NCBI GenBank assembly: GCA_026985075.1
Contig: JALSQX010000060.1
Coordinates: 1 to 64,000 of the forward strand
From: Blastocatellia bacterium
GTDB taxonomy: Bacteria; Acidobacteriota; Blastocatellia; HR10; J050
DNA length: 64,000 nucleotides
Reading direction: 5' to 3'
Under the pieces are notes generated by a model. The model worked only from the letters and a program-made list of their open reading frames with translations, was not told the DNA's origin and ran no database searches. Positions 1-64,000 of this stretch are shown piece after piece. Numbering within the stretch: position 1 is the first letter of the stretch; the number at the start of each line of letters is the position of its first letter. A program made the translations under genes and the position numbers.

Positions 1-145
1 CCCGCCTCAACCCCTCCGACTCCGCCACGATCCCCACCACCCAGGTCAACTCCAAAACCTCACTCCGCCGCACCTTGTACATCAAATCCGTCCCTATGTT
101 CCCCGTCCCCAAGATGGCAACTTTGACGCGTTCTCCGGCCATCAT
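1..145 (-). CDS. Acetaldehyde dehydrogenase (acylating), N-terminal part, cut by window edge
   Basis: Only the first 48 codons are inside the window. They show the typical start of MhpF/BphJ-type acylating acetaldehyde dehydrogenases: KVAILG, then [10 protein letters not shown] (NAD-binding Rossmann loop), then a WVVGIV strand. The family oxidises acetaldehyde to acetyl-CoA as the last step of meta-cleavage, usually channelled from a 4-hydroxy-2-oxovalerate aldolase that would lie beyond base 1. Two consecutive ATGs are possible; the ribosome site GGGAGGTGAG is just upstream of the first. It follows the hydratase and hemerythrin-like genes, which supports a meta-cleavage tail. The catalytic Cys is outside the window. 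Confidence 0.85.
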
Positions 146-164
146 TCACTCACCTCCCTGAGTT

Positions 165-617
165 TCACCCCTCGCGCTCCAGGAGAGGGAAAATGTCCGC
201 TTCCTCTTGATGAATATGTTCCACGATCATGCTGATGACGCGCTCTCCAGTGCTGACGAGCGTCTCTAAGGCGCGACGCGTTCCCGTCGATTTCACGCCG
301 GCGAGCGCCCTTTTGAGCCGCTCATATTCCCGCCGCAAGAGGACATCTTCGTTCTGGAGCTCCCGAACGACCGTATGATGTCCCCATCCCCGGTTCAAAA
401 GGACGGGAAGCAAAGACTCTTTTTCCCTGGCGCAATGAACCATGATCTCATTCTTGAGAAGACGACACAGTCCCTGCAGGGCCTCCACCACCGTCGCGGC
501 ATCGGTTGATGCAATGGACAACCCATTCAGCGAGCGATCGAGCTCCCTCAACCGCTGTAAGAGCTCGCGGTGCTCCCTCTTCAGTTCATCTAACTCTTTC
601 AATATATCGACGTCCAT
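165..617 (-). CDS. Hemerythrin-like (HHE-domain) protein
   Basis: The 150-residue protein is all-helical with His and Glu spaced as in hemerythrin HHE proteins: H16 in the first helix, H and E in MVHCAREKES near residue 60, HH near 80, and EHIHQEEADIF near 134-141. The family holds an oxo-bridged diiron site that binds O2 or NO or senses iron. I chose the ATG at 617 because GAGGAG lies 8 bases upstream; an in-frame ATG 33 bases earlier has no good ribosome site. It sits between the hydratase and acetaldehyde dehydrogenase genes, an unusual place. A role in supplying or sensing O2 for ring cleavage is only a guess. Confidence 0.8.
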   Translation of the reverse strand: MDVDILKELDELKREHRELLQRLRELDRSLNGLSIASTDAATVVEALQGLCRLLKNEIMVHCAREKESLLPVLLNRGWGHHTVVRELQNEDVLLRREYERLKRALAGVKSTGTRRALETLVSTGERVISMIVEHIHQEEADIFPLLEREG

Positions 618-868
618 CGAAGCATCTCCTCGGGGCGGATTCGTCATCAAGAGAGAGAAGACTTTTTACAGGCTGCCGCCCTTCCAGTCAAGTGCTGGCT
701 CGAATGGGCTCACTTGGATTGAATTCGGACACGCTCGCTCAACTCCAGATCCGCTTCCACGCGCACTCACGTCCGCACTCGCGCCTCGAACGCGATACTC
801 TTCACCCGCTGGATTCCGGGCTCAGCTTCAGAACCATGTATGTGACGCTATTGGCCCTCGCTCAGGGT

Positions 869-1657
869 TCAGGCGAATGTGACACTCACCGACCCGAGAT
901 GGGCGAACTCGGCCTTCACCTCGTCGCCCGCGCTCACCCCTAAAGCTGCCGACAATGATCCAGAGAGGATCACCTCTCCAGCCTTCAATGCGATGCCGAA
1001 CTCAGCCAGCTTATTGGCCAGCCAGGTCACTGCTCCTGCCGGATGTCCCAGCACGGCCGCTCCCGCTCCCGTCAGGGCGACTTCTCCATTCCGGGAGAGC
1101 ACCATCCCCAGCAACCGCAAATCCACAGCATCAATTGGCGTTCGCTGTTTTCCCAGGACGAACAATCCCGACGAAGCGTTATCGGCGATCGTATCGGCGA
1201 GTTTGATCTGCCATTTTCGAATGCGGCTATCGATGATCTCAATGGCCGGTGCCAGTGATTCAGTAGCCGCAATCACGTCTTCCATCGTCAAGCCCGGTCC
1301 CTGGAGATCGCGCTTCAGGATGAAAGCAATTTCCGCTTCCACTTTCGGTTGCACCAATCGATCCAGGGCGACCACTCCGCCATCGACGACGGCCATGTCA
1401 TCGAGCAAATGTCCATAATCGGGCTGGTCGACGCCCAGCATCTGTTGCATGGCTCGACTGGTCAATCCGATCTTCTTTCCCACGACGCGTCGGCCCTCGG
1501 CGAGCTTGCGGCGAATGATTTCCAACTGGACGGCATAAGCCTCTTCCGGCGTCAATTGGGGATATCTCTCGGTCAACGGCGGAATCGGTCGCCGCCCTCG
1601 CTCGGCTTCATAGAGTGCAGTGGCCAGCTCCTCAATTCGCGATTCGGATAGCGGCAT
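869..1657 (-). CDS. 2-oxopent-4-enoate hydratase family (MhpD-like)
   Basis: The 262-residue protein matches the MhpD/XylJ/4-oxalocrotonate decarboxylase family. It has GKKIGLTS, a YGHLLDDM segment, the metal-binding ExE in QPKVEAEIAFIL, and AIEIIDSRI with a further acidic ligand. The family adds water to 2-hydroxypenta-2,4-dienoate to give 4-hydroxy-2-oxovalerate, or decarboxylates oxalocrotonate; sequence alone does not decide which. The longer reading frame running into the IclR gene was rejected: the ATG at 1657 has GGGAG upstream and starts the family's normal N-terminus. It is 13 bases downstream of the IclR gene, so it is probably in its operon. Confidence 0.88.
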   Translation of the reverse strand: MPLSESRIEELATALYEAERGRRPIPPLTERYPQLTPEEAYAVQLEIIRRKLAEGRRVVGKKIGLTSRAMQQMLGVDQPDYGHLLDDMAVVDGGVVALDRLVQPKVEAEIAFILKRDLQGPGLTMEDVIAATESLAPAIEIIDSRIRKWQIKLADTIADNASSGLFVLGKQRTPIDAVDLRLLGMVLSRNGEVALTGAGAAVLGHPAGAVTWLANKLAEFGIALKAGEVILSGSLSAALGVSAGDEVKAEFAHLGSVSVTFA

Positions 1658-1670
1658 CGTTCGTCTCCCA

Positions 1671-2534
1671 TCACCTGGAATTCTTCCTCTTTGGCGTAGC
1701 CGCTCCTCGCCGGGAACGCTCCCCCTCACCCCCTTCATCCTCCTCGGCGCCTCGATATCCGAGATCGCGCGAAATCGCCCGAGCGGCGGCCATGACCGAC
1801 CGGGCCAAGATGGGAATTCGCTCATCGGTCAGTCGAAAAGCCGGCCCGGCGATACTCACCGAAGCCACGACGCGACCAGAATAGTCTCGGACCGGCGCCC
1901 CGATGCACTTCAATCCCTCTTCGAATTCCTCGTTATCGATGGAGTAGCCCCGCTGGCGAATGAGCGCCAACTCCTGCTTGAGCTCGACCAAAGTGGTGAT
2001 CGTGTTCGGCGTGAAGGCCCGCAGGCCGCGCTGTCGAACCAATTCTTCCAATTCCCGTTCGGGGAGGAAGGCCAACAGCGCCTTCCCCACCCCCGTGCAG
2101 TGAGCCGGATTCCGCTTGCCCACGGTGGAAGGAACGCGCATCGTCCGCGGCGGCTCGTGCTTGTCCAGATAGAGTACCTCTCCTCGATCGAGGATACAAA
2201 AGTGCGCCGTCTCGCCCGTCTCCAACACCAACTGCTCCAGATGAGATCGCGCCCGCTCGCGCACATCCAGATGAGAGACGGCACTGCTGCCCATCTCAAA
2301 GAGCTTCAGTCCCAACCGGTACTTCCCATTGGAAGGACTCTTTTCGATCAATCGATGTCGCTCGAGCACCTTCAACAGTCGGCGCACTGTGCTCTTGTTC
2401 AATCCCAATCGCTCGATGAGCTCGGCCTGGGATAGTTCCGGTCCCTGCTTCCACAACAGTTCTAGGATGGCCAGCGCACGGTCCAGGACCTGGACGCGAT
2501 AGGGGGATTGACCTGTCGAAGCGCGCTCACTCAT
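1671..2534 (-). CDS. IclR-family transcriptional regulator
   Basis: The 287-residue protein has an N-terminal winged helix-turn-helix (about residues 15-75; LSQAELIERLGLNKSTVRR) and a C-terminal IclR effector domain containing AHCTGVGKALLAF and GYSIDNEEFEEGLKCIGAPV, both standard IclR landmarks. These regulators commonly bind aromatic or small acid ligands in catabolic clusters. A charged tail of about 25 residues (EEDEGGEGERSRR) follows the fold. It leads an operon with the hydratase, the hemerythrin-like protein and acetaldehyde dehydrogenase. A TTGACA promoter and a palindrome adjoining the start codon suggest autoregulation. Confidence 0.92.
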   Translation of the reverse strand: MSERASTGQSPYRVQVLDRALAILELLWKQGPELSQAELIERLGLNKSTVRRLLKVLERHRLIEKSPSNGKYRLGLKLFEMGSSAVSHLDVRERARSHLEQLVLETGETAHFCILDRGEVLYLDKHEPPRTMRVPSTVGKRNPAHCTGVGKALLAFLPERELEELVRQRGLRAFTPNTITTLVELKQELALIRQRGYSIDNEEFEEGLKCIGAPVRDYSGRVVASVSIAGPAFRLTDERIPILARSVMAAARAISRDLGYRGAEEDEGGEGERSRRGAATPKRKNSR

Positions 2535-2536
2535 GT

Positions 2537-2549
2537 GTCATATTATGGC
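2537..2549. promoter_or_regulatory. Probable IclR operator, proximal site
   Basis: GTCATATTATGGC is a near-perfect palindrome beginning 3 bases upstream of the iclR start codon. It shares an 11-base core (CATAATATGAC on the minus strand) with the perfect palindrome at 2869-2881. A protein bound here would block the transcript leader and the ribosome site. Confidence 0.55.
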
Positions 2550-2578
2550 GCTTTGATCACATAACAACACCTCTATAC

Positions 2579-2607
2579 AATTACCAAAAACTGATCCGCG
2601 ATGTCAA
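2579..2607 (-). promoter_or_regulatory. Promoter of the iclR operon
   Basis: The minus strand has a perfect -35 TTGACA (2602-2607), a 17-base spacer and a weak -10 GTAATT (2579-2584; TAATTG one base further also fits). The predicted start of transcription falls about 35-40 bases before the iclR ATG, just upstream of the proximal palindrome. Confidence 0.55.
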
Positions 2608-2868
2608 GCGATTTTTTACTCCCCATCTCACCGGGGCGACCGGTCGCTGACCGCTCGCCCGCGGAATGCTCATATCACGGCCCTCCCCTGAACGGCTCGG
2701 ATATCCTCCGTGCGCCGATATGCGCGTCTTATTGGAGAAAGATCATCGATCGCCGAGACAGGAATGAATGCCCCGATGGCGACGCTCTCGCGCCTGACGA
2801 CCTCACGATGACGGCAGTAAGCCGGGGAGAGTCGCTCATCTCATGGCTCTGACTATGAAATTGTGTGT

Positions 2869-2881
2869 GTCATAATATGAC
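2869..2881. promoter_or_regulatory. Probable IclR operator, distal site
   Basis: GTCATAATATGAC is a perfect 13-base palindrome about 320 bases upstream of the proximal site. The matching core and the location in the same control region suggest that one regulator binds both, possibly with looping. It could also serve a transcript not recognised here. Confidence 0.5.
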
Positions 2882-2930
2882 CCTATGCTTCAATTCTGAG
2901 CATTGGGATGCAGCGTCATCTCCACTCACA

Positions 2931-3008
2931 GCGACCGGGGTTCACTGTTGATCCCAGGCCCGGAGCGGAAGAAGTGCTCTCATCGACTCGGCGACCGAAG
3001 TTCACTGT
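2931..3008. repeat. Two 18-base direct repeats, 60-base period
   Basis: GCGACCGGGGTTCACTGT (2931-2948) and GCGACCGAAGTTCACTGT (2991-3008) differ at two positions and are exactly 60 bases apart. Function unknown; binding sites or remnants of a repeat are both possible. Confidence 0.5.
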
Positions 3009-3281
3009 GAGGAAGCCATTGATGGCCCATGGGATGGCCACGTTATGGGGGCCCGGCGTCCACTCGTTGAGGAGGCTATTGGGTTCAGACGCCGTCTCAC
3101 TCGGGTGACTCTCAGGATTATACCTGAGCAGAAGGCGGGAATCTCACCCTCCAGGCGTGCGGCGTCCTCACCTCCACGGACGACGGCGGGCGCCAATCCA
3201 CATGGAGCACCGAAGGTCAACTCAACATCCCCTGACTCTTTGACCCGACCTGAGGGGCGAGTGAACTCACCAGGCGGTGTA

Positions 3282-4751
3282 CTACTCGCTCAGATCGACC
3301 CAGACACTTTTGACCTGAGTGTAGTATTCCAGCGCATGCATCCCCAATTCCCGACCGAATCCGCTTTTCTTGTACCCGCCGAATGGTGAGGCGACGTCGT
3401 AACGGTTATAGGTGTTAATCCAGACGGTTCCCGCCTTCAATTCCCGGGCCAGTCGATGGGCCTTTTTGATGTCCCGCGTCCACACGCCAGCGGCTAGGCC
3501 ATAGATGGTATCATTGGCTTTTTCGATCGCCTCGTCGAGATCTCTCACGGGAATGACCGACAACACCGGTCCGAAGATCTCGTCCTGAGCGATCTTCATC
3601 TTGTTATCCACTCGATCGAAGATGGTGGGATTGAAGTAGAATCCCTTCCCGTTACCGAGGGACGGTCGATCGCCGCCAGTGACCAGGATGGCGCCCTCGC
3701 GACGCCCGATTTCCACATACCGCATGACCTTCTCCAGTTGAGCTTGGGAAGCGAGCGGACCGAGTCGTGTTTTGGGATTCAAGGGGTCGCCGGGTTGGGC
3801 TTTTTGAGCGCGCGCTGTCAGGCGTTCCAGCAATTGATCGTGAATCGCCTGCTCGACGAACAAGCGCGAGCCCGCCGTGCACACCTGACCGTTGTTATAG
3901 AAGATGCCGATGAACGCTCCTCGCGTCGCCTGATCCAGGTCAGCATCGGCCAGAACGATATTCGGCGATTTCCCTCCCAGCTCCAAGGTCACCTTTTTCA
4001 GCGTGGCCGCCGCTTCGCGCATGATCTGCTGTCCGGTCGTCGTCTCGCCGGTGAAGGCGATCTTATCCACGCCCGGATGGCGCACCAACGCCGCTCCCAC
4101 CCGGCCCGGACCGGTCACCACATTGAACACGCCGGGCGGCAGATCGATCTCCTGAATGAGTTCAGCGAGTCGGAGCAGGCTGAGCGATGTCTCCTCGGCC
4201 GGCTTGGCGATGACCGTGTTCCCGGCGGCCAAGGCGGGCGCGATCTTCCAGCAGGCCAACAGCAACGGGAAGTTCCATGGCGTGATGGCCGCCACTACTC
4301 CCACGGGCTCTCTCAGGGTGTAGTTGAAAAACGGTCCACTCACCGGGATCGTCTCGCCTTGAATCTTGGTCGTCCAGCCGGCATAGTAATGGAACAGTTC
4401 GGCCACCATGGGAATGTCAACATATCGGGACTCGGTGATGGGCTTTCCGGCATCAATGGTCTCCAGGTAAGCCAACTCATCAGCGTATTGCATCACCAGG
4501 TCGCCGATTCTCCATAGTATCTTCCCACGGTCGGCGGCGCTCAGTTGACGCCACTTGCCGGACTCGAAGGCTTGCCGCGCCGCTCGCACGGCCTGATCGA
4601 CGTCCTCATCTCCGGCCAGAGCGATATCGGTGATCGGTTCGCCGGTGGCCGGATTGATGCTCTGGAAGCTCTCACCGGAAAGCGGCTCTCGCCACTCTCC
4701 ATTAATGAATAATTTCCCTGGTTTCACCTGGAATTTCGCCTCTTCTGTCAT
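3282..4751 (-). CDS. NAD-dependent aldehyde dehydrogenase
   Basis: The 489-residue protein is a complete ALDH-superfamily enzyme. It carries PWNFPLLLACWKIAPALAAGN (cofactor binding), FTGETTTGQ, LELGGKSPNIV with the general-base Glu, and NNGQVCTAGSRLFV with the catalytic Cys. Its closest resemblance by eye is to 2-hydroxymuconic-semialdehyde and betaine aldehyde dehydrogenases. In this setting oxidation of a ring-cleavage semialdehyde or an aromatic aldehyde is likely. I chose the ATG at 4751 because GGGGAGG precedes it; the frame continues 17 codons upstream without a ribosome site. Substrate is not decidable from sequence. Confidence 0.9.
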   Translation of the reverse strand: MTEEAKFQVKPGKLFINGEWREPLSGESFQSINPATGEPITDIALAGDEDVDQAVRAARQAFESGKWRQLSAADRGKILWRIGDLVMQYADELAYLETIDAGKPITESRYVDIPMVAELFHYYAGWTTKIQGETIPVSGPFFNYTLREPVGVVAAITPWNFPLLLACWKIAPALAAGNTVIAKPAEETSLSLLRLAELIQEIDLPPGVFNVVTGPGRVGAALVRHPGVDKIAFTGETTTGQQIMREAAATLKKVTLELGGKSPNIVLADADLDQATRGAFIGIFYNNGQVCTAGSRLFVEQAIHDQLLERLTARAQKAQPGDPLNPKTRLGPLASQAQLEKVMRYVEIGRREGAILVTGGDRPSLGNGKGFYFNPTIFDRVDNKMKIAQDEIFGPVLSVIPVRDLDEAIEKANDTIYGLAAGVWTRDIKKAHRLARELKAGTVWINTYNRYDVASPFGGYKKSGFGRELGMHALEYYTQVKSVWVDLSE

Positions 4752-4916
4752 AGGCCTCCCCTGAAACGTAGAAGTGTGACACAAGATGATATCAATTCTC
4801 ACTCATCGCGGTGGGCTATATCCTCGGAGCGACGGTTGTGAAGCCATCATCCTGCTGCTCTTGATGGCCTCCTCGTCGCCAGCAGTCGGCCCCGGGAAGG
4901 ATGGGCGGCTCGCCCT

Positions 4917-5026
4917 GGAAGGAGTTCTCCGACTCCTCCTCAATCGACCGCCCCAGTATCCTTCCGCCTCGAGGATGAGTAAAAGTCGGCCGGGAAGGAG
5001 TTCTCCGACTCCTCCTCAATTGACCG
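4917..5026. repeat. Pair of 34-base direct repeats with internal hairpin, in the 4752-5135 gap
   Basis: Copies at 4917-4950 and 4993-5026 differ at one base. Each starts GGAAGGAGTT and contains an inverted pair GGAGT/ACTCC able to form a short hairpin. A partial third copy (CGGGAAGGA) lies near 4893. The rest of this 384-base gap between the aldehyde dehydrogenase start and the upstream cytochrome stop holds no gene that I recognise. Confidence 0.7.
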
Positions 5027-5135
5027 ACCTCCCACCGCCAGAAATCCAGAACAGGTAGTTATAGTTGTCGAGCCGTGGCGGCGTCAATGCGACGCCTACT
5101 GCTCAAGAGCATTCGAGAGCGGACCGACGACCCTC

Positions 5136-5777
5136 TCAATGCTTCCCTGGAGCCAGTGGGACGCCTTTTCGCTGTGAGGTGATGTAGCTCTCCAGGGCGA
5201 TCATTCGGGGATCGTTGCAATCGAGCGGCTTTCCCTTCATCGGATGTTCAATGCACCAATTGATCATATCCCGCAATGTGGCCACCTGCTTGAGTTGCGT
5301 TTGAAACTTGGGATAGGTTTCCGGATGCGTATCGGCGGCATCGGGATGACACATATCGCAGGAGATGCCATTGGTTCCGCCGAGCGCCTTCCAGTCATGG
5401 AACAGCCGATATCCTTCCTCGATGATCCTGTTCTGCTCCCGCTCCCACGTCATCCGATCACGTTTGGTCCACTGACTCCTCTGCTTGGCCTGGTAGCTGG
5501 CCATCAACCGGGCAGCAACCGCCCGGGCTCGCGCTGGCGGCAAAACGCCGTCGGCAGCCACATCGCTCGCCTCGATGGCCGTTTCGCCATCGCAGAGTTC
5601 CACCACCAGATGATCCTCGCTCGCCTTGCGGTTCGTATCTTGCTGGAGAGATGGAGCACCGCCAGGTGAGACGGTCGTTTTGACGGAGGTCGCGGCCGTG
5701 CGATACACGCCCCACGAGAGAGTGATCCCTCCCAGGATGAATATGATGGTGAACCACAATCTCATATCCGGCTTCAT
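5136..5777 (-). CDS. Membrane-anchored or exported c-type cytochrome
   Basis: The 213-residue protein begins with a basic stretch and one hydrophobic segment (about residues 7-27), either a signal peptide or an anchor. It has a single heme-attachment motif CDMCH at 140-144. The C-terminal stretch with NWCIEHPMKGKPLDC resembles the C-terminal part of SoxA/TsdA-type cytochromes. There is only one CxxCH, so it should be monoheme. It follows the phosphoesterase and a second cytochrome gene and probably belongs with them as a periplasmic redox set. GGAGG lies 7 bases before the ATG. Confidence 0.8.
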   Translation of the reverse strand: MKPDMRLWFTIIFILGGITLSWGVYRTAATSVKTTVSPGGAPSLQQDTNRKASEDHLVVELCDGETAIEASDVAADGVLPPARARAVAARLMASYQAKQRSQWTKRDRMTWEREQNRIIEEGYRLFHDWKALGGTNGISCDMCHPDAADTHPETYPKFQTQLKQVATLRDMINWCIEHPMKGKPLDCNDPRMIALESYITSQRKGVPLAPGKH

Positions 5778-5865
5778 CGTTCTTCCTCCAGATCAAAAAA
5801 TGAGTGCTCCGGCGAGAAGGAGGCTCATACAGGCGGGCCTCCGATACGGCCTCCCCTTCCAGGCA

Positions 5866-5882
5866 CTGGAGCCGAGCTCCAG
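5866..5882. other. Small perfect hairpin between cytochrome and phosphoesterase genes
   Basis: CTGGAGC-CGA-GCTCCAG forms a 7-base-pair stem with a 3-base loop in the 198-base gap downstream of the phosphoesterase stop. No T run follows, so a classical terminator is unlikely; mRNA processing or stabilisation is possible. Confidence 0.4.
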
Positions 5883-5975
5883 GGCTCCTGACGCCCATCC
5901 ACTTGGAGGATGAAACGTGACTCCTCCCCGCAGACGAGCTGCGAGGCATCCGTGGCATCCGTCACTCCTTGGCCA

Positions 5976-7100
5976 TCAATATGACGGGAACTCCGGCGCC
6001 GGCGGTATGGCCTCCTTCCCCCATGATTCCAGATAGGCCTTGGCTACAGTGATGGGATCTCGTCGCCAGAGGTAATAATGAGCATCGGCATAGCCGGTGC
6101 GATAGACATCGAGCGCGCCATACCCCAACCCGTCTAACTCATTGAAGGGATCGACGCGGTTCATCTTCACCGTGAGTTTGGGCAAACCTTCCGGCGCGTA
6201 GGGCCAGGGCCAGGATGTGGCCAGCATGCCGTGGAAGTGAATATTCTTGATGCGATGGGTGACCAACTGATGAGTATGAGCATGGAGGACGGTGACCGAT
6301 TTGAACGGAAAGAGCAGAGCCTGCACCTCCTCGGCATCTTCGATCCAGAAATTCCAGGGACGATAGTACTTGTAAAGCGGAGCGTGCGTCATGATGATGA
6401 TGGGGGTCTCCTTGGGCACGCGAGCCAGGTCTTGTCGGAGCCACTCCCGATTGGCCTCGCCCACCTCGAACCGGCTTTGAATGGGACTATCCAGTTGGGC
6501 CACCGTCCTCATGCGTTCCTCCGGCGTCATCTGGCGCGCGGTCCAGAAATCTTTTTCCTGAACGCTCATCAAGGCGATGAAATGAACGCCCTTGTGATCG
6601 AACGAGTAGTTCACTGGACCGAACAACTCTCGCCATGCCTCTCCCATGTCCAGATACCAATCGTGCTCCCCGACGACCATCTTGACCGGCACCTTGAGCT
6701 CGCTGAGAATCTGCTTCCCGAGCTCTAACTCGGTCCGACGACCCATCTGGGCCAGATCGCCTCCCAAAAGCACGAAATCGGGGCGCGGCTTGAGCCTGTT
6801 GATGTCCTCTACGGCCCGGATGGCCGCCCGGATGAACCGCTCATTCAATTTTCGCTCGTAGAGATGGGTATCGGCCATGTAGGCGAACCGAAACGCCGGC
6901 TTCTCGCCCCCATCGGCGAGAACGACATCCACGAGCTGGAAGGAATGAGGGGGAAGGGTCGATTTGGCGGCGGCCATGGCCGCCGTCATGCCAGCGATTC
7001 TGAGGAACGATCGACGGTCGAGCCGTTTCACCGCTTCGAAGAACTCGGCTCGCTCTCGCCGGTATTGCTCTTCCCGTTGCCTCCATTTGAGTGGTCGCAT
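5976..7100 (-). CDS. Tat-exported calcineurin-like metallophosphoesterase
   Basis: The 374-residue protein has a Tat signal (RRSFLR at 29-34, then an Ala/Met-rich hydrophobic run) and the metallophosphoesterase blocks ADTH, LLGGDLAQ, GEHD, MTHAPL and HAHTH. The third block reads GEHD instead of the usual GNHD. From memory this variant, followed by a segment like YSFDHKGVHFIAL, occurs in a subfamily found next to c-type cytochromes, as here. Its substrate is unknown. I chose the ATG at 7100 (GGGGAGGTGG upstream) over an ATG 27 bases earlier. It is probably periplasmic. Confidence 0.85.
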   Translation of the reverse strand: MRPLKWRQREEQYRRERAEFFEAVKRLDRRSFLRIAGMTAAMAAAKSTLPPHSFQLVDVVLADGGEKPAFRFAYMADTHLYERKLNERFIRAAIRAVEDINRLKPRPDFVLLGGDLAQMGRRTELELGKQILSELKVPVKMVVGEHDWYLDMGEAWRELFGPVNYSFDHKGVHFIALMSVQEKDFWTARQMTPEERMRTVAQLDSPIQSRFEVGEANREWLRQDLARVPKETPIIIMTHAPLYKYYRPWNFWIEDAEEVQALLFPFKSVTVLHAHTHQLVTHRIKNIHFHGMLATSWPWPYAPEGLPKLTVKMNRVDPFNELDGLGYGALDVYRTGYADAHYYLWRRDPITVAKAYLESWGKEAIPPAPEFPSY

Positions 7101-7440
7101 TCTCCACCTCCCCATCGACGCGGTCATTCACCGGGTCATCCGAGATGGCGAGTGGGCGGGCCCTTTTCTGAAAACACGGCGCACAAAGTCACCGATGAAG
7201 AGATCGCCTTACTGGATTCATCAGTTCATCAGCGCCTATCCATCCACTGCCCTCGCCCACCGTGGGCCGTTGGCCCACGGTCTTGGCCCTGGGCTATTGG
7301 CCCGGCCCCCCATCCACGATGGGACCCTCGGACGAGGGCATGATCGAGCTGCCCTCTCACCTTCCCGGTCAGAGGTCACTCCCCAGATTCCGCCGGGGAG
7401 CGTTCTGCCCGCACCACTCTCCCTATCGTTCGGAAGGGAA
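7101..7440. other. 340-base gap with a strong 9-base-pair hairpin
   Basis: CCGTGGGCC-GTT-GGCCCACGG (7260-7280) is a perfect inverted repeat. A second imperfect GC-rich inverted repeat (GGGC...GCCC) follows within 25 bases. It lies downstream of the cytochrome c gene and upstream of the phosphoesterase on the minus strand. No T tract follows. I see no gene in this gap. Confidence 0.5.
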
Positions 7441-7860
7441 TCATTGCTTGAACTTCTGAATCGATTCGATGTATTTGGCCAACGCGTAGATATCCGACCG
7501 GGCCAGCGCTTCCCCCTCGCGGCGGCGAAAGACTCGACCCCAAATGGGCATCTCTCGGGTGCCGTGGGCCGGAACCACTCGTTCCCCGTCGATGAACGTC
7601 ATGACCTTGTAGATGGGGAACTTCTCTCCTCGCTTCTGTACGACCGTGAGGTCGGCGGGCTGTTTTTTGAGTTGGGTGGCCACTGGACCGTGTCCGGTGG
7701 CTTCAGCCCCATGGCAGGGCGCACAGTGTTTGAGGAAAAGTCGCCGTCCCTTTTCAATGAATCCTTGATCCTGCCCAGCAGCCGAACTCCACGCCACCGG
7801 GAGCATGAGCAGTATGATCACACTCAACATCGCGGTAATGCCGAACCAATTTTTTCGCAT
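7441..7860 (-). CDS. Class I cytochrome c, exported
   Basis: The 139-residue protein has a cleavable-looking signal peptide (residues 1-28, ending SSAAG), the heme motif CAPCH at 46-50, and a probable axial Met at 104 in REMPIWG. Size and layout fit a small periplasmic monoheme electron carrier. It heads the cytochrome/phosphoesterase/cytochrome group. A strong ribosome site AAGGAGGG precedes the ATG. Its redox partners cannot be told from sequence. Confidence 0.88.
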   Translation of the reverse strand: MRKNWFGITAMLSVIILLMLPVAWSSAAGQDQGFIEKGRRLFLKHCAPCHGAEATGHGPVATQLKKQPADLTVVQKRGEKFPIYKVMTFIDGERVVPAHGTREMPIWGRVFRRREGEALARSDIYALAKYIESIQKFKQ

Positions 7861-8291
7861 CTCGCCCTCCTTTCAGGGATTGATTCTGAAATATCATTCA
7901 GCCGGTGAGAGTTTTCACACAAGGTCAATCCATCCTCCCGTGTGATTTGCCCACCTCCGCGCCAGCCACGGTGAATTCATGCAAATCGCGTGCCCCCGAC
8001 TCGAAAAAGAAGTTCAAATCTAACCTCATCTACATGAGCAGGATAGCCGAGGTCCGTCGGGAACACCTCCCATGAGCACTGTGAATTTGGGACATTTGAC
8101 CCAATCAGTGGGCGAAAACTCCCACTCGGGAGGAGGGCGATGGTGAGGGGAGACCGGGTATGGCTCTTCGCCAAACGCGCTGATGTGCGGTGATCCACAC
8201 TCATCACTACGAGACCGTGGCATTGACGGGCCGGACATCTCCGCAGCGCTTCCCTCGAAACGCTCGGCGGCCCAGGCGATCGCTCCGCCTC
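7861..8291. other. 431-base gap between the ETF gene and the cytochrome group
   Basis: I see no gene and no convincing terminator. A TTGACC on the minus strand near 7926 could be a -35 box, but no good -10 box stands at the right distance. This gap probably contains the promoter of the cytochrome group. Confidence 0.35.
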
Positions 8292-10127
8292 TCACCCTTC
8301 CGGCGACTCTTCGGCGACCTGCAATAGAAGAGGAATGAACTCGCGATAGTCGGCTACGACCCCATAATCGGCCGCCTGGAAGATGTCGGCTTGAGGATCA
8401 TGATTGACGGCCACAACCAGTCTGGCCCGTCGAATTCCGATGCTATGGTTGAGATTCCCTCGCAGAGCAACGGCCAGATAGAGATCCGGAGCGATGGACT
8501 TTCCGGTCAACCCAATCTGGAGTTGACGAGGGAGCCATCCGAGATCGACGACCTTGCGCGATCCCCCGATGGCCGCCCCTAATCGGTCGGCCAGCCGCCG
8601 GATGAGATCGAGGTGCTCCGGGCCGCCCAATCCAGCGCCAACGCCGATGACGATGGAGGCCTGCTCCAGTTGCTCGGCCAGCTCCCCTCCCTCCCGACGA
8701 CGATCGAGGACGCGCTTGGCTGGCTTCGAGAGGTCATCGAGCGGCACCCGCTCCACCGGAGGCTGACGATCAGCGTGCGTCGGGGGCTGGGGGAAAACAC
8801 CCGGTCGGATGGTGGCCATGATGGGGGTAGTTCGGGTGAGAATTGAGGCGACGATGGACCCTCCGAATGCCGGTTTCAACTGGATGAGCCGCCGCTCCGA
8901 ATCGACTTCCAGTCCGATGCAATCGCCGGTCAACCCCAACCCCAATCGGGCGGCTGCCCGGGGAGCGTATTCGCGTCCTTCGCTGGTCGCCGGGCAGAGG
9001 ACGGCCAGAGGTCGCCTCTCGGCGATGACCTCGGCGAGGGCCTGGCCCCAGACTTCGGCGATGAACGGATGAAGGACGGGCGCCTCGATGGTATAGATTC
9101 GATCGGCGCCCCACGAACCGACCCGGCGAATCGCCTCGACGGTGACCGAACCGAAAACCACGGCGCAGGCCTGTCCATCGAGCTGATCGGCCAACCGGGA
9201 CGCTTCGCCCAACAATTCGCCCGACACGCGACGGAAGCGATCGCCATCTCGCTCCATGGTCACCCAGATCTCCGGGCCAGCAACGCGAACGGGCTTGGCC
9301 GCGATCTGGGATTCTGGCTCTCGATGGCGCCCGGAGAGAACGCCTCGCTGCTTGAGGAGATCCCAGAGCTGCCGGGCGATGGCCTCCAGGTTCTCTCCCT
9401 GAAGGAATTCCACGCGTCGACTCTGCTCCAGCGATCGAATTTCGGTGACCATAGTGGGAGAGCCACTCAGTCCCACCTCGTCGGGAGAAAATCCTAACTG
9501 GTCAACGGTGACCTGACGAATGAGCTCAGCGTCGATGGCTTCGACATCCTCCGGTTTCACCTTGATCGGACGAATGAGCCGTTCGGCGGCCGTCAATACG
9601 AGGGGGAGCGAGCCCTCCAACCGCTCGAATCCATCGTCGGTCTCGCGCTCGCCGGTGAGGCGGCGCGCCTCGACATCGAGCTCTAAAGAGGTCAACCCGC
9701 ATATATGCGGCCAACCGAGCAATTCGGCCACTTCGGGACCGACTTGCCCGGTTTCGGCATCAATCGAATATTTGCCACAGAAGACGAGATCGGCTTCGGG
9801 CGCGAGCTTCTCGATCGCACGGGCCAGGATACGCGCCGTCACCAACGTATCGGAACCAGCCAGTGTCGGATCACAAATATGTATGGCCCGATCGGCCCCC
9901 ATGGCCAAGCCTTCTAAGAGGGCTTGGCGAGCCTGGGGCGGCCCCATGGTGACGAGGGTCACGTCGCCACCGAATTGCTGCCTCAATCTCACGGCTTGCG
10001 TGATCGCCCGACGATCGAAAGGATTGATGATATTGGTCACTCCTTCGCGAATGAGTGTTTTTCGCTCCGGGTCAAATCGAACATCGGTCACTTTGGGCAC
10101 CTGTTTGATGCACACGACGATCTTCAC
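8292..10127 (-). CDS. Fused electron transfer flavoprotein, beta-alpha single chain
   Basis: The 611-residue protein joins both ETF subunits. Residues 1 to about 235 are ETF-beta (KIVVCIKQVP start; AETGQVGPEVAELLGWP). Residues about 285-611 are ETF-alpha with the FAD-binding end: GAGLGGPEH, GLTGKSIAPDLYLAV, NLNHSIG and DPQADIFQAADYG. ETFs carry electrons from flavin dehydrogenases to the quinone pool or to redox partners. I chose the GTG at 10127 because GAGGAGG lies 7 bases upstream and the protein then starts exactly like ETF-beta; an ATG 39 bases earlier would add an atypical tail. It follows the ferredoxin and AprA-like flavoprotein genes and probably works with them. Confidence 0.9.
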   Translation of the reverse strand: MKIVVCIKQVPKVTDVRFDPERKTLIREGVTNIINPFDRRAITQAVRLRQQFGGDVTLVTMGPPQARQALLEGLAMGADRAIHICDPTLAGSDTLVTARILARAIEKLAPEADLVFCGKYSIDAETGQVGPEVAELLGWPHICGLTSLELDVEARRLTGERETDDGFERLEGSLPLVLTAAERLIRPIKVKPEDVEAIDAELIRQVTVDQLGFSPDEVGLSGSPTMVTEIRSLEQSRRVEFLQGENLEAIARQLWDLLKQRGVLSGRHREPESQIAAKPVRVAGPEIWVTMERDGDRFRRVSGELLGEASRLADQLDGQACAVVFGSVTVEAIRRVGSWGADRIYTIEAPVLHPFIAEVWGQALAEVIAERRPLAVLCPATSEGREYAPRAAARLGLGLTGDCIGLEVDSERRLIQLKPAFGGSIVASILTRTTPIMATIRPGVFPQPPTHADRQPPVERVPLDDLSKPAKRVLDRRREGGELAEQLEQASIVIGVGAGLGGPEHLDLIRRLADRLGAAIGGSRKVVDLGWLPRQLQIGLTGKSIAPDLYLAVALRGNLNHSIGIRRARLVVAVNHDPQADIFQAADYGVVADYREFIPLLLQVAEESPEG

Positions 10128-10252
10128 AGCCGTCCTCCTCGGAGAATCAGTGATACGAGATGTCATCTTGCACTACACCATTTCAATTCTCAACCCTTCC
10201 AGCTTCATCTTTGCGAGCGCCATTGTCCTTCAGGGCATGAGGCCAGGGCCCA

Positions 10253-10501
10253 TCAACGATGGACGAGGAACGGCGGGGGGATCTCCAGCGCATGGGTCAC
10301 CCGAATGGCATCCACGTGACAATCAATGGCGCACAATCGACAGCTATGACATTCGTTGGGATAGACGATGACCGCCTTCCACGTCTTGGGCTCGACTTCC
10401 CATGGCTTCCCTGCTTCCATGAGCCGCAGGACATCGGTCGGGCAACTGTCAATGCACAGCCCACAACCATCGCAGAGCGATAAGTCGATGTGCTCAATCA
10501 T
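10253..10501 (-). CDS. 2x[4Fe-4S] ferredoxin, AprB-like
   Basis: The 82-residue protein has two cysteine clusters, CDGCGLCIDSCP (from residue 9) and CHSCRLCAIDCH, each with CxxCxxCxxxC spacing for one [4Fe-4S] centre. Between them lies a WKAVIVYP segment typical of AprB-like partners of AprA-type flavoproteins. The gene lies directly downstream of such a flavoprotein (9-base gap), and a near-identical arrangement occurs at 51853-53882. It probably passes electrons between that flavoprotein and the ETF or a diiron enzyme. GAGGAGG precedes the ATG. Confidence 0.9.
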   Translation of the reverse strand: MIEHIDLSLCDGCGLCIDSCPTDVLRLMEAGKPWEVEPKTWKAVIVYPNECHSCRLCAIDCHVDAIRVTHALEIPPPFLVHR

Positions 10502-10510
10502 TTCACCTCC

Positions 10511-12262
10511 TCACCGATAGGCCTCGGGAATGGGATAGGTGATGGGCCTCTTCCCTGAAGGAGCTTTGATAGGATATCGATCGTAGGGCAAATCCCAATA
10601 CGAGATGGCCAGCTCATCGCCTTCGTCCTGGCGTTGAACGAAGACCCACTTGAGCCACTCATCATTGTCAACGTAGGGATAATCGACGCGGATGAGCTCG
10701 CCCCGACTCTCCTTCCGCGCTCGCATGGCTTCGCACACGACCTCGGCCATCTGAAGATAGTTGGCCACCTCGTTGGCCTTGACGAGCTCGTGGATATCGG
10801 GCGCCGTCACTTTGGGCAGGAGCGTCCGTCGGATCTCCCGAAGCTCGTCCCGGGTGCGCGCGATGCGCTCTTCATTCTTGAACAAGGCGAATGGGGCCCG
10901 CGCCGTCACCTCGCCAATGGCCATCCAGACGTCGGCAGGGCGCGTCTGGCCTTTTCGCTCCAGGGGAGCGAAGAATCGCCCGATGAGTTCCTGCACTTGA
11001 CGGTCATGGACGGGAGGCGCCGGAATGGACGCTGCCAGGCGGGCCGCGTCCTCGCCAGCCCGATAGCCGCCCACGTTCGAATAGGTGGAGAGAGAGCTTC
11101 CCGAGATGCCCGTCATCATATGGGGAAGATGGGTGCAGGTGCCCACGCCGTAGAGTCCTTCCACCGTCGTGCGCGCCGTCAGGTCGACCCACATTCCACT
11201 GGAACTTCCCGTACCGATGAGAATGAACGAATCGGTGCGCAACAGATCTTTTCGGGGATCGACGTTGAATTCTCGAAAGGCGCGGTGAACGCTGGGCGCC
11301 ACCGTGTAGAGCACCTGGATATCCTCATCCGAACAGTGCCGCATGTCGACATAACAGGGACCGCGTCCCTCGATGTATTCGGTGGCAATCGCCCGGGCGA
11401 TCTGAAACAGCCCCGACATATTCCCCCAGATAGGATCGTATCGCGGCATGAACTCCTCGCCCTGGGCATTGATGAACTTGGCGCCGATCCCTTGAATCTT
11501 GGCCTGACCCGGAGTGAAGAAGGCGCGGTTGAAGTAACTCCAGGCGGCGTACTGCGCGAATTCCATACCGGCCATCCGTGCGCCAGCGCGGAAAGCCATG
11601 GCATGTCCTTCACCGGTGCAATGATCGACGAAGGCGTAATGAATCTTCGGATACAATGGGCCCGTATTCAAAATCACGGCTTTGGCTTTGAAGATGTAAG
11701 GTTCGCCAGTACGCACGTGAACGCCAAACGCGCCCGAGACCCGATCTCGCGTCGGAAAGCGGCCATCAGCGGTGAGCAGGTCGTTCACCATGACTTTCTC
11801 GATGAGCCGCACCCCCGCGCTCTTCATCTCCCGGCGAAGAATCTCCATACAGATGCGGCCATCGACCCCCAGCGTCGTCCCGATCTTGTGTCCGCGAACG
11901 ATGCTGTATTTGAGGTTTCCGCGTTCATCCCGGACGAACGGAACGCCCATCTCCACTAACTCTTGGACGCGGAGGTAACCTTCGCGGAGATAGAGTTCGA
12001 TCCAATCCTGATCGGCCAGGTAGTTGGCGCCGATGACGAACTCTTCGATCCATTTGAGGAGTTCATCCCCCTCCAATAACTTATAGGGCGCGAACTGGCT
12101 GTGCACGTAGGTCATCGGGCCGGCCCGGGAGACGACCGCCTTCTCGACCAGCGTGACGTCCGCTCCCAGTTCCCGGGCCCGGAGGGCCGCTCGCGCTCCC
12201 CCGAGACCACCACCGACGATCAAAACATCCGTGTTCACGACAGTTGGTGCCGGTAAGGCCAT
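10511..12262 (-). CDS. FAD-dependent AprA/fumarate-reductase-like flavoprotein
   Basis: The 583-residue protein opens with a dinucleotide fold (DVLIVGGGLGGARAALRA) and VEKAVVSRAGPMTYVHSQFA. It ends its FAD domain with YSNVGGYRAGEDAAR, as in the FrdA/AprA/LasPO superfamily. It lacks the HPGG-type covalent-flavin and fumarate-reductase landmarks, so succinate or fumarate chemistry is not implied. With the AprB-like ferredoxin it makes a two-gene redox unit, repeated at 51.9-53.9 kb as clear paralogues. True adenylylsulfate reduction is unlikely, because no sulfur genes are present. A role as reductase for the neighbouring diiron protein or the ETF is inference. Confidence 0.85.
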   Translation of the reverse strand: MALPAPTVVNTDVLIVGGGLGGARAALRARELGADVTLVEKAVVSRAGPMTYVHSQFAPYKLLEGDELLKWIEEFVIGANYLADQDWIELYLREGYLRVQELVEMGVPFVRDERGNLKYSIVRGHKIGTTLGVDGRICMEILRREMKSAGVRLIEKVMVNDLLTADGRFPTRDRVSGAFGVHVRTGEPYIFKAKAVILNTGPLYPKIHYAFVDHCTGEGHAMAFRAGARMAGMEFAQYAAWSYFNRAFFTPGQAKIQGIGAKFINAQGEEFMPRYDPIWGNMSGLFQIARAIATEYIEGRGPCYVDMRHCSDEDIQVLYTVAPSVHRAFREFNVDPRKDLLRTDSFILIGTGSSSGMWVDLTARTTVEGLYGVGTCTHLPHMMTGISGSSLSTYSNVGGYRAGEDAARLAASIPAPPVHDRQVQELIGRFFAPLERKGQTRPADVWMAIGEVTARAPFALFKNEERIARTRDELREIRRTLLPKVTAPDIHELVKANEVANYLQMAEVVCEAMRARKESRGELIRVDYPYVDNDEWLKWVFVQRQDEGDELAISYWDLPYDRYPIKAPSGKRPITYPIPEAYR

Positions 12263-12394
12263 ACGCCATCATCTCCTCCTCAGGGTCGCAAACGATTCCC
12301 TTCGCTCCCGGCAAAAAATGAATCTTCGCCTCACCAATGAGCGTCGGGCGACATCATCGCTTGCAACCCTCAACTGCCCAACCACCCGTTCTCA

Positions 12395-13243
12395 TCACGC
12401 CGCGGATCGCGCCTGGACTTGATCGAGATAGGCGTGGGCCAGTTTGCCCATGGTATCGAAATACATCCAGAACAATCGAAGGCCGGTGCGGAACATGCGG
12501 AGGACACTCTCCTCTCTCTCCGGCGGGGTATTTTCGACGAGCATCCGCAGGACATAAGCGGCGTGCTTGGCCTCGGTCCCTTTGGTCTTGTCCACCGGCT
12601 TCCCCTCCAGCTCATCGAGCAACGTCCAATCATGGGCGAACAAGAAGGCGACGTCCTCCTTTTGCAGTTTCCCCGCCTGGATGAGCTTCTTCAGGATGGT
12701 CCACATGAGAGCGGCTCCCGCTCCTGGCGTTCGTTTGAGCTCGATCTGATCGGGATAAATCTTGGGGATCTGGCGCACGTTGGTCATTTCCGTGCACATG
12801 ATGGCCGCCGCCCCTTCCTGCCAGGGATAACTGCGCGAGAATTCGAAAAAGCTATGAATGAGGCCGAGGATCTGGGGAGGATAATGATCCCAATCCTCCA
12901 TCTCTTCATCGGTCGCTCCCAGGGCTAAAAGCAACCGGCGATGCAACCCGACGTGGCCATCTCGAGCCAGCGGATGAGGATCTTTCTTATCCTCGTCTTC
13001 CATGTCTTCGAGCAGGAGACGGCGGATCTCCGGGTCGGGACAATTGCCGTAGATATGACCGAGCCACATGGGAAAACTCACCACAAACGGCCGGAAATTC
13101 AACAGGACGACTTTGGAAAACCCCTTCAAGACCTCCAGGTCTTCGATGGTCAAGGCCCGCTCGTAAGCCGAGACGAGCGAGGGGGGATTCTCATGGAATT
13201 TCTCCACCTCCTTGATGAATCGGTTATACAGTTTTTCGGCCAT
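12395..13243 (-). CDS. Heme-oxygenase-fold (TenA/PqqC/CADD-like) iron protein, divergent
   Basis: The 282-residue helical protein resembles the iron-containing heme-oxygenase-like family. The FPMWLGHIYGNCPDPEIRRLLLEDMEDED region (about 57-85) and H90/H97, E152 and H204 fall near the expected ligand helices. Compared with its two relatives in this window it has an insertion after H204, and the HxxxDxxH motif is not intact, so the metal site is uncertain. It lies between the FadR regulator and the AprA-like flavoprotein with short gaps, hence probably one operon. The ATG at 13243 has GAGGAGG upstream; a GTG three codons earlier is too close to it. Confidence 0.7.
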   Translation of the reverse strand: MAEKLYNRFIKEVEKFHENPPSLVSAYERALTIEDLEVLKGFSKVVLLNFRPFVVSFPMWLGHIYGNCPDPEIRRLLLEDMEDEDKKDPHPLARDGHVGLHRRLLLALGATDEEMEDWDHYPPQILGLIHSFFEFSRSYPWQEGAAAIMCTEMTNVRQIPKIYPDQIELKRTPGAGAALMWTILKKLIQAGKLQKEDVAFLFAHDWTLLDELEGKPVDKTKGTEAKHAAYVLRMLVENTPPEREESVLRMFRTGLRLFWMYFDTMGKLAHAYLDQVQARSAA

Positions 13244-13258
13244 AGGGCTCACACCTCC

Positions 13259-13981
13259 TCATCGTTGTGATTTGGCCAGCGCTCGCTTCAGCATCTCCCG
13301 CACTTCGAGGACGTGCTGGAGCATGACCTTGTAGGCCAACTCTGGCTTATGTTGCTTGATGGCCCGATGGATGCGCTCGTGCGCGGCGAGGATTTTTTTA
13401 TTCGCCCCTCGAGGGAACTTCAGATGCTGAACCGCCTCCCGGACCGGGTCCATCACCGCATCCACCAGGATGATCAGCACCGGGTTCCTGGTCGCCTCGG
13501 CGATGGCTCGATGGAACGAGAGATTCGTCGGCTGACCGAAGCTCTGGCGGCTGAGGGTGGTTCGCTGTTCGTCCAGCAGCGTTTTGATCTTGGCCAGATC
13601 GATCTCTGTGGCCCGTTCGGCAGCCAATCGCGCGATTTCTGGCTCGTAGATCAATCGCGCCTCGGTCAAATCATCGACCGAGGTCTCTCCCAGTCGAATC
13701 ATCGCCGAGAGCGACTGACTCACCGCGGCCTTATCCACCTGAGAGACGAAGGTCCCTCCCCCATATCCGCGTTTCACCACCAGGAGCCCCATTTGCTCGA
13801 GCGAGCGGAGAGCCTCGCGCAGGACGAGCCGGCTGACGCCGAATTGCTCGGCCAAATCGCGCTCCGGGGGCAACCGATCACCTGGCTTCAATTTGCCCGA
13901 GAAGATGGCCTCGCGGAGTTGATCGGCCACTTCTTCCGAGACGCGCCGATACTTGAGCGGTTTGATGGGTAGATCGAGCAT
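13259..13981 (-). CDS. FadR/GntR-family regulator 1
   Basis: The 240-residue protein has a GntR winged helix (about 10-75; LREAIFSGKLKPGDRLPPERDLAEQFGVSRLVLREALR) and a C-terminal FCD ligand domain with conserved His (NLSFHRAI, AAHERIHRAI, MLQHV), typically a metal-dependent acid sensor. GAGGAGG precedes the ATG at 13981; the open frame upstream of it crosses the promoter and was rejected. It heads the diiron/flavoprotein/ferredoxin/ETF operon. A palindromic operator over its own -10 box implies autorepression. Confidence 0.92.
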   Translation of the reverse strand: MLDLPIKPLKYRRVSEEVADQLREAIFSGKLKPGDRLPPERDLAEQFGVSRLVLREALRSLEQMGLLVVKRGYGGGTFVSQVDKAAVSQSLSAMIRLGETSVDDLTEARLIYEPEIARLAAERATEIDLAKIKTLLDEQRTTLSRQSFGQPTNLSFHRAIAEATRNPVLIILVDAVMDPVREAVQHLKFPRGANKKILAAHERIHRAIKQHKPELAYKVMLQHVLEVREMLKRALAKSQR

Positions 13982-14015
13982 CGTTCCTCCTCGTTTGTCG
14001 TCTGCTTCTCGCATG

Positions 14016-14037
14016 TAAGGTTTAAGTTTATACCTTA
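14016..14037. promoter_or_regulatory. Operator of FadR regulator 1
   Basis: A 22-base imperfect palindrome with outer arms TAAGGT/ACCTTA and matching inner bases (18 of 22 positions symmetric). It covers the -10 box of the promoter below. Its right half contains AGTTTATACCT, identical to 11 bases in the operator of FadR regulator 2. Confidence 0.65.
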
Positions 14038-14053
14038 TTCCCATTCGTGTCAA
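14025..14053 (-). promoter_or_regulatory. Promoter of FadR regulator 1 operon
   Basis: On the minus strand there is a perfect TTGACA (14048-14053), a 17-base spacer and TAAACT (14025-14030) inside GGTATAAACT. The regulator's ATG is about 44 bases downstream. Confidence 0.75.
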
Positions 14054-14138
14054 CCCTTCTCTTCGCGAGCGGGCTGGGGTTCGAAGACCGACATCTCTTT
14101 CCACCCCCTGGGAGACGTCGATGCTCGTCAGGCGACTC

Positions 14139-14510
14139 TCACTCGAACGCCTTCCCCATAGCATCCAGCTCCTGCTTCAGGATCTCCGCTCCATACCACA
14201 TGACGGGCAGGCCGCCAGGGATAGCTGCCGTCTCTAGTGCTTCGAGGACTTCCCGCGGTGACGCGCCCGAAAGGAGCGCCCGCTTGAGATGAATGCGAAC
14301 GCCCTCCCATCGGGATTGAGCAGCGTTGACCGCCATGATGATCAACTCCTTCACCTTCCGAGGGAGAACACCTCGTTCGATCGTCATATGGTGATAGAAC
14401 TCCAGGACCGACTCTACATACTCCGGATCGAATTCAGAGATCGCCCGATGCATGTCGGTGGTCACGCCGAGACTCTTCTCTTCGAGTCGCTCATAGACAT
14501 CCTTGCTCAT
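14139..14510 (-). CDS. Carboxymuconolactone-decarboxylase-family protein without Cys
   Basis: The 123-residue helical protein fits the CMD/AhpD fold: KVKELIIMAVNAAQSRWEGVRIHLKRAL followed by GASPREVLEALETAAIPGG. It contains no cysteine at all, so it cannot be an AhpD-type disulfide peroxidase. It retains the His in the PcaC-like position (VRIHLKRAL), so a lyase or isomerase role is more plausible. It is downstream of benzoate-CoA ligase and ends the long central operon. A strong ribosome site AAGGAGGAA lies before the ATG. Confidence 0.8.
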   Translation of the reverse strand: MSKDVYERLEEKSLGVTTDMHRAISEFDPEYVESVLEFYHHMTIERGVLPRKVKELIIMAVNAAQSRWEGVRIHLKRALLSGASPREVLEALETAAIPGGLPVMWYGAEILKQELDAMGKAFE

Positions 14511-14662
14511 CTGATTGTTCCTCCTTTACACGTGGGATTCCACATCCGCATCGTGGTGGCGCATGCGCGCTCATCGATTCACATTCGTCCCTGGATGATC
14601 CGCCTTCTCTTCCGGGGATGAGGCTCGACCTCCCGGTGAGGATATCGCTCGACATCGCTCCA

Positions 14663-16207
14663 TTAACCAGCTTGCCGGAGTTTGAAGCGCTGCACTTTGC
14701 CCGTGGGCGTACGCGGCAAGTCCGCGACGAATGCGAAGATCTTGGGTCGTTTGAACCGAGGCAGCGACTCTTCGGCCAGGTCCATGAGCTCGGTTTTCAG
14801 TCGATCGAGATCGATGTTCCCCGCGGGGACCACCACGGCCTTCACGCAAGAAAAGCCCTCCTCTGTCTTCCCTTCAATGATGGCGACATCCTGGACCCGC
14901 TCGTGCTGTCGAAGGACGTCCTCGATCTCCAGCGGAGAGACCCACTGGCCGCTGACTTTGAAACAATCGTCGCTTCGCCCAATGTGATAGTAGTAGCCCT
15001 CGGAATCGCATCGATACATATCGCCCGTTCGCACCCATCCTTCGACGAAGGTCCGCGCCGTGACATCGGGGCGCTGCCAATACCCACGAGCGGCACTCTT
15101 GCCACGAACCCAGAGGTGCCCCTGTTCTCCGATCTCGACAGGGCGTCCTTCATCGTCGATGAGCTTCACATCATAGCCGGGCACGGGCAATCCGCTGCTC
15201 CCATGCCTCACTTGACCGGCGCGATTCGAAATGAAAATATGCAACATCTCGGTGGAACCGATGCCGTCGAGGATTTCCAGCCCAAACTGCTCCACCCAGG
15301 CCTGGGAGACGCTCGCCGGCAAAGCTTCTCCCGCCGAGACGCACAATCGCAAAGAGCTGACCTCGAGCTGACCGCTTTGGCGATGGAAGGTGAGTAAAGC
15401 ATTGTAGACGACGGGAACGCCGAAGAAGACGGTGGGGCGATAACGGACCAGAATGTCCCGGATAGCCTCCGGCGTCGGTTTGCCCGGATAGAGGATGACG
15501 GACGCCCGATTGGCCAAGGGGAATGAGAGGCTGTTGCCCAGTCCATAGGCGAAAGGCAACTTGGACGCCGAGAAAATACGATCTTCGGGTTTGATGTTGA
15601 GCACGTGGCGGCAATACGTCTCCACCGTATAGGGAATGTCGCCGTGCGCGTGGATGGCTCCTTTGGGTTGACCGGTACTTCCCGATGTGTACAGGAAGAA
15701 AGCGGGCGTATCCTCATCCACTGGGTGCGGAAAGGGACTCGGTAATTCATCGCGCGGCGCCGTGGAAAGATCGACCACCCTTTTACCGCGGAAGGTGGGC
15801 ATCGCTTCTCCCTCGGCCCTGACGATCATCACCCATTGCAGATCGGGCAGAGTTTCTAATGAAGACATCACCTCCGGCAGCAACGTCGATTCAATGATCA
15901 CTCCTCGAGCGGCACAGTCGCCGAGGATGAAAGAGATGTCTTTGGCGCTGAGGGCTGGATTTATGGGAACGGCAATGGTCCCTAAGCCACTTAGGGCCAG
16001 GAAACTTGATACGAACTCCGGCGAATCGAAGAGCACCAGCCCAACCCGATCACCGGGCTGGAGTCCCGCGGCCACGAGTCGCTGCGCCGTCTCCACGGTC
16101 ACCCCCCGTAATCGGGCATAACTGAGGACGTCATCGCCGAAGTAAATGGCTGGCGCCTCGGAGGCGTCCGACAGAAAGTAATCAAACAGATTCACTGCTT
16201 TGGCCAT
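14663..16207 (-). CDS. Benzoate-CoA ligase family enzyme
   Basis: The 514-residue protein is an ANL-superfamily AMP-forming ligase with the P-loop YTSGSTGQPKG near 173. It also has features particular to benzoate-CoA ligases: SASKLPFAYGLGNSLSFPL, CVSAGEALPA and DGIGSTEMLHIFISN. The C-terminal hinge GRSDDCFKVSGQWVSP and the catalytic Lys in RTPTGKVQRFKLR are present. It activates benzoate or a substituted benzoate to the CoA thioester, linking the island to CoA-dependent degradation. It follows the sodium symporter, which may import the same acid. GGGGAGGAG precedes the ATG. Confidence 0.92.
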   Translation of the reverse strand: MAKAVNLFDYFLSDASEAPAIYFGDDVLSYARLRGVTVETAQRLVAAGLQPGDRVGLVLFDSPEFVSSFLALSGLGTIAVPINPALSAKDISFILGDCAARGVIIESTLLPEVMSSLETLPDLQWVMIVRAEGEAMPTFRGKRVVDLSTAPRDELPSPFPHPVDEDTPAFFLYTSGSTGQPKGAIHAHGDIPYTVETYCRHVLNIKPEDRIFSASKLPFAYGLGNSLSFPLANRASVILYPGKPTPEAIRDILVRYRPTVFFGVPVVYNALLTFHRQSGQLEVSSLRLCVSAGEALPASVSQAWVEQFGLEILDGIGSTEMLHIFISNRAGQVRHGSSGLPVPGYDVKLIDDEGRPVEIGEQGHLWVRGKSAARGYWQRPDVTARTFVEGWVRTGDMYRCDSEGYYYHIGRSDDCFKVSGQWVSPLEIEDVLRQHERVQDVAIIEGKTEEGFSCVKAVVVPAGNIDLDRLKTELMDLAEESLPRFKRPKIFAFVADLPRTPTGKVQRFKLRQAG

Positions 16208-16262
16208 GATCTCCTCCCCTTGATATGTATTGACTGTTCCTAATGATATGAAACGCGAGTAT

Positions 16263-16300
16263 GGGGATCAATGAGATGGCCGTGATCCCCCCATTGATCC
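16263..16300 (-). promoter_or_regulatory. Switchable inverted repeats in the leader of the benzoate-CoA ligase gene
   Basis: Two mutually exclusive stems can form. GGGGATCA (16263-16270) can pair with TGATCCCC (16283-16290), or GGATCAATG (16265-16273) with CATTGATCC (16292-16300). They lie 56 bases upstream of the ligase start codon. Overlapping alternatives of this kind suggest an attenuator-like or processing element, but no ligand is indicated. Confidence 0.4.
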
Positions 16301-16320
16301 TCTCTCGGCCATCAGGAGAG

Positions 16321-16367
16321 GCCTCGATAGCCGATGGGTCGTCCTACGGAGGACGAGATATCGAGGC
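16321..16367 (-). other. Strong two-stage stem-loop between symporter and ligase genes
   Basis: An outer stem GCCTCGATA/TATCGAGGC (9 bp) encloses an inner stem TCGTCCT/AGGACGA (7 bp, loop ACGG). All pairs are perfect. It lies 57 bases after the symporter stop. Without a T run it is not a classical terminator; transcript processing between the two genes is a reasonable guess. Confidence 0.55.
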
Positions 16368-16423
16368 GCATCGCAGCCCGCGCCAGCGACGGCATGAACG
16401 GGCATCACGACAACCCGTGAGTG

Positions 16424-17983
16424 TCATCGTTCTCCGGCCGGTTTGGCTTCCTCCGGCGGATCGACGACCACAGGCCTCAACGTCATCGAACCGCCCGGCC
16501 CCCGGAAAAGGGCGAAGAACCGATCGATGACCCGGTGCTGCTCTTCGATGGTCGAAGGGAACAACCGGGTGACCAACAGACATGAGATGACATTCGCTCC
16601 CACGCCATAGACACCGGCATGGAGATATCCCCAGGTCTGATGTCCGGTCAACATCAGTGAAGCCACCACACCGGTGCCCACGAGCAACCCGGCCAATGCC
16701 CCATTCCGGTTGAATCGCGGCCAATAGAGTCCCAGGACCATCGGCGGGAAGAGTTGCATGAGATACTCGCCCTTGATCTCGGTCAATCGCCAGAGCGTCG
16801 CTCCGGGCGTGAGCGAGAGGGCGACCACGACGACCATCAGCGCGGCCGTGAAGAGCCGGCCGATGACGGCCAATTCCTTCTCGGTAGCTCGCCGCCGGAG
16901 ATAGGGGCGATACACATCCTGCGTGAAGATCGAGGCCAGGGTCAATAAAACGGAATCGGCGGTGGCCATGATCGCGGCCACCGATCCGATGAGGATGAGC
17001 GTCGCCACTGTGAAGTGATCCCCGGTCAGCATATTCACCCACCGAGCCATGACCTGATCCGCTTCCACTCCAGAAAGATGGGGAAATCGCACATTGCCGG
17101 CCAATCCGATGAGCAACGTACAGGGCCCGATGACCAGCGGAGCGAGAACCATGACGCTCAAGCTCCGTTTGAGCGTCTTCACATCGCGGGCCGCATAAAT
17201 GCGCTGCACCGCCTGGGGATACATCGACAATCCCAACCCAAACACGAGGATCATGGAGAACCACGACGCCGTCAACGTTTGCGCCGACGCGGGAGGGGCT
17301 AACTTCTCCGGATGGGACAGGTGGAGTTGCTCAAATAACGCGCTCATCCCACCGACATCGTGTACGACGAGCACAGCCGCCAGGATGATGGCGGCGGTCA
17401 GGAGAATTCCCTGAACGACATCCGTCCAGACCACGGCTCGCCATCCTCCCAGCGTGACATAGAGTAAAATGATGAACGATGAGCCGATGACCCCCATCCC
17501 ATAAGGTATCGCTCCTCCCGTAATCCCTGACAGCGCATGACCCATCGCCGTCACCTGAATCATGAGATAAGGAATGAGGGCGAGAATCAACAGGGCGCTC
17601 ACCGGAACGCGCAACCATTCGCTGGCGAAACGATGAGCGTAGAAATCGGCGGGCGTCAGATAGTCATACTGCTTGGAGAGGACATAAAGCCGAGGAGCAT
17701 AAACCAGATAGGCGGCAATGATGAACATGATGATGGGAATCCCCATGATCCAGATGAGGCCGCTTCGGTAGGCGACCCCGGTGAAACCGAAAAATGTATT
17801 GCCACTATACTGTGTGGAAAAGAGCGTGAAGAAGAGGACAATGGGTCCGGTCAACTTGCCGCCGAGAAAATAGTCCCGTGGCGAATGTTCCCTCTCCTGG
17901 CGATGCGCCAGATATCCGATGAAGAGGGAGAGGGCGAGATACGCGCCGACGGCCCAGAGCATGATCATCGCCGATGGGGCCAT
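16424..17983 (-). CDS. Sodium:solute symporter (SSS family)
   Basis: The 519-residue protein is polytopic, with about 13 hydrophobic segments. It has SSS-family landmarks: DYFLGGKLTGPIVLFFTLFSTQYSGNTFFGF near the second and third helices, TLGGWRAVVWTDVVQG, and a helix with IMATADSVLLTLASIFTQDVY (Na2-site region). It should import an organic acid with Na+. The small DUF3311-like membrane protein upstream is a common partner. The ATG at 17983 follows a GTG that could also serve; GGGAGG is upstream. Substrate unknown; placement next to benzoate-CoA ligase suggests an aromatic acid. Confidence 0.9.
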   Translation of the reverse strand: MAPSAMIMLWAVGAYLALSLFIGYLAHRQEREHSPRDYFLGGKLTGPIVLFFTLFSTQYSGNTFFGFTGVAYRSGLIWIMGIPIIMFIIAAYLVYAPRLYVLSKQYDYLTPADFYAHRFASEWLRVPVSALLILALIPYLMIQVTAMGHALSGITGGAIPYGMGVIGSSFIILLYVTLGGWRAVVWTDVVQGILLTAAIILAAVLVVHDVGGMSALFEQLHLSHPEKLAPPASAQTLTASWFSMILVFGLGLSMYPQAVQRIYAARDVKTLKRSLSVMVLAPLVIGPCTLLIGLAGNVRFPHLSGVEADQVMARWVNMLTGDHFTVATLILIGSVAAIMATADSVLLTLASIFTQDVYRPYLRRRATEKELAVIGRLFTAALMVVVVALSLTPGATLWRLTEIKGEYLMQLFPPMVLGLYWPRFNRNGALAGLLVGTGVVASLMLTGHQTWGYLHAGVYGVGANVISCLLVTRLFPSTIEEQHRVIDRFFALFRGPGGSMTLRPVVVDPPEEAKPAGER

Positions 17984-18157
17984 CACCTATATCCCTCCCC
18001 GACCACCGTCGCTCGCCCTTTGACCACAAAGAGCGACGAGAACGTCATTAGTCGCCGGGCAAGATGACTGAGACGATGCCCATCTGAGAACGCCAGGTGA
18101 GAAGGTCGGTTCTTCATCTCCGGCTCACATCCCATTGTGGCCGTTGTCCGCCGCATA

Positions 18158-18346
18158 TCATTCGGGCCACTGTTTCCATATCAGATGGAGAATGAACCCG
18201 GCCGTGAAGACATACACGATGAGTTCGATCAATGCCCAGACAGGAATCTCCCACAATCTCGGCTCGGACTGGCCCAGAAACGGATAGGGGGTTGACAGAA
18301 CCGCCAGCAACAGAAGCCAGAACCAGGATCGCATGCGTCGCTTCAT
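18158..18346 (-). CDS. Small membrane protein (DUF3311-like), partner of symporter
   Basis: The 62-residue protein has two hydrophobic helices (about 6-24 and 35-55) separated by QSEPRLWEIP, and a short basic/aromatic tail WKQWPE. Small proteins of this kind (DUF3311) often precede SSS transporters and may act as accessory subunits. I chose the ATG at 18346 because GGAAGGGGGG precedes it; the ATG 33 bases earlier lacks a ribosome site. It lies 174 bases upstream of the symporter. Confidence 0.65.
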   Translation of the reverse strand: MKRRMRSWFWLLLLAVLSTPYPFLGQSEPRLWEIPVWALIELIVYVFTAGFILHLIWKQWPE

Positions 18347-18415
18347 GTCCCCCCTTCCGGAATCCACTCCGAGGCTCAACCCACGCTCGCGATGCCCCAG
18401 GGCGTGATACGCCCC

Positions 18416-18712
18416 TCAGCCTTCACGGCGCGCATTGGGCGCCGTCTCGACCCCGGATATCGATTGAGTCTCATAGTACGCTTGAATATCGATGCCCAGC
18501 ATGAGCGAGAGTTGCATGAGAAGCAACGGGTGGAGGCCCCGGCGATAGAGCGCGAGGAGATCGCCTCGTCGGACGGCTTCGGCCAACTCCGGAGCGATCT
18601 CCGCCGACTGCAGGATAGATTCCGGGTCCCGCTTGAAGGCCTCGGCCAGCGCTGCGTCGGTCGTCAATCGGTAGACGAGCTTGCTCAATCGATAGAGATC
18701 GCCACTCATCAT
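18416..18712 (-). CDS. LigA-type small subunit of extradiol dioxygenase, copy 1
   Basis: The 98-residue helical protein matches the LigA domain (small subunit of protocatechuate 4,5-dioxygenase and relatives): LVYRLTTDAALAEAFKRDPE, then a helix ending LYRRGLHPLLLMQLSLMLGI. LigA caps the active site of LigB. It lies immediately downstream of LigB copy 1, the reverse of the LigA-LigB order of copy 2. The C-terminal 20 residues are low in conservation. The two adjacent ATGs are both usable. Confidence 0.85.
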   Translation of the reverse strand: MMSGDLYRLSKLVYRLTTDAALAEAFKRDPESILQSAEIAPELAEAVRRGDLLALYRRGLHPLLLMQLSLMLGIDIQAYYETQSISGVETAPNARREG

Positions 18713-18822
18713 TTTTCACCAATGTTCATGAATTGGCATATCGTTGTGCTTCTCACCCCTCTCTTCTCCAGAAGCCCACAGCACCGATTCCCCATTGTCC
18801 CATGGCCTCTTTCGTGGTCAGT

Positions 18823-19644
18823 TCACTCCGGTGTGAGGGCGAGGAGAGCAATACCGGTGGCCCAGGCAGCAATCGGTTCATAGACGCATAATCGAACCTG
18901 ACCGCTACCCAGGGCCCCCAGAGCGACGAGCCAGTTCCGAATTTCGTGAGCACCATTTCCGGCGCGTTGTTCGAGTTCCTCGCCGCTCATTCGGGTGAGT
19001 TCTTCGGCTCGCCCCTGACACATGAGATCGAGGACCCAGCGATCGAATGATTCGTTGACGCGCCCCATCCCAGGGACCCCCACCCAATGAGAGAGACCGC
19101 CCGTCCCCAATATGGCGACGCGGAGGTCGTCATCGAGCGATCGGATGAACCGCCCGAGGAATTCGCCCAATTGATAACACCGGGATAGAGACGGTCGGGG
19201 TGGTACGGCCGAATTGACGAACAGAGGAACGAGCGGAATATCCATGTCTGGAGTGAGAAAGTGGAGCGAGCCGAAGAACCCGTGATCCAAAGGCATCTCA
19301 TAAGAGAATGCCAGATCGAAACCAGCGTCTAAGGCCCCGGTGAGCAGCGCACGAGCTAGCGGCCGATGAATGCGAGCGCGGTACTTGGGAACGCCGGCGT
19401 CGGCCCATCCTTCGCACTGCTCTCCCACGCCCAGACAGAAGGCGGGCATGTTATCGAAGAAAAACGTCTTCAGATGATCCGAGCCGGCGACCACCAGCAC
19501 ATCCGGCGCCACCTGGTTGAGGATCATCCGCAATTGGGCGAATCCCTCCACGATGTGCTCCCGTTGCTCGCGAGGGGCGGCCTGGAACTTTCGAATCATG
19601 AGACCCGTGTGTGCAGCCCCCATCGCAGCGACGATCTCAGCCAT
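18823..19644 (-). CDS. LigB-type class III extradiol ring-cleavage dioxygenase, copy 1
   Basis: The 273-residue protein is the catalytic subunit. H12 (GAAHTG), the His in GSDHLKTFF near 57 and a Glu in GAHEIRNWLVAL near 240 match the three Fe(II) ligands of LigB, and GLSHWVG supplies the conserved second-shell His. Such enzymes cleave protocatechuate, gallate or similar catechols next to the diol. GAGAGGGG precedes the ATG at 19644; the 27 codons upstream lack family similarity. It is about 45% alike by eye to copy 2 but more divergent around the N-terminal loop (HTG versus HAPG). Confidence 0.9.
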   Translation of the reverse strand: MAEIVAAMGAAHTGLMIRKFQAAPREQREHIVEGFAQLRMILNQVAPDVLVVAGSDHLKTFFFDNMPAFCLGVGEQCEGWADAGVPKYRARIHRPLARALLTGALDAGFDLAFSYEMPLDHGFFGSLHFLTPDMDIPLVPLFVNSAVPPRPSLSRCYQLGEFLGRFIRSLDDDLRVAILGTGGLSHWVGVPGMGRVNESFDRWVLDLMCQGRAEELTRMSGEELEQRAGNGAHEIRNWLVALGALGSGQVRLCVYEPIAAWATGIALLALTPE

Positions 19645-19729
19645 GACTGGACCCCTCTCGTTGATCGATGATTCTGCTGACGGAATGCGACAGGGTGATC
19701 GCTTCCCATGAGCGTACCAATACACCAGC

Positions 19730-20611
19730 TCACGATTTCAGAAACTCAGTGAGGAGTCGGTTGAATTCTTCGGGTTTCTCGAATTGCGGCCAGTGCCCAC
19801 AATCCTCCATGACGTGGAATCGCGCCTGGGGGATGAGACGAGCCGCTTGCTCGGCGACCTGCCAACTGGTCGTCGGATTATGGCGCGTCCAGAGGACGAA
19901 CGTGGGCACAGAGATGCGCCGGAGTTGATCCTCGGTGAGCATCCACGGCCGGCGTTCTTCGACCCGCTCCGGACCAATGAGCCAACGACGAATGCGTTCC
20001 AACCGATCCTGCGTGAGCGGATCACTGTAGAAGCGATAACGAATCTCGACCAACTCGTCGGTCATACTCTCGGGATCATAGACGAGCCACTCCATGCGCT
20101 GGCGCACCGATTGACGGGTCGGCTTGGTGACGGCCGCCGCGCTCAACTGAGAGAGCCGCTCGATCCGTTCTCGTTGAGCCGCCTCATTCTGCCGGAGACT
20201 CAGGCCGGCGCCGGTCACCAGAACGAGCTTCCCCACGCGTTCAGGCTTTTGGATGGCCAACCAGGCGGAGATCCATCCGCCCAGGGATTCACCCACCAGA
20301 TGAGCGCGCTCGGCGCCGACGGCATCGAGGAAGTCATTGATGAACGCCACATAGTCGGGAAGCGCATAGTCGATGTCCGGCTTGTCCGTCAACCCATGTC
20401 CGATCAAATCGATGGCGTAAACGTGAAACGACCGACCGAGCGGCGCGACATTCCGGACGAAGGCTTCCAGATGTCCGCCCATCCCATGCAGCAAGAGGAC
20501 GGGCTCTCCCCGCCCGGCTTCCAGACATCGGGTGCGAACGCCACCGGCGTTATAGTACCTGAGTTCCGCACCGAGGGCATCGATCCACGCTGTGGATAAG
20601 GCTTTTTCCAT
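19730..20611 (-). CDS. Alpha/beta hydrolase, MhpC-like C-C bond hydrolase candidate
   Basis: The 293-residue protein has the oxyanion HGMGG, nucleophile elbow GESLGGW (Ser near 116) and the catalytic His in DCGHWPQFEKPEEFN, a signature of meta-cleavage C-C hydrolases. The usual acidic residue region reads LWTRHNPT, without the common GRDD motif, so the third triad member is not obvious. It probably hydrolyses a ring-cleavage product from the neighbouring LigAB enzymes. I used the second ATG (20611), six bases after the GGAGG; the first ATG touches it. Confidence 0.82.
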   Translation of the reverse strand: MEKALSTAWIDALGAELRYYNAGGVRTRCLEAGRGEPVLLLHGMGGHLEAFVRNVAPLGRSFHVYAIDLIGHGLTDKPDIDYALPDYVAFINDFLDAVGAERAHLVGESLGGWISAWLAIQKPERVGKLVLVTGAGLSLRQNEAAQRERIERLSQLSAAAVTKPTRQSVRQRMEWLVYDPESMTDELVEIRYRFYSDPLTQDRLERIRRWLIGPERVEERRPWMLTEDQLRRISVPTFVLWTRHNPTTSWQVAEQAARLIPQARFHVMEDCGHWPQFEKPEEFNRLLTEFLKS

Positions 20612-20725
20612 AGTCATCCTCCGATGAGAGCGAGTGATTCAGGCTGGCTGTATGTGCTTCTCGGGCTCATTGACGGCGATACGGCGAACGATCGCCCAGA
20701 TGTTTCCTCCGCGTTCCTGGAGTTC

Positions 20726-21994
20726 TCAGTCGCCGTCCTCGAAGGCCACTTTCCTCACCGTCACCGAGCTTGGGAGTCCGGAGAGACGTTCGGTGGAAAT
20801 GAGCGTCCCGGTCACCAGGAACGTCATCACATTGACCAGGCCGGTCATATACAACGCGTATTCCCAACGGCCCGTGGCCTCGACGATGAATCCAGCGAGA
20901 GCTGGGGCCAGGATCGCTCCCAGCGAACCGATGAGGGACATGAATCCGGTGACCGTTCCCACTCGATGCGCGGTCATATCGGTAGCGATGATCCAGAGCG
21001 CGGCAATATTGCCACCGACGAGGCCCATGGCCGCCGAGATCCCGACGACGGCCAAAGCCGGTGAGCTCGTCGATCCAGCCAGCAGCAGGCAACCGACAAC
21101 GCCCGTAGATCCCACGTAGAGGATGATCTTTCGCGCCCACGTCCGCGACCAGCCCCGATCCATCAATCCGTTACTGATCCACCCCGTACTCCCTTCCAGT
21201 AAAAAGGTACAGAGGAACGGCAACGCCGTATAAAATCCCGATTCCAGGAGCGTGAACCCCCGCGCTGTGATCAGATAGGTGGGCATCCAATTGGCGACGA
21301 AATAGTAGGTGAATGTGTTGGGAAGGTACGCCAATCCCAATCCCCACACGGGTCGACGCCTGAGTACATCGAGCAAAGGAATTTCCTTCGATCGCCCTGA
21401 AGATGCCACTCCCGGTGTGAGAGGACCTCGCACCCATCGGGCCAAGAGGAAGAGCACGCCGGCCCAGATCAATCCGAACGCTCCGAAGACCAGGAACACC
21501 ATCCGCCAACCGGATGTGGCGACGATCGTGCTGGCCAGAGGGACGGCCACGACGGGCCCCAGAGCTGTGGCCGAAATGCATACGGTCAACGCTCGGGGAA
21601 CGTGATCGGGTGGGAACGAATGCGTGATGACGGCGGCCTGAGCCGGGCCATACGCCGATTCGCAAACGCCGAGAAGGCCGCGAACGAGTCCCATGAGTCC
21701 TGCCGAGCGAGGGAGCACCGTCAGCAGCGTGGCCAGTGACCATCCCGTCATGGCTGCCGTTAATGTTTTGATGCCGCCCCATCGATCGCTGAGCCATCCG
21801 GTCCACAATTGAGCGAGCAGGTAGCCCCAGCCGAAGGCCGAGAACACCAGGCCCATGACGTCCGCTCCCCAGCTGAACTCCTCCATGATATGGGGAGCGG
21901 CGATAGACATGTTGACCCGATCCCCCCAGGCGATGAGCCCGGTGATGAACAGGAGTGGGATGAAGATATGTTCGGACCGGAAACGGGATTTCAC
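20726..21994 (-). CDS. MFS transporter (anion:cation symporter type)
   Basis: The 422-residue protein has 12 hydrophobic segments and MFS landmarks: GWLSDRWGGIKT between helices 2 and 3 and WISNGLMDRGWS in the second half. The N-terminal GDRVNMSIAAPHIMEEF resembles the ACS subfamily (ExuT/GudP and aromatic acid carriers). It probably imports an organic or aromatic acid for the adjacent dioxygenases. The start appears to be a GTG at 21994 with AAGGGGA at a slightly long distance; this start is less certain than most here. Confidence 0.88.
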   Translation of the reverse strand: MKSRFRSEHIFIPLLFITGLIAWGDRVNMSIAAPHIMEEFSWGADVMGLVFSAFGWGYLLAQLWTGWLSDRWGGIKTLTAAMTGWSLATLLTVLPRSAGLMGLVRGLLGVCESAYGPAQAAVITHSFPPDHVPRALTVCISATALGPVVAVPLASTIVATSGWRMVFLVFGAFGLIWAGVLFLLARWVRGPLTPGVASSGRSKEIPLLDVLRRRPVWGLGLAYLPNTFTYYFVANWMPTYLITARGFTLLESGFYTALPFLCTFLLEGSTGWISNGLMDRGWSRTWARKIILYVGSTGVVGCLLLAGSTSSPALAVVGISAAMGLVGGNIAALWIIATDMTAHRVGTVTGFMSLIGSLGAILAPALAGFIVEATGRWEYALYMTGLVNVMTFLVTGTLISTERLSGLPSSVTVRKVAFEDGD

Positions 21995-22053
21995 CTTCTC
22001 GAGCTGTCCCCTTCGCCGACCACCTCATTCGAATGAACGATCAAAAACGCCCA

Positions 22054-23148
22054 TCATTGTTCACTCTTCTCTGGCACCGGCGGAACCAGCGGTGCCGGTC
22101 GGGCGCGGAAGGAATTCTCCGGCTCTTCGTAATAGAGATCGAAAGCTTGGAGCATGGGAATATCGTGAACGGAGAACAGGATGGCTTCATCGCTCGATGA
22201 ACGATTGACATGGTGATGCCAGGCCCAATTGGGCACGCAGAACGCATCGTGTTGCTTCCATTCCAGCTCCTCACCATCCACGATCGTCTTGCCTTCTCCA
22301 CGAACGACGAAATAGACGGCGCTCGATGTATGCCGGTGGGATTTGGTCTCCTCGCCCGGCCGCAGCATCTGAATCCAACAACTCAAGGTTGGCATGGCTG
22401 GACCGCCATTGATGGGATTGACGTACTCCAGGGCAATGCCATCATAGGGACTGCCCTCCAGCCTGGCCAGACGCTTCAGTTGCGCCTCGGCGTCCACCCA
22501 GGGATAACGCAACGGCAGGTGACGCTCTTTGGGGTGTTCCCAGGTGGGTCGCAACGAACTCATGCGCACCTGAATATATTCGGCTTCGCTCGATCGCCGC
22601 ACCTGTTGTCGATCGCCAGGATAGGGCTCGTAGAAGGGTACGTTCAATCCGATGACGAAGGGCAGATCGAGCACATCCACCCAAATGGCTGGGTGATCGG
22701 ACTCATTATGGTGATCGTGCCAACTCCATCGCGGCGTGAGGATGAGATCATAGGCATGCATGGGGCAGACCTCTCCATCGACGACCGTATACACGCGTTC
22801 ATTCCCTCGAACGACGAAGCGCAAAGCCGCAATCGTGTGACGATGAGCCCAGGCGAGTTCCCCCGGCTTGATCATTTGCATGCCGATGAGCAAAGTATGG
22901 GTTGTGCCCCCGCGCTCCAGTCCCGGATTGAGAAACGAGAAATTGCGTCGCGCGGTGTAGCTCTCGGGGATGATGTCACAGGCTTCGACGAGCTTGGGGT
23001 ACACCTCTTCCCACTTCCACACATAAGGGATGCCCGCCGGTTTGGGTCCCCCAATGACTTGTTCCAGAAGGCGATCATACTGCCACTGACCGCGCATGTG
23101 GAGCTTGTCCAGCTCCACATCAAACTCTTGGAGCGTTTTCGCCACCAT
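22054..23148 (-). CDS. Bicupin ring-cleavage dioxygenase (gentisate / 1-hydroxy-2-naphthoate family)
   Basis: The 364-residue protein has two cupin domains. The first has AHRHTIAALRFVVRG and WSWHDHHN; the second has SHRHTSSAVYFVVRG and WAWHHHVN. The family (gentisate, salicylate, 1-hydroxy-2-naphthoate 1,2-dioxygenases) opens rings bearing a carboxylate next to a hydroxyl, using Fe(II) in the first cupin. Here both cupins keep the HxH...H set. AAGGAGGG precedes the ATG at 23148; the 30 extra codons upstream were rejected. It lies between the second LigAB pair and the MFS transporter. Confidence 0.88.
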   Translation of the reverse strand: MVAKTLQEFDVELDKLHMRGQWQYDRLLEQVIGGPKPAGIPYVWKWEEVYPKLVEACDIIPESYTARRNFSFLNPGLERGGTTHTLLIGMQMIKPGELAWAHRHTIAALRFVVRGNERVYTVVDGEVCPMHAYDLILTPRWSWHDHHNESDHPAIWVDVLDLPFVIGLNVPFYEPYPGDRQQVRRSSEAEYIQVRMSSLRPTWEHPKERHLPLRYPWVDAEAQLKRLARLEGSPYDGIALEYVNPINGGPAMPTLSCWIQMLRPGEETKSHRHTSSAVYFVVRGEGKTIVDGEELEWKQHDAFCVPNWAWHHHVNRSSSDEAILFSVHDIPMLQAFDLYYEEPENSFRARPAPLVPPVPEKSEQ

Positions 23149-23265
23149 CGTTCTCCCTCCTTTCCGGAATGGTTGATCAGAAATCGACGGCCTACAAACG
23201 GGAGCTCGTACGACTCCCCGATCTCCGGCTCTCGTCACCAGCCGTCGAGATCTCCATCTCAGTCC

Positions 23266-24096
23266 TCACAGTCGGGCCGCCGTCACGCCGATGCCCGTGA
23301 TCCACGGATACATGGGCTCGTAGGCCAAAACATCGAAGGGAACGCCAGCGACGGCTCCGAGGACGACGAGCCAATTGCGGATCTCGCAGGCTCCATTGCC
23401 TGCCGAGGCCACCTCTTCATCGGAGAGGCGAGCGATGGCTTGCCCATCGCCGCGGGCCACCAGGTCGAGAATCCGCCGATCGAAATCGACATTGATCTGC
23501 CCCATTTCGGGAGTGCCCACCCAGTGGGAGATTCCTCCAGTGGCCAACAGGGCGACGCGTTGGGCAGCCGTCTGCTTCCGCAGGGCGCGACCGAGCATGG
23601 CGCCAAATTGGTAACAGCGCTCCAGCGTCGGCATCGGCGGCTCGACGGCATTGACGATGATGAGGACGAGAGGGATCTCTTTCTCCGGCGTTAAGAAGTG
23701 GAGCGGTCCGGCGAAATTATCGTCGATGATGAGCTCGCCCGAGAATGATGGATCGAACCCCTCTTCGAGTGCCCGACCGAGGATGGCCCGCCCGAGTTCG
23801 AGGTGACCGGGGAAGGTTCGCGGTTTCACGCCAACCAATGGCTCGAACTCTGGCGGCGGTCCGAAATAGGCATCGGCGACGCCCACGCAGAAGGTGGGCA
23901 TGTTATTCAAGAAAAAGTTCGTCAGATGATCGTTGCTGATGCACACGAGGGCGTCCGGCCTAGCCGCCTCCAGTCGCTTTCTCAATTCGCCGAATGCCTG
24001 ATAGATGTTCTCTCGCTGTTTCTCATCGGCCAGGTGGGGAAGCCCCGTCATCCCCGGCGCGTGCGAGGTGGCAAATGCAGACACAATCTCTCCCAT
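23266..24096 (-). CDS. LigB-type class III extradiol dioxygenase, copy 2
   Basis: The 276-residue catalytic subunit has H12 (ATSHAPG), His in NDHLTNFF near 57 and Glu in GACEIRNWLVVL as predicted Fe(II) ligands, plus GISHWVG. The SHAPG loop is closer to canonical LigB than copy 1. It is 13 bases downstream of its small subunit, so the pair is surely co-transcribed. Substrate cannot be fixed; protocatechuate, gallate and related catechols are all cleaved by this family. AAGGAGGG lies before the ATG. Confidence 0.92.
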   Translation of the reverse strand: MGEIVSAFATSHAPGMTGLPHLADEKQRENIYQAFGELRKRLEAARPDALVCISNDHLTNFFLNNMPTFCVGVADAYFGPPPEFEPLVGVKPRTFPGHLELGRAILGRALEEGFDPSFSGELIIDDNFAGPLHFLTPEKEIPLVLIIVNAVEPPMPTLERCYQFGAMLGRALRKQTAAQRVALLATGGISHWVGTPEMGQINVDFDRRILDLVARGDGQAIARLSDEEVASAGNGACEIRNWLVVLGAVAGVPFDVLAYEPMYPWITGIGVTAARL

Positions 24097-24109
24097 GGTT
24101 CTCCCTCCT

Positions 24110-24367
24110 TCACTGTGGTTGGTTCATGAGCTGGAGATACTCTTGAGGGAAGCCGATGCCCAGGGCAATCGCTCCTTTCAGCAGGATGTAGGGATTCACC
24201 CCGGAATCGTAGAGCTTCCGCAATTGACGATTTCGGATGGCTTCGGCCTCATCGTCGGACAACCGATAGGCCTTGAAGATGTCATCGGGTTGCGTTTTCA
24301 GTCGCTCGGCCAACTCGGGGTCGCGACTGACTTCGTGAAGCAATTTATTGACGTGGTAGACAGACAT
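24110..24367 (-). CDS. LigA-type small subunit of extradiol dioxygenase, copy 2
   Basis: The 85-residue helical protein fits the LigA domain: VNKLLHEVSRDPELAERLKT, a DDEAEAIRN helix and LYDSGVNPYILLKGAIALGI near the end. It is shorter than copy 1 and lacks its tail. It directly precedes LigB copy 2. GAGGAGG stands before the ATG. Confidence 0.88.
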   Translation of the reverse strand: MSVYHVNKLLHEVSRDPELAERLKTQPDDIFKAYRLSDDEAEAIRNRQLRKLYDSGVNPYILLKGAIALGIGFPQEYLQLMNQPQ

Positions 24368-24379
24368 AACATCACCTCC

Positions 24380-25261
24380 TCAAGACGTTTTGGTGAGAGA
24401 TGTTGATCTCCCGGGCTCTGGCGGGCGCGCGCCGACAATGCAGAAGGCGCGATTGGTGAATCGAACGACGCCGTCAGCGCCCTGATAGGGCTCAATCAGT
24501 TGGGCGAGCGCTCGCCAAACAGCCGCTTGACGTTCTGGCGGTAGAGCGGCGAGCTCCTCCTTCTCCGGGAGCACCGACTGAGCGAACGCCACATACTGCT
24601 GAGCACTGCTGAACTCCACTCGCACGAGCGTCGTTTCATGATGCACATCGGTGAATCCGACATCGGTCATCATCGTTCGCAACCGCTCTACGTCGGCCAG
24701 ATGGAATGGTCCGGGCGTGCCCGGCGCGGGTGGAGGAACGTTCAGTGTCTGGTGAATGAGACGGACCGGCAGACTGATCATGGGGACATGGGCCGGGTGA
24801 TCCCATATGGCCGCGGCGAATCGCCCGCCGGGAGCGAGGACGCCATGAATCTGCTCCAGAGCGGCGCGAAGATCCTGGAAGAACATGAGACCGAATCGAC
24901 ACAAAACGGCTTGGAAAGCCCGTTTCGGGAAGTTCAATCGTTCGGCGTCCATCTGGAGGAATCTGATGTTCTGGATGTTGAGTGCCCTGACGCGCCGCTC
25001 GGCGGCCGCCAGCATCTCCGGGGATCGATCGATGGCGACCACCTCCCCGCGAAGACCAACTCGTCGGCTCGCCGTGACGGCCGGCTCGCCCAATCCGGTG
25101 GCCACATCGAGCACGCGATCACCGGGTTGCACGCCGGCGAGGTCGATCAACCGCTCGCTGACGACGCGCGTGCCCCGTTCGATGATCTCCCACCACCGCG
25201 CCCACCCTTCAGCCGCTTGACTCCAGCTTCTCCTCGACTCCTCTTTCTCCAATGAATTCAT
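24380..25261 (-). CDS. Class I SAM-dependent methyltransferase (UbiE-like)
   Basis: The 293-residue protein has the SAM-binding motif VLDVATGLGEPAV (near 50-62), the acidic post-II loop VVAIDRSPEM, and LNFPKRAFQAVLCRFGLMFF. The methyl acceptor is unknown. It sits between an O-methyltransferase and the LigAB pair, 12 bases upstream of LigA, so it may modify an aromatic substrate or a quinone. GGGGGAG precedes the ATG. Confidence 0.85.
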   Translation of the reverse strand: MNSLEKEESRRSWSQAAEGWARWWEIIERGTRVVSERLIDLAGVQPGDRVLDVATGLGEPAVTASRRVGLRGEVVAIDRSPEMLAAAERRVRALNIQNIRFLQMDAERLNFPKRAFQAVLCRFGLMFFQDLRAALEQIHGVLAPGGRFAAAIWDHPAHVPMISLPVRLIHQTLNVPPPAPGTPGPFHLADVERLRTMMTDVGFTDVHHETTLVRVEFSSAQQYVAFAQSVLPEKEELAALPPERQAAVWRALAQLIEPYQGADGVVRFTNRAFCIVGARPPEPGRSTSLTKTS

Positions 25262-25354
25262 AGATTCTCCCCCTGAGTTCAGGAGTATAATTCGCTCCCC
25301 AGCAAAGCCTAGCCCCGCGAGATCGCAACGTGGGAAGAAGATCGGTCAATCCAC

Positions 25355-26386
25355 TCACTTCCGCACAGCCTCGACGATGCTCATTAACGGTCCAGAGGGG
25401 ATGATCCGCTTGAGCGCGAATCCCGAACGATCCAGAAGCGCGCGGAATTCACCTTCAGTCCGCTCGCGACCGCCGGTCATGACCATCATATTCAAATCAA
25501 AGAGGTTCGCAAACGCCGTCCCCTTGTCACCGGAGACGACCATTTCCAACAACATTAAAACCCCATTTTCGCTCATCGCCCGGTGACAATTCTCGAGGAT
25601 GATCTTGGATCGCTCATCGTCCCAGTTGTGAATGACCTGAGAGAGGACGTAGACGTCACCCCCAGTTGGCACCGATTGGAAGAAATCACCAGAGACGAAC
25701 TCGCACCGCCTCGCTAAACCCATTGTCTGGAAAAAGGCGCGCGCCTCATCGATGACGTGTTGTCGATCGAACAAAATGCCCTTCAGATGGGGATTCGCTC
25801 CCAGAATGGCAGCCAGGAGCGTTCCTCGCCCCCCGCCCACGTCGACGATGACCTCGAACGGCGAGAAGTCATAAGCGGCGACCACGGCGCGACTCGTCTG
25901 TCGCGTCCAACTGGTCATCGCCCGATTGAAGGTGGTCGCAGCCTCCGCATGGTGCGCCAGATAGTCATACACGCCCTGCCCGAAAATGTGGTTGAAAGCG
26001 GGCTCACCCGTTCGCACGCTATGAAGCAATGCGCCCCACGCGCGAAAATTCTCTTCTCCCAGCATCATAACCAGAGGACGGACCGAGTGAGGAGCGTCAC
26101 TCGTCAGTGCCTCGCCGAGCGGTGTCACGGCGAAGCGGTCCTCGCCCACTTCCTGCAAGATGCCCAGAGCAACCAGGCTTCGCATCAATCGATAGAGCGC
26201 CTGAGGGTCGGCGTTCACTCGGCGAGCCAGTTCATCACAACTCGCCGGACACGATTTGAGGTGATCGGGGAGGGCCAATTTGGCGGCCACATAAATCGCC
26301 TGAGTAACCCACGCGCCGCTGGCCATTCGTAGCAATGCCATTCCCGGATCAGCCATTTCCCCTTTCGAAATGTTCCGTTCGGTCAT
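25355..26386 (-). CDS. O-methyltransferase (Methyltransf_2 / COMT-like)
   Basis: The 343-residue protein has an N-terminal winged-helix dimerisation domain (about 15-95; AIYVAAKLALPDHL, DPQALYRLMRSLVALGIL) and a SAM domain with FEVIVDVGGGRGTLLAAIL, a catalytic-base region SQVIHNWDDERSKIILENC, and LLLEMVVSGDKG. This family methylates hydroxyl groups of aromatics or polyketides. I used the second ATG (26386), nine bases after GGGAG; the first ATG overlaps that site. A compound palindrome lies about 110 bases upstream. Confidence 0.87.
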   Translation of the reverse strand: MTERNISKGEMADPGMALLRMASGAWVTQAIYVAAKLALPDHLKSCPASCDELARRVNADPQALYRLMRSLVALGILQEVGEDRFAVTPLGEALTSDAPHSVRPLVMMLGEENFRAWGALLHSVRTGEPAFNHIFGQGVYDYLAHHAEAATTFNRAMTSWTRQTSRAVVAAYDFSPFEVIVDVGGGRGTLLAAILGANPHLKGILFDRQHVIDEARAFFQTMGLARRCEFVSGDFFQSVPTGGDVYVLSQVIHNWDDERSKIILENCHRAMSENGVLMLLEMVVSGDKGTAFANLFDLNMMVMTGGRERTEGEFRALLDRSGFALKRIIPSGPLMSIVEAVRK

Positions 26387-26495
26387 CGGTTTCATCTCCC
26401 ATGCAATGTCTCGTCCAGCAGGAGGCCACCCATCGCTCTATCAATCAACAGGTACCACCCCACTGCTTTATCGACTTCACATCCGACCGATGGCC

Positions 26496-26524
26496 TTCAC
26501 CAGGTGAAGACACGTCACGTGTCT
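26496..26524. promoter_or_regulatory. Two abutting palindromes upstream of the O-methyltransferase gene
   Basis: TTCACC-A-GGTGAA (26496-26508) shares its last base with AGACACGT-C-ACGTGTCT (26508-26524). The second can extend outward to GGTG/CACC with a one-base bulge. Both are perfect apart from the central base. A dimeric regulator site or an RNA hairpin are both possible; no regulator gene is adjacent. Confidence 0.45.
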
Positions 26525-26627
26525 CACCAAGGGACAACAGCTCATCGCCTCCGCCCCCGACGGGGCGCATTGAGCGGACGGAGCGTCTCTCCACGAGAGC
26601 TCGATGACGGAGTCGAGGAATGCCCGA

Positions 26628-26888
26628 TTAAGGCAGCAGATCCTCGTACGGCCCCGTGTCGATACCCAATTTCTCGAAGATCTTGCGCAATCCCCCCTTT
26701 TGCGGTCCGGGCGTGGTCACGATGTATCCGCGAATGACGTCCTCGGGAGAGACGCTGGATGCGCCCCGCTCACGAGCGGCATTCTCGGCGCCCGACCGAA
26801 TGGCATTTTTGGCCATGGCGCGAAACATGATGGGGACTTCCTTGAGCAGTTGATTGAATTGTTGTTCGGCAGCCGATTCCCATTCCAT
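26628..26888 (-). CDS. Stand-alone PCP_red-domain protein
   Basis: The 86-residue helical protein consists of almost only the PCP_red domain known from the C-terminus of the BchB/ChlB subunit of dark protochlorophyllide reductase: LLKEVPIMFRAMAKNAIR, then GAENAARERGASSVSPEDV. In ChlB this helical domain helps to cover the substrate. The ATG at 26888 follows GGAGG; a longer frame upstream has no ribosome site. It sits among aromatic-degradation genes with no bacteriochlorophyll genes in view, so a pigment role is not supported. Function unknown. Confidence 0.75.
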   Translation of the reverse strand: MEWESAAEQQFNQLLKEVPIMFRAMAKNAIRSGAENAARERGASSVSPEDVIRGYIVTTPGPQKGGLRKIFEKLGIDTGPYEDLLP

Positions 26889-26920
26889 CGATCGAACCTC
26901 CTTTTTCTGTGATCGTGAAT

Positions 26921-27694
26921 TTATGATTCCGTTTGAACACCGAGATACGCCATCGCCCCACAATTGATGGGGAGGACCTGACCGGTAATGTTCCGGGCGC
27001 GATCTGACACGAAGTAGACCACGGCTTCAGCCACATCCTCCGGTTCGGCGAACCGCCGCAAGGGAATTTGGCGCACGAACTGTTCGTTGGCCAATAACCG
27101 ATCCATGAATTCTCTCAACTCGGGCGTCCTGGTTCCTCCGGGAGCGATGGCATTGACGGTGATGTTGTACGGACCGAGCTCGAAGGCCATCACCCGGGTC
27201 AAATGAATGAGCGCCGCCTTAGAGGCGTGGTAGTGGAGCCCTTGACCCTCGGTATAAAACAATCCGGCCTGCGAAGCGATATGAATGATGCGGCCACCAC
27301 CCTGATGGATCATCGCGCGCGCCGCCTCCTGTGAGGCGAAAAACGGTCCTTTGAGATTGACGGCCAACACCTGGTCCCAATGCTCTTCGCTCGTCTCCAG
27401 AAATCGCTCGCGGTACCAGATGGCGGCGTTATTGACCAGGATATCGAGGCGACCAAACTGCCTCACCGTCTCGCTGATGAGATGGCGGACCGATTCGATC
27501 CGCCCCATGTCCGCTTGAATGAAGCGGACGCGCGTCCCACCCGTTCCCAGTCTCTGTTCGGCCTGACGTCCCTGACCCGCATCCCGAGCGGCGATGACCA
27601 CGGCCGATCCTTCCCGAATCAGAGCGCGCGCGATGGCCAGCCCAATGCCGCGCGTGCCACCGGTGACGATAGAAACCCGATCTTTCAATTCCAT
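26921..27694 (-). CDS. Short-chain dehydrogenase/reductase 1
   Basis: The 257-residue classical SDR has TGGTRGIG (12-19), NNAAIW, a catalytic Ser in HIASQAG, YHASK (Tyr/Lys) and a PGGTRTPE loop. The C-terminal DRARNITGQVLPINCG is standard. It may oxidise a dihydrodiol or reduce a ketone in the pathway. AAGGAGG precedes the ATG. It is co-directional with the PCP_red gene 32 bases downstream. Confidence 0.9.
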   Translation of the reverse strand: MELKDRVSIVTGGTRGIGLAIARALIREGSAVVIAARDAGQGRQAEQRLGTGGTRVRFIQADMGRIESVRHLISETVRQFGRLDILVNNAAIWYRERFLETSEEHWDQVLAVNLKGPFFASQEAARAMIHQGGGRIIHIASQAGLFYTEGQGLHYHASKAALIHLTRVMAFELGPYNITVNAIAPGGTRTPELREFMDRLLANEQFVRQIPLRRFAEPEDVAEAVVYFVSDRARNITGQVLPINCGAMAYLGVQTES

Positions 27695-27720
27695 GTCCCG
27701 CCTCCTTCGAAAAGAGAGTC

Positions 27721-27741
27721 ACGCAAGCTGCCCACTTGCGT
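27721..27741. repeat. Intergenic hairpin repeat ACGCAAG-N7-CTTGCGT, copy 1
   Basis: Perfect 7-bp stem with 7-base loop upstream of SDR 1. A second copy with the same stem and loop length lies at 39937-39956, also in a short gap between genes. Confidence 0.55.
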
Positions 27742-27801
27742 TACTCGCCAAGGCGTGCGCCATCAAGCGAGCCGAGCCTCATCTCCATCCGCATTGCTGG
27801 A

Positions 27802-28572
27802 TCATCTCGATGACATCCCTCGTCGCTGCCGTCGCTGCTCGCGTATCGCTTCCACGATGCTCTCGTTGCGCATCCGGTAGGCCTGGATGGCATAGTCGGC
27901 GACCTCGACGACTTCATCGAGGAGATGAGGAAATCGTTCGAGGTACCCATCGATGAGTTTCTCCATCCCTTCGCCAGCATGTTCCTCATCGGCCGGACCG
28001 TGAACCCAGAAGAACATCAACTCATCACGGCTCAGTCCAAACCGCTCTTGCCAGAAGGCGACCGTCTCCTCGGCCGAAGCTGGCTTGGTCAAATGTTCCA
28101 CGGCGACCAGCGCCTGCAACCCGACCAGCCAATGTCGCGTCCGCGTCATCTCATCAAACGTGCACAAAACCAGATAAACGGTGGGCAACGGTCGCGTGGC
28201 ATCGACATCGTCCGGCGCGGCTCCCAGCGCTTGAATGAGCCGCGACAGAAGCAGGTAATGAGGCGTCTTTCCCCACTGGTCGCCGATTTCCTCATCGAAC
28301 ATATCTTTGATGAGCTTCTGGCGCACCTCCAGATAGGGACAGCGCTCCATCACGTTGGCGCACCAGCGCGGGAAATTCCGCGCCCAGAGACTGACCTGAC
28401 GCAAGGCGAAGATGGCCTCCTCGCGCGTTCGCAAGTCACGAAAGAGGGCCTTGCTGGGAGAACGCCCATCTTCCAGATAGGCCCGTTGCATCCGGCGAAT
28501 CGCCTCCCGGGCGTCTGGCACGCTCTGTATTTTTCGCTGCCTCGTGTAACCGAGATAATCATATTCAGTCAT
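27802..28572 (-). CDS. Heme-oxygenase-like diiron oxidase family protein (CADD/TenA-like), copy 2
   Basis: The 256-residue helical protein carries a ligand pattern like CADD and related HDO enzymes: E94/E95 and H105 in MFDEEIGDQWGKTPHYLL, E159 in ALVAVEH, and H191-x3-D195-x2-H198 in VHGPADEEH. The 32-residue step from E159 to H191 equals the one I recall for CADD. These enzymes activate O2 on two irons to cut or oxidise small molecules. Thiaminase activity is unlikely, because the TenA catalytic Cys region is not evident. It lies between the hydratase-aldolase and SDR 1 genes. Confidence 0.78.
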   Translation of the reverse strand: MTEYDYLGYTRQRKIQSVPDAREAIRRMQRAYLEDGRSPSKALFRDLRTREEAIFALRQVSLWARNFPRWCANVMERCPYLEVRQKLIKDMFDEEIGDQWGKTPHYLLLSRLIQALGAAPDDVDATRPLPTVYLVLCTFDEMTRTRHWLVGLQALVAVEHLTKPASAEETVAFWQERFGLSRDELMFFWVHGPADEEHAGEGMEKLIDGYLERFPHLLDEVVEVADYAIQAYRMRNESIVEAIREQRRQRRGMSSR

Positions 28573-28602
28573 GTGACCCTCTCTTCTTGAAAAATCGCCG
28601 CA

Positions 28603-28679
28603 GAGGCCGCGGAGAGGAAATGCTTTGCGGCCTCAAGGCCGTCCATGTTCCCACTTCGTGGCGCGCATGAGCTCATGCG
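28603..28679. other. Inverted repeats in the gap between aldolase and diiron genes
   Basis: GAGGCCGC (28603-28610) pairs with GCGGCCTC (28627-28634), and CGCATGAGCTCATGCG (28664-28679) is a perfect 16-base palindrome. Both lie in the 156-base gap upstream of the diiron gene. Role unknown: operator, processing site or weak terminator. Confidence 0.4.
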
Positions 28680-28728
28680 GGTTTCTCTTCACTACTCCTC
28701 TCTGGAAGAAGCTATGCGGCAGCGGCCA

Positions 28729-29700
28729 TCACCTCTCGCGCGGGCGGTACTTCTCCACTAACTGCAACCAGTTCTCGACGTACCGCCGGGTGGCTTCATC
28801 GATGTGCTCGGGCACGTGCACGAAGGGCGGGCGAACGGGACCGGCCTTGCCATACCCGGCCAGATCGACGCCCAGTTTGAACCAATAGGTCTGGTACTGC
28901 TGAAATTCTTCCATGGTGAGTCCCATGCCGGCGAATCCCCGATGCATACCGCTGGCCACCTCGGCGGCGGCCGCCCAGTTGCCCCGCCGACACTCTTCAT
29001 AGAGGCGCAGGCTGGGCCACGGTCCCATGCAGACATCGGAGGACCATCCCCCTTTCGCCCCGAACAACATGCAGGGATACATGAGATGATCGAGCACCAG
29101 GATGCTCACCCGATCACCGGCAGCTCGAATCGAGGGGATGAGATTGAACAAGTCCGTCGAACCCTGTTTGGCCGCGATGACATTGGGAATTTTCACCAGC
29201 TCGCCCCACAACCTGGGCGTGATGGTGACGCGAAAGGCGTGAGGATTATGATAGATCATGATCGCCGCCTCGGGGACGGCCTCTGCGAGATCGCGATAGT
29301 ACTGAATGACATCGGCAGGAGCCAAGGGCAAGTACATCGGCGTCCCATTCATCACGCCATCGGCGCCCACGTCGATGGCATAACGCGTCTTCCTGATCGT
29401 CTCTCGCGTATTGAGGCTGGTCGTTCCCACGAACACCGGCACGCGCCGATTGACGACGTCGACGGCTGTTTGAATGAGCTTCTGATGCTCCTCCCAGAGC
29501 AACGTATGAGATTCGCCCACGCTCCCGGTGAGCAAGATCCCATGAACACCATCGGTGATGAGCTTATCGATCAACGCAGCCAGCGCGTCAGTATCCACTG
29601 TGTCGGTCGCCCTCCAGGATGTGGCATTCGACGTCGCGCAAGCGGGAACCAAAGCGAAGACACCACGAATGTCATCGGCTGTCAATCTCGGTTTTGCCAT
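28729..29700 (-). CDS. DapA-superfamily hydratase-aldolase (PhdJ/NahE-like)
   Basis: The 323-residue TIM-barrel protein has GSVGESHTL (phosphate/carboxylate loop), Y150 in IYHNPHAF and the Schiff-base lysine K178 in NVIAAKQGS. The Y-x-NP-x-AF block, followed by RLWGELVKIP, is typical of trans-o-hydroxybenzylidenepyruvate and 2'-carboxybenzalpyruvate hydratase-aldolases, which release pyruvate and an aromatic aldehyde in naphthalene and phenanthrene pathways. Dihydrodipicolinate synthesis is unlikely in this context. GGAGGTG precedes the ATG. Confidence 0.82.
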   Translation of the reverse strand: MAKPRLTADDIRGVFALVPACATSNATSWRATDTVDTDALAALIDKLITDGVHGILLTGSVGESHTLLWEEHQKLIQTAVDVVNRRVPVFVGTTSLNTRETIRKTRYAIDVGADGVMNGTPMYLPLAPADVIQYYRDLAEAVPEAAIMIYHNPHAFRVTITPRLWGELVKIPNVIAAKQGSTDLFNLIPSIRAAGDRVSILVLDHLMYPCMLFGAKGGWSSDVCMGPWPSLRLYEECRRGNWAAAAEVASGMHRGFAGMGLTMEEFQQYQTYWFKLGVDLAGYGKAGPVRPPFVHVPEHIDEATRRYVENWLQLVEKYRPRER

Positions 29701-29878
29701 CAGTCACCTCCATGTGGGAATAATCTCCAACATTTCAACTGCTCCAGTGCTCTCCTCTCGCGGTCATCGTCCGAGACCGCATTCCGAATTCACGAGCATC
29801 GCCAGAGAGGCGAGCTTGAGGTCCATCGACATCGGATATCAGCCTGAACCGAACGACAGGCCCGCGGGGGTCATCACG

Positions 29879-31015
29879 TCATGCTATCCCTAGCCGAGAT
29901 GGATCTGTGTAGGCATCGTATTTCGCCAAACCGGCGAATCCATAGCGAAGGAGCAGGTAATGACCTCCCTTGGAGATGGGCGGGAGGCCGTCGATGATCT
30001 TTCGCCAGCTTTCGCCGTCGTCCTCAGAGCAGTAGATCTCGCCATCGGTATTGCCGAGATAAACGGCCGCGCCACCATTCCAGGCTTCGATGGTCATGGC
30101 CTCGAAATTGGCCGTCATCTCCGCCGGCAGTCCGTTGGTCAGAACCGCCCACGTCTCCCCGCCATCGCGCGAACGAGCGACTTTGGATTGCGCGCTTCGG
30201 GTCTCCGCCCAGACGGGGGGAATGGCGCCAGCCCCGGCGACGAACATCAACTCGTCATTCCGCGGATGATAAACGAGCGGATCCGGATAACCGATGGCCG
30301 ATATGCTCTGAGAGATGTTCTCCCACGTCTGACCACCGTCTCGCGTGCGATAGAACCCAAAACCGGTGGGAAGAAACATCTCATCTGGATGAGACGGTCG
30401 AATGATGAGTCGATGACAATCATCATTGAATCCTCGACCGGTGAGGTCGATCCATGAGGCTCCCCCATCGGTGCTTTTGAGCAATCCGCCCTGCTCGATG
30501 CACACAAACACGATCTGTGAATCCCGAGGATCGAACGTGATGAACTTGACGTGCGCCAGGTTGGGTGGAGCGGGAAATCGCCACTCGGGAGCGCTGGGCG
30601 CCGCGCGCAACGACCGGAGTTCCGTCCACTGGCGACCGAGATTGTCACTCACATGAAGATGGACCGGCTCAGTGCCCGCATAGAGTTTGAGCTGCCCGTT
30701 GGATCGAGTCCCACTCACAGCATAGATGTTTTGTGAAGCCAACCCGGCATTGCGCGCCTCCCACGTCTGGCCTCCGTCTTCGCTCACGTAAATACCACCA
30801 TTATGTGTGCCGGCAATGATGAGTTCTCCATTCTCCTCGACGAGCAGGGCGTTGACGTGTTTCCCTTCGAGCGCCCGGCGATCAATCCCCCAGGACTCGC
30901 CGCCTCCCTTTCGCTCTAACAGATAGAGTCCATCGGCCGTGGCCACCCAAAGCTGCGACGATGGCTCGCCGGCTTCGAATATGGTCTGCCCACCATGCGA
31001 AAGACAAAGAGTCAT
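29879..31015 (-). CDS. Cytosolic Asp-box (BNR) beta-propeller, copy 1
   Basis: The 378-residue protein has six Asp-box repeats (SEDGGQTW, SDNLGRQW, STDGGASW, TRDGGQTW, SRDGGETW, SEDDGESW) spaced along a sortilin/sialidase-like propeller. There is no signal peptide or membrane segment, so it should be cytosolic, which is unusual for this fold. Sialidase catalytic residues (Arg triad, FRIP) are not seen. It is paralogous to the gene at 36796. Function unknown; an assembly scaffold or lactonase-like activity would be guesses. AAGGAGGG precedes the ATG. Confidence 0.8.
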   Translation of the reverse strand: MTLCLSHGGQTIFEAGEPSSQLWVATADGLYLLERKGGGESWGIDRRALEGKHVNALLVEENGELIIAGTHNGGIYVSEDGGQTWEARNAGLASQNIYAVSGTRSNGQLKLYAGTEPVHLHVSDNLGRQWTELRSLRAAPSAPEWRFPAPPNLAHVKFITFDPRDSQIVFVCIEQGGLLKSTDGGASWIDLTGRGFNDDCHRLIIRPSHPDEMFLPTGFGFYRTRDGGQTWENISQSISAIGYPDPLVYHPRNDELMFVAGAGAIPPVWAETRSAQSKVARSRDGGETWAVLTNGLPAEMTANFEAMTIEAWNGGAAVYLGNTDGEIYCSEDDGESWRKIIDGLPPISKGGHYLLLRYGFAGLAKYDAYTDPSRLGIA

Positions 31016-31084
31016 AGGCTCTCCCTCCTTCCCTCATGTCATCGTCATTCAGCGACTGAGTCTCATCGGCGTCCATGAGTCCGA

Positions 31085-31393
31085 TCATGATGCTTTCCCG
31101 GGCACACCCCATTTGGCCTGGAACTCTTCGGCCGAGAGCGCATACCAATCGCTGTTCTTTTCGACGTACGTGCTCCACTGTTCGGGAACCTCATCTTCAG
31201 CGAAGATGGCTTCCACGGGACAAGCCGGTTCGCAAGCCGCACAATCGATGCACGTCTCAGGTTCGATATAGAGCTGATCGACTTCCTCGAACTGATTTTC
31301 CTCCTTGGTCGGATGAATGCAGTCGACGGGACACACATCCACGCAGGCGGTGTCTTTCGTCCCAATGCAGGACTCCACGATGACGTACGGCAT
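31085..31393 (-). CDS. 7Fe (3Fe-4S/4Fe-4S) ferredoxin
   Basis: The 102-residue protein has a first cluster with C9, C17 and C21 (ESCIGTKDTACVDVCP) and a full second cluster CIDCAACEPACP, the layout of FdxA-type 7Fe ferredoxins. An acidic C-terminal tail with WYALSAEEFQAKWG follows. It is a low-potential cytosolic carrier and may serve the Rieske oxygenase or a diiron enzyme, because no dedicated reductase gene is seen nearby. GGGGAGGA precedes the ATG. Confidence 0.9.
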   Translation of the reverse strand: MPYVIVESCIGTKDTACVDVCPVDCIHPTKEENQFEEVDQLYIEPETCIDCAACEPACPVEAIFAEDEVPEQWSTYVEKNSDWYALSAEEFQAKWGVPGKAS

Positions 31394-31680
31394 ACGTTAT
31401 TCCTCCCCAGGAAAAGATGTGGCACAAGAGGCCATCTGGCGTGACTTCGGTTTCACCAGATCGCGATGAGCTTGTTCCCTCGAACAATTCCCTCGAAGAT
31501 CATGTAGTGCGCGTCGACGACTCGCCCACCATCTCCTGAGCGACCGTCCTTTCTCATCCTCGTCGCATGGTCCCGGGCCGATTCCCTCCTCGATTGTCCT
31601 CCACGCTTCCGAGTCCGTCTCAAAGGACGAACGGATTCGATGACATGCTGTGGAACCCGAGACGAGGGCGCATCCCCTCA

Positions 31681-32325
31681 TCATCCGGCCGACCATAACG
31701 TCTTCAGTTGATCACTGGTGATCACATTTCCGTAGAGTTTTTGAAAGTTCCATACGGCAGCGCGATGCATCCATTCTTCGCGAGCCGCGGCGCAATCTTC
31801 GACCAGGACGACGTGATAATTCAGCTCGAAAGCCGTCCGAGCCGTGAATTCGATAGCTCCATTGGTCGTCACCCCACCGAAGAGCAGCGTTCGAATGCCC
31901 AGACCGCGAAGGATGAGATCGAGCGTATTCCCGGTGAACGCGCTGAAGCTCGGCGCCGGGACGATGATGTCACCTTCGCTCGGCACAAATTCGGGATACT
32001 GATCGAACCATTCCCAGCCCCACGTCCCGGGTCGCGTGATGAGATCGGTAATGCCCAATTGCTTGAGCTTTCGGCGCGTGGGTAAATGAGGAAAGGCTTC
32101 GGTCATCTCGTATCGGACCCGGACCACTTTGACGCCGACGCGATGAGCGTCCCGGATGAGCGCCGCCAGTCGAGGAGCCATCTCGTGCGTCATTTTCATC
32201 GAGAATCCCGCCCGGGCAATCGGCCCATCAGGATGACAGTAATCGTTCTGCATCGCCGACACAATGAGGGCCGTATGAGCGGGGGCGACGAGGTCTTTGA
32301 GTTCCCAATCGGCTTCATGAAGCAT
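31681..32325 (-). CDS. Isochorismatase-fold protein with all three triad residues replaced by Ala
   Basis: The 214-residue protein aligns over its whole length with cysteine hydrolases such as RutB. The three catalytic positions are changed: Asp to A24 (IVSAMQND instead of VVDMQN), Lys to A124 (IVPAPSFSAF instead of LPKPRYSGF) and Cys to A157 (TTNGAIEFTAR instead of ATNVCVEST). The surrounding fold motifs are intact, so this is a structured pseudoenzyme rather than a decayed gene. It sits between a diiron protein and the 7Fe ferredoxin. A binding, scaffold or altered-chemistry role is possible. GGGAG lies before the ATG. Confidence 0.85.
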   Translation of the reverse strand: MLHEADWELKDLVAPAHTALIVSAMQNDYCHPDGPIARAGFSMKMTHEMAPRLAALIRDAHRVGVKVVRVRYEMTEAFPHLPTRRKLKQLGITDLITRPGTWGWEWFDQYPEFVPSEGDIIVPAPSFSAFTGNTLDLILRGLGIRTLLFGGVTTNGAIEFTARTAFELNYHVVLVEDCAAAREEWMHRAAVWNFQKLYGNVITSDQLKTLWSAG

Positions 32326-32462
32326 CGTTTTACTCCCTATCGCGTGAGATGGTGGAACGTCGAACGATGAGCCCCCGGGTTTTTCCGCAAGAGATATTCA
32401 ACCAGTCACCATCAGCTCGCACAATGATGCGGGCTCATCGGTTCCCTTGGCGCACGGCGCGA

Positions 32463-33194
32463 TCAGGCCGCCTCGGCCGCCGTCTCTTTCAGAATGGCCT
32501 GATAGATGCCATCCTGGTAAATGCGCATGGCGGCCGCCGATTCGCGACTCACCTGAAGAATGTTCTCCTGATCTTGTCGAGTGACGGCGTATTTGAACAA
32601 GTAAGCGGCCTCGCCGCCGGCATGGGCTTTATCGGCCTCCCGATGCACCCACAAGAAGGCCGAATCTTCGTGCGAAAGGTGGAGTCCTTCCCACACCCTG
32701 GGATTCAACTGTGCCGGATAGCCGAGTCGCTCGGCGGTATCGGGATCGTTCATGCGCTCCAGAATTTGCAGTGCCGCCAATCCCTCCAACCAGCTCCGAT
32801 TGCGCGTGAGATTCTCCCAGGTGTTCAGCGCCACGATGGTCGTCGGCAATGGCGGCGTGGTGACGATCTCTTCGCGCGTCAGTCCCAATGCCTTCCCCAT
32901 GCGAATGAGCAGATCGACGTGGCACTCGCCAGCGCGGGCGTCCTTGACTTCCTCATCCCACATATTCCGGATGAGGATCTTTCGCACCTCCTGGTGCGGG
33001 CATATGCCGGCTACATTGGCCAACCATCGCGGGAAGCTGATGGCGAAGTGATAAAAATGCTTCAGCCAGATCTGCATTTGCTCTCGCGTGCAATCCCCCT
33101 TCTGCCAGAATCGGATTAATCCTGGAGGATGGGCGAAATATTCTCTCAAAATATCGTCGAGTCCCTGACTCAAAAATTCGTTCTTCTTCATCAT
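32463..33194 (-). CDS. Heme-oxygenase-like diiron oxidase family protein (CADD/TenA-like), copy 3
   Basis: The 243-residue helical protein shows E81/E82 and H92 (MWDEEVKDARAGECH), E146 (ALQILER) and H184-x3-D188-x2-H191 (VHREADKAH), the same pattern and E-to-H spacing as copy 2. A six-residue longer loop separates E146 from H184. The N-terminal FPRWLANVAGICPHQEVRKILI block is shared with copy 2. It probably binds two irons and uses O2; the substrate is unknown. It is flanked by UbiD and the isochorismatase-fold gene. AAGGAGG precedes the first of two ATGs. Confidence 0.78.
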   Translation of the reverse strand: MMKKNEFLSQGLDDILREYFAHPPGLIRFWQKGDCTREQMQIWLKHFYHFAISFPRWLANVAGICPHQEVRKILIRNMWDEEVKDARAGECHVDLLIRMGKALGLTREEIVTTPPLPTTIVALNTWENLTRNRSWLEGLAALQILERMNDPDTAERLGYPAQLNPRVWEGLHLSHEDSAFLWVHREADKAHAGGEAAYLFKYAVTRQDQENILQVSRESAAAMRIYQDGIYQAILKETAAEAA

Positions 33195-33233
33195 AGACCT
33201 CCTTAGTGGATGATGACGGACCGTCCCCGCTCC

Positions 33234-34847
33234 CTACAATCCCAGGTGCTCACCCACCTTCTGGACCGGCGCTCGCTTCGCCTTGGTCCGCTCCCAGATT
33301 TTTTCGTAATGGCCCTGAACGGTGAGCCGAGCATTCAACTCATTCTCATCGGACCAATACCCGAGATCGCGACTGGCCCACAGCGACTTCAGGTGGAGAG
33401 GCGGCAGCCCTTCCGCTTGCCAGAGCTGAAGCGCCCGTTCCATGAACTGTTTCTTGGGCAAGGCAATGGGCGGGTAGGGCCATTTCCGCGTGGCATCGAT
33501 GAGAACGGACGATGGCCCTTCGGGCAAGTGTCCTTCTTCGAATGTCCCCGATGGTGGATGTCCGGATGGATCGAGAGCGATGAATGGTCCCTTCCTGATG
33601 ACGATATCGTAAGCCGGTTGCATACGAAACGTCACCGCCCAGCACACGGCCTCGGCATCGCAAGGATCGATATCGTCATCCACGGCGACGAGAATCTTGC
33701 CCATTCCCTCACCACTGAACTTGGCCGCCGCCTCCAGCGCCGCCCGGGGTTCATCGGCCGAGCGCTTGCGCATCTGAAGGACGATGAACTCGCGACTCGC
33801 GCCGAAATCGGGGAGCCCGACATCGACGACGCCCTCGAATCCTTCTTCGCGCAAATGGTGGAGGAGCGATGCTTCGTGGCCATACTGGATGAGTTCGCTC
33901 GTCTCGCTCGGCGGCATCCCACAGGTGACGTGCTGAAAGATGGGTTCGCGCCGATGAGTGATGGCCGTGATGCGAAGAATGGGGCTGTAGCGGCGCGTCT
34001 CATCGGCCATGAACCCGGGATACTCGCCGAAGCTCGTCCCCGGATAGAGATAATCCACATCCATGAGTCCCTCGATGACGATCTCGGCATGAGCGGGGAC
34101 CTCCAGGTCGATGGTCTTGCAGCGGACCAGGGGAACGGGCTCCTCAGCGATGCCCCCGGCCACCGCCAATTCATCGAGACCTTCGGGGAGCTTGGTCGAT
34201 GCCGCATAGAGAATATTTGGCGTCACGCCGATGGCGATGGCCACAGGCATGGGCTCGCCGCGAGCGCGCCACTTCTTCCAGTGAAGGAATCCATGTTGCC
34301 TCACGCCGATGCCCCAACGCAACGTCGTTCGGTTCTTGAGAAATCCCGAGTATTCGCCGACATTGCGGACGTCCGTCTCGGGATCTTTCGTGATGACGGC
34401 CGTCGTCGTCCGCGGATCGCCGGATAAGCCGGGGATATCCACGGGCACGGGGAGTTCATCGATCCCCCGGGCCTCGAGTTCTGCGCCAGTATGAACGATC
34501 TCCTGACAAGGCCCCGAATCCACCAGCACCGGTGGAATGGGGTGATCGATAGCTCGAACCCATTTCTGTTTGATCTCCTCCGCCTCACACTGCATGCCAA
34601 GGGCGTACATGTGCCTGGAGGCGGCCACGGAGTTGATCACCAGCGATCCTTCAAATCTCGTTCCCCTCACCGAAACTGGTTGTTCGAACAACAGGGCACA
34701 CCGCTCCTCGGGAGGCAATCCCCGGTAGACGAGCCAGGCCATCGGCGCCGCCTCGGTTTCGATGACGACCTCAGACTTCACCCGCTTCAACAGTCCTCCT
34801 TCCTCCAACCTGGCGAGCCAGGCGCGAAAATCGACGAAATATCCCAT
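33234..34847 (-). CDS. UbiD-family (de)carboxylase
   Basis: The 537-residue protein is full-length UbiD-like. It has the central SGFLKNRTTLRWG region (cofactor contacts), EIVIEGLMDVDYLYPGTSFGEYPGF with the catalytic Glu of the GxFGEYxG block, and a C-terminal DVDDDIDP-like segment. UbiD enzymes need prenylated FMN made by UbiX, which is not in the window. They decarboxylate aromatic or unsaturated acids reversibly. In this island it may remove a ring carboxylate. GGAGGGG precedes the ATG. Substrate is not decidable. Confidence 0.9.
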   Translation of the reverse strand: MGYFVDFRAWLARLEEGGLLKRVKSEVVIETEAAPMAWLVYRGLPPEERCALLFEQPVSVRGTRFEGSLVINSVAASRHMYALGMQCEAEEIKQKWVRAIDHPIPPVLVDSGPCQEIVHTGAELEARGIDELPVPVDIPGLSGDPRTTTAVITKDPETDVRNVGEYSGFLKNRTTLRWGIGVRQHGFLHWKKWRARGEPMPVAIAIGVTPNILYAASTKLPEGLDELAVAGGIAEEPVPLVRCKTIDLEVPAHAEIVIEGLMDVDYLYPGTSFGEYPGFMADETRRYSPILRITAITHRREPIFQHVTCGMPPSETSELIQYGHEASLLHHLREEGFEGVVDVGLPDFGASREFIVLQMRKRSADEPRAALEAAAKFSGEGMGKILVAVDDDIDPCDAEAVCWAVTFRMQPAYDIVIRKGPFIALDPSGHPPSGTFEEGHLPEGPSSVLIDATRKWPYPPIALPKKQFMERALQLWQAEGLPPLHLKSLWASRDLGYWSDENELNARLTVQGHYEKIWERTKAKRAPVQKVGEHLGL

Positions 34848-34924
34848 ATCCCCTCCATTCTCCTATGCCGTTATCATCGGAGAGGGCTCTCTGACTGTTT
34901 TCATCCTGACCAGCGGGCGCTCAG

Positions 34925-35626
34925 TCAGAATCCGATGAACGGAATCTGCCCTTCGCGACCGGCAGCGATGGATTGGGCGGGAAATTCCAACTCCCGGGCG
35001 ACCAACTCCAGGATCCGCTCTTGCGCCGATCGTCCCTGTTTGGCCAACATGCGCGCCGCCATCCGCCCGACGGCGATATGGAACAGCTCATCGGGTAAGA
35101 TGCGCTCCACCGTCGATCGGAGTTCGGGATGAGTATCGAACTTCAATGCTTCTTTGAAAAAGATCAGTGCGCCACGCTCAGAGATGAACTGACAGCAGAT
35201 GATCTCTTCCAGCGGATCTTCAATAGAATCGTAGTGCTCGAACATGTTGAACAACGGCTTGGCTTCCGGCGTCTCGAAAACATCCTTCTTGCCACCCATC
35301 TTGAAAGCGCAGTCGCGATACATCTTGAAGTGGCGCATCTCATCGTGTAATTGACGAGCCACGTTGAGCTTCAACTCCGGATAATCGAACCCGATCTTCT
35401 CGATCTGTCGGGCGAACGTATCCGCGGAGCGAATCTCACCCCAAGCGTTGTAATAACACATCTGCAACTGTTTTTCGACCGTATCCCAGGGGTTCCTGGT
35501 GACGAACGCCTCGGAGACCTTGCCCAGAATCTCATCGAGCACTTTATCCAGGGCGCTGATGAATTCGTTGGCATCGTCTCCGATGGGCACTTGTTTGATG
35601 AGATTGGCAATGGCTTCCGGTGACAT
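34925..35626 (-). CDS. Ferritin-like diiron protein, copy 1
   Basis: The 233-residue four-helix protein has the complete diiron ligand set: E64 (AWGEIRSADTFARQ), E96-x2-H99 (DEMRHFKMY), E150 (FISERG) and E180-x2-H183 (DELFHIAVG). This matches ferritin-like oxidases and oxygenases rather than storage ferritins, which lack the long N-terminal part. Its paralogue at 51025 shares AWGEIRSxDTFARQ. AAAGGAGG precedes the ATG at 35626. It probably oxidises an aromatic or CoA substrate; this is inference from context. Confidence 0.82.
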   Translation of the reverse strand: MSPEAIANLIKQVPIGDDANEFISALDKVLDEILGKVSEAFVTRNPWDTVEKQLQMCYYNAWGEIRSADTFARQIEKIGFDYPELKLNVARQLHDEMRHFKMYRDCAFKMGGKKDVFETPEAKPLFNMFEHYDSIEDPLEEIICCQFISERGALIFFKEALKFDTHPELRSTVERILPDELFHIAVGRMAARMLAKQGRSAQERILELVARELEFPAQSIAAGREGQIPFIGF

Positions 35627-35757
35627 AGGTTCCTCCTTTTCCGCTGAAGTCAATGGCTGACGGCGATGATCCTTCCGCCATCGAGCTTTTCTGGACCGCC
35701 CACTCCATCTCTTCTCTGTGGCCGCTCATCGATTCACGAGCGCCCTCTCCGCCTCGA

Positions 35758-36780
35758 CTACATGTCGATGACCACGCTCACCGGGCGATCGGCAGCTAAC
35801 ATGGCGAATCCATCGTTGATCTCGGGGAGCACGATGCGATCGGAGATGAGGCCGGTCACGTCAAGGGCTCCGCGCTCGACCAACTCGACGAGTTCGCGCA
35901 CCTCTGATCCTTTGACCAGACATCCTCCGGTCAACTCGATCTCTCCGAACATGAGCTGGAGAATGTCCACATTGACCGGTCCGAAGCACCCGGCTCGACC
36001 GATGACGACCAACCGACCGCCTTTGCGCAACAGTTGACTGGCCGCCGCAATCGCCTCGGCGTCACCGGTGAAATCCAGAGCGGCATCAGCTCCCCGTCCG
36101 GCGGTGAGGTTCTGAACCTGATCGGCGAGATCATCAGCCCGCACATGAACCGTTGCATCGGCTCCGTATTGTTGCGCTCGAGCCAATCGTCGTTCTTCAT
36201 CATCGACGACGATGGCCCGCGCTCCGGCCAAATGACACAACCGAATGGCCGCCAATCCCCACAACCGAGCGCCAACGATCACCACGGTATCTCCGATACC
36301 CACCTGCGCCCGTTTGATGGCCCGATAGGGCGTGGCAAAACCGCAGGGGATGAGCGAGGCGTCGGCATGTGAGAGCCCTGAAGGCACTTTCATGACGTTC
36401 GTGGCGGGGACGAGGACGAATTGAGCGAATCCTCCGGGTCGCTGAACGCCGATGGCTTGCCAGTTCTCGCACAAGTTTTCCCGTCCAATCTGGCAGTAGT
36501 AACACCTCCCACAGTGCACCAGGAAATGGACGAGCACCGCATCACCGCGCTCGACCGCGTCCACCCCGGGTCCCACCTGGGCCACCGAACCGGCGATCTG
36601 ATGCCCCATGATGATCGGTCCCTCCATCATGGGGATGCCCGTCTGCATGAGGCGATAGTCCGTATCGCAGAGACCACTGGAAATGACTTTCACCAGCACC
36701 GTCCCGGGCTGGACTTCCGGATCGGGCACGGTATCCAACCTGAGCGGTCGCCCCACTTCATAGAACAAAGCCGCATCCAT
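35758..36780 (-). CDS. Zinc-dependent medium-chain alcohol dehydrogenase
   Basis: The 340-residue MDR protein has the catalytic-zinc Cys C38 (GLCDTD) and H60, and a structural zinc lobe C90/C93/C96/C104 (CGRCYYCQIGRENLC). The usual GHE reads GHQ (Q61). The Rossmann loop VGARLWGLAAIR is atypical at the Gly-rich turn, but VVDDEERRL keeps an acidic residue for NAD. It probably oxidises an aromatic or short alcohol, feeding the aldehyde dehydrogenase nearby. AAGGAGGG precedes the ATG. Confidence 0.88.
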   Translation of the reverse strand: MDAALFYEVGRPLRLDTVPDPEVQPGTVLVKVISSGLCDTDYRLMQTGIPMMEGPIIMGHQIAGSVAQVGPGVDAVERGDAVLVHFLVHCGRCYYCQIGRENLCENWQAIGVQRPGGFAQFVLVPATNVMKVPSGLSHADASLIPCGFATPYRAIKRAQVGIGDTVVIVGARLWGLAAIRLCHLAGARAIVVDDEERRLARAQQYGADATVHVRADDLADQVQNLTAGRGADAALDFTGDAEAIAAASQLLRKGGRLVVIGRAGCFGPVNVDILQLMFGEIELTGGCLVKGSEVRELVELVERGALDVTGLISDRIVLPEINDGFAMLAADRPVSVVIDM

Positions 36781-36795
36781 GTTCCCTCCTTCGTC

Positions 36796-37902
36796 TCACT
36801 GCCGATCGCGAAGGACTTTCAGGTGACTGATCCCTTTGAGTCCCTCGGCAATTTTGTGCCACGATTCACCTTCATCGTCGGTGGCATAGATGTCGCCACC
36901 AGTGGTTCCGAAATAGACGCTCATTCCTCCGTTGGTGGGACCGGCATCCAGCGCCCAGACCATATCGAACAACCGTTCGGGCAACCCGTTCATGATCGGG
37001 TCCCAGCGCTCGCCGGCATTGCGGCTGCGAAACAGGACGACATCGGCCCCTTTTCGCCGCCGCAGTTTCGATGGACTGAGGAAGTAGACGTGGCCGGTCA
37101 ACACGCCGACGGCCAGCTTGCTCATCGAGGCCCACCGTGGTGGAATACCGTCGGCGGCGGCCAGGAACAGCGTCTCGGGATTCTCGGGATGAAAAGCGAT
37201 GGCATCCTCACAGTAGGTGCGGAAATCCAGTCCCTCATTGGCCTGACGCCAACTCCGCCCCTCATCGTCGCTCCGATAGATGCCGAAGCCACCGAGTTGT
37301 TTGTACGGTGGGGTATCGTCTCCAGTGGCCACGATGAGTCGTTCGGGCCGGGCCGGATGAATGATCAATCGATGGATATCGTGACCGATTCCCTCGGCCG
37401 CTTCCCAATGCTCGCCGCCATCGCGACTGATGAGAAACGATCCCACTTCGATTCCCGCATAGAGCACCCGAGGGTCGCGGGGACTCACTTCCAGTGTGCG
37501 TACATGAGGTACGCGCGGCGGCACGGGAAAGCTCCATTCCCTGGCCCTGGGATGTTCGCGCAGATGGCCGCACTCGGTCCAGTGCGGTTCATCGCCGCGA
37601 CGCACGAATACGCCCGGCGGTTCCGTGCCCGCGTACACGGTATGAGGGTCGTGAGGACTCACGGCCAGCGCGCGGACATCTTTGAACGGAAGATCGTCGG
37701 TGATATCCTCCCAGGTCTGTCCGTAATCGGTGGACCGAAACACGCCCTCCTTATAGCTGCTGACGTACACCGTTCGCCGCTCGGCATCGGTGGCCATCGC
37801 CATGATCATCTTTCCCCGGAGCGTCGGCCCCAATCGGTGCCACCGCTGGCCGTGACCTTTCCAGAGAAAAAACACGCCTTCCTTGGCCGCCACAGATAAC
37901 AT
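36796..37902 (-). CDS. Cytosolic Asp-box (BNR) beta-propeller, copy 2
   Basis: The 368-residue protein has at least four good Asp boxes (STDYGQTW, SRDGGEHW, SDDEGRSW, TDDEGESW) and two degenerate ones. There is no signal peptide. It shares the REWSFPVPP-type block with EWRFPAPP of copy 1 and has similar spacing, so both come from one ancestor. The ATG at 37902 follows AAGGAGG; a TTG six codons earlier overlaps that site. It lies between the alcohol and aldehyde dehydrogenase genes. Function unknown. Confidence 0.8.
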   Translation of the reverse strand: MLSVAAKEGVFFLWKGHGQRWHRLGPTLRGKMIMAMATDAERRTVYVSSYKEGVFRSTDYGQTWEDITDDLPFKDVRALAVSPHDPHTVYAGTEPPGVFVRRGDEPHWTECGHLREHPRAREWSFPVPPRVPHVRTLEVSPRDPRVLYAGIEVGSFLISRDGGEHWEAAEGIGHDIHRLIIHPARPERLIVATGDDTPPYKQLGGFGIYRSDDEGRSWRQANEGLDFRTYCEDAIAFHPENPETLFLAAADGIPPRWASMSKLAVGVLTGHVYFLSPSKLRRRKGADVVLFRSRNAGERWDPIMNGLPERLFDMVWALDAGPTNGGMSVYFGTTGGDIYATDDEGESWHKIAEGLKGISHLKVLRDRQ

Positions 37903-37916
37903 ACCGATCACCTCCT

Positions 37917-39401
37917 TCAATGGTGCGGTTCGCCAAAGGCCAGTACCACACTCTTGGTTTGCGAATAGTGATATTTCACCGTTTCCAGCGCCGCTTCTCG
38001 GCCATAGCCGCTCTTCTTATATCCGCCGATGGGCGCCCCGCTCTTGAAGTTGTAATAGCGGTTGATCCACACCATCCCCGCTTGCAACCGCCGCGCCGTC
38101 TCGTGGGCCAGCTTGAGGTCGTTGGTCCAAATGCCCGCGGCCAGACCGTAGATCACATCGTTGGCCTCTTCGATCAGGCGATCGTAATCGCGCCAACGGA
38201 GAATGCCCAATACCGGACCGAAAATCTCCTCTTGCGCGATGCGCATGGAGTTCTTCACGTCGCCGAACAGCGTCGGCTCGACATAGAATCCTCTGGCGAA
38301 CGGTTCGCCTTGAGGACGCCCACCGCCACAGAGCAGCTTGGCGCCCTCTTGCTGGCCGATCTCGATATAGTTGAGCACCTTCTCCAGCTGTTCCTGGGAG
38401 ACGAGCGGCCCCAACTCGGTCTGCGGATCGGTAGGATCACCTATGCGGATCTTACGAGCGCGGTCGACCGCCTTTTCCACGAACGTATCGTAGATGTCCT
38501 CGTGAACGAACACCCGGGAGCCTTGAGCGCACATCTGCCCAGCCTGAACGCAGAGATTGAGCGCCAACCCCTCAATAGCCTGATCCAGGTCGCAATCGGG
38601 AAATACGATGAAGGGACTCTTGCCACCGAGTTCCAGCGTCACCGGAACGATGTTCTCCGAAGTATATTGAATGATGAGGCGCCCGGTGACCGTCTCGCCG
38701 GTGAACGCCACCTTATTGACGCCCGGATGTCGAGCCAACGGCGCACCGGCCGTCGGTCCGAAGCCGGTGACGACGTTGATCACCCCTTTGGGCACGAGAT
38801 CGCTGATCTCCTTGATGAACTCGAGAACGGAGAGACAGGCCTGCTCGGCGGGCTTCAGAACCACCGTATTCCCGGCGGCCAGCGCTGGCGCGAGCTTCAG
38901 CGCCACCATGGCCAGCGGCGCATTCCAGGGAATGATTTGTCCCACCACGCCCAGCGGCTCATGGTAGATGAGGACGACGTCATCTCCCACAGGAATGGTC
39001 TCGCCGTTGAGCATTCGTGTCGTGGCGGCGAAGTAGCGATAATGATCGACGCAGAATGGGATATCGAAAAACAGCGGTTCGCGAATCGGCTTTCCATTAC
39101 CCAGCGTCTCCATGAGCGCGAATTGCTCCTTCCGCTTCTCCAGACGATGGGCGATCTCCAGGAGGATCTGTTCTCGCTCGGCGGCCGGCGTCCGTCCCCA
39201 CGTCGCGAAAGCCTCCTGAGCCGCTTTCACCGCCCGATCGATATCCCGGTCATTGCCCGCCTGCACGCGAGCCAGAACCTCTCCGGTGGCCGGATTGATC
39301 GCCTCGAACGTTTCGCCCGATTCCGAAGCCACCCATTCACCACCAATGAAATGTCCGTATTCTTGCTGGAACGGATTCTTCTTCGGCTTTGCTTCGGCCA
39401 T
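37917..39401 (-). CDS. NAD-dependent aldehyde dehydrogenase 2
   Basis: The 494-residue ALDH has PWNAPLAMVALKLAPALAAGN, FTGETVTGR, LELGGKSPFIVF (general base) and QAGQMCAQGSRVFV (catalytic Cys). It ends with GYKKSGYGRE. It is only about 40% like the enzyme at 3282 by eye, so the two are not recent duplicates. It lies 2 bases downstream of the single-cupin gene and next to the alcohol dehydrogenase, suggesting stepwise oxidation of an alcohol to an acid or of a ring-cleavage aldehyde. CAGGAGG precedes the ATG. Confidence 0.92.
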   Translation of the reverse strand: MAEAKPKKNPFQQEYGHFIGGEWVASESGETFEAINPATGEVLARVQAGNDRDIDRAVKAAQEAFATWGRTPAAEREQILLEIAHRLEKRKEQFALMETLGNGKPIREPLFFDIPFCVDHYRYFAATTRMLNGETIPVGDDVVLIYHEPLGVVGQIIPWNAPLAMVALKLAPALAAGNTVVLKPAEQACLSVLEFIKEISDLVPKGVINVVTGFGPTAGAPLARHPGVNKVAFTGETVTGRLIIQYTSENIVPVTLELGGKSPFIVFPDCDLDQAIEGLALNLCVQAGQMCAQGSRVFVHEDIYDTFVEKAVDRARKIRIGDPTDPQTELGPLVSQEQLEKVLNYIEIGQQEGAKLLCGGGRPQGEPFARGFYVEPTLFGDVKNSMRIAQEEIFGPVLGILRWRDYDRLIEEANDVIYGLAAGIWTNDLKLAHETARRLQAGMVWINRYYNFKSGAPIGGYKKSGYGREAALETVKYHYSQTKSVVLAFGEPHH

Positions 39402-39403
39402 GG

Positions 39404-39910
39404 CTACACCTCCTGTTTGATCTCCTGATATCCCCCCTCCAGCTCCTCTTCGAGCATCGTTCGTAATCCCATCATCAAGGGCAAGTCGAACACGCCGAGG
39501 AGAATGGCCGGTTCATTGGGATCGGTGTTCACATTCTCGTGGAAGCTCCAGGCGGGGAGTGAGAGCACATCGCCTTCCTTCCACTCGATCTTCCGGCCAT
39601 CGACGACGGTATATCCCCGACCGCGCACCACATAGTAAATGCCGGCAAACGTGTGCCGATGAGCCTGACCATGCTCTCCGGGCTCAATCCATTGAAAACC
39701 GGCCAGGATGCTCGGCGTTGTGCCCATCACATTCCCCGTGGACGGATTATAGAGGGAAGCGACCGTCCCGGCGCGCGGATCTTTTTTCGGCGCTTTACGC
39801 AGTTCTTCGAGCTTCTCGTAAATCTCTTCTCGAGTCCACTTCATCGGCTGGATCCGAGGCGGTGGACTCATGGAATCCAGATAAGTGATGAATTTGCGTT
39901 GTTCTCCCAT
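39404..39910 (-). CDS. Single-cupin protein related to the gentisate dioxygenase C-terminal cupin
   Basis: The 168-residue protein has one cupin with AHRHTFAGIYYVVRG and WSFHENVN, keeping an HxH...H metal set. It closely resembles the second cupin of the bicupin at 22054 (SHRHTSSAVYFVVRG, VVDGxxxEWK). It may be a one-domain dioxygenase or a metal-binding accessory. It is tightly coupled to aldehyde dehydrogenase 2. AAGGAGGGG precedes the ATG. Confidence 0.82.
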   Translation of the reverse strand: MGEQRKFITYLDSMSPPPRIQPMKWTREEIYEKLEELRKAPKKDPRAGTVASLYNPSTGNVMGTTPSILAGFQWIEPGEHGQAHRHTFAGIYYVVRGRGYTVVDGRKIEWKEGDVLSLPAWSFHENVNTDPNEPAILLGVFDLPLMMGLRTMLEEELEGGYQEIKQEV

Positions 39911-39936
39911 ACGATCCCCTCCTTCAACCGTGAGTG

Positions 39937-39956
39937 ACGCAAGACAGTAGCTTGCG
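39937..39956. repeat. Intergenic hairpin repeat ACGCAAG-N7-CTTGCG, copy 2
   Basis: Same stem and 7-base loop as the element at 27721-27741, except that the last stem pair is lost. It lies in the 95-base gap between the receptor stop and the cupin start. Confidence 0.55.
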
Positions 39957-40005
39957 CTCGGCCATCTTCGCCAACCGTGACCGGTGTGAATTCATGAGCG
40001 TCCTC

Positions 40006-42978
40006 TCAAAATGTCAGACGAATGGCGAATTGAATTTGACGGGGATTGCCCACCTGAGCGGGCGTCCCGAAACTTGGAATGGCCCCGGGAATGCCATCGC
40101 CGAATCGGCGAGGCACCGGGAGCCCGGGCAAGAAATCGACAGCCCCGTAGACGGTGTTCACTTCGGTCACGTTGACCGTGTTGAACAGATTGAAGAACTC
40201 GGCAATGAGCTCGGCCCGGACGCCCTCATTGAACCTGATCACCCGAGCGACGCGCAGATCGACGCTGCGGAAATCATCCCCTTGATAGGTGTTCTTCCCG
40301 ATGATGCCCACGCGATCGGGACCCGGCTCCAGATCTCCGTTGGTGTCCAATCCGGAAAAGAGGGTGAACCGCCGGGCGCTCTCCAACGTGGCGATCACGC
40401 CGAACTTGAAATTCCTGAGCACGCCGCGTTCTGGCGTCTCCCCGAGAAACGTGAGCACGAACCGATGACCCAGATGTTGATTGGACGGTCCACGATTCAG
40501 TCGAAAATTCATCGGATCTTCGGCGAGATCTTTGAAACTGAGCGCGGATACCAGATCGATCGTTTTCGAATAGGTGTAGTGTGCCGTGAGACTGAAATGA
40601 TGCGTGAAGTGCTTCTCAACCGACAGCGTCCCCCCATGATAGATCGAGGTGTTCGATTGAGAACTCGCTTGATAAAATCCGAACCGCAAGTCGGCGGGAA
40701 TATACTGCGCCTTCCCATTGGGTGCCCGGCCGACAAAGAAAGCGTTGCGCTGGCTCGACAGCGGGAGTTTCAGCCCATGCACCCAGAGGTAATTCAATCC
40801 GACTTTCCAATCCCTCCGAATCTGAATATCGAGCTGCAAACTTCCCTGCTCAGCATAAGGATTGACCCAGTCCCGCACCGCCCGACCGAACAAATGCTGA
40901 ATGAGCGCGATGGTGGGATATTCTCCCTTGGTGATGAAATTGAGAAAGCTCAATTGCGACAACGGGCCGGGAAGCGGGCCGATGGTGACCCCCTTGGGAT
41001 TGTCCCCGACCAGATCGGCCGAGAAAATGACGTCGCTATCGTCGAGTCGCCCTCCTTGTACGTTGCTATCCATCAAGATGAACCAGGGGAGAATGCCGTG
41101 GAAGATGCCAAATCCACCGCGTAACACGCCTCGCCCGGATTCTCCCAATCGATAGGCGAACCCGAATCGCGGCTGGACATTGTTATAATCATTGTCGTAG
41201 GAGAACCGACCGCGCGTCTCCACAAAATAGCGGAGACCAAAATTGAGCGTGAAGCTCGGCGAGAGCCGATAGCTATCCTGGAAGAACCCATCGAAAGTGT
41301 CGTGAGCGTAGTCGATCTCGGCGGCTCGCTCGAATTCCTCAGTGGGAAACAGGATGGTCCAATCGACGGGTCGCTGGAACGGTTGACCACGTAGCGCCCG
41401 AGGGACACCGATCATGAAGATGGTGGGCAACGGTGGGGTACGGAAGAAATTCTCCGGTTCGAAAATAGCGAACCCATTCATGGTGATGGCCCAGGTGAGG
41501 ATGTCCCCGATGTGATTCACGTCTGCACCGAACTTCAACCCGTGACTCCCGCGCAGGACGCTCACCGTATCGGCCCATTGCCACCGCGTCTCGCGATAGA
41601 AATCGGCCGGTCCGATTTGCCGCCCCAAGGAGAACAGATTGGGAATCTCCAAATGCGGTTCGGCGATGACGGCATCGAAGTGGAAACTGCGCCGCGAGTA
41701 CTGGAACAGCGCCTCGTTCACCACACTGGATGAGAGGGTGGTGACCGCGTTGAACACGATCGATTGATCCCGGATGGGATTGGTGCGAAACGTCGAGGGA
41801 GCACCAAAGTTTCCCGGCGCACCGGGTTGATTCCGATTATCCTGATCGACGAAGTTATATCGCAACATGGCGTGGGTCTTGGGCGTGAGCGACCCATCGA
41901 GCTTGACCAGAAACTGATCATAGTCGTTGACCCGGAGCTGCCGGAGATTCTCCGGACTCAACCCGATGGAGGCCTTGACCGCGTTGATGGCGTCCAGGTT
42001 GTCCAACAGAAAGCGATTGTACACGGGAGATTGTGCTCGTCGCTGTCCCTCGTAATTGCCGAAAAAGAAGAACCGATCGCCGATCAACGGCCCGCCCACG
42101 GTGAATCCGAACTGATTCTGCCGAAGCACATTGAATCCCGGGGCGCTCAAGATGCTGCGAGCATCCAGGGCATCATTCCGGAAGAATTCATAGACCGAGC
42201 CATGAAACTCGTTGGTGCCCGATTTGGTCACGATATTGACAATCCCTCCCATGGCCCGGCCGTACTCGGCACTGTAGTTGTACTGAATGACGCGGAATTC
42301 CTGCACCGCTTCCTGCGACGGTGTCAAATGTTGAAAGCCGGACACGCTGATATTATGGTCCGCCCCATCGAGGGCGAAGTAATTGGAATGATTTTCGGCC
42401 AGGCCCCCGAACGACACTTTGGTCACCTGTTCCTGAAACGGTCCATTGGCTCCCGGCGTGATGCTTCGACCCAGGGTGACTGACGGGGTGAGCAGGGCGA
42501 AATCGGTGAACCGACGCCCGCTGATGGGCAAATCGTTGATGCGCGTCTGATCAATGATGGCGCTCAATTCCGTCTTGGTCGGTTCCACGAGCGGCATCTC
42601 GGCATGGACTTCCAGTTCCTCGGTCAACGCCTCAACCTGAAGGGTGAGATCGAGCGTCGCCGTTTGCCCCACGGTCAATGTCACGTCATCGACGACCAGT
42701 GGCTGAAATCCCGGCGCTTCCACGCGCACCTGATAGCTTCCGGGAGGCATCGGTCCCAGACGGTAGAGGCCGTTCTCGTTGGTGACTGTTTCCAGCCGTC
42801 GATTGGTGGCCATATGGCGAACGATGATGTGAGCTTCGGCGACCACGGCTCCCGCCGGATCGCGAACGCTTCCCTCGAGCGTGGCGCCGCTCGTTTGCGC
42901 CCTGACGGCGACCGAGAAGAGCATGCCTCCTCCCACGAGGATGGTCATCCAAAGGATTCTCTTTTCAAACCTCATCAT
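40006..42978 (-). CDS. Oar-type TonB-dependent receptor 1
   Basis: The 990-residue outer-membrane protein has a signal peptide (1-28, ending AVRAQ), a carboxypeptidase-regulatory-like domain (about 30-115; LEGSVRDPAGAVV, VTNENGLYRLGPMPPGSY) and a plug (about 130-250; NIVTKSGTNEFHGS). The long beta-barrel ends in phenylalanine (AIRLTF). Family members import bulky substrates with TonB energy. Unlike the other two receptors it has no regulator gene in front; it follows the Rieske oxygenase beta subunit. GAGGAGG precedes paired ATGs. Confidence 0.92.
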   Translation of the reverse strand: MMRFEKRILWMTILVGGGMLFSVAVRAQTSGATLEGSVRDPAGAVVAEAHIIVRHMATNRRLETVTNENGLYRLGPMPPGSYQVRVEAPGFQPLVVDDVTLTVGQTATLDLTLQVEALTEELEVHAEMPLVEPTKTELSAIIDQTRINDLPISGRRFTDFALLTPSVTLGRSITPGANGPFQEQVTKVSFGGLAENHSNYFALDGADHNISVSGFQHLTPSQEAVQEFRVIQYNYSAEYGRAMGGIVNIVTKSGTNEFHGSVYEFFRNDALDARSILSAPGFNVLRQNQFGFTVGGPLIGDRFFFFGNYEGQRRAQSPVYNRFLLDNLDAINAVKASIGLSPENLRQLRVNDYDQFLVKLDGSLTPKTHAMLRYNFVDQDNRNQPGAPGNFGAPSTFRTNPIRDQSIVFNAVTTLSSSVVNEALFQYSRRSFHFDAVIAEPHLEIPNLFSLGRQIGPADFYRETRWQWADTVSVLRGSHGLKFGADVNHIGDILTWAITMNGFAIFEPENFFRTPPLPTIFMIGVPRALRGQPFQRPVDWTILFPTEEFERAAEIDYAHDTFDGFFQDSYRLSPSFTLNFGLRYFVETRGRFSYDNDYNNVQPRFGFAYRLGESGRGVLRGGFGIFHGILPWFILMDSNVQGGRLDDSDVIFSADLVGDNPKGVTIGPLPGPLSQLSFLNFITKGEYPTIALIQHLFGRAVRDWVNPYAEQGSLQLDIQIRRDWKVGLNYLWVHGLKLPLSSQRNAFFVGRAPNGKAQYIPADLRFGFYQASSQSNTSIYHGGTLSVEKHFTHHFSLTAHYTYSKTIDLVSALSFKDLAEDPMNFRLNRGPSNQHLGHRFVLTFLGETPERGVLRNFKFGVIATLESARRFTLFSGLDTNGDLEPGPDRVGIIGKNTYQGDDFRSVDLRVARVIRFNEGVRAELIAEFFNLFNTVNVTEVNTVYGAVDFLPGLPVPRRFGDGIPGAIPSFGTPAQVGNPRQIQFAIRLTF

Positions 42979-43035
42979 TACCGCCTCCTCGTTCTCATCA
43001 CAGCGGCTGACTCGGACAATGAGCCCCCGCCGGAC

Positions 43036-43554
43036 CTAGAGGATGAACAAGCTCTCCAGCCCCAGCACCGATTGATCGGGAAGGATGAGACGACGGGCGA
43101 GCCGGAGGCCGTCAGAAGTCTGACGAATCACGTCCTGCCGCTCGGCCGAGAGGAAGCTCACCTCGGGCGCATCCCCACGATTACGGATGAGGAGCAGACT
43201 GCTGGTCACTTTCAGCTCATCGTCGCGATCGCCTCGTTCGACGAGGATGCTGCTCAAGAAACGCCGAGTGCGCGGCGGAGGATTCTCGCCCCAGGCGAAT
43301 TGCGTCTCCCACCGCTTGATCCGCGTCTTGAGCGAAGCCAGATTCTCTTCGAAATGATAGAGATTCCAGTCGAACTCCGATCCCTGGTTCTTCTCTCGCG
43401 TGACCCGCACGGGCATCACGTAGACGATGTCATCGGCCAACAGCGCGAGCCACTCTTCTAATCGCCAGTTATCCAACAATCGCGCCTCCTCGTAGAGGAA
43501 AACGATGACCTGTTGGTACAATGGGTCGGCCGGTGGGAGGAACGCGGATGCCAT
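43036..43554 (-). CDS. Ring-hydroxylating dioxygenase beta subunit
   Basis: The 172-residue protein has the cystatin-like beta-subunit fold: VIVFLYEEARLLDNWRLEEWLALLADDIVYVMPVR, then NLYHFEENLASLKTRIKR and RTRRFLSSILVE. It gives structural support for the alpha3beta3 hexamer. The ATG at 43554 follows GGAGG; an ATG 24 bases earlier overlaps the alpha subunit stop region. It is 5 bases downstream of the alpha subunit. Confidence 0.93.
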   Translation of the reverse strand: MASAFLPPADPLYQQVIVFLYEEARLLDNWRLEEWLALLADDIVYVMPVRVTREKNQGSEFDWNLYHFEENLASLKTRIKRWETQFAWGENPPPRTRRFLSSILVERGDRDDELKVTSSLLLIRNRGDAPEVSFLSAERQDVIRQTSDGLRLARRLILPDQSVLGLESLFIL

Positions 43555-43559
43555 CGATC

Positions 43560-44894
43560 TCACACCTCCGTCATGCATTCGAGCCAGCGCTGGAAGAAAC
43601 AGCGCTGATTGGCCTCACAATAATCGCCATAATAGGCGGCGCCCGGTCCGGGCCATTCCGTCTGGGGTCGTGGTTCCCGATGGAGCCCCATCTCGTAATT
43701 GAACACCTGATGACGGCGCGCATATAGGCCTCTGTTGGCCCGGGTCAACGAGATCCACACATCGGTATCATCCTCCTCGAACGTCCCGGTCATGCCAAAT
43801 GTCCGCTCGTAGTTCTTGCGAGAAGCGTCCTTATACCAGTCCGGGCCCTCCTTTTCGACGAGGAACCAGGAGAGGATCTCCATGCGATGCGGCCCGCGCG
43901 GAATCCACACTCGCAGCGTGAGAAAGGGAACGCGGGGCACGCCCTCTTCGGTCGAGATGGTCGTCGTGTTCAACAGCGAGAGGTTGGGGAAGACGCTCCC
44001 GTGAATGGTTCCCGTCTTCTCAAATACCCGTCGTTGTTCGGGAGTGAGCGATCGCTCGAAATGCGGCCACAATTCCTGAGGGAGTCCCAAATACGGCGGC
44101 AACGGGATGCGCTCCGGCGCTCCCACCATGGCCAGGCCATGCCCCTTCCCCACGCTGATATGGTAACCGAACCAGCCGATCAACGGATCTTCGGGCAGAA
44201 CCCCCAACTCCACGGCGAATCGGTGAGCCATGAAGGTGTGTAATCCGTCGCCAATGAAGTTGTCCACGCCTGTCTTCCAATTGGCGTCCACGACCCAACG
44301 ATGAGGCGCTCCGACGACCTCTACGCCTCCTTCGGTCCGGTTGAGCAACAGATCGAGATACCAGCGCATATCGCTCAGGTACTCCTCCAGCGGCGGAGCT
44401 TGCGCATCCCACGTGCCGAAGATGAGCCCTCCATAGATGCCCACGCGCGCGCGATGAAGATTGAACTTCGTTTTGTCCAAACGCCCATCGTAGGCTTCTT
44501 TGTGCGAGGGAATACTGGCCAGCTCGCCATCGAGTTTGTATCGGAATCCGTGGTACGGGCAGACCAGTTGCGAGACGTTTCCCCGAGACGCCCGGCAGAC
44601 CTCCACGCCGCGATGTGAGCAACTGTTGAGCAAGATGTGAATATTCCCGTCCTTGTCGCGCAGGACGATGACCGGATCTTCACCAATCCAACGGGTGACA
44701 TAATCTCCCGGGTGAGGGATCTCCGTCTCGTGGGCCACGGCCACCCAATTCCGAAGGAAGATGCGCTCCAGCTCCAGCTCGTAGATCTCCGGATCGGTGA
44801 AGACGCGAGCGGCGATGCGCCCCTCGTCGATGCGCACCAGATCCTTCAGCGGCGTTCCATCTCGAAGCCTCATCTTGTCGACTGTTCCGGCCAT
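43560..44894 (-). CDS. Rieske ring-hydroxylating dioxygenase alpha subunit
   Basis: The 444-residue catalytic subunit has a Rieske [2Fe-2S] site (C92-x-H94 ... C112-x2-H115) and a mononuclear iron site in DNFIGDGLHTFMAH with H219, H224 and bridging D216. The usual Tyr before the first His is Leu here. The enzyme adds O2 to an aromatic ring to give a cis-dihydrodiol. No reductase or Rieske ferredoxin gene lies next to it. The ATG at 44894 follows GAGGAGG; 55 upstream codons overlap the receptor gene's end and were rejected. Confidence 0.94.
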   Translation of the reverse strand: MAGTVDKMRLRDGTPLKDLVRIDEGRIAARVFTDPEIYELELERIFLRNWVAVAHETEIPHPGDYVTRWIGEDPVIVLRDKDGNIHILLNSCSHRGVEVCRASRGNVSQLVCPYHGFRYKLDGELASIPSHKEAYDGRLDKTKFNLHRARVGIYGGLIFGTWDAQAPPLEEYLSDMRWYLDLLLNRTEGGVEVVGAPHRWVVDANWKTGVDNFIGDGLHTFMAHRFAVELGVLPEDPLIGWFGYHISVGKGHGLAMVGAPERIPLPPYLGLPQELWPHFERSLTPEQRRVFEKTGTIHGSVFPNLSLLNTTTISTEEGVPRVPFLTLRVWIPRGPHRMEILSWFLVEKEGPDWYKDASRKNYERTFGMTGTFEEDDTDVWISLTRANRGLYARRHQVFNYEMGLHREPRPQTEWPGPGAAYYGDYCEANQRCFFQRWLECMTEV

Positions 44895-44922
44895 GAGGTG
44901 ACCTCCTCCTCCCTCTCCTCGA

Positions 44923-47919
44923 TCAAAAATCCACGCGGAGCGCGAATTGAATCTGCCGGGCCGGTCCCGCCCCCGCCGGTCGTCCGAAACTGGGAAGCGC
45001 TCCCGCGACGCCATCCCGATAATGTCGGGGCACGGGGCCGATGAACTCGGCCGCCCCATAGACCGTGTCCACCTGAGTCACATTGGGGCGATTGAACAGA
45101 TTGAAGAACTCGATGAGCGGTTCGAGCGCGACCCGCTCGTTGATCTTCACCCGGCGCGCCAGGCGCAGATCGATCTGCTGGAAACGGTCTCCCCGATACG
45201 TATTGCGCCCGATGAGGCCGACGCGGTCGGTCCCGAATTCCAAATCGCTGTTGACATCGAATCCGGCGAAAATCGTTCCATAGCGACCGCTCTGCAGGGT
45301 GGCAATCAACCCGAGCTTGAATCCACGGGTGAACCACCAGCGATCGGGGCCCTCTCCATTAATCGTGAGGATGAACCGCTGTCCAACGTGTTGATTAGAA
45401 AGTCCCCAGTCGCGACCGATGTCCAGTGGATCTTCGAAGACATCCCGAAAGGTGTAGCCGGTAGGAAAATCGAGCGTCTTGGAGAACGTATAGTTGAGAT
45501 GAACGCCCAGACCGTGACTGAAGCGCTTCCGCACGGTGAGGAATCCACCATGATACACGGAGTCCGTTCCCGGAAAAGCCATCTGTACGATGCCGAATCC
45601 GGGATGAGGGCGATACCGGCGCTTGCCGTTGGGGAGCGTTCCCGACGGGATGGCATTCAACTGTACGCCAGCGTTCGGAATTTTCAATCCGTGCACGCCC
45701 AGATACCCGATGCCCAGACTGAGGTCCCGCACCAGTTCATATTCGATCTGCACGCTCCACTGCTCGGCATAGGGATGAGGGAAATCGCGGACCAGATGGC
45801 CGAACCCGTTGATGGCCAGAGGGCCACTGGGAAAGCTCCCCTGGATGAATTGTCGCAGCGCGGCGCCCGAAGTAAACGGTCCGGGCAATACGTTGACCGA
45901 AACACACGGCGAGGCCGTTTGACTGAAGAATCGCGCCCGCGCTGGATCGAGGAAAGCCAGATCCTCGGGACCACTCCCGCCACAGGTGAGGTGACCGACC
46001 AACCGCGACCAGAAATGCGGAGCGACGAACACCCCTCCGCCCGCTCGAATGACGCCCCGCCCTTCAGCGAATCCATAGGAGAGTCCCACCCGCGGTTGCA
46101 GGTTGTTCGTATCGGTGTCAACGCCAAAGAGCGAAGGCACCGTTTCCAGGAAATAGCGCGCTCCATAGGTGAGCGTCACATTCCCCGAACGCCAGCGATC
46201 CTGCACGAAAAACTCGATGATCTGATGGCTGTATGTGGTCAGCGCCGCCGCCCGGAAACGTTCGTCCGGGAACAGACGTCCGAGATCGCGAGCGGGGAGC
46301 GGCTCGCCCAGCAGATCGCGCGGGATGGCGAAGGCGAAGAAGAAAGGGAGCGTCTGCCCGAACGGAGGCAAGCCGAAGAAACTCTCCGGACCGAAGATGG
46401 CGAAGCCGGGGATGGTCGTCGAATAGAGCAGTCGATCGTCAATGTGATCAACGTTCGCCCCGACCTTGATCTCATGACTGCCGCGAAGCAGGCTGAGCGC
46501 ATCGCTGAACTGGAACCGATTCTCCCGATAAAAGTCGGCCGGACTGATGTGTTTGCCAAATGTGGCGATGTTGGTGATCTCGAGATTCGGTTCGAAGGTG
46601 AGCGGCGTGTTGGTGAACGACTTGCGCGAAAATTGGAAGAATCCCTGATTCACCGCCCCCGCCCCGAGCAGTGACGTGAGATTCACCATCAGCGATTGAC
46701 TGCGTACGTCGTTCTGTCGAAACGTGGACGGTCCACCCAAGCCTCCGGGGACGCTGGGGAAATTACCATTACGCTGATCAGCGAGGCTGTAACGAGCAAA
46801 CAGCGTGTGGGCCGGCGTGGCTTGAACGTCGATCCGCGCCAGAAGATAATCGTAGTTCTTCGTCTGCAGCTTGTTCAACTCCTCGGGACCCAATCCCAAC
46901 GCTCGCTTGACGCGATTGATCGCCGCGATATTGTCCAGGATGAAGCTCGTATACTGCGGCGATTCGGCCCGACGTTGTCCTTCATAATTGCCGAAAGAGA
47001 AAACCCGATCGCGCCGAATGGTTCCTCCCACGGAAGCACCAAACTGATGTTGGCGAAGGACATTGAAATCGGGGGCGCTCAACAGGTTCTTGGCATCCAG
47101 GGCACTGTTCCGCAGATAATAATAGAGTGATCCGTGGAGATCATTCGTTCCGCTCTTGGTGATGATATTGACAATCCCTCCCATGACCCGGCCATATTCC
47201 ACCGAATAGGTGCTGCTCAGGACGCGAAATTCTTTGACGGCATCCTGCGAGGGGCCAACGTGCTGAAGACCGTTCAGCGAGACGGTATGATCGCCACCGT
47301 CCAATCCGATGAAATTCGTATGTTGCTCGAACAACCCGGCGAACGAGAGTCGCGGGACATCCTCGGCAAGCAGCGCGGTGGCGCCAAAGGAAAATCCCTT
47401 CCCTACAGCCGTGGATGGAGTGAGCAAGGCGAAATCGATGAACTGGCGCCCGCTGATGGGGAGTTCGGTAATCCGGAGTTCATCGATGACGTCGCTCAGT
47501 TCAGTTTTAGTCGGCTCGACGGTGGCGACGTTCAGCGCACGCACTTCCACCTGCTCGGTCAACGCCTCTACGCGGAGAGTCACATCCAGCGTCGCCGTTT
47601 GTCCCACCGTCAGCTCCACGTCGGGCACGAGCATCGGTTGGAAGCCTTCGGCCTCCACCCGAACTTCATAATGACCGGGGGCCAGCGGCTTCAATCGATA
47701 GCCTCCCCGTTCGTCGGTCACCACTTCCCGCGTCTGATTGGTCCCCCGATTGCGAACGATCACTCGCGCTCCCGGTACCACTGCTCCCGCCGGATCTCTG
47801 ACCGTTCCACTCAATTCCGCGCCCACGGTTTGCGCCGCGACCGCGGGGAGGCCCCCAAGGAGGCACACGCCCCAGACCCAACTCCACCGGCGGATGATCT
47901 TCAACATCTCCAGGATCAT
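44923..47919 (-). CDS. Oar-type TonB-dependent receptor 2
   Basis: The 998-residue receptor has a signal peptide (to about 29, AVAAQ), a carboxypeptidase-regulatory-like domain (LSGTVRDPAGAVVPGARV), a plug with NIITKSGTNDLHGS and a barrel ending ALRVDF. It is a close paralogue of receptor 3 and more distant from receptor 1. Its ATG overlaps the stop of FadR regulator 2 (ATGA), so translation is probably coupled. A longer upstream frame inside the regulator gene was rejected. It probably imports the substrate of the Rieske oxygenase encoded next. Confidence 0.92.
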   Translation of the reverse strand: MILEMLKIIRRWSWVWGVCLLGGLPAVAAQTVGAELSGTVRDPAGAVVPGARVIVRNRGTNQTREVVTDERGGYRLKPLAPGHYEVRVEAEGFQPMLVPDVELTVGQTATLDVTLRVEALTEQVEVRALNVATVEPTKTELSDVIDELRITELPISGRQFIDFALLTPSTAVGKGFSFGATALLAEDVPRLSFAGLFEQHTNFIGLDGGDHTVSLNGLQHVGPSQDAVKEFRVLSSTYSVEYGRVMGGIVNIITKSGTNDLHGSLYYYLRNSALDAKNLLSAPDFNVLRQHQFGASVGGTIRRDRVFSFGNYEGQRRAESPQYTSFILDNIAAINRVKRALGLGPEELNKLQTKNYDYLLARIDVQATPAHTLFARYSLADQRNGNFPSVPGGLGGPSTFRQNDVRSQSLMVNLTSLLGAGAVNQGFFQFSRKSFTNTPLTFEPNLEITNIATFGKHISPADFYRENRFQFSDALSLLRGSHEIKVGANVDHIDDRLLYSTTIPGFAIFGPESFFGLPPFGQTLPFFFAFAIPRDLLGEPLPARDLGRLFPDERFRAAALTTYSHQIIEFFVQDRWRSGNVTLTYGARYFLETVPSLFGVDTDTNNLQPRVGLSYGFAEGRGVIRAGGGVFVAPHFWSRLVGHLTCGGSGPEDLAFLDPARARFFSQTASPCVSVNVLPGPFTSGAALRQFIQGSFPSGPLAINGFGHLVRDFPHPYAEQWSVQIEYELVRDLSLGIGYLGVHGLKIPNAGVQLNAIPSGTLPNGKRRYRPHPGFGIVQMAFPGTDSVYHGGFLTVRKRFSHGLGVHLNYTFSKTLDFPTGYTFRDVFEDPLDIGRDWGLSNQHVGQRFILTINGEGPDRWWFTRGFKLGLIATLQSGRYGTIFAGFDVNSDLEFGTDRVGLIGRNTYRGDRFQQIDLRLARRVKINERVALEPLIEFFNLFNRPNVTQVDTVYGAAEFIGPVPRHYRDGVAGALPSFGRPAGAGPARQIQFALRVDF

Positions 47920-48668
47920 TCCGAACCCTCTCGCTTCCGTTGCCACTCCCTCACCAGCGGCGTCATCCAGCGCGTCGATCCATTGATGAGATCGAGCATG
48001 GCCCGCTCGGCTCCCTCCACATCCCCTCGGCGAATCGCTTTGAACACGCGCTCGTGAGCCCGGGCCAGCCGACGGCGGATGACCTCTCCGCAATCGATGC
48101 CGGTGAACGACTCCCGCATGACTTCCACCAGAGCCGTGGCCATGAATTCCAGAATAGGATTGTCCTGAATGTCGCCGAGCAACTGATGAAACATCTCGTC
48201 AAATTTTTCGAATCGCGCCTGGGAGTGGAGATGCGCTTTCATTCCCTGCACCGCCCGTTCCATCCTCTCCAACCAGGCCGGGTCGGCGCGCTCGGCAGCT
48301 CGACGAGCGATCCTCGGTTCGATGAGCAGGCGGACTTCTTTCATGTGTTCGAGAGGGACGCGCCGGAGCCGGAGGAGCAATTTCAACGACTGGGCCATGG
48401 CCCGACCATCGGCCGAGGCCACGAACACGCCACCGTGCATCCCCTTGCGGATCTCCACCATCCCTTGCTGTTCGAGTTGCCTGAGAGCCTGACGAACCGA
48501 CGTCTTGCTCACCCCGAACCGTTTGGCCAACACCTCATCCGACGGCAGGCGATCTCCCGGCATGAGGGGCCCATTGAGAATGAGTTCCCGCAACTGGTCG
48601 GCGACGACGTCCGAAGGCCGCGTCCCCTTCACCGGCTGAAAGAGATGGTCGGCGATGTGGCTTCCCAT
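47916..48668 (-). CDS. FadR/GntR-family regulator 2
   Basis: The 250-residue protein has a GntR winged helix (about 15-85; LRELILNGPLMPGDRLPSDEVLAKRFGVSKTSVRQALR) and an FCD effector domain with EMFHQLLGDIQDNP and ARAHERVFKAI. The last metal His of the FCD site is not conserved (AMLDL). It is a clear paralogue of regulator 3, and both precede a paralogous receptor. AGGTGAAAA stands before the ATG. The operator and promoter upstream suggest autorepression of the 34-kb operon that follows. Confidence 0.92.
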   Translation of the reverse strand: MGSHIADHLFQPVKGTRPSDVVADQLRELILNGPLMPGDRLPSDEVLAKRFGVSKTSVRQALRQLEQQGMVEIRKGMHGGVFVASADGRAMAQSLKLLLRLRRVPLEHMKEVRLLIEPRIARRAAERADPAWLERMERAVQGMKAHLHSQARFEKFDEMFHQLLGDIQDNPILEFMATALVEVMRESFTGIDCGEVIRRRLARAHERVFKAIRRGDVEGAERAMLDLINGSTRWMTPLVREWQRKREGSE

Positions 48669-48689
48669 TTTTCACCTAAACCAATCTAT

Positions 48690-48714
48690 GGTATAACCAC
48701 AGCTAGTTTATACC
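48690..48714. promoter_or_regulatory. Operator of FadR regulator 2
   Basis: GGTATAA-N11-TTATACC, with perfect 7-base arms, covers the -10 box. It shares AGTTTATACCT with the operator of regulator 1 at 14016-14037. Confidence 0.65.
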
Positions 48715-48733
48715 TGAGCGCCGAGAATGTCAA
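48705..48733 (-). promoter_or_regulatory. Promoter of FadR regulator 2 operon
   Basis: Minus-strand TTGACA (48728-48733), 17-base spacer, TAAACT (48705-48710). The same boxes and spacing as the regulator 1 promoter. Confidence 0.75.
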
Positions 48734-49037
48734 GCCATAAGCGAAATGATCCACCCGGGGGATCAAGCACGGATGAGCGGCAGGGGGAGAGGATAGGGTC
48801 TCGAGCGAGAACGGATGCTGCAGACAGGCTGCCGCCCGGGCGATGAGACCCGCCACCTTGGCGCCGACCTCATCGTCGATGAACGCAACGGGAACGCGAT
48901 GTTCACCGCCCACACAGTTCATGAAGCGGGCTCCCGATGAGGCTCACGGCCTCGATAGCCCGCTCGGCGTTCGGCCTCCCTCGCGCCTCGACCTCGATGC
49001 GCCGGTCCAGGACCCGAGGGGTCTCCACCGAATCGCC

Positions 49038-49829
49038 TCAAAGGATGAATCGCACCAGTCCGCCATCCACCTGAAGCGCGGCTCCGGTGATGTAGCTCGC
49101 CCGCGCCGAGGCGAGAAAGGCCACGACATCGGCCACCTCCTCCGGACGACCGTACCGGCCGAGTGGCACGAGGTCATCGATCGAACGGACGATCTCCTCC
49201 ACGCTCCGACCGGTGCGTTCCGCCTCCGCCCGCACCAGACGTTCCGACCGCCCGGTCCAGATGGGGCCCGGCAGGACGCTGTTGACCAGAATACCATCGT
49301 CGGCCAATTCGTCGGCCAGGCACTTGGCCAACGCCACGGCGGCGGCGCGGAGGACGTTGGATAACAGGAGATTGGGCATGGGCTGCTTCACCGATCGAGA
49401 CGAGAGAAAAATGATACGGCCATGGTTGGACGACTTCATCCACGGTAATGCGGCGCGCACGAGGCGGACGGGCGCCATCACGATCTGTTCGTAGCCGAGG
49501 TGCCAATCCTCGTCAGAGAGCGTCGCGAAGGCACCCGGTCGCGGAGCGGGGACATTGATGACCACGATGTCGAGACTCCCCCAGGCGTCGGCGGCGCGCC
49601 GCACCAATTCAGCGATCTCCGCCGGTCGCGTCAAGTCTGCGGGGAGCGCCAGCACGGGATTCCCCGTCTGACCCTGGATCTCATCGGCGGCTCGGCGCAA
49701 TCGCCGTTCATCGCGAGCGCAGATGGCCACATGGGCTCCCTCTCGGGAGAGCGCTTCAGCGACGGCCCGCCCGATACCTTGACTGGCTGCCGTCACCAGA
49801 GCATGGCGTCCTTTCAACTGCAGGTCCAT
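49038..49829 (-). CDS. SDR-fold protein lacking the YxxxK pair
   Basis: The 263-residue protein has the cofactor motif TAASQGIG (13-20) and the catalytic-Ser region FLSSRSVKQP. The Tyr-x3-Lys pair is replaced by S157-x3-R161 (LLLSNVLRAA), and NNAG reads NVPAP. I recall a subfamily annotated as FabG-like or BatM-like that has the same SNxLR pattern, so this looks like a family trait, not damage. Its chemistry is unclear. It ends the regulator 3 operon. GAGGAG precedes the ATG and overlaps the upstream stop. Confidence 0.82.
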   Translation of the reverse strand: MDLQLKGRHALVTAASQGIGRAVAEALSREGAHVAICARDERRLRRAADEIQGQTGNPVLALPADLTRPAEIAELVRRAADAWGSLDIVVINVPAPRPGAFATLSDEDWHLGYEQIVMAPVRLVRAALPWMKSSNHGRIIFLSSRSVKQPMPNLLLSNVLRAAAVALAKCLADELADDGILVNSVLPGPIWTGRSERLVRAEAERTGRSVEEIVRSIDDLVPLGRYGRPEEVADVVAFLASARASYITGAALQVDGGLVRFIL

Positions 49830-49839
49830 GAACGACTCC

Positions 49840-50895
49840 TCACCGGGTGACGATCATCTCCGGGTGCACGATCTCCCCTCGTTCAATGATGGGTCGATCG
49901 TCCAGATAGACCGTGCACCGACGCATGGGCATGTCCAGATGACAGCGCGTGAAGCGATTGGCGTATCGATTGGGTCCCGTCGAGAACATGAAGTTGCCGT
50001 AAAAGCTGCGCGGTTCGACCCCGATGATCTCACCCTTATCGTACAGAGCCAAGCTGTTCCAGCGAGCCGTCTCGTCCAATCCCCATCCCATATGAGACGT
50101 GGCGTAGGCCTCCGGATCGCGCCAACTGGCGAAGTAATCGCGGAGCAGATCGGCATCCAACCCCTGGCCGTTGATCTCGCGGATGTATCCCTGACGCACG
50201 ACGAATTCGACGGGAGATTCGATGTACCGCTTGAAGGGAAACACGATATCACCCACGTCGAGCACAACCGTTCCTTGCGTTGACCCCTCCTGAGGATAAA
50301 CAGCAACCAGTCCACTCGGCCAATGATCCCAGCGTCCTCGTTGATCGGTATACCCGTACTGGGTCACCAGGGGGGCCTGGGCCACGGTCATCGTCAGATC
50401 AGTCCCCGCATCGGAGGTGACGCGCAACGTGGTGCTCTCGCCGAGCAACTGGGCTGCCCGTTCGACTCGCCGACGCAAGTCCTCTCGAGGGAAACATCGA
50501 TGAAGAACGTCGGGCGGTTCGATGATGGTGAGCATCCGGGCGCCCGCGCCGAGAATCTCGCCCCGCTCGGGCGCGTGAATTAATCCTTCAACGGTGAGAT
50601 CGATGACCAGATTGGCCTCTTTCAGCGCCTTGACCGCCGTGGACAGGGCGCTCTGTCGATTTCCCCCGGCCCGCGCCTCATCGATGAAGGGCACGTCCTG
50701 ACGATGCGTCTTGGGTAATCCGAGATGGAACACCCGAGCACCGAGGGCCTGCGCCGCGCCCAGACTGGCCTCGACATATTCGGCGCGACTCCCCGATTCG
50801 CTGACCACGGCGACGACTTCACCGGGCTCGAGGCGACAGAGCCGAAACTCGCGTTGGAAGAGCTGGAAGAGATCGCTGCTCGCTGAAGGTCCCAT
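49840..50895 (-). CDS. NicX-like (2,5-dihydroxypyridine 5,6-dioxygenase family) ring-cleavage enzyme
   Basis: The 351-residue protein follows NicX, which has an M29-aminopeptidase-like fold, along its length: YGYTDQRGRWDHWPSG, LDVGDIVFPFK, SHMGWGL, SFYGNFMFSTGPN, CHLDMP and YLDDRPI. H268, H319 and D321 correspond to the Fe(II) ligands I recall for NicX (H265, H318, D320). The family opens a pyridine-diol ring with O2 without a 2-His-1-Glu cupin or LigB fold. No nicotinate genes are nearby, so the substrate may differ. The ATG at 50895 follows GAGGAGG. Confidence 0.82.
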   Translation of the reverse strand: MGPSASSDLFQLFQREFRLCRLEPGEVVAVVSESGSRAEYVEASLGAAQALGARVFHLGLPKTHRQDVPFIDEARAGGNRQSALSTAVKALKEANLVIDLTVEGLIHAPERGEILGAGARMLTIIEPPDVLHRCFPREDLRRRVERAAQLLGESTTLRVTSDAGTDLTMTVAQAPLVTQYGYTDQRGRWDHWPSGLVAVYPQEGSTQGTVVLDVGDIVFPFKRYIESPVEFVVRQGYIREINGQGLDADLLRDYFASWRDPEAYATSHMGWGLDETARWNSLALYDKGEIIGVEPRSFYGNFMFSTGPNRYANRFTRCHLDMPMRRCTVYLDDRPIIERGEIVHPEMIVTR

Positions 50896-51024
50896 CGTGG
50901 TCACCTCCTCGTCGCTTTGTTCCTTCGTCGGTCGAGATCCCGGCGTTGGCCGGCAACCGCTCGATATCTTCATCTCGGACGACTGGCAGAGACATTCGCC
51001 ATCACATTCCGACGGCCAGCACAC

Positions 51025-51777
51025 CTAATGGGCTTCCCGTCGACCGGTGAGATTGGCCGACTTATCGGCCAGCGTGAAGGGGAGGATGCGCGCTGCCAGA
51101 TCGAGCATTCGCCGCTGCTCCTCCACGCCTTCGGCGGCCAGCATCTCGGCGGCCATTTTGCCCACGCCGTGAACGTGAAATTTTTCGTCGGGGACGATCT
51201 GATCCAGCGCTCGCTTGAATTCCGGATGAAGCTCAGGAATGTCCCTGACCGCGGCGAAGAGATGCAAGGGGAACCGCTCGTCCACGAACTGGCAACTGAA
51301 GATTTGCTCGCGGACATCATCGGAGCAACGCTCATCGCAATAGGCGAACATCTCATAGAGTGAGCCGGCCTTCTCCTCCGGTGACGTATTGAGGACCTCA
51401 GGGCCTCCCATCTTCACGGCGGCGGCGTTATACAGCTTGAAGTGCCGCATCTCGTCGGCCATCTGCTGAACGACGACGTGCTTGAGGTCGGGATAGCGAG
51501 CGCCAATGCGCTCGACCTGCCGGGCGAACGTATCGACGGAGCGAATCTCGCCCCAGGCATTGAAATAGCAGGTATTCAACTGGGTCTCCACGGCATCCCA
51601 GGGCAGATGCTCGACGATGAACCCGGCGGCCTCGCTCATGATGGCGTCCAGTCGTTCTCCCAGCGCGGACACGAACTCATCGGCGGACACGCCCACGGGA
51701 AGGTCATCAAAGATCCGTCGAACATCCCCTTGCCGAAGGAGGTCCAAAGCTCGATTCCACCACGACGTGTGACCCAT
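51025..51777 (-). CDS. Ferritin-like diiron protein, copy 2
   Basis: The 250-residue protein keeps all diiron ligands: E77 (AWGEIRSVDTFARQ), E109-x2-H112 (DEMRHFKLY), E167 (FVDERF) and E198-x2-H201 (DEKFHVHG). It is about half identical by eye to copy 1. It lies directly downstream of the AprA-like flavoprotein and ferredoxin genes, so these are candidate electron donors, and upstream of the NicX-like dioxygenase. AAGGAGG precedes the ATG. Confidence 0.83.
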   Translation of the reverse strand: MGHTSWWNRALDLLRQGDVRRIFDDLPVGVSADEFVSALGERLDAIMSEAAGFIVEHLPWDAVETQLNTCYFNAWGEIRSVDTFARQVERIGARYPDLKHVVVQQMADEMRHFKLYNAAAVKMGGPEVLNTSPEEKAGSLYEMFAYCDERCSDDVREQIFSCQFVDERFPLHLFAAVRDIPELHPEFKRALDQIVPDEKFHVHGVGKMAAEMLAAEGVEEQRRMLDLAARILPFTLADKSANLTGRREAH

Positions 51778-51852
51778 GATCTGTCACCTCCTTTCAGAGA
51801 AGCCCCCGACCGGCGCCGTCACCGACGGGACGATGATGAGCCCCGTCGACGC

Positions 51853-52128
51853 TCAATGGGTGCGGGGCTCGTAGAAGATCAACCCCACATGAGGTTGAAA
51901 CGGTTTGGGTAACGGGACGCGCTGAGAGACGGTGATGGCGTCGACGTGGCAATCCTGCACGCACAGCTTACAGCCGTGGCATTCCTGGGGATAGGCGATG
52001 ATCGCTTTCCAGCCCATCGACTCCCACGCCTCGCCCACCTGGGCCATGCGCAGGACGTCGGCCGGACAACTCTCGACGCAGACCCAGCACCCATCGCAGA
52101 GATCGAAATCGATTCGCTCAATGGCCAC
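51853..52128 (-). CDS. 2x[4Fe-4S] ferredoxin, AprB-like, copy 2
   Basis: The 91-residue protein has CDGCWVCVESCP and CHGCKLCVQDCH, each CxxCxxCxxxC, with WKAIIAYP between them as in the copy at 10253. The start is a GTG at 52128 with GGAGG six to seven bases upstream; a longer frame further upstream is inside the flavoprotein gene and was rejected. The tail PFQPHVGLIFYEPRTH is longer than in copy 1. It pairs with the flavoprotein just upstream. Confidence 0.9.
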   Translation of the reverse strand: MAIERIDFDLCDGCWVCVESCPADVLRMAQVGEAWESMGWKAIIAYPQECHGCKLCVQDCHVDAITVSQRVPLPKPFQPHVGLIFYEPRTH

Positions 52129-52139
52129 GCGTTCACCTC

Positions 52140-53882
52140 CTACCGGTACGGTTCGGGAACGGAGAACGGGCTCGGTTTCCGTTCGCGCTTTTCGGGCTGG
52201 ATGGGATAACGATCCAGGGGGACCTCCGGCGTCGAGATATGAGGCTGACCGTCGGTCGTCTGCTTGATGACCACCCAGCGCAACCAGTTGATATCGTCCT
52301 GGTAGGGGAAATCGGCGCGAAAATGCTCTCCGCGACTCTCCTCTCGCGCACCATAGGCCAGGCAACAGAGTTCGACCATCTCCACGTAGCTGCGCGCTTC
52401 CAGGGCCTTGACCAACTCGTGCGGGTCGGGCGCGCTCATCCGAGGGAGCAGAAACGCTTTGATCTCGCCGACCAGACGCCGCGTCCTGTCGATGCGCTCG
52501 GCATTCTTGAACAGGGCAAATGTGGATTCGCAGGTCACATCGCCAATGGCCGCCCACACATCGGCGGGGCGCGTGTGGCCTCGTCGGTCCAGCGGAGCGA
52601 GCATCTCGGCGAGGACCTCCTTCAATTGCGACCCGTCCACCGGCGGATGCTCCATCCGTTGCGCCCGCCGGGCGGCATCCTCGCCGGCGCGATACCCGCC
52701 CACATTGGAGAACGTCGAGTGCCCGCTGCCCGAATTACCCGACATGATCACTGGCAGGCAGGTGCACGTCCCCAAGGCATACAAGCCCGAGACGTTGGTG
52801 CGCGACCAGGTGTCGACGCGAAGGCCTCCGCTCGTTCCCATGCCGATGGCCATGAACGGCGTCGTTTTGAGCGGTCGCTTCCTCAGATCGATGCCGAATT
52901 CCCGGAGACCGAGATCGAGCGTGGGCACGACGCGAAGGAGCATCTCGATATCCTCTTCCCGGCAGTGACGGAAGTCCACGTAACAGGGCCCGCGGCCTTC
53001 CATGTTCTCGGTGATGATGGCGCGAGCCACGCGATAGAGGCTGGACAGATTCCCCCACTCCGGATCGTAACGCCACATGAACTCCTCGCCGCGGGCGTTG
53101 ATGAACTTCGCGCCGATGCCCTGAATTTTGGCCTGGCCGGGCGAAGAGAACGTATCTTCCCAGTAGCTCCATGAGGCGTATTGCGTGAATTCCATCCCGG
53201 CCAACTCGGCGCCCGCCCGATAGGCCATGCGATGTCCTTCGCCGGTGACGCCGTCGATGTAGGAGAAGTGAATCTTGGGATAGAGCGGTCCGGTGTTGAG
53301 AATGACCGCCTTGGAGCGAATGACCAATGGCTCGCCGGTGCGGACATGAAACCCCACGGCGCCGCTCACCTCCCCGGCCGTGGGATATCGTCCGTCGGAG
53401 GTGAGCAGATCGGTCATCATCACTTTCTCCAGCAAGCGCACGCCATGGCGCCTCAGTTCGCGCCGCAGGATGTCCATGACCACCTTGCCATCGACGTTGA
53501 TCGTCTTGCCGACTTTATGGCCGCGACTCGTCGTGTACTTGAGCCGACCGTCCGCATCGCGTTCATAAGGCACGCCCATCCTGACGAGTTCATCGATGCG
53601 AGAGGGAGCCTCGGTGAGGAGCACGTCGAGCCACTCCTGATCGGCCAGGTAGTTGGAGGCCTCGACGAACTCGCGCATCCAGACGAGCTTCTCCTCATCG
53701 GTGAGTGGCCAGGGGGCGAACTGGCTGTGGACGAACGTCATCGGCCCAGCACGCCCGATGACGGCTTTCTCGGTGAGGACGACGTCGCAGCCTAGCTCGC
53801 GCGCGCGCAACGCGGCGCGACAGCCGCCGATGCCACCGCCGATGACCAGGACGTCCGTGCACAACTCCGTCGGTTGCCTCAT
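52140..53882 (-). CDS. FAD-dependent AprA/fumarate-reductase-like flavoprotein, copy 2
   Basis: The 580-residue paralogue of the protein at 10511 has DVLVIGGGIGGCRAALRA, LTEKAVIGRAGPMTFVHSQFA, and FSNVGGYRAGEDAAR near the end of the FAD domain. The two copies are collinear throughout, so the catalytic site is presumably shared. I preferred the ATG at 53882 (GGGGA seven bases upstream) to one at 53900, which directly adjoins the receptor stop and lacks a ribosome site. It precedes its ferredoxin and a ferritin-like diiron protein. Confidence 0.85.
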   Translation of the reverse strand: MRQPTELCTDVLVIGGGIGGCRAALRARELGCDVVLTEKAVIGRAGPMTFVHSQFAPWPLTDEEKLVWMREFVEASNYLADQEWLDVLLTEAPSRIDELVRMGVPYERDADGRLKYTTSRGHKVGKTINVDGKVVMDILRRELRRHGVRLLEKVMMTDLLTSDGRYPTAGEVSGAVGFHVRTGEPLVIRSKAVILNTGPLYPKIHFSYIDGVTGEGHRMAYRAGAELAGMEFTQYASWSYWEDTFSSPGQAKIQGIGAKFINARGEEFMWRYDPEWGNLSSLYRVARAIITENMEGRGPCYVDFRHCREEDIEMLLRVVPTLDLGLREFGIDLRKRPLKTTPFMAIGMGTSGGLRVDTWSRTNVSGLYALGTCTCLPVIMSGNSGSGHSTFSNVGGYRAGEDAARRAQRMEHPPVDGSQLKEVLAEMLAPLDRRGHTRPADVWAAIGDVTCESTFALFKNAERIDRTRRLVGEIKAFLLPRMSAPDPHELVKALEARSYVEMVELCCLAYGAREESRGEHFRADFPYQDDINWLRWVVIKQTTDGQPHISTPEVPLDRYPIQPEKRERKPSPFSVPEPYR

Positions 53883-53900
53883 CGCCTCGTCCCCGGGCAT

Positions 53901-56879
53901 TCAGAAGTTGATGCGCAGAGCGAACTGAATCTGGCGCGCCGGTCCGGCCACCGCCGGTTGCCCGAAGCTGGGCACGGCGCCAGCGATGCCATCGCGAAAG
54001 TATTGCGGCACCGGCCCAATGAAATCGGGAGCGCCGTAAACGGTATTGACCTCGGTCACGTTGGGGCGATTGAACAGATTGAAGAACTCGATGAGCGGCT
54101 CGATGACGACCTGCTCGGTGAGATGAACGTCCCGCGACAGGCGCAGATCGATCTGTTTGAAGCTATCGCCCTTATAGGTGTTCCGGCCGATGATGCCGAC
54201 GCGATCCGGCCCGAACTCCAGGTCACCGTTGGCATCGAAACCGGTGAAGATGGACGTGAAACGAGGACTTTGGAGCGTGGCGATGACGCCCAGTTTGAAG
54301 CCCCGCGTGAGCCACCACCGCTTGGGCGCTTCGCCAGTGAACGTCAAGATGAAGCGCTGGCCGACGTGTTGATTGGACAGAGCCCAATCCAGCCGGGCGT
54401 TCAGCGGATCCTGGAAGAGGTCGCGGAACGTAAACCCGGTGGGGAAATCGAGCGTCTTGGAGAAGGTGTAATTCACGTTCAAGGCGAATCCATGACTCAT
54501 GCGCTTGGTGATAGTGACGAAGCCGCTATGATAGACGGAATCGACGCCGGGAAAGGCCATATGAACGATCCCCGCCGCTGGCGACTTCGGCCGGTAGGAG
54601 ATTTTCCCGCTGGGGAGCGTCCCGATGGGCTCGGCGTTGAGTTGGATGCCCGCACTGGGAATCTTCAGACCGTGAACGCCCAGATATCCAATCCCCACGC
54701 TCAGGTCCTTCAACAGCTCGTACTGCACCTGCAGGCTCCATTGCTCGGCGTAGGCGTTGGGGAAATCTTTCACCAGATTGGTGAACCCGTTGAAGGCCAG
54801 CGGCCCGGTGGGATATTGTCCCTGTTCGATGAACTGACGCAGGGCGAGACTGGAGGTGAACACGCCGGGGATCACGTTCGCCGTGACGCAGGGCGTCGAT
54901 GATTCGCTGAAGAAACTGGCTCGCGGCGCATCGAACAAGGCGATGATGTCAGCTCCCCCTCCGACGCAGGTTCGCTGATTGACCAGCCGCGACCAGAAGT
55001 GCGGCGCGACGAACAATCCCGCTCCCGCCCGGATCACTCCTTTCCCATTGGCGAATCCATACGAGAGGCCGACCCGCGGTTGGAAGTTGTTCTTGTCCGT
55101 GTTGATGCCAAAATTGGCCACCGTCTCCAAGTAGTACCGCACGCCATAGGTCAACGTCAGCTGCCTGTATCGCCAGCGGTCCTGAACGAAAAATTCGTAG
55201 ATCTCGTGATTGTATTTTGTGCGCGCGCCGTCTTCGTACACCTGGTTGGGGAACAACTTATTCAAATCATGAGTGGGGAACGGTTCGCCACGGATGATGC
55301 CCAGGGCGAAGAACACCGGGACCGTTTGGTTGAAGGGAGGGAGCCCCAAGAAGCTCTCCGGCGTGAAAATGGCGAATCCGGGAATGGTCAGCGACCAGAG
55401 GACATCGTCTCGAATGTGATCGAACGTGAATCCGAACTTGACCTCGTGATCTCCGGAGATCACGCTGAACGTATCGCTGAATTCGAACCGATTCTCCTTA
55501 TACATATCGGCGGGACCGATATGCTTGCCGAAGGTGGCTAGATTGGGGAGCTCGAGATTGGGCTCGAAGGTCAACGGCATGTTGGTGAACGCCTTTCGCG
55601 AATACTGGAAGAAGCCCTGATTGACCAATCCCGTTCCCAGCAGCGACGTCAGATTGACCATCAGCGACTGACTCCGGACATCGTTCTGGCGAAACGTCGA
55701 GGGTCCACCGATCCCCCCGGGGACGCTGGGGAAGTTGCCGTTGCGTTGATCGGCGAAACTGTAGCGCGTGAACAGGGCGTGTTCGGGACTGAGCTGGGCA
55801 TCGTTGCGAATCAAGAAGTAATCGTAATTCTTCGTCTGCAACTGCTCGAGAATCTCCGGACCCAGACCGAGCGACGCCTTGGCGCGATTGATGGCCTCAA
55901 TGTTGTCCAGGATGAAACTATTGTACTGAGGCGACTCGGCTCGCCGCTGGCCTTCGTAGTTGCCAAAGTAGAAGAAGCGATCTTTGACGATCGGTCCCCC
56001 GACCGAGGTGCCGAATTGATGCTGTCGCAGAACGTTGAACCCTGGCGCGCTGAGGATGTTCTTGGCATCCAGAGCATCGTTGCGCAGATAATAGTAGACG
56101 GTTCCGTGGACATCGTTCCCCCCACTCTTGGTGATGATGTTGACGATGCCCCCCATGACGCGCCCATATTCCAGCGAATAGGTACTGCTCAGGACGCGAA
56201 ACTCTTTGACGGCATCTTGCGAAGGTCCGATATGCTGCAACCCGTTCAGCGAGACCGAGTGATCGCCGCCATCCAATCCGATGAAGTTGGTATGTTGTTC
56301 GAACAAGCCGCCGAACGCCAATCGCGGCACATCTTCGAGCAGTGGAGAGCTGGCTCCAAAGGAGATCCCCTTCCCCACCACGGTGGACGGCGTGAGCAGG
56401 GCGAAATCGATGAATTGACGCCCATTGATGGGAAGCTCGGTGATTCGCACTTCATCGATGACTTCGCTCAATTCCGTCTTGGTCGGTTCCACCAGGGCGA
56501 CGCCGGTATCTCTCACCTCGATCTCCTCGGTCAACGCCTCGACGCGGAGTGTGGCATCCAGCGTCGCCGTTTGACCGACGGTCAACACGACATCCTTGAT
56601 GACCAACGGCTGAAACCCCTCCGCCTCGATGGTGAGCTCATACTGACCGGGCGGCAATGGACCGAGGCGATAGAGGCCACTCTCATTGGTCGTCGCCTCG
56701 GCCGTTCGATTCGTTTTCACGTTCCGGGCCTCGACCCGCGCCCCGGCGACGACGGCCCCCGCCGGGTCGCGCACCGTTCCGCTCAATTCCGCTCCTACGG
56801 TCTGCCCGCGGACGAGTCCCGAAATCAAACTTCCGCACAAGGCGAGCCCAACAAAATATCCAATGACGCGATACCGCAT
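53901..56879 (-). CDS. Oar-type TonB-dependent receptor 3
   Basis: The 992-residue receptor has a signal peptide (to about 26, VRGQ), a carboxypeptidase-regulatory-like domain (LSGTVRDPAGAVVAGARV), a plug with NIITKSGGNDVHGT and a barrel ending ALRINF. It is very similar to receptor 2, pointing to duplication of a regulator-receptor unit. The ATG at 56879 follows AAGGAGG; 28 codons upstream overlap the regulator gene's end and were rejected. It probably imports the substrate for the diiron/NicX-like module. Confidence 0.92.
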   Translation of the reverse strand: MRYRVIGYFVGLALCGSLISGLVRGQTVGAELSGTVRDPAGAVVAGARVEARNVKTNRTAEATTNESGLYRLGPLPPGQYELTIEAEGFQPLVIKDVVLTVGQTATLDATLRVEALTEEIEVRDTGVALVEPTKTELSEVIDEVRITELPINGRQFIDFALLTPSTVVGKGISFGASSPLLEDVPRLAFGGLFEQHTNFIGLDGGDHSVSLNGLQHIGPSQDAVKEFRVLSSTYSLEYGRVMGGIVNIITKSGGNDVHGTVYYYLRNDALDAKNILSAPGFNVLRQHQFGTSVGGPIVKDRFFYFGNYEGQRRAESPQYNSFILDNIEAINRAKASLGLGPEILEQLQTKNYDYFLIRNDAQLSPEHALFTRYSFADQRNGNFPSVPGGIGGPSTFRQNDVRSQSLMVNLTSLLGTGLVNQGFFQYSRKAFTNMPLTFEPNLELPNLATFGKHIGPADMYKENRFEFSDTFSVISGDHEVKFGFTFDHIRDDVLWSLTIPGFAIFTPESFLGLPPFNQTVPVFFALGIIRGEPFPTHDLNKLFPNQVYEDGARTKYNHEIYEFFVQDRWRYRQLTLTYGVRYYLETVANFGINTDKNNFQPRVGLSYGFANGKGVIRAGAGLFVAPHFWSRLVNQRTCVGGGADIIALFDAPRASFFSESSTPCVTANVIPGVFTSSLALRQFIEQGQYPTGPLAFNGFTNLVKDFPNAYAEQWSLQVQYELLKDLSVGIGYLGVHGLKIPSAGIQLNAEPIGTLPSGKISYRPKSPAAGIVHMAFPGVDSVYHSGFVTITKRMSHGFALNVNYTFSKTLDFPTGFTFRDLFQDPLNARLDWALSNQHVGQRFILTFTGEAPKRWWLTRGFKLGVIATLQSPRFTSIFTGFDANGDLEFGPDRVGIIGRNTYKGDSFKQIDLRLSRDVHLTEQVVIEPLIEFFNLFNRPNVTEVNTVYGAPDFIGPVPQYFRDGIAGAVPSFGQPAVAGPARQIQFALRINF

Positions 56880-56913
56880 ACACTTCACCTCCTTCGACGT
56901 GGTCAATGACATG

Positions 56914-57678
56914 TCAATCCTCCCCCAGATTCCCACCCGATGCAGGTGGAGCCGAGGAGGCAATGAATGGGGCGAGCCAGCGATTCGCCCCCTTGATGAG
57001 AGCCACCATGGCTCGTTCGGCGGCTACGCCATCGCCTCGCTGGATGGCTTTGAATACGCGGGCGTGGCTCCGCATGAGCCGGCGACGATTGTCCACCCCA
57101 TAATCGATACCGGAGAACGCATCGCGAATGACCTCCAGCAGCGCCATGGCCAAGAACTCGAATACCGGATTCCCCTGACTTCGCCCGAGAGCGTGATGAA
57201 AGGCGTCATCGTATTGCTCGAATTCGGCTTCGGAATCAAGGTGCTCTTTCATGCCCTGGATGGCGGCAGCCATCTGCTCGATGAGCTCTGGGCGCGCATA
57301 CTGAGCGGCTCGTCGAGCCATCACCGGCTCAATGGCCAATCGCGCTTCAGTCACTTGCGCGATAGGAATCCGCCGCAATTTCAACAGGAGGGTGAGGGAA
57401 CTGGCCAGCGATTCTCCATCCACGCGGGTGACGAAGGCGCCGCCGCGAGCACCTTTGCGAATCTCGACGATACCCTGCTGTTCGAGCTGGCGGAGCGCTT
57501 CTCGGATGCAGGCGCGGCTGGTGCCAAACCGCTCGGCCAATTGACGTTCGGAGGGGAGCCGATGCCCGGGCTCAATGTGCCCCTGAAGGATGAGCTGGCG
57601 GATGCGATCGGCGACGACATCGGAGAGCCGCACCGCTCGTACCGGCTTGAACAATCGTAAGTTCGCTTTCGATCCCAC
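56914..57678 (-). CDS. FadR/GntR-family regulator 3
   Basis: The 254-residue protein has a GntR winged helix (about 15-85; IRQLILQGHIEPGHRLPSERQLAERFGTSRACIREALR) and an FCD domain with DAFHHALGRSQGNP and MRSHARVFKAI. The start is a GTG at 57678 with GAGGG upstream. It shares with regulator 2 the segments DVVADxxRxLIL, ALRQLEQQG and VEIRKGxxGG. It heads the receptor 3, flavoprotein, diiron and NicX-like operon. Its operator, ATGGTCAGACCAT, matches the FadR-subfamily pattern. Confidence 0.92.
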   Translation of the reverse strand: MGSKANLRLFKPVRAVRLSDVVADRIRQLILQGHIEPGHRLPSERQLAERFGTSRACIREALRQLEQQGIVEIRKGARGGAFVTRVDGESLASSLTLLLKLRRIPIAQVTEARLAIEPVMARRAAQYARPELIEQMAAAIQGMKEHLDSEAEFEQYDDAFHHALGRSQGNPVFEFLAMALLEVIRDAFSGIDYGVDNRRRLMRSHARVFKAIQRGDGVAAERAMVALIKGANRWLAPFIASSAPPASGGNLGED

Positions 57679-57701
57679 GACGCCCTCGCGGACTAACGTT
57701 T

Positions 57702-57714
57702 ATGGTCAGACCAT
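57702..57714. promoter_or_regulatory. Operator of FadR regulator 3
   Basis: ATGGTC-A-GACCAT is a perfect 13-base palindrome of the TGGTnnnACCA type known for FadR-subfamily regulators. It covers the predicted transcription start. Confidence 0.7.
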
Positions 57715-57718
57715 TCGT

Positions 57719-57747
57719 AAGTTACACCAAAGTGCTCGCCATGTCAA
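57719..57747 (-). promoter_or_regulatory. Promoter of FadR regulator 3 operon
   Basis: Minus-strand TTGACA (57742-57747), 17-base spacer, TAACTT (57719-57724). The operator begins 5 bases downstream. Confidence 0.72.
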
Positions 57748-57856
57748 GGGGGGTCACAAAATTTCCATTCGTCGGTGGAGTGAACCGGAGGGAGGACGGA
57801 CCCAGGCCCTCGTCGCTCTCCCCAGGGGCGATTCCGACGGGCCGTCAGCGAGCGGC

Positions 57857-57906
57857 AAAAAAGCGCTCAGCGGGAACGACCTCCCCGAACGGGGCGTCAC
57901 CCGCTC
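57857..57906 (-). terminator. Possible terminator after the GlcG-like gene, in the 57679-58002 gap
   Basis: On the minus strand AGCGGG can pair with CCCGCT around an inner CCCCG/CGGGG hairpin. GAGCGC and a run of six T follow. The stem is interrupted, so this is a weak prediction. The remainder of this 324-base gap holds only the regulator 3 promoter and operator. Confidence 0.35.
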
Positions 57907-58002
57907 ACCGCGCTTCCCGCCCGATCATCGGCTCGAGGGGTCGCATCGAACTCGGCGAGGGGTTCTCAAGGAGTGGACATCGGCGTCAGGCGAGGTCGGA
58001 CT

Positions 58003-58410
58003 TTATTCCCCGGCCACCTCGACGCCGGCGCGAGCACAGGCATCGTCCACGTCCGGGGGACCGCCGGCCACGCCCACGGCGCCGATCACCCGTCCCTCCT
58101 CTTTGATAGGGACGCCACCGGCGGCGGCGGCGAATTCTCCGCCGGTGATACTGGCCAAGCTGGCGAAGAAATCGGGGAGCGCTTGAGCCATGGCGCGCAT
58201 CTCAGCCGTCGGCTGCCCGAAGGCGGCGGCGGCACAGGCCTTGGCCCGAGCGACGTCGGGCGCGATCCACGAGGTCCCGTCCATGCGCACCGAAGCGATC
58301 ATCCGACCGCTGGCATCGACGACGGTGATCCCCATAGGAATGCCCACCTCCTGGGCTTTCTTCTCGCAGGCGACGATGATCTTCTTGGCTCGTTCCAACG
58401 TCAATGGCAT
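58003..58410 (-). CDS. GlcG/HbpS-like (DUF336) protein
   Basis: The 135-residue protein has the family layout: AKKIIVACEKKAQEVGIPMGITVVDASGRMIA at the start, a KACAAAAFGQPT helix, and GGVPIKEEGRVIGAVGVAGG near the end. Members bind heme or cobalamin or serve as small accessory proteins in catabolic operons (GlcG, HbpS, PduO C-terminal domain). Here it follows the 3-hydroxyacyl-CoA dehydrogenase gene. No specific role can be assigned. GAGGAGG precedes the ATG. Confidence 0.88.
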   Translation of the reverse strand: MPLTLERAKKIIVACEKKAQEVGIPMGITVVDASGRMIASVRMDGTSWIAPDVARAKACAAAAFGQPTAEMRAMAQALPDFFASLASITGGEFAAAAGGVPIKEEGRVIGAVGVAGGPPDVDDACARAGVEVAGE

Positions 58411-58425
58411 GGGAACACCTCCTCG

Positions 58426-59298
58426 TTAGGTCTCTTCCCAGTGATAGAAGCCTTGTCCGGTCTTCTTCCCCAGCTTTCCTTCTCGGACCATGCGCTTGAG
58501 AATCTCCGGAGGCCGGAACACTTCTGAGCCCAATTTCTCGTAGAGGTACTCGGCGATGTGCAAACGAACGTCCAGTCCCACCAGATCGCCCAACCGCAAT
58601 GGGCCCATGGGATGGTTGTACCCTAATTCCATCGCCCGGTCGATATCTTCAACGCTGGCCACGCCTTGCTCGACCATCCGCATGGCTTCCAACCCCAGGG
58701 CCACGCCCAATCGACTGGTGGCGAATCCAGGAAAGTCTCGAACGACGATCGGCTCTTTCTTCATGCGCCGCGCCACGTCGAGGACCACGTCGACGACCTC
58801 GGGGGCCGTCCCATCGTGGCGCACGATCTCGACGAGTTTCATAATGTGTGGCGGATTGAAGAAATGCATCCCCAGAACGGACTGAGGACGATGAGTGGCT
58901 TCGGCGATCTCTTTCACGCTGAGCGAAGAGGTATTGGTCGCCAGGATGGTCTGCGGAGGACAGTTCTGGTCGAGCGAGCGAAAGATGTCTTGCTTGAGGG
59001 CGAGCTTCTCTGGCGCCGCTTCGATGACCAGATCGGCGTCGACCACGGCATGTCGAAAATCCGCGGTCGGCTCGATGGCCGAGAGCGTCGCTCTCTTCTC
59101 TTCCTCGGTGACCTTTCCTCGCCGGATACCTCCATCGAGCGTTGCTTCGATATGTTTCATCGCTCGATCGAGGATCTCCTCGTTGAGATCGTAGAGGCGG
59201 ACGGCATATCCGGCCATGGCCGCCACTTGGGCAATGCCTCGACCCATCGTCCCGGCACCGAGCACGGCGATGGAGCGAGTCGGCGTGCGTGTTTCCAT
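58426..59298 (-). CDS. 3-hydroxyacyl-CoA dehydrogenase (Hbd/PaaH type)
   Basis: The 290-residue protein has the NAD-binding loop VLGAGTMGRGIAQVAA (about 12-27), LVIEAAPEKLALKQDIF, the catalytic His in GMHFFNPPHIMKLVEI and a C-terminal GVDVRLH-like segment ending GKLGKKTGQGFYHW. It oxidises a 3-hydroxyacyl-CoA in the beta-oxidation-like lower pathway, between the hydratase and the thiolase encoded nearby. The size matches single-function Hbd enzymes. Confidence 0.93.
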   Translation of the reverse strand: METRTPTRSIAVLGAGTMGRGIAQVAAMAGYAVRLYDLNEEILDRAMKHIEATLDGGIRRGKVTEEEKRATLSAIEPTADFRHAVVDADLVIEAAPEKLALKQDIFRSLDQNCPPQTILATNTSSLSVKEIAEATHRPQSVLGMHFFNPPHIMKLVEIVRHDGTAPEVVDVVLDVARRMKKEPIVVRDFPGFATSRLGVALGLEAMRMVEQGVASVEDIDRAMELGYNHPMGPLRLGDLVGLDVRLHIAEYLYEKLGSEVFRPPEILKRMVREGKLGKKTGQGFYHWEET

Positions 59299-59321
59299 AG
59301 AACGTGACCTCCTCGGGCAAT

Positions 59322-60242
59322 TTAGTAACCGAACTCGGCGGGAGCCGAGGGCGCCTTTCGCCGCGGTCGCAGCGCCGCGCAGCGATCTGGACCGAGGCGC
59401 TCCAGGTAATGACTCCGATCTCTCACCCCCAGCACCCAGCGCTGGAGCCAGCGGTGAAACTGCTCCCGCGTCTTCGTCTCCCGATGGTACTCGTGAAAAT
59501 AGTCGTTGTCCCGATTATAGTATCCCACGACCGGCGATGGATGGGCCCCCCAGGGTTGTTCCACCACGGCGGTGACGAGGAATCCGGGGATGAGCGTTCG
59601 GTTGGGATCACTCAGAATGACGTCTGCCGGGACGATCTCCTCGGCGGTGATGATGACGCGTCGACTGGCGCGCACGGCATCAATGGTCACGCCCAGATTT
59701 CCCCAGAGGTGACAATTTCCCATCTCATCGGCTCGCTGAACGTGAACGATGGCCACGTCCGGTTCGATGGCTCGCACGGCAATGAGTCGATCGCCAGTGT
59801 ACGGACAGATCGTCGACCGCAGGTGATCATTCCCTCGCTGAATATCGGAGCCGAGGGCCGTTCGCGCCGGCAGATAAGGAACGCCGAGGGCAGCCGCGTG
59901 CAGACCGAGCGCGATGGTGAAGTTGGTATGATCCTCCATCTCCAATGGCTGTGGCGTTCCCTCTTCGACCGCCCGTCGCAGGTTATAGGCTGATCCCCCG
60001 CTCACGTTGCCCACCCACGCGGCGACGACTTTCTTGACGCAACCGGCGCCGATCAATTGATCGAAGAGAATATCGGAAATGGGTCCGATGAGCGTCAGAT
60101 CCCGCTTCTTCTGCCGTATGATTTCGTGACCGGCGGCGAAGGGAATGAGCGCCTCCATGGCCGTGCCCATAACGATGCTCGCCCCATCGGGCACAAACCG
60201 TTCGATGGCTTCGGTCAATGTCATCCGTTTCCCCATCGGCAT
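59322..60242 (-). CDS. CoA-transferase family subunit A (GctA/IpdA-like)
   Basis: The 306-residue protein fits the alpha subunit of family I CoA transferases: IERFVPDGASIVMG, ALIPFAAGHEIIRQ, DLTLIGP, and AIVHVQRADEMGNCHLWG. The length and extended C-terminus favour the GctA/IpdA group over the short PcaI/ScoA group. That group includes glutaconate CoA-transferase and the steroid-ring hydrolase IpdAB, so transferase or C-C hydrolase chemistry is possible. It lies directly downstream of subunit B with no spacer (TGA-ATG). Confidence 0.86.
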   Translation of the reverse strand: MPMGKRMTLTEAIERFVPDGASIVMGTAMEALIPFAAGHEIIRQKKRDLTLIGPISDILFDQLIGAGCVKKVVAAWVGNVSGGSAYNLRRAVEEGTPQPLEMEDHTNFTIALGLHAAALGVPYLPARTALGSDIQRGNDHLRSTICPYTGDRLIAVRAIEPDVAIVHVQRADEMGNCHLWGNLGVTIDAVRASRRVIITAEEIVPADVILSDPNRTLIPGFLVTAVVEQPWGAHPSPVVGYYNRDNDYFHEYHRETKTREQFHRWLQRWVLGVRDRSHYLERLGPDRCAALRPRRKAPSAPAEFGY

Positions 60243-61004
60243 TCACCGCGTCCAAAATCCCTGAGGATCGAGATCCCGAATGATGCGCAATTCCTCCTCA
60301 GTTGGCGGAAGCGTCTCGGTGAGATCGTCCGCGACGCGAAGCGGCCATCCGGTATGGGCCAGCACGTCATCCACGCCGATGCCCGGGTGCACCGAGGAGA
60401 GGACGGCTTCTTTGGTCACCGGATCGAACTCCAGAATGGCTTTATCGGTGATGACCACCGATGGTCCGCCGCGCGGCAATCCCACCGCCGACCGCCAATC
60501 CCCTCCCTCTCCATAGCCTGGCGAGGTGACATACGAGACGCGCTCTCGGAAGCGGCGTTTCTCGTGCGCCATGATGGCGATGAGACGATGCGCCAGAGAG
60601 GCGATATCGCAGGCTCCACCGCTTCCCGGCAATCGAATCGGCCGGCGGCCGTCGGCGTGAACCACGGTCGTGTTGAGGTTTCCGAATCGATCGATTTCGG
60701 CGCCTCCAATGAATCCCACATCCACGCGCCCTTGCTGGAGCAATCCCATCACCGTCAGCATATCGGCGCACGAAGTGGCCCGATAGATGTTGGGCGGATC
60801 GCTCATCGTATACAGCATCTCGGCCGAAGGGATCTCCCGAATGACGCCATTTTCGTAAAGGCCGATCGCCCGCGGAGCATGCGTGCGCTTGGCCAACAGA
60901 AAGCCGAGCAACGGCAGGCGCATACCGACGAAGACGACCTGCTCATCGGCGATCTGCCGGGCGGCCGCCACGACCATCAGTTCTCTCAGCGTGTACGTGG
61001 TCAT
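60243..61004 (-). CDS. CoA-transferase family subunit B (GctB/IpdB-like)
   Basis: The 253-residue protein has GMRLPLLGFLLAKRTHAP, a GLYENGVI segment whose Glu may be the one that forms the CoA ester in true transferases, and VDVGFIGGAEIDRFGNLNTTVV. A late LEFDPVTKEAVLSSVHPGI segment is also typical. Gene order is B then A, the reverse of most operons of this family. Its ATG overlaps the thiolase stop (ATGA). It probably activates or opens an intermediate feeding the thiolase. Confidence 0.86.
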   Translation of the reverse strand: MTTYTLRELMVVAAARQIADEQVVFVGMRLPLLGFLLAKRTHAPRAIGLYENGVIREIPSAEMLYTMSDPPNIYRATSCADMLTVMGLLQQGRVDVGFIGGAEIDRFGNLNTTVVHADGRRPIRLPGSGGACDIASLAHRLIAIMAHEKRRFRERVSYVTSPGYGEGGDWRSAVGLPRGGPSVVITDKAILEFDPVTKEAVLSSVHPGIGVDDVLAHTGWPLRVADDLTETLPPTEEELRIIRDLDPQGFWTR

Positions 61005-62185
61005 TGCAGGTTCTCAATGAGCATCGCGATGCCTTGACCGCCAGAGATGCACAGCGTGGCCAGTCCCAGTCTGCCGCCTCGCCGCCGAAGCGCATGAATG
61101 AGCGTCACCGTGATCCGGGCGCCCGTGCACCCGATCGGATGTCCCAAGGCGATGGCGCCGCCGTGCACGTTCAGGCGGTCGTGGTCGAATTGGAGTTCCC
61201 GATCGCAAGCGAGGACCTGAGCGGCGAACGCTTCATTGAGTTCGATGAGGTCGATATCCGACAATTGGAGTTTCTGCCGCTCCAGGAGCCGGTTGATGGC
61301 CGGGACGGGCGCGATCCCCATGATCGACGGATCGACGGCGGCGATCGTCCAGTCGATGAGGCGCGCCTGAGGCTGTACGCCCGGGGCCTTGATCATCTCC
61401 TCGGAGAGGACGACGAGCGCCGCCGCGCCGTCGGTGATCCCGGACGCATTCCCCGCCGTCACCGTCCCATCGCGCTTGAACACGGGAGGCAGTTTGGCGA
61501 GCTTCTCCAGGGAGGTATCGGGACGAACGTGCTCGTCGAAATCCAGCCATCGCGCTTCATCTCCCGGACGTCCCACCTCCAACGGAAGGAGCTCATCCTC
61601 GAAGGCTCCGGTTCGGGCCGCTTGCGCCGCCCGCCGGTGAGATCGGAGGGCGTATGCATCCTGCTCCCGGCGAGAAATCTCGTACATTCCGGCGAGTTTC
61701 TCGGCCGTCTCTCCCATGAGCATCTGGGAGAGGGGACAGAGAAACCCATCGCGATACATGGCATCGACCAGTTCGGCGTGCCCCAATCGCCTCCCCCACC
61801 GCACGCCGTCAGCCAGATAGGGGACGCGACTCATCGATTCCGTCCCGCCGACGAGCACGGCGCGCGCCCGTCCGGCCAGAATCATCTGCGCGGCGTCGAT
61901 GATGGCTTGCAAGCCCGAGCCACAGGCGCGATTGACCGTATAGGCGGGGACGGACTGATCCAACCCGGCGCGCACGGCGATCTGGCGGGCCACATTGGGC
62001 CCGACGCCCGCCTGACGGGCGCAGCCGAAGATGACTTCTTCGATGGCCGATAAGCTCGCACCGGCGCGATCCAAGGCTTCCCTGGCCACCGGCACAGCCA
62101 AATCGGCGGCCGACCACTCTTTGAGCGTCCCTCCGAAATTCCCGATGGGCGTTCGTACGGCTCCGGCCAGAAAAACGCTGTTCAT
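61001..62185 (-). CDS. Thiolase (acetyl-CoA acyltransferase)
   Basis: The 394-residue thiolase has the acyl-accepting C88 in NRACGSG, VGGTESMSRVPY, NEAFAAQ, the catalytic His in GGAIALGHPIGCTG and the second Cys in LCISGGQG. It cleaves a 3-oxoacyl-CoA, in this setting the last product of ring degradation, to acetyl-CoA. It overlaps both neighbours by four bases (ATGA), which indicates tight translational coupling with the SDR upstream and the CoA-transferase subunit downstream. Confidence 0.94.
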   Translation of the reverse strand: MNSVFLAGAVRTPIGNFGGTLKEWSAADLAVPVAREALDRAGASLSAIEEVIFGCARQAGVGPNVARQIAVRAGLDQSVPAYTVNRACGSGLQAIIDAAQMILAGRARAVLVGGTESMSRVPYLADGVRWGRRLGHAELVDAMYRDGFLCPLSQMLMGETAEKLAGMYEISRREQDAYALRSHRRAAQAARTGAFEDELLPLEVGRPGDEARWLDFDEHVRPDTSLEKLAKLPPVFKRDGTVTAGNASGITDGAAALVVLSEEMIKAPGVQPQARLIDWTIAAVDPSIMGIAPVPAINRLLERQKLQLSDIDLIELNEAFAAQVLACDRELQFDHDRLNVHGGAIALGHPIGCTGARITVTLIHALRRRGGRLGLATLCISGGQGIAMLIENLQ

Positions 62186-62913
62186 GGTCCCCCCTGATTG
62201 GTTGGTCTGACGACGACTTCGAAGACATCGACGTGGAGCGGTTGCCTGAGCGCCCAGAGGATCGTGCGGGCCACATCCTCGGCCTGGAGCGGCGTCACAT
62301 CCCGAAAGCGCTCCATCGCCTGCGGGGGAATGCGATTGATGAATTCCGTCTCCACAATCCCCGGCTCAATGACGGTGACGCGGATACGATGAGCATAGAC
62401 TTCCTGACGCAGCGCCTCCGAGACGGCGATGACGCCGAATTTCGTCGCCGAGTAGACGCCCATCCCCGCCAGCGTTCGTCGCCCGGCTATCGACGAGATA
62501 TTGACGATATGGCCGCTCCGCTGAGGGATCATCAGCCGAAGAGCTTCCCGCGTGGCCCAGAGAAGCCCGAGGAGATTAGTCTCCAGCATCTCGCGCCACT
62601 CGGCCGTCTTGCCCTCGGCGATGACCCCGAACCACCCCAGGCCGGCATTATTGATGAGGATATCCAATCGCCCAAACTGCTCATGAGTGGCGGCGACCAT
62701 CTGTCGGACGGTCTCTTCATCACGCATATCGGTGGGGAGGATGAGCGCTTCACCGCCCCCAGCGCGAATCTGGTCGGCGAGAGTGGCCAGGCGGTCCCGA
62801 CGGCGAGCGGCCAGGGCCAAACGAACGCCAGCCTCGCCGAGGGCCAATGCCGTCGCCCGTCCAATGCCACTACTCGCTCCAGTGATCAAAGCGACGCGTC
62901 CCTTCAAGTCCAT
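62182..62913 (-). CDS. Short-chain dehydrogenase/reductase 3
   Basis: The 243-residue classical SDR has TGASSGIG (12-19), NNAGLGWFG, the catalytic Ser in NISSIAG and YSATK. PGIVETEFINRIP follows. It probably oxidises or reduces a hydroxyl group of a pathway intermediate. AGAGGAG precedes the ATG at 62913; the very long frame upstream is an alternative reading of the enoyl-CoA hydratase gene and was rejected. Its stop overlaps the thiolase start. Confidence 0.91.
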   Translation of the reverse strand: MDLKGRVALITGASSGIGRATALALGEAGVRLALAARRRDRLATLADQIRAGGGEALILPTDMRDEETVRQMVAATHEQFGRLDILINNAGLGWFGVIAEGKTAEWREMLETNLLGLLWATREALRLMIPQRSGHIVNISSIAGRRTLAGMGVYSATKFGVIAVSEALRQEVYAHRIRVTVIEPGIVETEFINRIPPQAMERFRDVTPLQAEDVARTILWALRQPLHVDVFEVVVRPTNQGGP

Positions 62914-62980
62914 TGATGTCTCCTCTGATTCGCCTCCGCGTTCAGCATCAGGAGCAGGGCCGAGACCGTCTGGCCCGCGG

Positions 62981-63766
62981 CTATCGACCTTTGAAGTTGG
63001 CCTGTCGCTTCTCGACATAGGCCGAGAGTCCTTCGGCAGCGTCTTCGCTCTGGAAGAGCAATTGCTGCAGCTCCCGTTCCAGCGCCAGGCCATCGGCAAA
63101 TGACATTTCGAATCCCGATTGAACGGCCCGTTTGATGCGCCCCACGGCCCGACTGGCTTTCTTGGGCGGCGTGAACTGCCGCGCATAGTCGAGGACCTGA
63201 TCGAAGAAATTCTCCCCTTCGAACACCTCGTTGACCAGACCCAGTTCCTTAGCCTCATCGAAGCTCATCAACCGTCCCGTGGTCATGAGTTCAATCGCTT
63301 TGGACTTGCCCACGGCACGCGCCAATCGTTGCGTCCCACCGGTCCCTGGCAGTACGCCGAGGGAGACCTCGGGAAGGCCGATCTTCCCGGCATCCTTCTT
63401 GGCGATGCGAAGATCGGCGGCCAGAGCGATTTCCAGGCCGCCACCCACCGTATGTCCATTCAACGCGGCGATGACCAATTTGGGCGTCTGTTCGAGGCGA
63501 TTCAGCGTCTCGTTGGCGTGCAAGCAGAAATAGTACTTGAACTCCGGCGTCGCTTTGGAGAGCATGCCAATATTGGCGCCGGCACAGAAAAACTTCTCTC
63601 CAGCTCCCCGGATGACGAGGACGTGAACGTCGGTGTCCATGCGAGCTGTGAGAATCGCCTCGTCCAGCTGACGCATCATTTCGTAAGTATAGGTATTGGC
63701 CGGCGGATCATTCAATTCCAAAATAGCGATTCCATCGACAGTACGATATCCAACCAGTTCACTCAT
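62981..63766 (-). CDS. Enoyl-CoA hydratase/isomerase family protein
   Basis: The 261-residue crotonase-fold protein has FFCAGANIGML (oxyanion hole), GGGLEIALAADLRIA and GLPEVSLGVLPGTGGTQRLAR, keeping both catalytic Glu positions. It should hydrate an enoyl-CoA before the 3-hydroxyacyl-CoA dehydrogenase acts. AAGGAGAG precedes the ATG at 63766; 26 upstream codons lack a ribosome site. It is the first complete gene of the CoA-pathway group in the window. Confidence 0.93.
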   Translation of the reverse strand: MSELVGYRTVDGIAILELNDPPANTYTYEMMRQLDEAILTARMDTDVHVLVIRGAGEKFFCAGANIGMLSKATPEFKYYFCLHANETLNRLEQTPKLVIAALNGHTVGGGLEIALAADLRIAKKDAGKIGLPEVSLGVLPGTGGTQRLARAVGKSKAIELMTTGRLMSFDEAKELGLVNEVFEGENFFDQVLDYARQFTPPKKASRAVGRIKRAVQSGFEMSFADGLALERELQQLLFQSEDAAEGLSAYVEKRQANFKGR

Positions 63767-63821
63767 ACGTCTCTCTCCTTTTCGATAGCATTTATGGTCT
63801 TCATGATGAGAGGCCATCGCC

Positions 63822-64000
63822 TCACTCTGGGGAACCTCCCCCACCGCTCTTCTCGCTCACCGTGGAGACCCCTAACGTCTCTCTCAGCCAGTCCAGACAG
63901 AGTGAGATGACGTCCTCAAACGCGTATCCGTTGAACTTCCGTTCGAAGAAATGACCAACCTGAGGGAGGAGTTCCAACCGAACCGACCGATGCCCCGCTC
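63822..64000 (-). CDS. C-terminal end of a probable alpha/beta hydrolase, cut by window edge
   Basis: Only the last 59 codons are present. QVGHFFERKFNGYAFEDV looks like the catalytic-His region (GHFF) and final helix of dienelactone-hydrolase or peptidase-like alpha/beta hydrolases. A Gly/Ser-rich tail SEKSGGGGSPE ends the protein. The nucleophile and acid lie beyond base 64000, so the assignment is tentative. Its stop is 56 bases upstream of the enoyl-CoA hydratase start. Confidence 0.55.
   Translation of the reverse strand, partial: AGHRSVRLELLPQVGHFFERKFNGYAFEDVISLCLDWLRETLGVSTVSEKSGGGGSPE

Follow-up and report, generated by a model that had tools for sequence, protein, structure and literature searches.

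To our knowledge, the well-studied multicomponent diiron oxygenases receive their electrons through NAD(P)H-dependent reductases. BoxA, which serves the benzoyl-CoA epoxidase BoxB, carries two [4Fe-4S] clusters and FAD and is of the fused ferredoxin-NADP reductase type. BoxB itself is a ferritin-like diiron oxygenase with E/ExxH/carboxylate/ExxH ligands, and its reduction by BoxA/NADPH provides a precedent for a diiron epoxidase that depends on a separate component (PMC5489048). Another type of redox pair occurs in the dissimilatory APS reductase AprAB and in the PAPS reductase of M. thermolithotrophicus (MtPAPSR), where adjacent genes encode an alpha subunit that contains FAD and belongs to the fumarate reductase superfamily, and a ferredoxin-like beta subunit with two [4Fe-4S] clusters. 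In MtPAPSR, the FAD of the alpha subunit is coupled to the two clusters of the beta subunit (PMC10322725). On the side of ring cleavage, bacteria are known to degrade 2-hydroxypyridine by means of a 5-monooxygenase and a 2,5-dihydroxypyridine dioxygenase (PMC5159870), and the Fe ligands and two substrate histidines of NicX have been described (PMC7910607).

Module B encodes a flavoprotein (FlavB), a small ferredoxin (FdB) and a predicted ferritin-like diiron protein (FerB) side by side. The locus recalls BoxAB in its diiron protein and ligand pattern, but its flavoprotein is AprA-like; FerB, at about half the length of BoxB, does not match the BoxB model (TIGR03225) and was rejected as a BoxB on that ground. 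FlavB-FdB has the build of AprAB, a fumarate-reductase-family alpha subunit and an eight-cysteine ferredoxin beta subunit from adjacent genes. Unlike AprAB, however, FlavB scores far below the cut-off of the AprA-type model NF005331 (147 against 557 bits), the pair sits with diiron and ring-cleaving enzymes, and sulfate-activation genes were not noticed here. A sequence-only reading had taken the pair for a general reductase combined with different oxygenases; the observation stands, and this interpretation is partly supported. No description of a flavoprotein-diiron gene pairing was found in the open-access literature.

Gene order in module B and its paralogue

The window, a stretch of 64,000 nucleotides, is part of a 130.8-kb contig (C60) of an Acidobacteriota genome (G000). 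Two relatives carry these genes as well, Bacterium HR10/HRbin10 (G008) and Acidobacteria bacterium isolate J050 (G001), both presumably of hot-spring origin, to go by their record names. The putative module B unit reads, in minus-strand order, GntR, TonB-type receptor, FlavB, FdB, FerB, NicX-like dioxygenase and SDR. Its head is a GntR/FCD regulator (56914..57678), assigned by homology to other GntR/FCD regulators here; the FCD family is shown by Pfam for the GntR paralogue at 47916-48668. Directly upstream of FlavB lies a TonB-dependent-receptor-like gene with a carboxypeptidase-regulatory-like N-terminus (53901..56963), its family assigned by inspection of the sequence. A TonB-type receptor is found upstream in all three ferritin-like modules (module B and those of HR10 and contig C304 of G001).

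FlavB (52140..53900), FdB (51853..52128) and FerB (51025..51777) are confirmed where they had been placed, on the minus strand; the FlavB start used earlier corresponds to an in-frame ATG at 53882. The genes are closely spaced, with 11 bp from FlavB to FdB, 75 bp from FdB to FerB and 129 bp from FerB to the start of the NicX-like gene (49840..50895, minus). Strong ribosome-binding sites precede FdB, FerB and the NicX-like gene, and the start codon of FdB is a GTG preceded by AGGAGGTGA. Promoter and terminator scans did no better than shuffles. The unit closes with SDR49, a short-chain dehydrogenase (49038..49829, minus; Pfam adh_short_C2), which is kept after FerB in HR10 (72%). Comparison with the HR10 orthologues shows strong purifying selection on all three core genes, with dN/dS of 0.13/2.19 for FlavB, 0.11/1.43 for FdB and 0.21/1.86 for FerB.

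Module A carries a second copy of the pair, so the paralogy noted from the sequence holds: FlavA (10511..12262, minus) is 59% identical to FlavB, and FdA (10253..10501, minus) is about 55% identical to FdB, a value read from the G001 copy of FdA, which is 99% identical to that in the window. A fused ETF gene follows FdA in module A of G000 and G001. The diiron-type protein of module A, HDO12 (12395..13243, minus), is haem-oxygenase-like and matches PF14518 with 34.0 bits (gathering cut-off 28.9). In alignment, the E...H, E, HxxxD/ExxH ligand set of HDO12 is incomplete: E87, H100, E155 and H207 are kept, but the HxxxDxxH motif ends in Glu instead of His in the two distinct sequences compared, including that of HR10, and the Asp spacing is longer. 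Because most ligands are kept and a Glu stands at the last His, its diiron site is likely but altered.

Both modules lie amid genes for ring-cleaving enzymes, CoA ligases and Rieske proteins. Two BNR/sortilin-type repeat proteins are encoded inside the catabolic island (window 29879-31015 and 36796-37920). Two more haem-oxygenase-like diiron genes, each with a complete HxxxDxxH (window 27802-28572 and 32463-33194), are found next to UbiD, isochorismatase and SDR genes and have no flavoprotein neighbour. Beyond the window, C60:69062-70297 encodes a shorter BoxB/PaaA-like diiron protein beside two ADH genes (72 bits to BoxB, below the cut-off of 499), adding to the diiron genes in which the contig is rich.

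Identity of the redox pair, FerB and the NicX-like enzyme

FlavB is an FAD flavoprotein of the fumarate reductase/SDH/APS-reductase-alpha superfamily, with Pfam matches to FAD_binding_2 (4.9e-48) and Succ_DH_flav_C and an HR10 orthologue at 82% identity. Flavoproteins of this superfamily normally act on a substrate of their own. A profile built from six homologues finds the PAPS reductase alpha subunit of M. thermolithotrophicus (8a8o) as its best PDB match at 193 bits, followed by mycobacterial succinate dehydrogenase at 183 bits. Alignment to 6lum reveals four replacements in FlavB: RSH by RAG, MEFHQFHPT by MEFTQYASW, TCHY by TTPF, and GANRLG by SGNSGSG. We take the replaced positions to be the covalent-FAD His and the dicarboxylate-binding His/His/Arg of SDH/FRD; with these residues replaced, FlavB was rejected as a succinate dehydrogenase or fumarate reductase flavoprotein, and its FAD is likely non-covalent. 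FlavB falls below the curated cut-off of every NCBIfam family shown, and its AlphaFold2 model (pLDDT 45) is unusable.

FdB has Fer4 matches and two complete CxxCxxCxxxC motifs, whose eight cysteines fit two [4Fe-4S] clusters in an AprB-like arrangement. No NAD(P)H-binding domain was detected on FlavB. By sequence, the pair resembles APS/PAPS reductase alpha-beta and not an NAD(P)H reductase. With an alpha subunit of APS/PAPS reductase type, in which an NAD(P)H domain is not evident, the pair may be the general reductase first proposed, but its sequence does not show it to be one.

No Pfam or NCBIfam model matched FerB, and no significant match was found among PDB sequences. Its predicted ligands, E77, E109xxH112, E167 and E198xxH201, are invariant in an alignment of eight homologues from three genomes and make up a complete canonical E/ExxH/E/ExxH diiron set. 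AlphaFold2 predicts a ferritin-like fold with confidence (pLDDT 89.1); Foldseek returned weak E-values, the best for UndA (2.7e-3). VIA-align superimposes the model on aldehyde-deformylating oxygenase (Z ~15, about 2.2-2.3 A over ~170 residues) and MiaE (Z 15.3), and on PqqC and CADD with Z ~17 over more residues than on aldehyde-deformylating oxygenase. Because helical bundles generally score high, the ligand pattern and not Z decides that FerB is ferritin-like. The HxxxD/ExxH motif of haem-oxygenase-like proteins is absent from the third ligand helix of FerB in the alignment; the sequence there is PDExFH, in which the position four residues ahead of the carboxylate is not a His, and this speaks against a haem-oxygenase-like diiron oxidase despite the fold alignment to PqqC and CADD. 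The model and the invariant ligands support the earlier assignment of FerB as a ferritin-like diiron protein. FerB shares its core fold and ligand pattern with aldehyde-deformylating oxygenase and MiaE but differs from them in sequence (~13% identity), in an extra N-terminal helix and in gene context.

Two paralogues of FerB are encoded on the contig, both without a flavoprotein neighbour. Fer35 (34925..35653, minus; 47%) adjoins UbiD and a haem-oxygenase-like gene; Fer66 (C60:66189-66908, beyond the window; 41%) lies between NAD-epimerase and alcohol dehydrogenase genes. The ADH-Fer gene order recurs in HR10. Conserved peptide patterns of FerB, sought in genomes of 84,980 species by a method that misses distant relatives, matched in the same order only, and no FerB relatives were found in plasmids. 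A profile search of 396 genomes of the phylum returned, outside the order, weak partial matches over the ExxH half (E 1e-10 to 1e-3), which are read as generic ferritin-like proteins.

The NicX-like protein is, as had been proposed, a close NicX relative (PDB 7cn3, E 5.6e-89), of the 2,5-dihydroxypyridine 5,6-dioxygenase type. Because it keeps the Fe ligands His265, Ser302, His318 and Asp320 and the substrate histidines His105 and His189, one may reasonably guess that it cleaves a ring of the 2,5-dihydroxypyridine type. The link to module B is not conserved: in the orthologous HR10 operon, FlavB-FdB-FerB is followed directly by the SDR, and NicX is missing. NicX homologues elsewhere adjoin Rieske oxygenases rather than FlavB (G000:C22, G001:C88, G008:C29), a recurrent neighbourhood that also includes DHDPS-like genes. 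Given its absence from HR10 and these Rieske-linked homologues, NicX is an optional partner outside the core.

Recurrence and change of the diiron partner

The flavoprotein was searched for in three sets of genomes: 10 from the order, 162 from the class and 396 sampled evenly across the phylum. Its close subfamily (at least 56% identity) has six members, two each in G000, G001 and G008, all from one order of uncultured Acidobacteria. The sequence-only reading had staked itself on recurrence in other genomes, and recurrence was found: every one of the six flavoprotein genes directly adjoins a diiron-type gene on the same strand, haem-oxygenase-like in three cases and ferritin-like in the other three. 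FlavA and HDO12 are adjacent in all three genomes, the G001 copy being split over contigs C63 and C219, and FlavB is joined to FerB through FdB in G000 and G008. The remaining flavoprotein, FlavC304 on contig C304 of G001, adjoins a ferritin-like gene and is the one of the six that has no adjacent ferredoxin. In the tree, FlavC304 nests inside the FlavA clade with support 99/97, which indicates that the diiron partner changed at least once. FerB-family and flavoprotein-subfamily genes co-occur in the same three of 10 order genomes and may have been inherited as one island.

Because conserved orthologous modules are not independent events, the six cases amount to three independent arrangements. 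Within the stretch, seven of the 55 other genes are diiron-type, and random placement would put both flavoprotein units beside one with P = 0.058. With diiron genes this dense, adjacency within the window alone is not striking, and it is the recurrence in other genomes that carries the argument. In a small sample, the adjacency, the two folds and at least one partner change support the proposal that a single redox unit has been combined with two kinds of diiron protein. On the other side stand four haem-oxygenase-like or ferritin-like genes of the contig (HDO28, HDO33, Fer35, Fer66) that have no flavoprotein neighbour.

Distant relatives of the pair occur without a diiron protein beside them. 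At about 28-30% identity, related pairs occur in flavoprotein-ferredoxin-HEAT-ABC transporter operons (for example in Cupriavidus, Methylocystis and Methylobacterium), which share the flavoprotein superfamily and the adjacent small ferredoxin but have no diiron neighbour. The best plasmid relatives of the flavoprotein are ~30% identical; most of the annotated ones examined share an operon with ferredoxin, HEAT-repeat and ABC-transporter genes, and none has a diiron gene in that operon. On several proteobacterial plasmids, an uncharacterised operon combines an AprA-like flavoprotein, a ferredoxin, a HEAT repeat, sometimes DUF971, and an ABC transporter.

Possible electron supply to FerB

Our favored reading, to which we give a probability of about 0.5, is a multicomponent diiron oxygenase, encoded by module B, that acts in the catabolism of aromatic or heteroaromatic rings and that an AprAB-like flavoprotein-ferredoxin supplies with electrons. 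FlavB and FdB would form an alpha-beta unit like APS/PAPS reductase, with electrons passing between its flavin and its two [4Fe-4S] clusters. FdB would reduce the diiron site of FerB; where the ferredoxin is absent, the flavoprotein might do so directly. The carboxylate-bridged diiron site of FerB would then activate O2 and oxygenate the ring, which a partner would then cleave, for instance NicX or, in a sister module, gentisate-type cupins. In module A, this type of unit is combined with a haem-oxygenase-like diiron protein instead. Candidate reductants of FlavB are a pathway intermediate oxidised at the flavin, ETF, or cellular ferredoxin. The gene set, the predicted FerB fold and its conserved ligands, and the recurrence with a change of partner are read from sequence; from these we infer that the proteins form a complex, that FlavB/FdB pass electrons to FerB, that O2 is activated, and what the substrate may be.

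The main rival holds that FlavB-FdB is a stand-alone AprAB-like oxidoreductase whose flavin oxidises or reduces a pathway intermediate and whose FdB connects it to a general electron carrier, and that FerB catalyses a separate step in this pathway, taking no electrons from the pair. The PAPS reductase alpha subunit as best PDB profile match, the eight-cysteine ferredoxin as in AprB, the related pairs in ABC transporter/HEAT operons free of diiron genes, and the diiron genes that do without the pair all fit such an arrangement. Adjacency in six of six cases and the change of diiron partner in the flavoprotein tree are, however, unexpected for unrelated steps, and we regard this account as possible but less likely than not. 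It is very unlikely that FerB is instead a protective, rubrerythrin-like peroxidase or iron-binding protein that shields Fe-S and flavin enzymes from O2. Fer35 has a sub-threshold Rubrerythrin match, and a ferritin-like fold by itself does not show function, but there is no rubredoxin domain, and diverged paralogues in different catabolic units, among ring-cleaving dioxygenase, UbiD and dehydrogenase genes, better fit substrate-specific enzymes.

The pair might also supply the missing reductase of a nearby Rieske oxygenase or of BoxB. BoxA (TIGR03224) exceeds its cut-off in none of the 10 order genomes, against three of 10 for BoxB; FlavA-FdA-HDO12 sits in HR10 in one cluster with a true BoxB and BoxC (734 and 754 bits, above cut-off); and module B has a Rieske alpha gene at a distance of ~6 kb. 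Yet that Rieske gene belongs to its own GntR-led unit, two genomes have BoxB and no subfamily flavoprotein (G002, G009), and G000 and G001 have the flavoprotein and no BoxB above cut-off. Since the constant nearest neighbour is a diiron gene, and the flavoprotein tracks HDO12 and FerB rather than BoxB, this role is highly improbable. Bona fide BoxB genes in genomes without BoxA above cut-off are located at G008:C29, G002:C61 and G009:C143, and in HR10 a hemerythrin-like gene stands between BoxC and an ALDH gene.

The diiron oxygenase reading of module B can be extended, in a form that we consider tentative and rather unlikely. The APS-reductase-type flavoprotein-ferredoxin might serve O2-activating diiron oxygenases of two unrelated folds interchangeably, feeding them electrons independently of NAD(P)H, perhaps from the oxidation of a pathway intermediate, within an unnamed family of ferritin-like oxygenases. 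If either form of the reading is true, a flavoprotein of the sulfate-reductase type would stand in the place of a reductase, a way of powering O2 chemistry that would be new, and FerB would found a family of its own among the diiron proteins of aromatic breakdown in these little-known bacteria.
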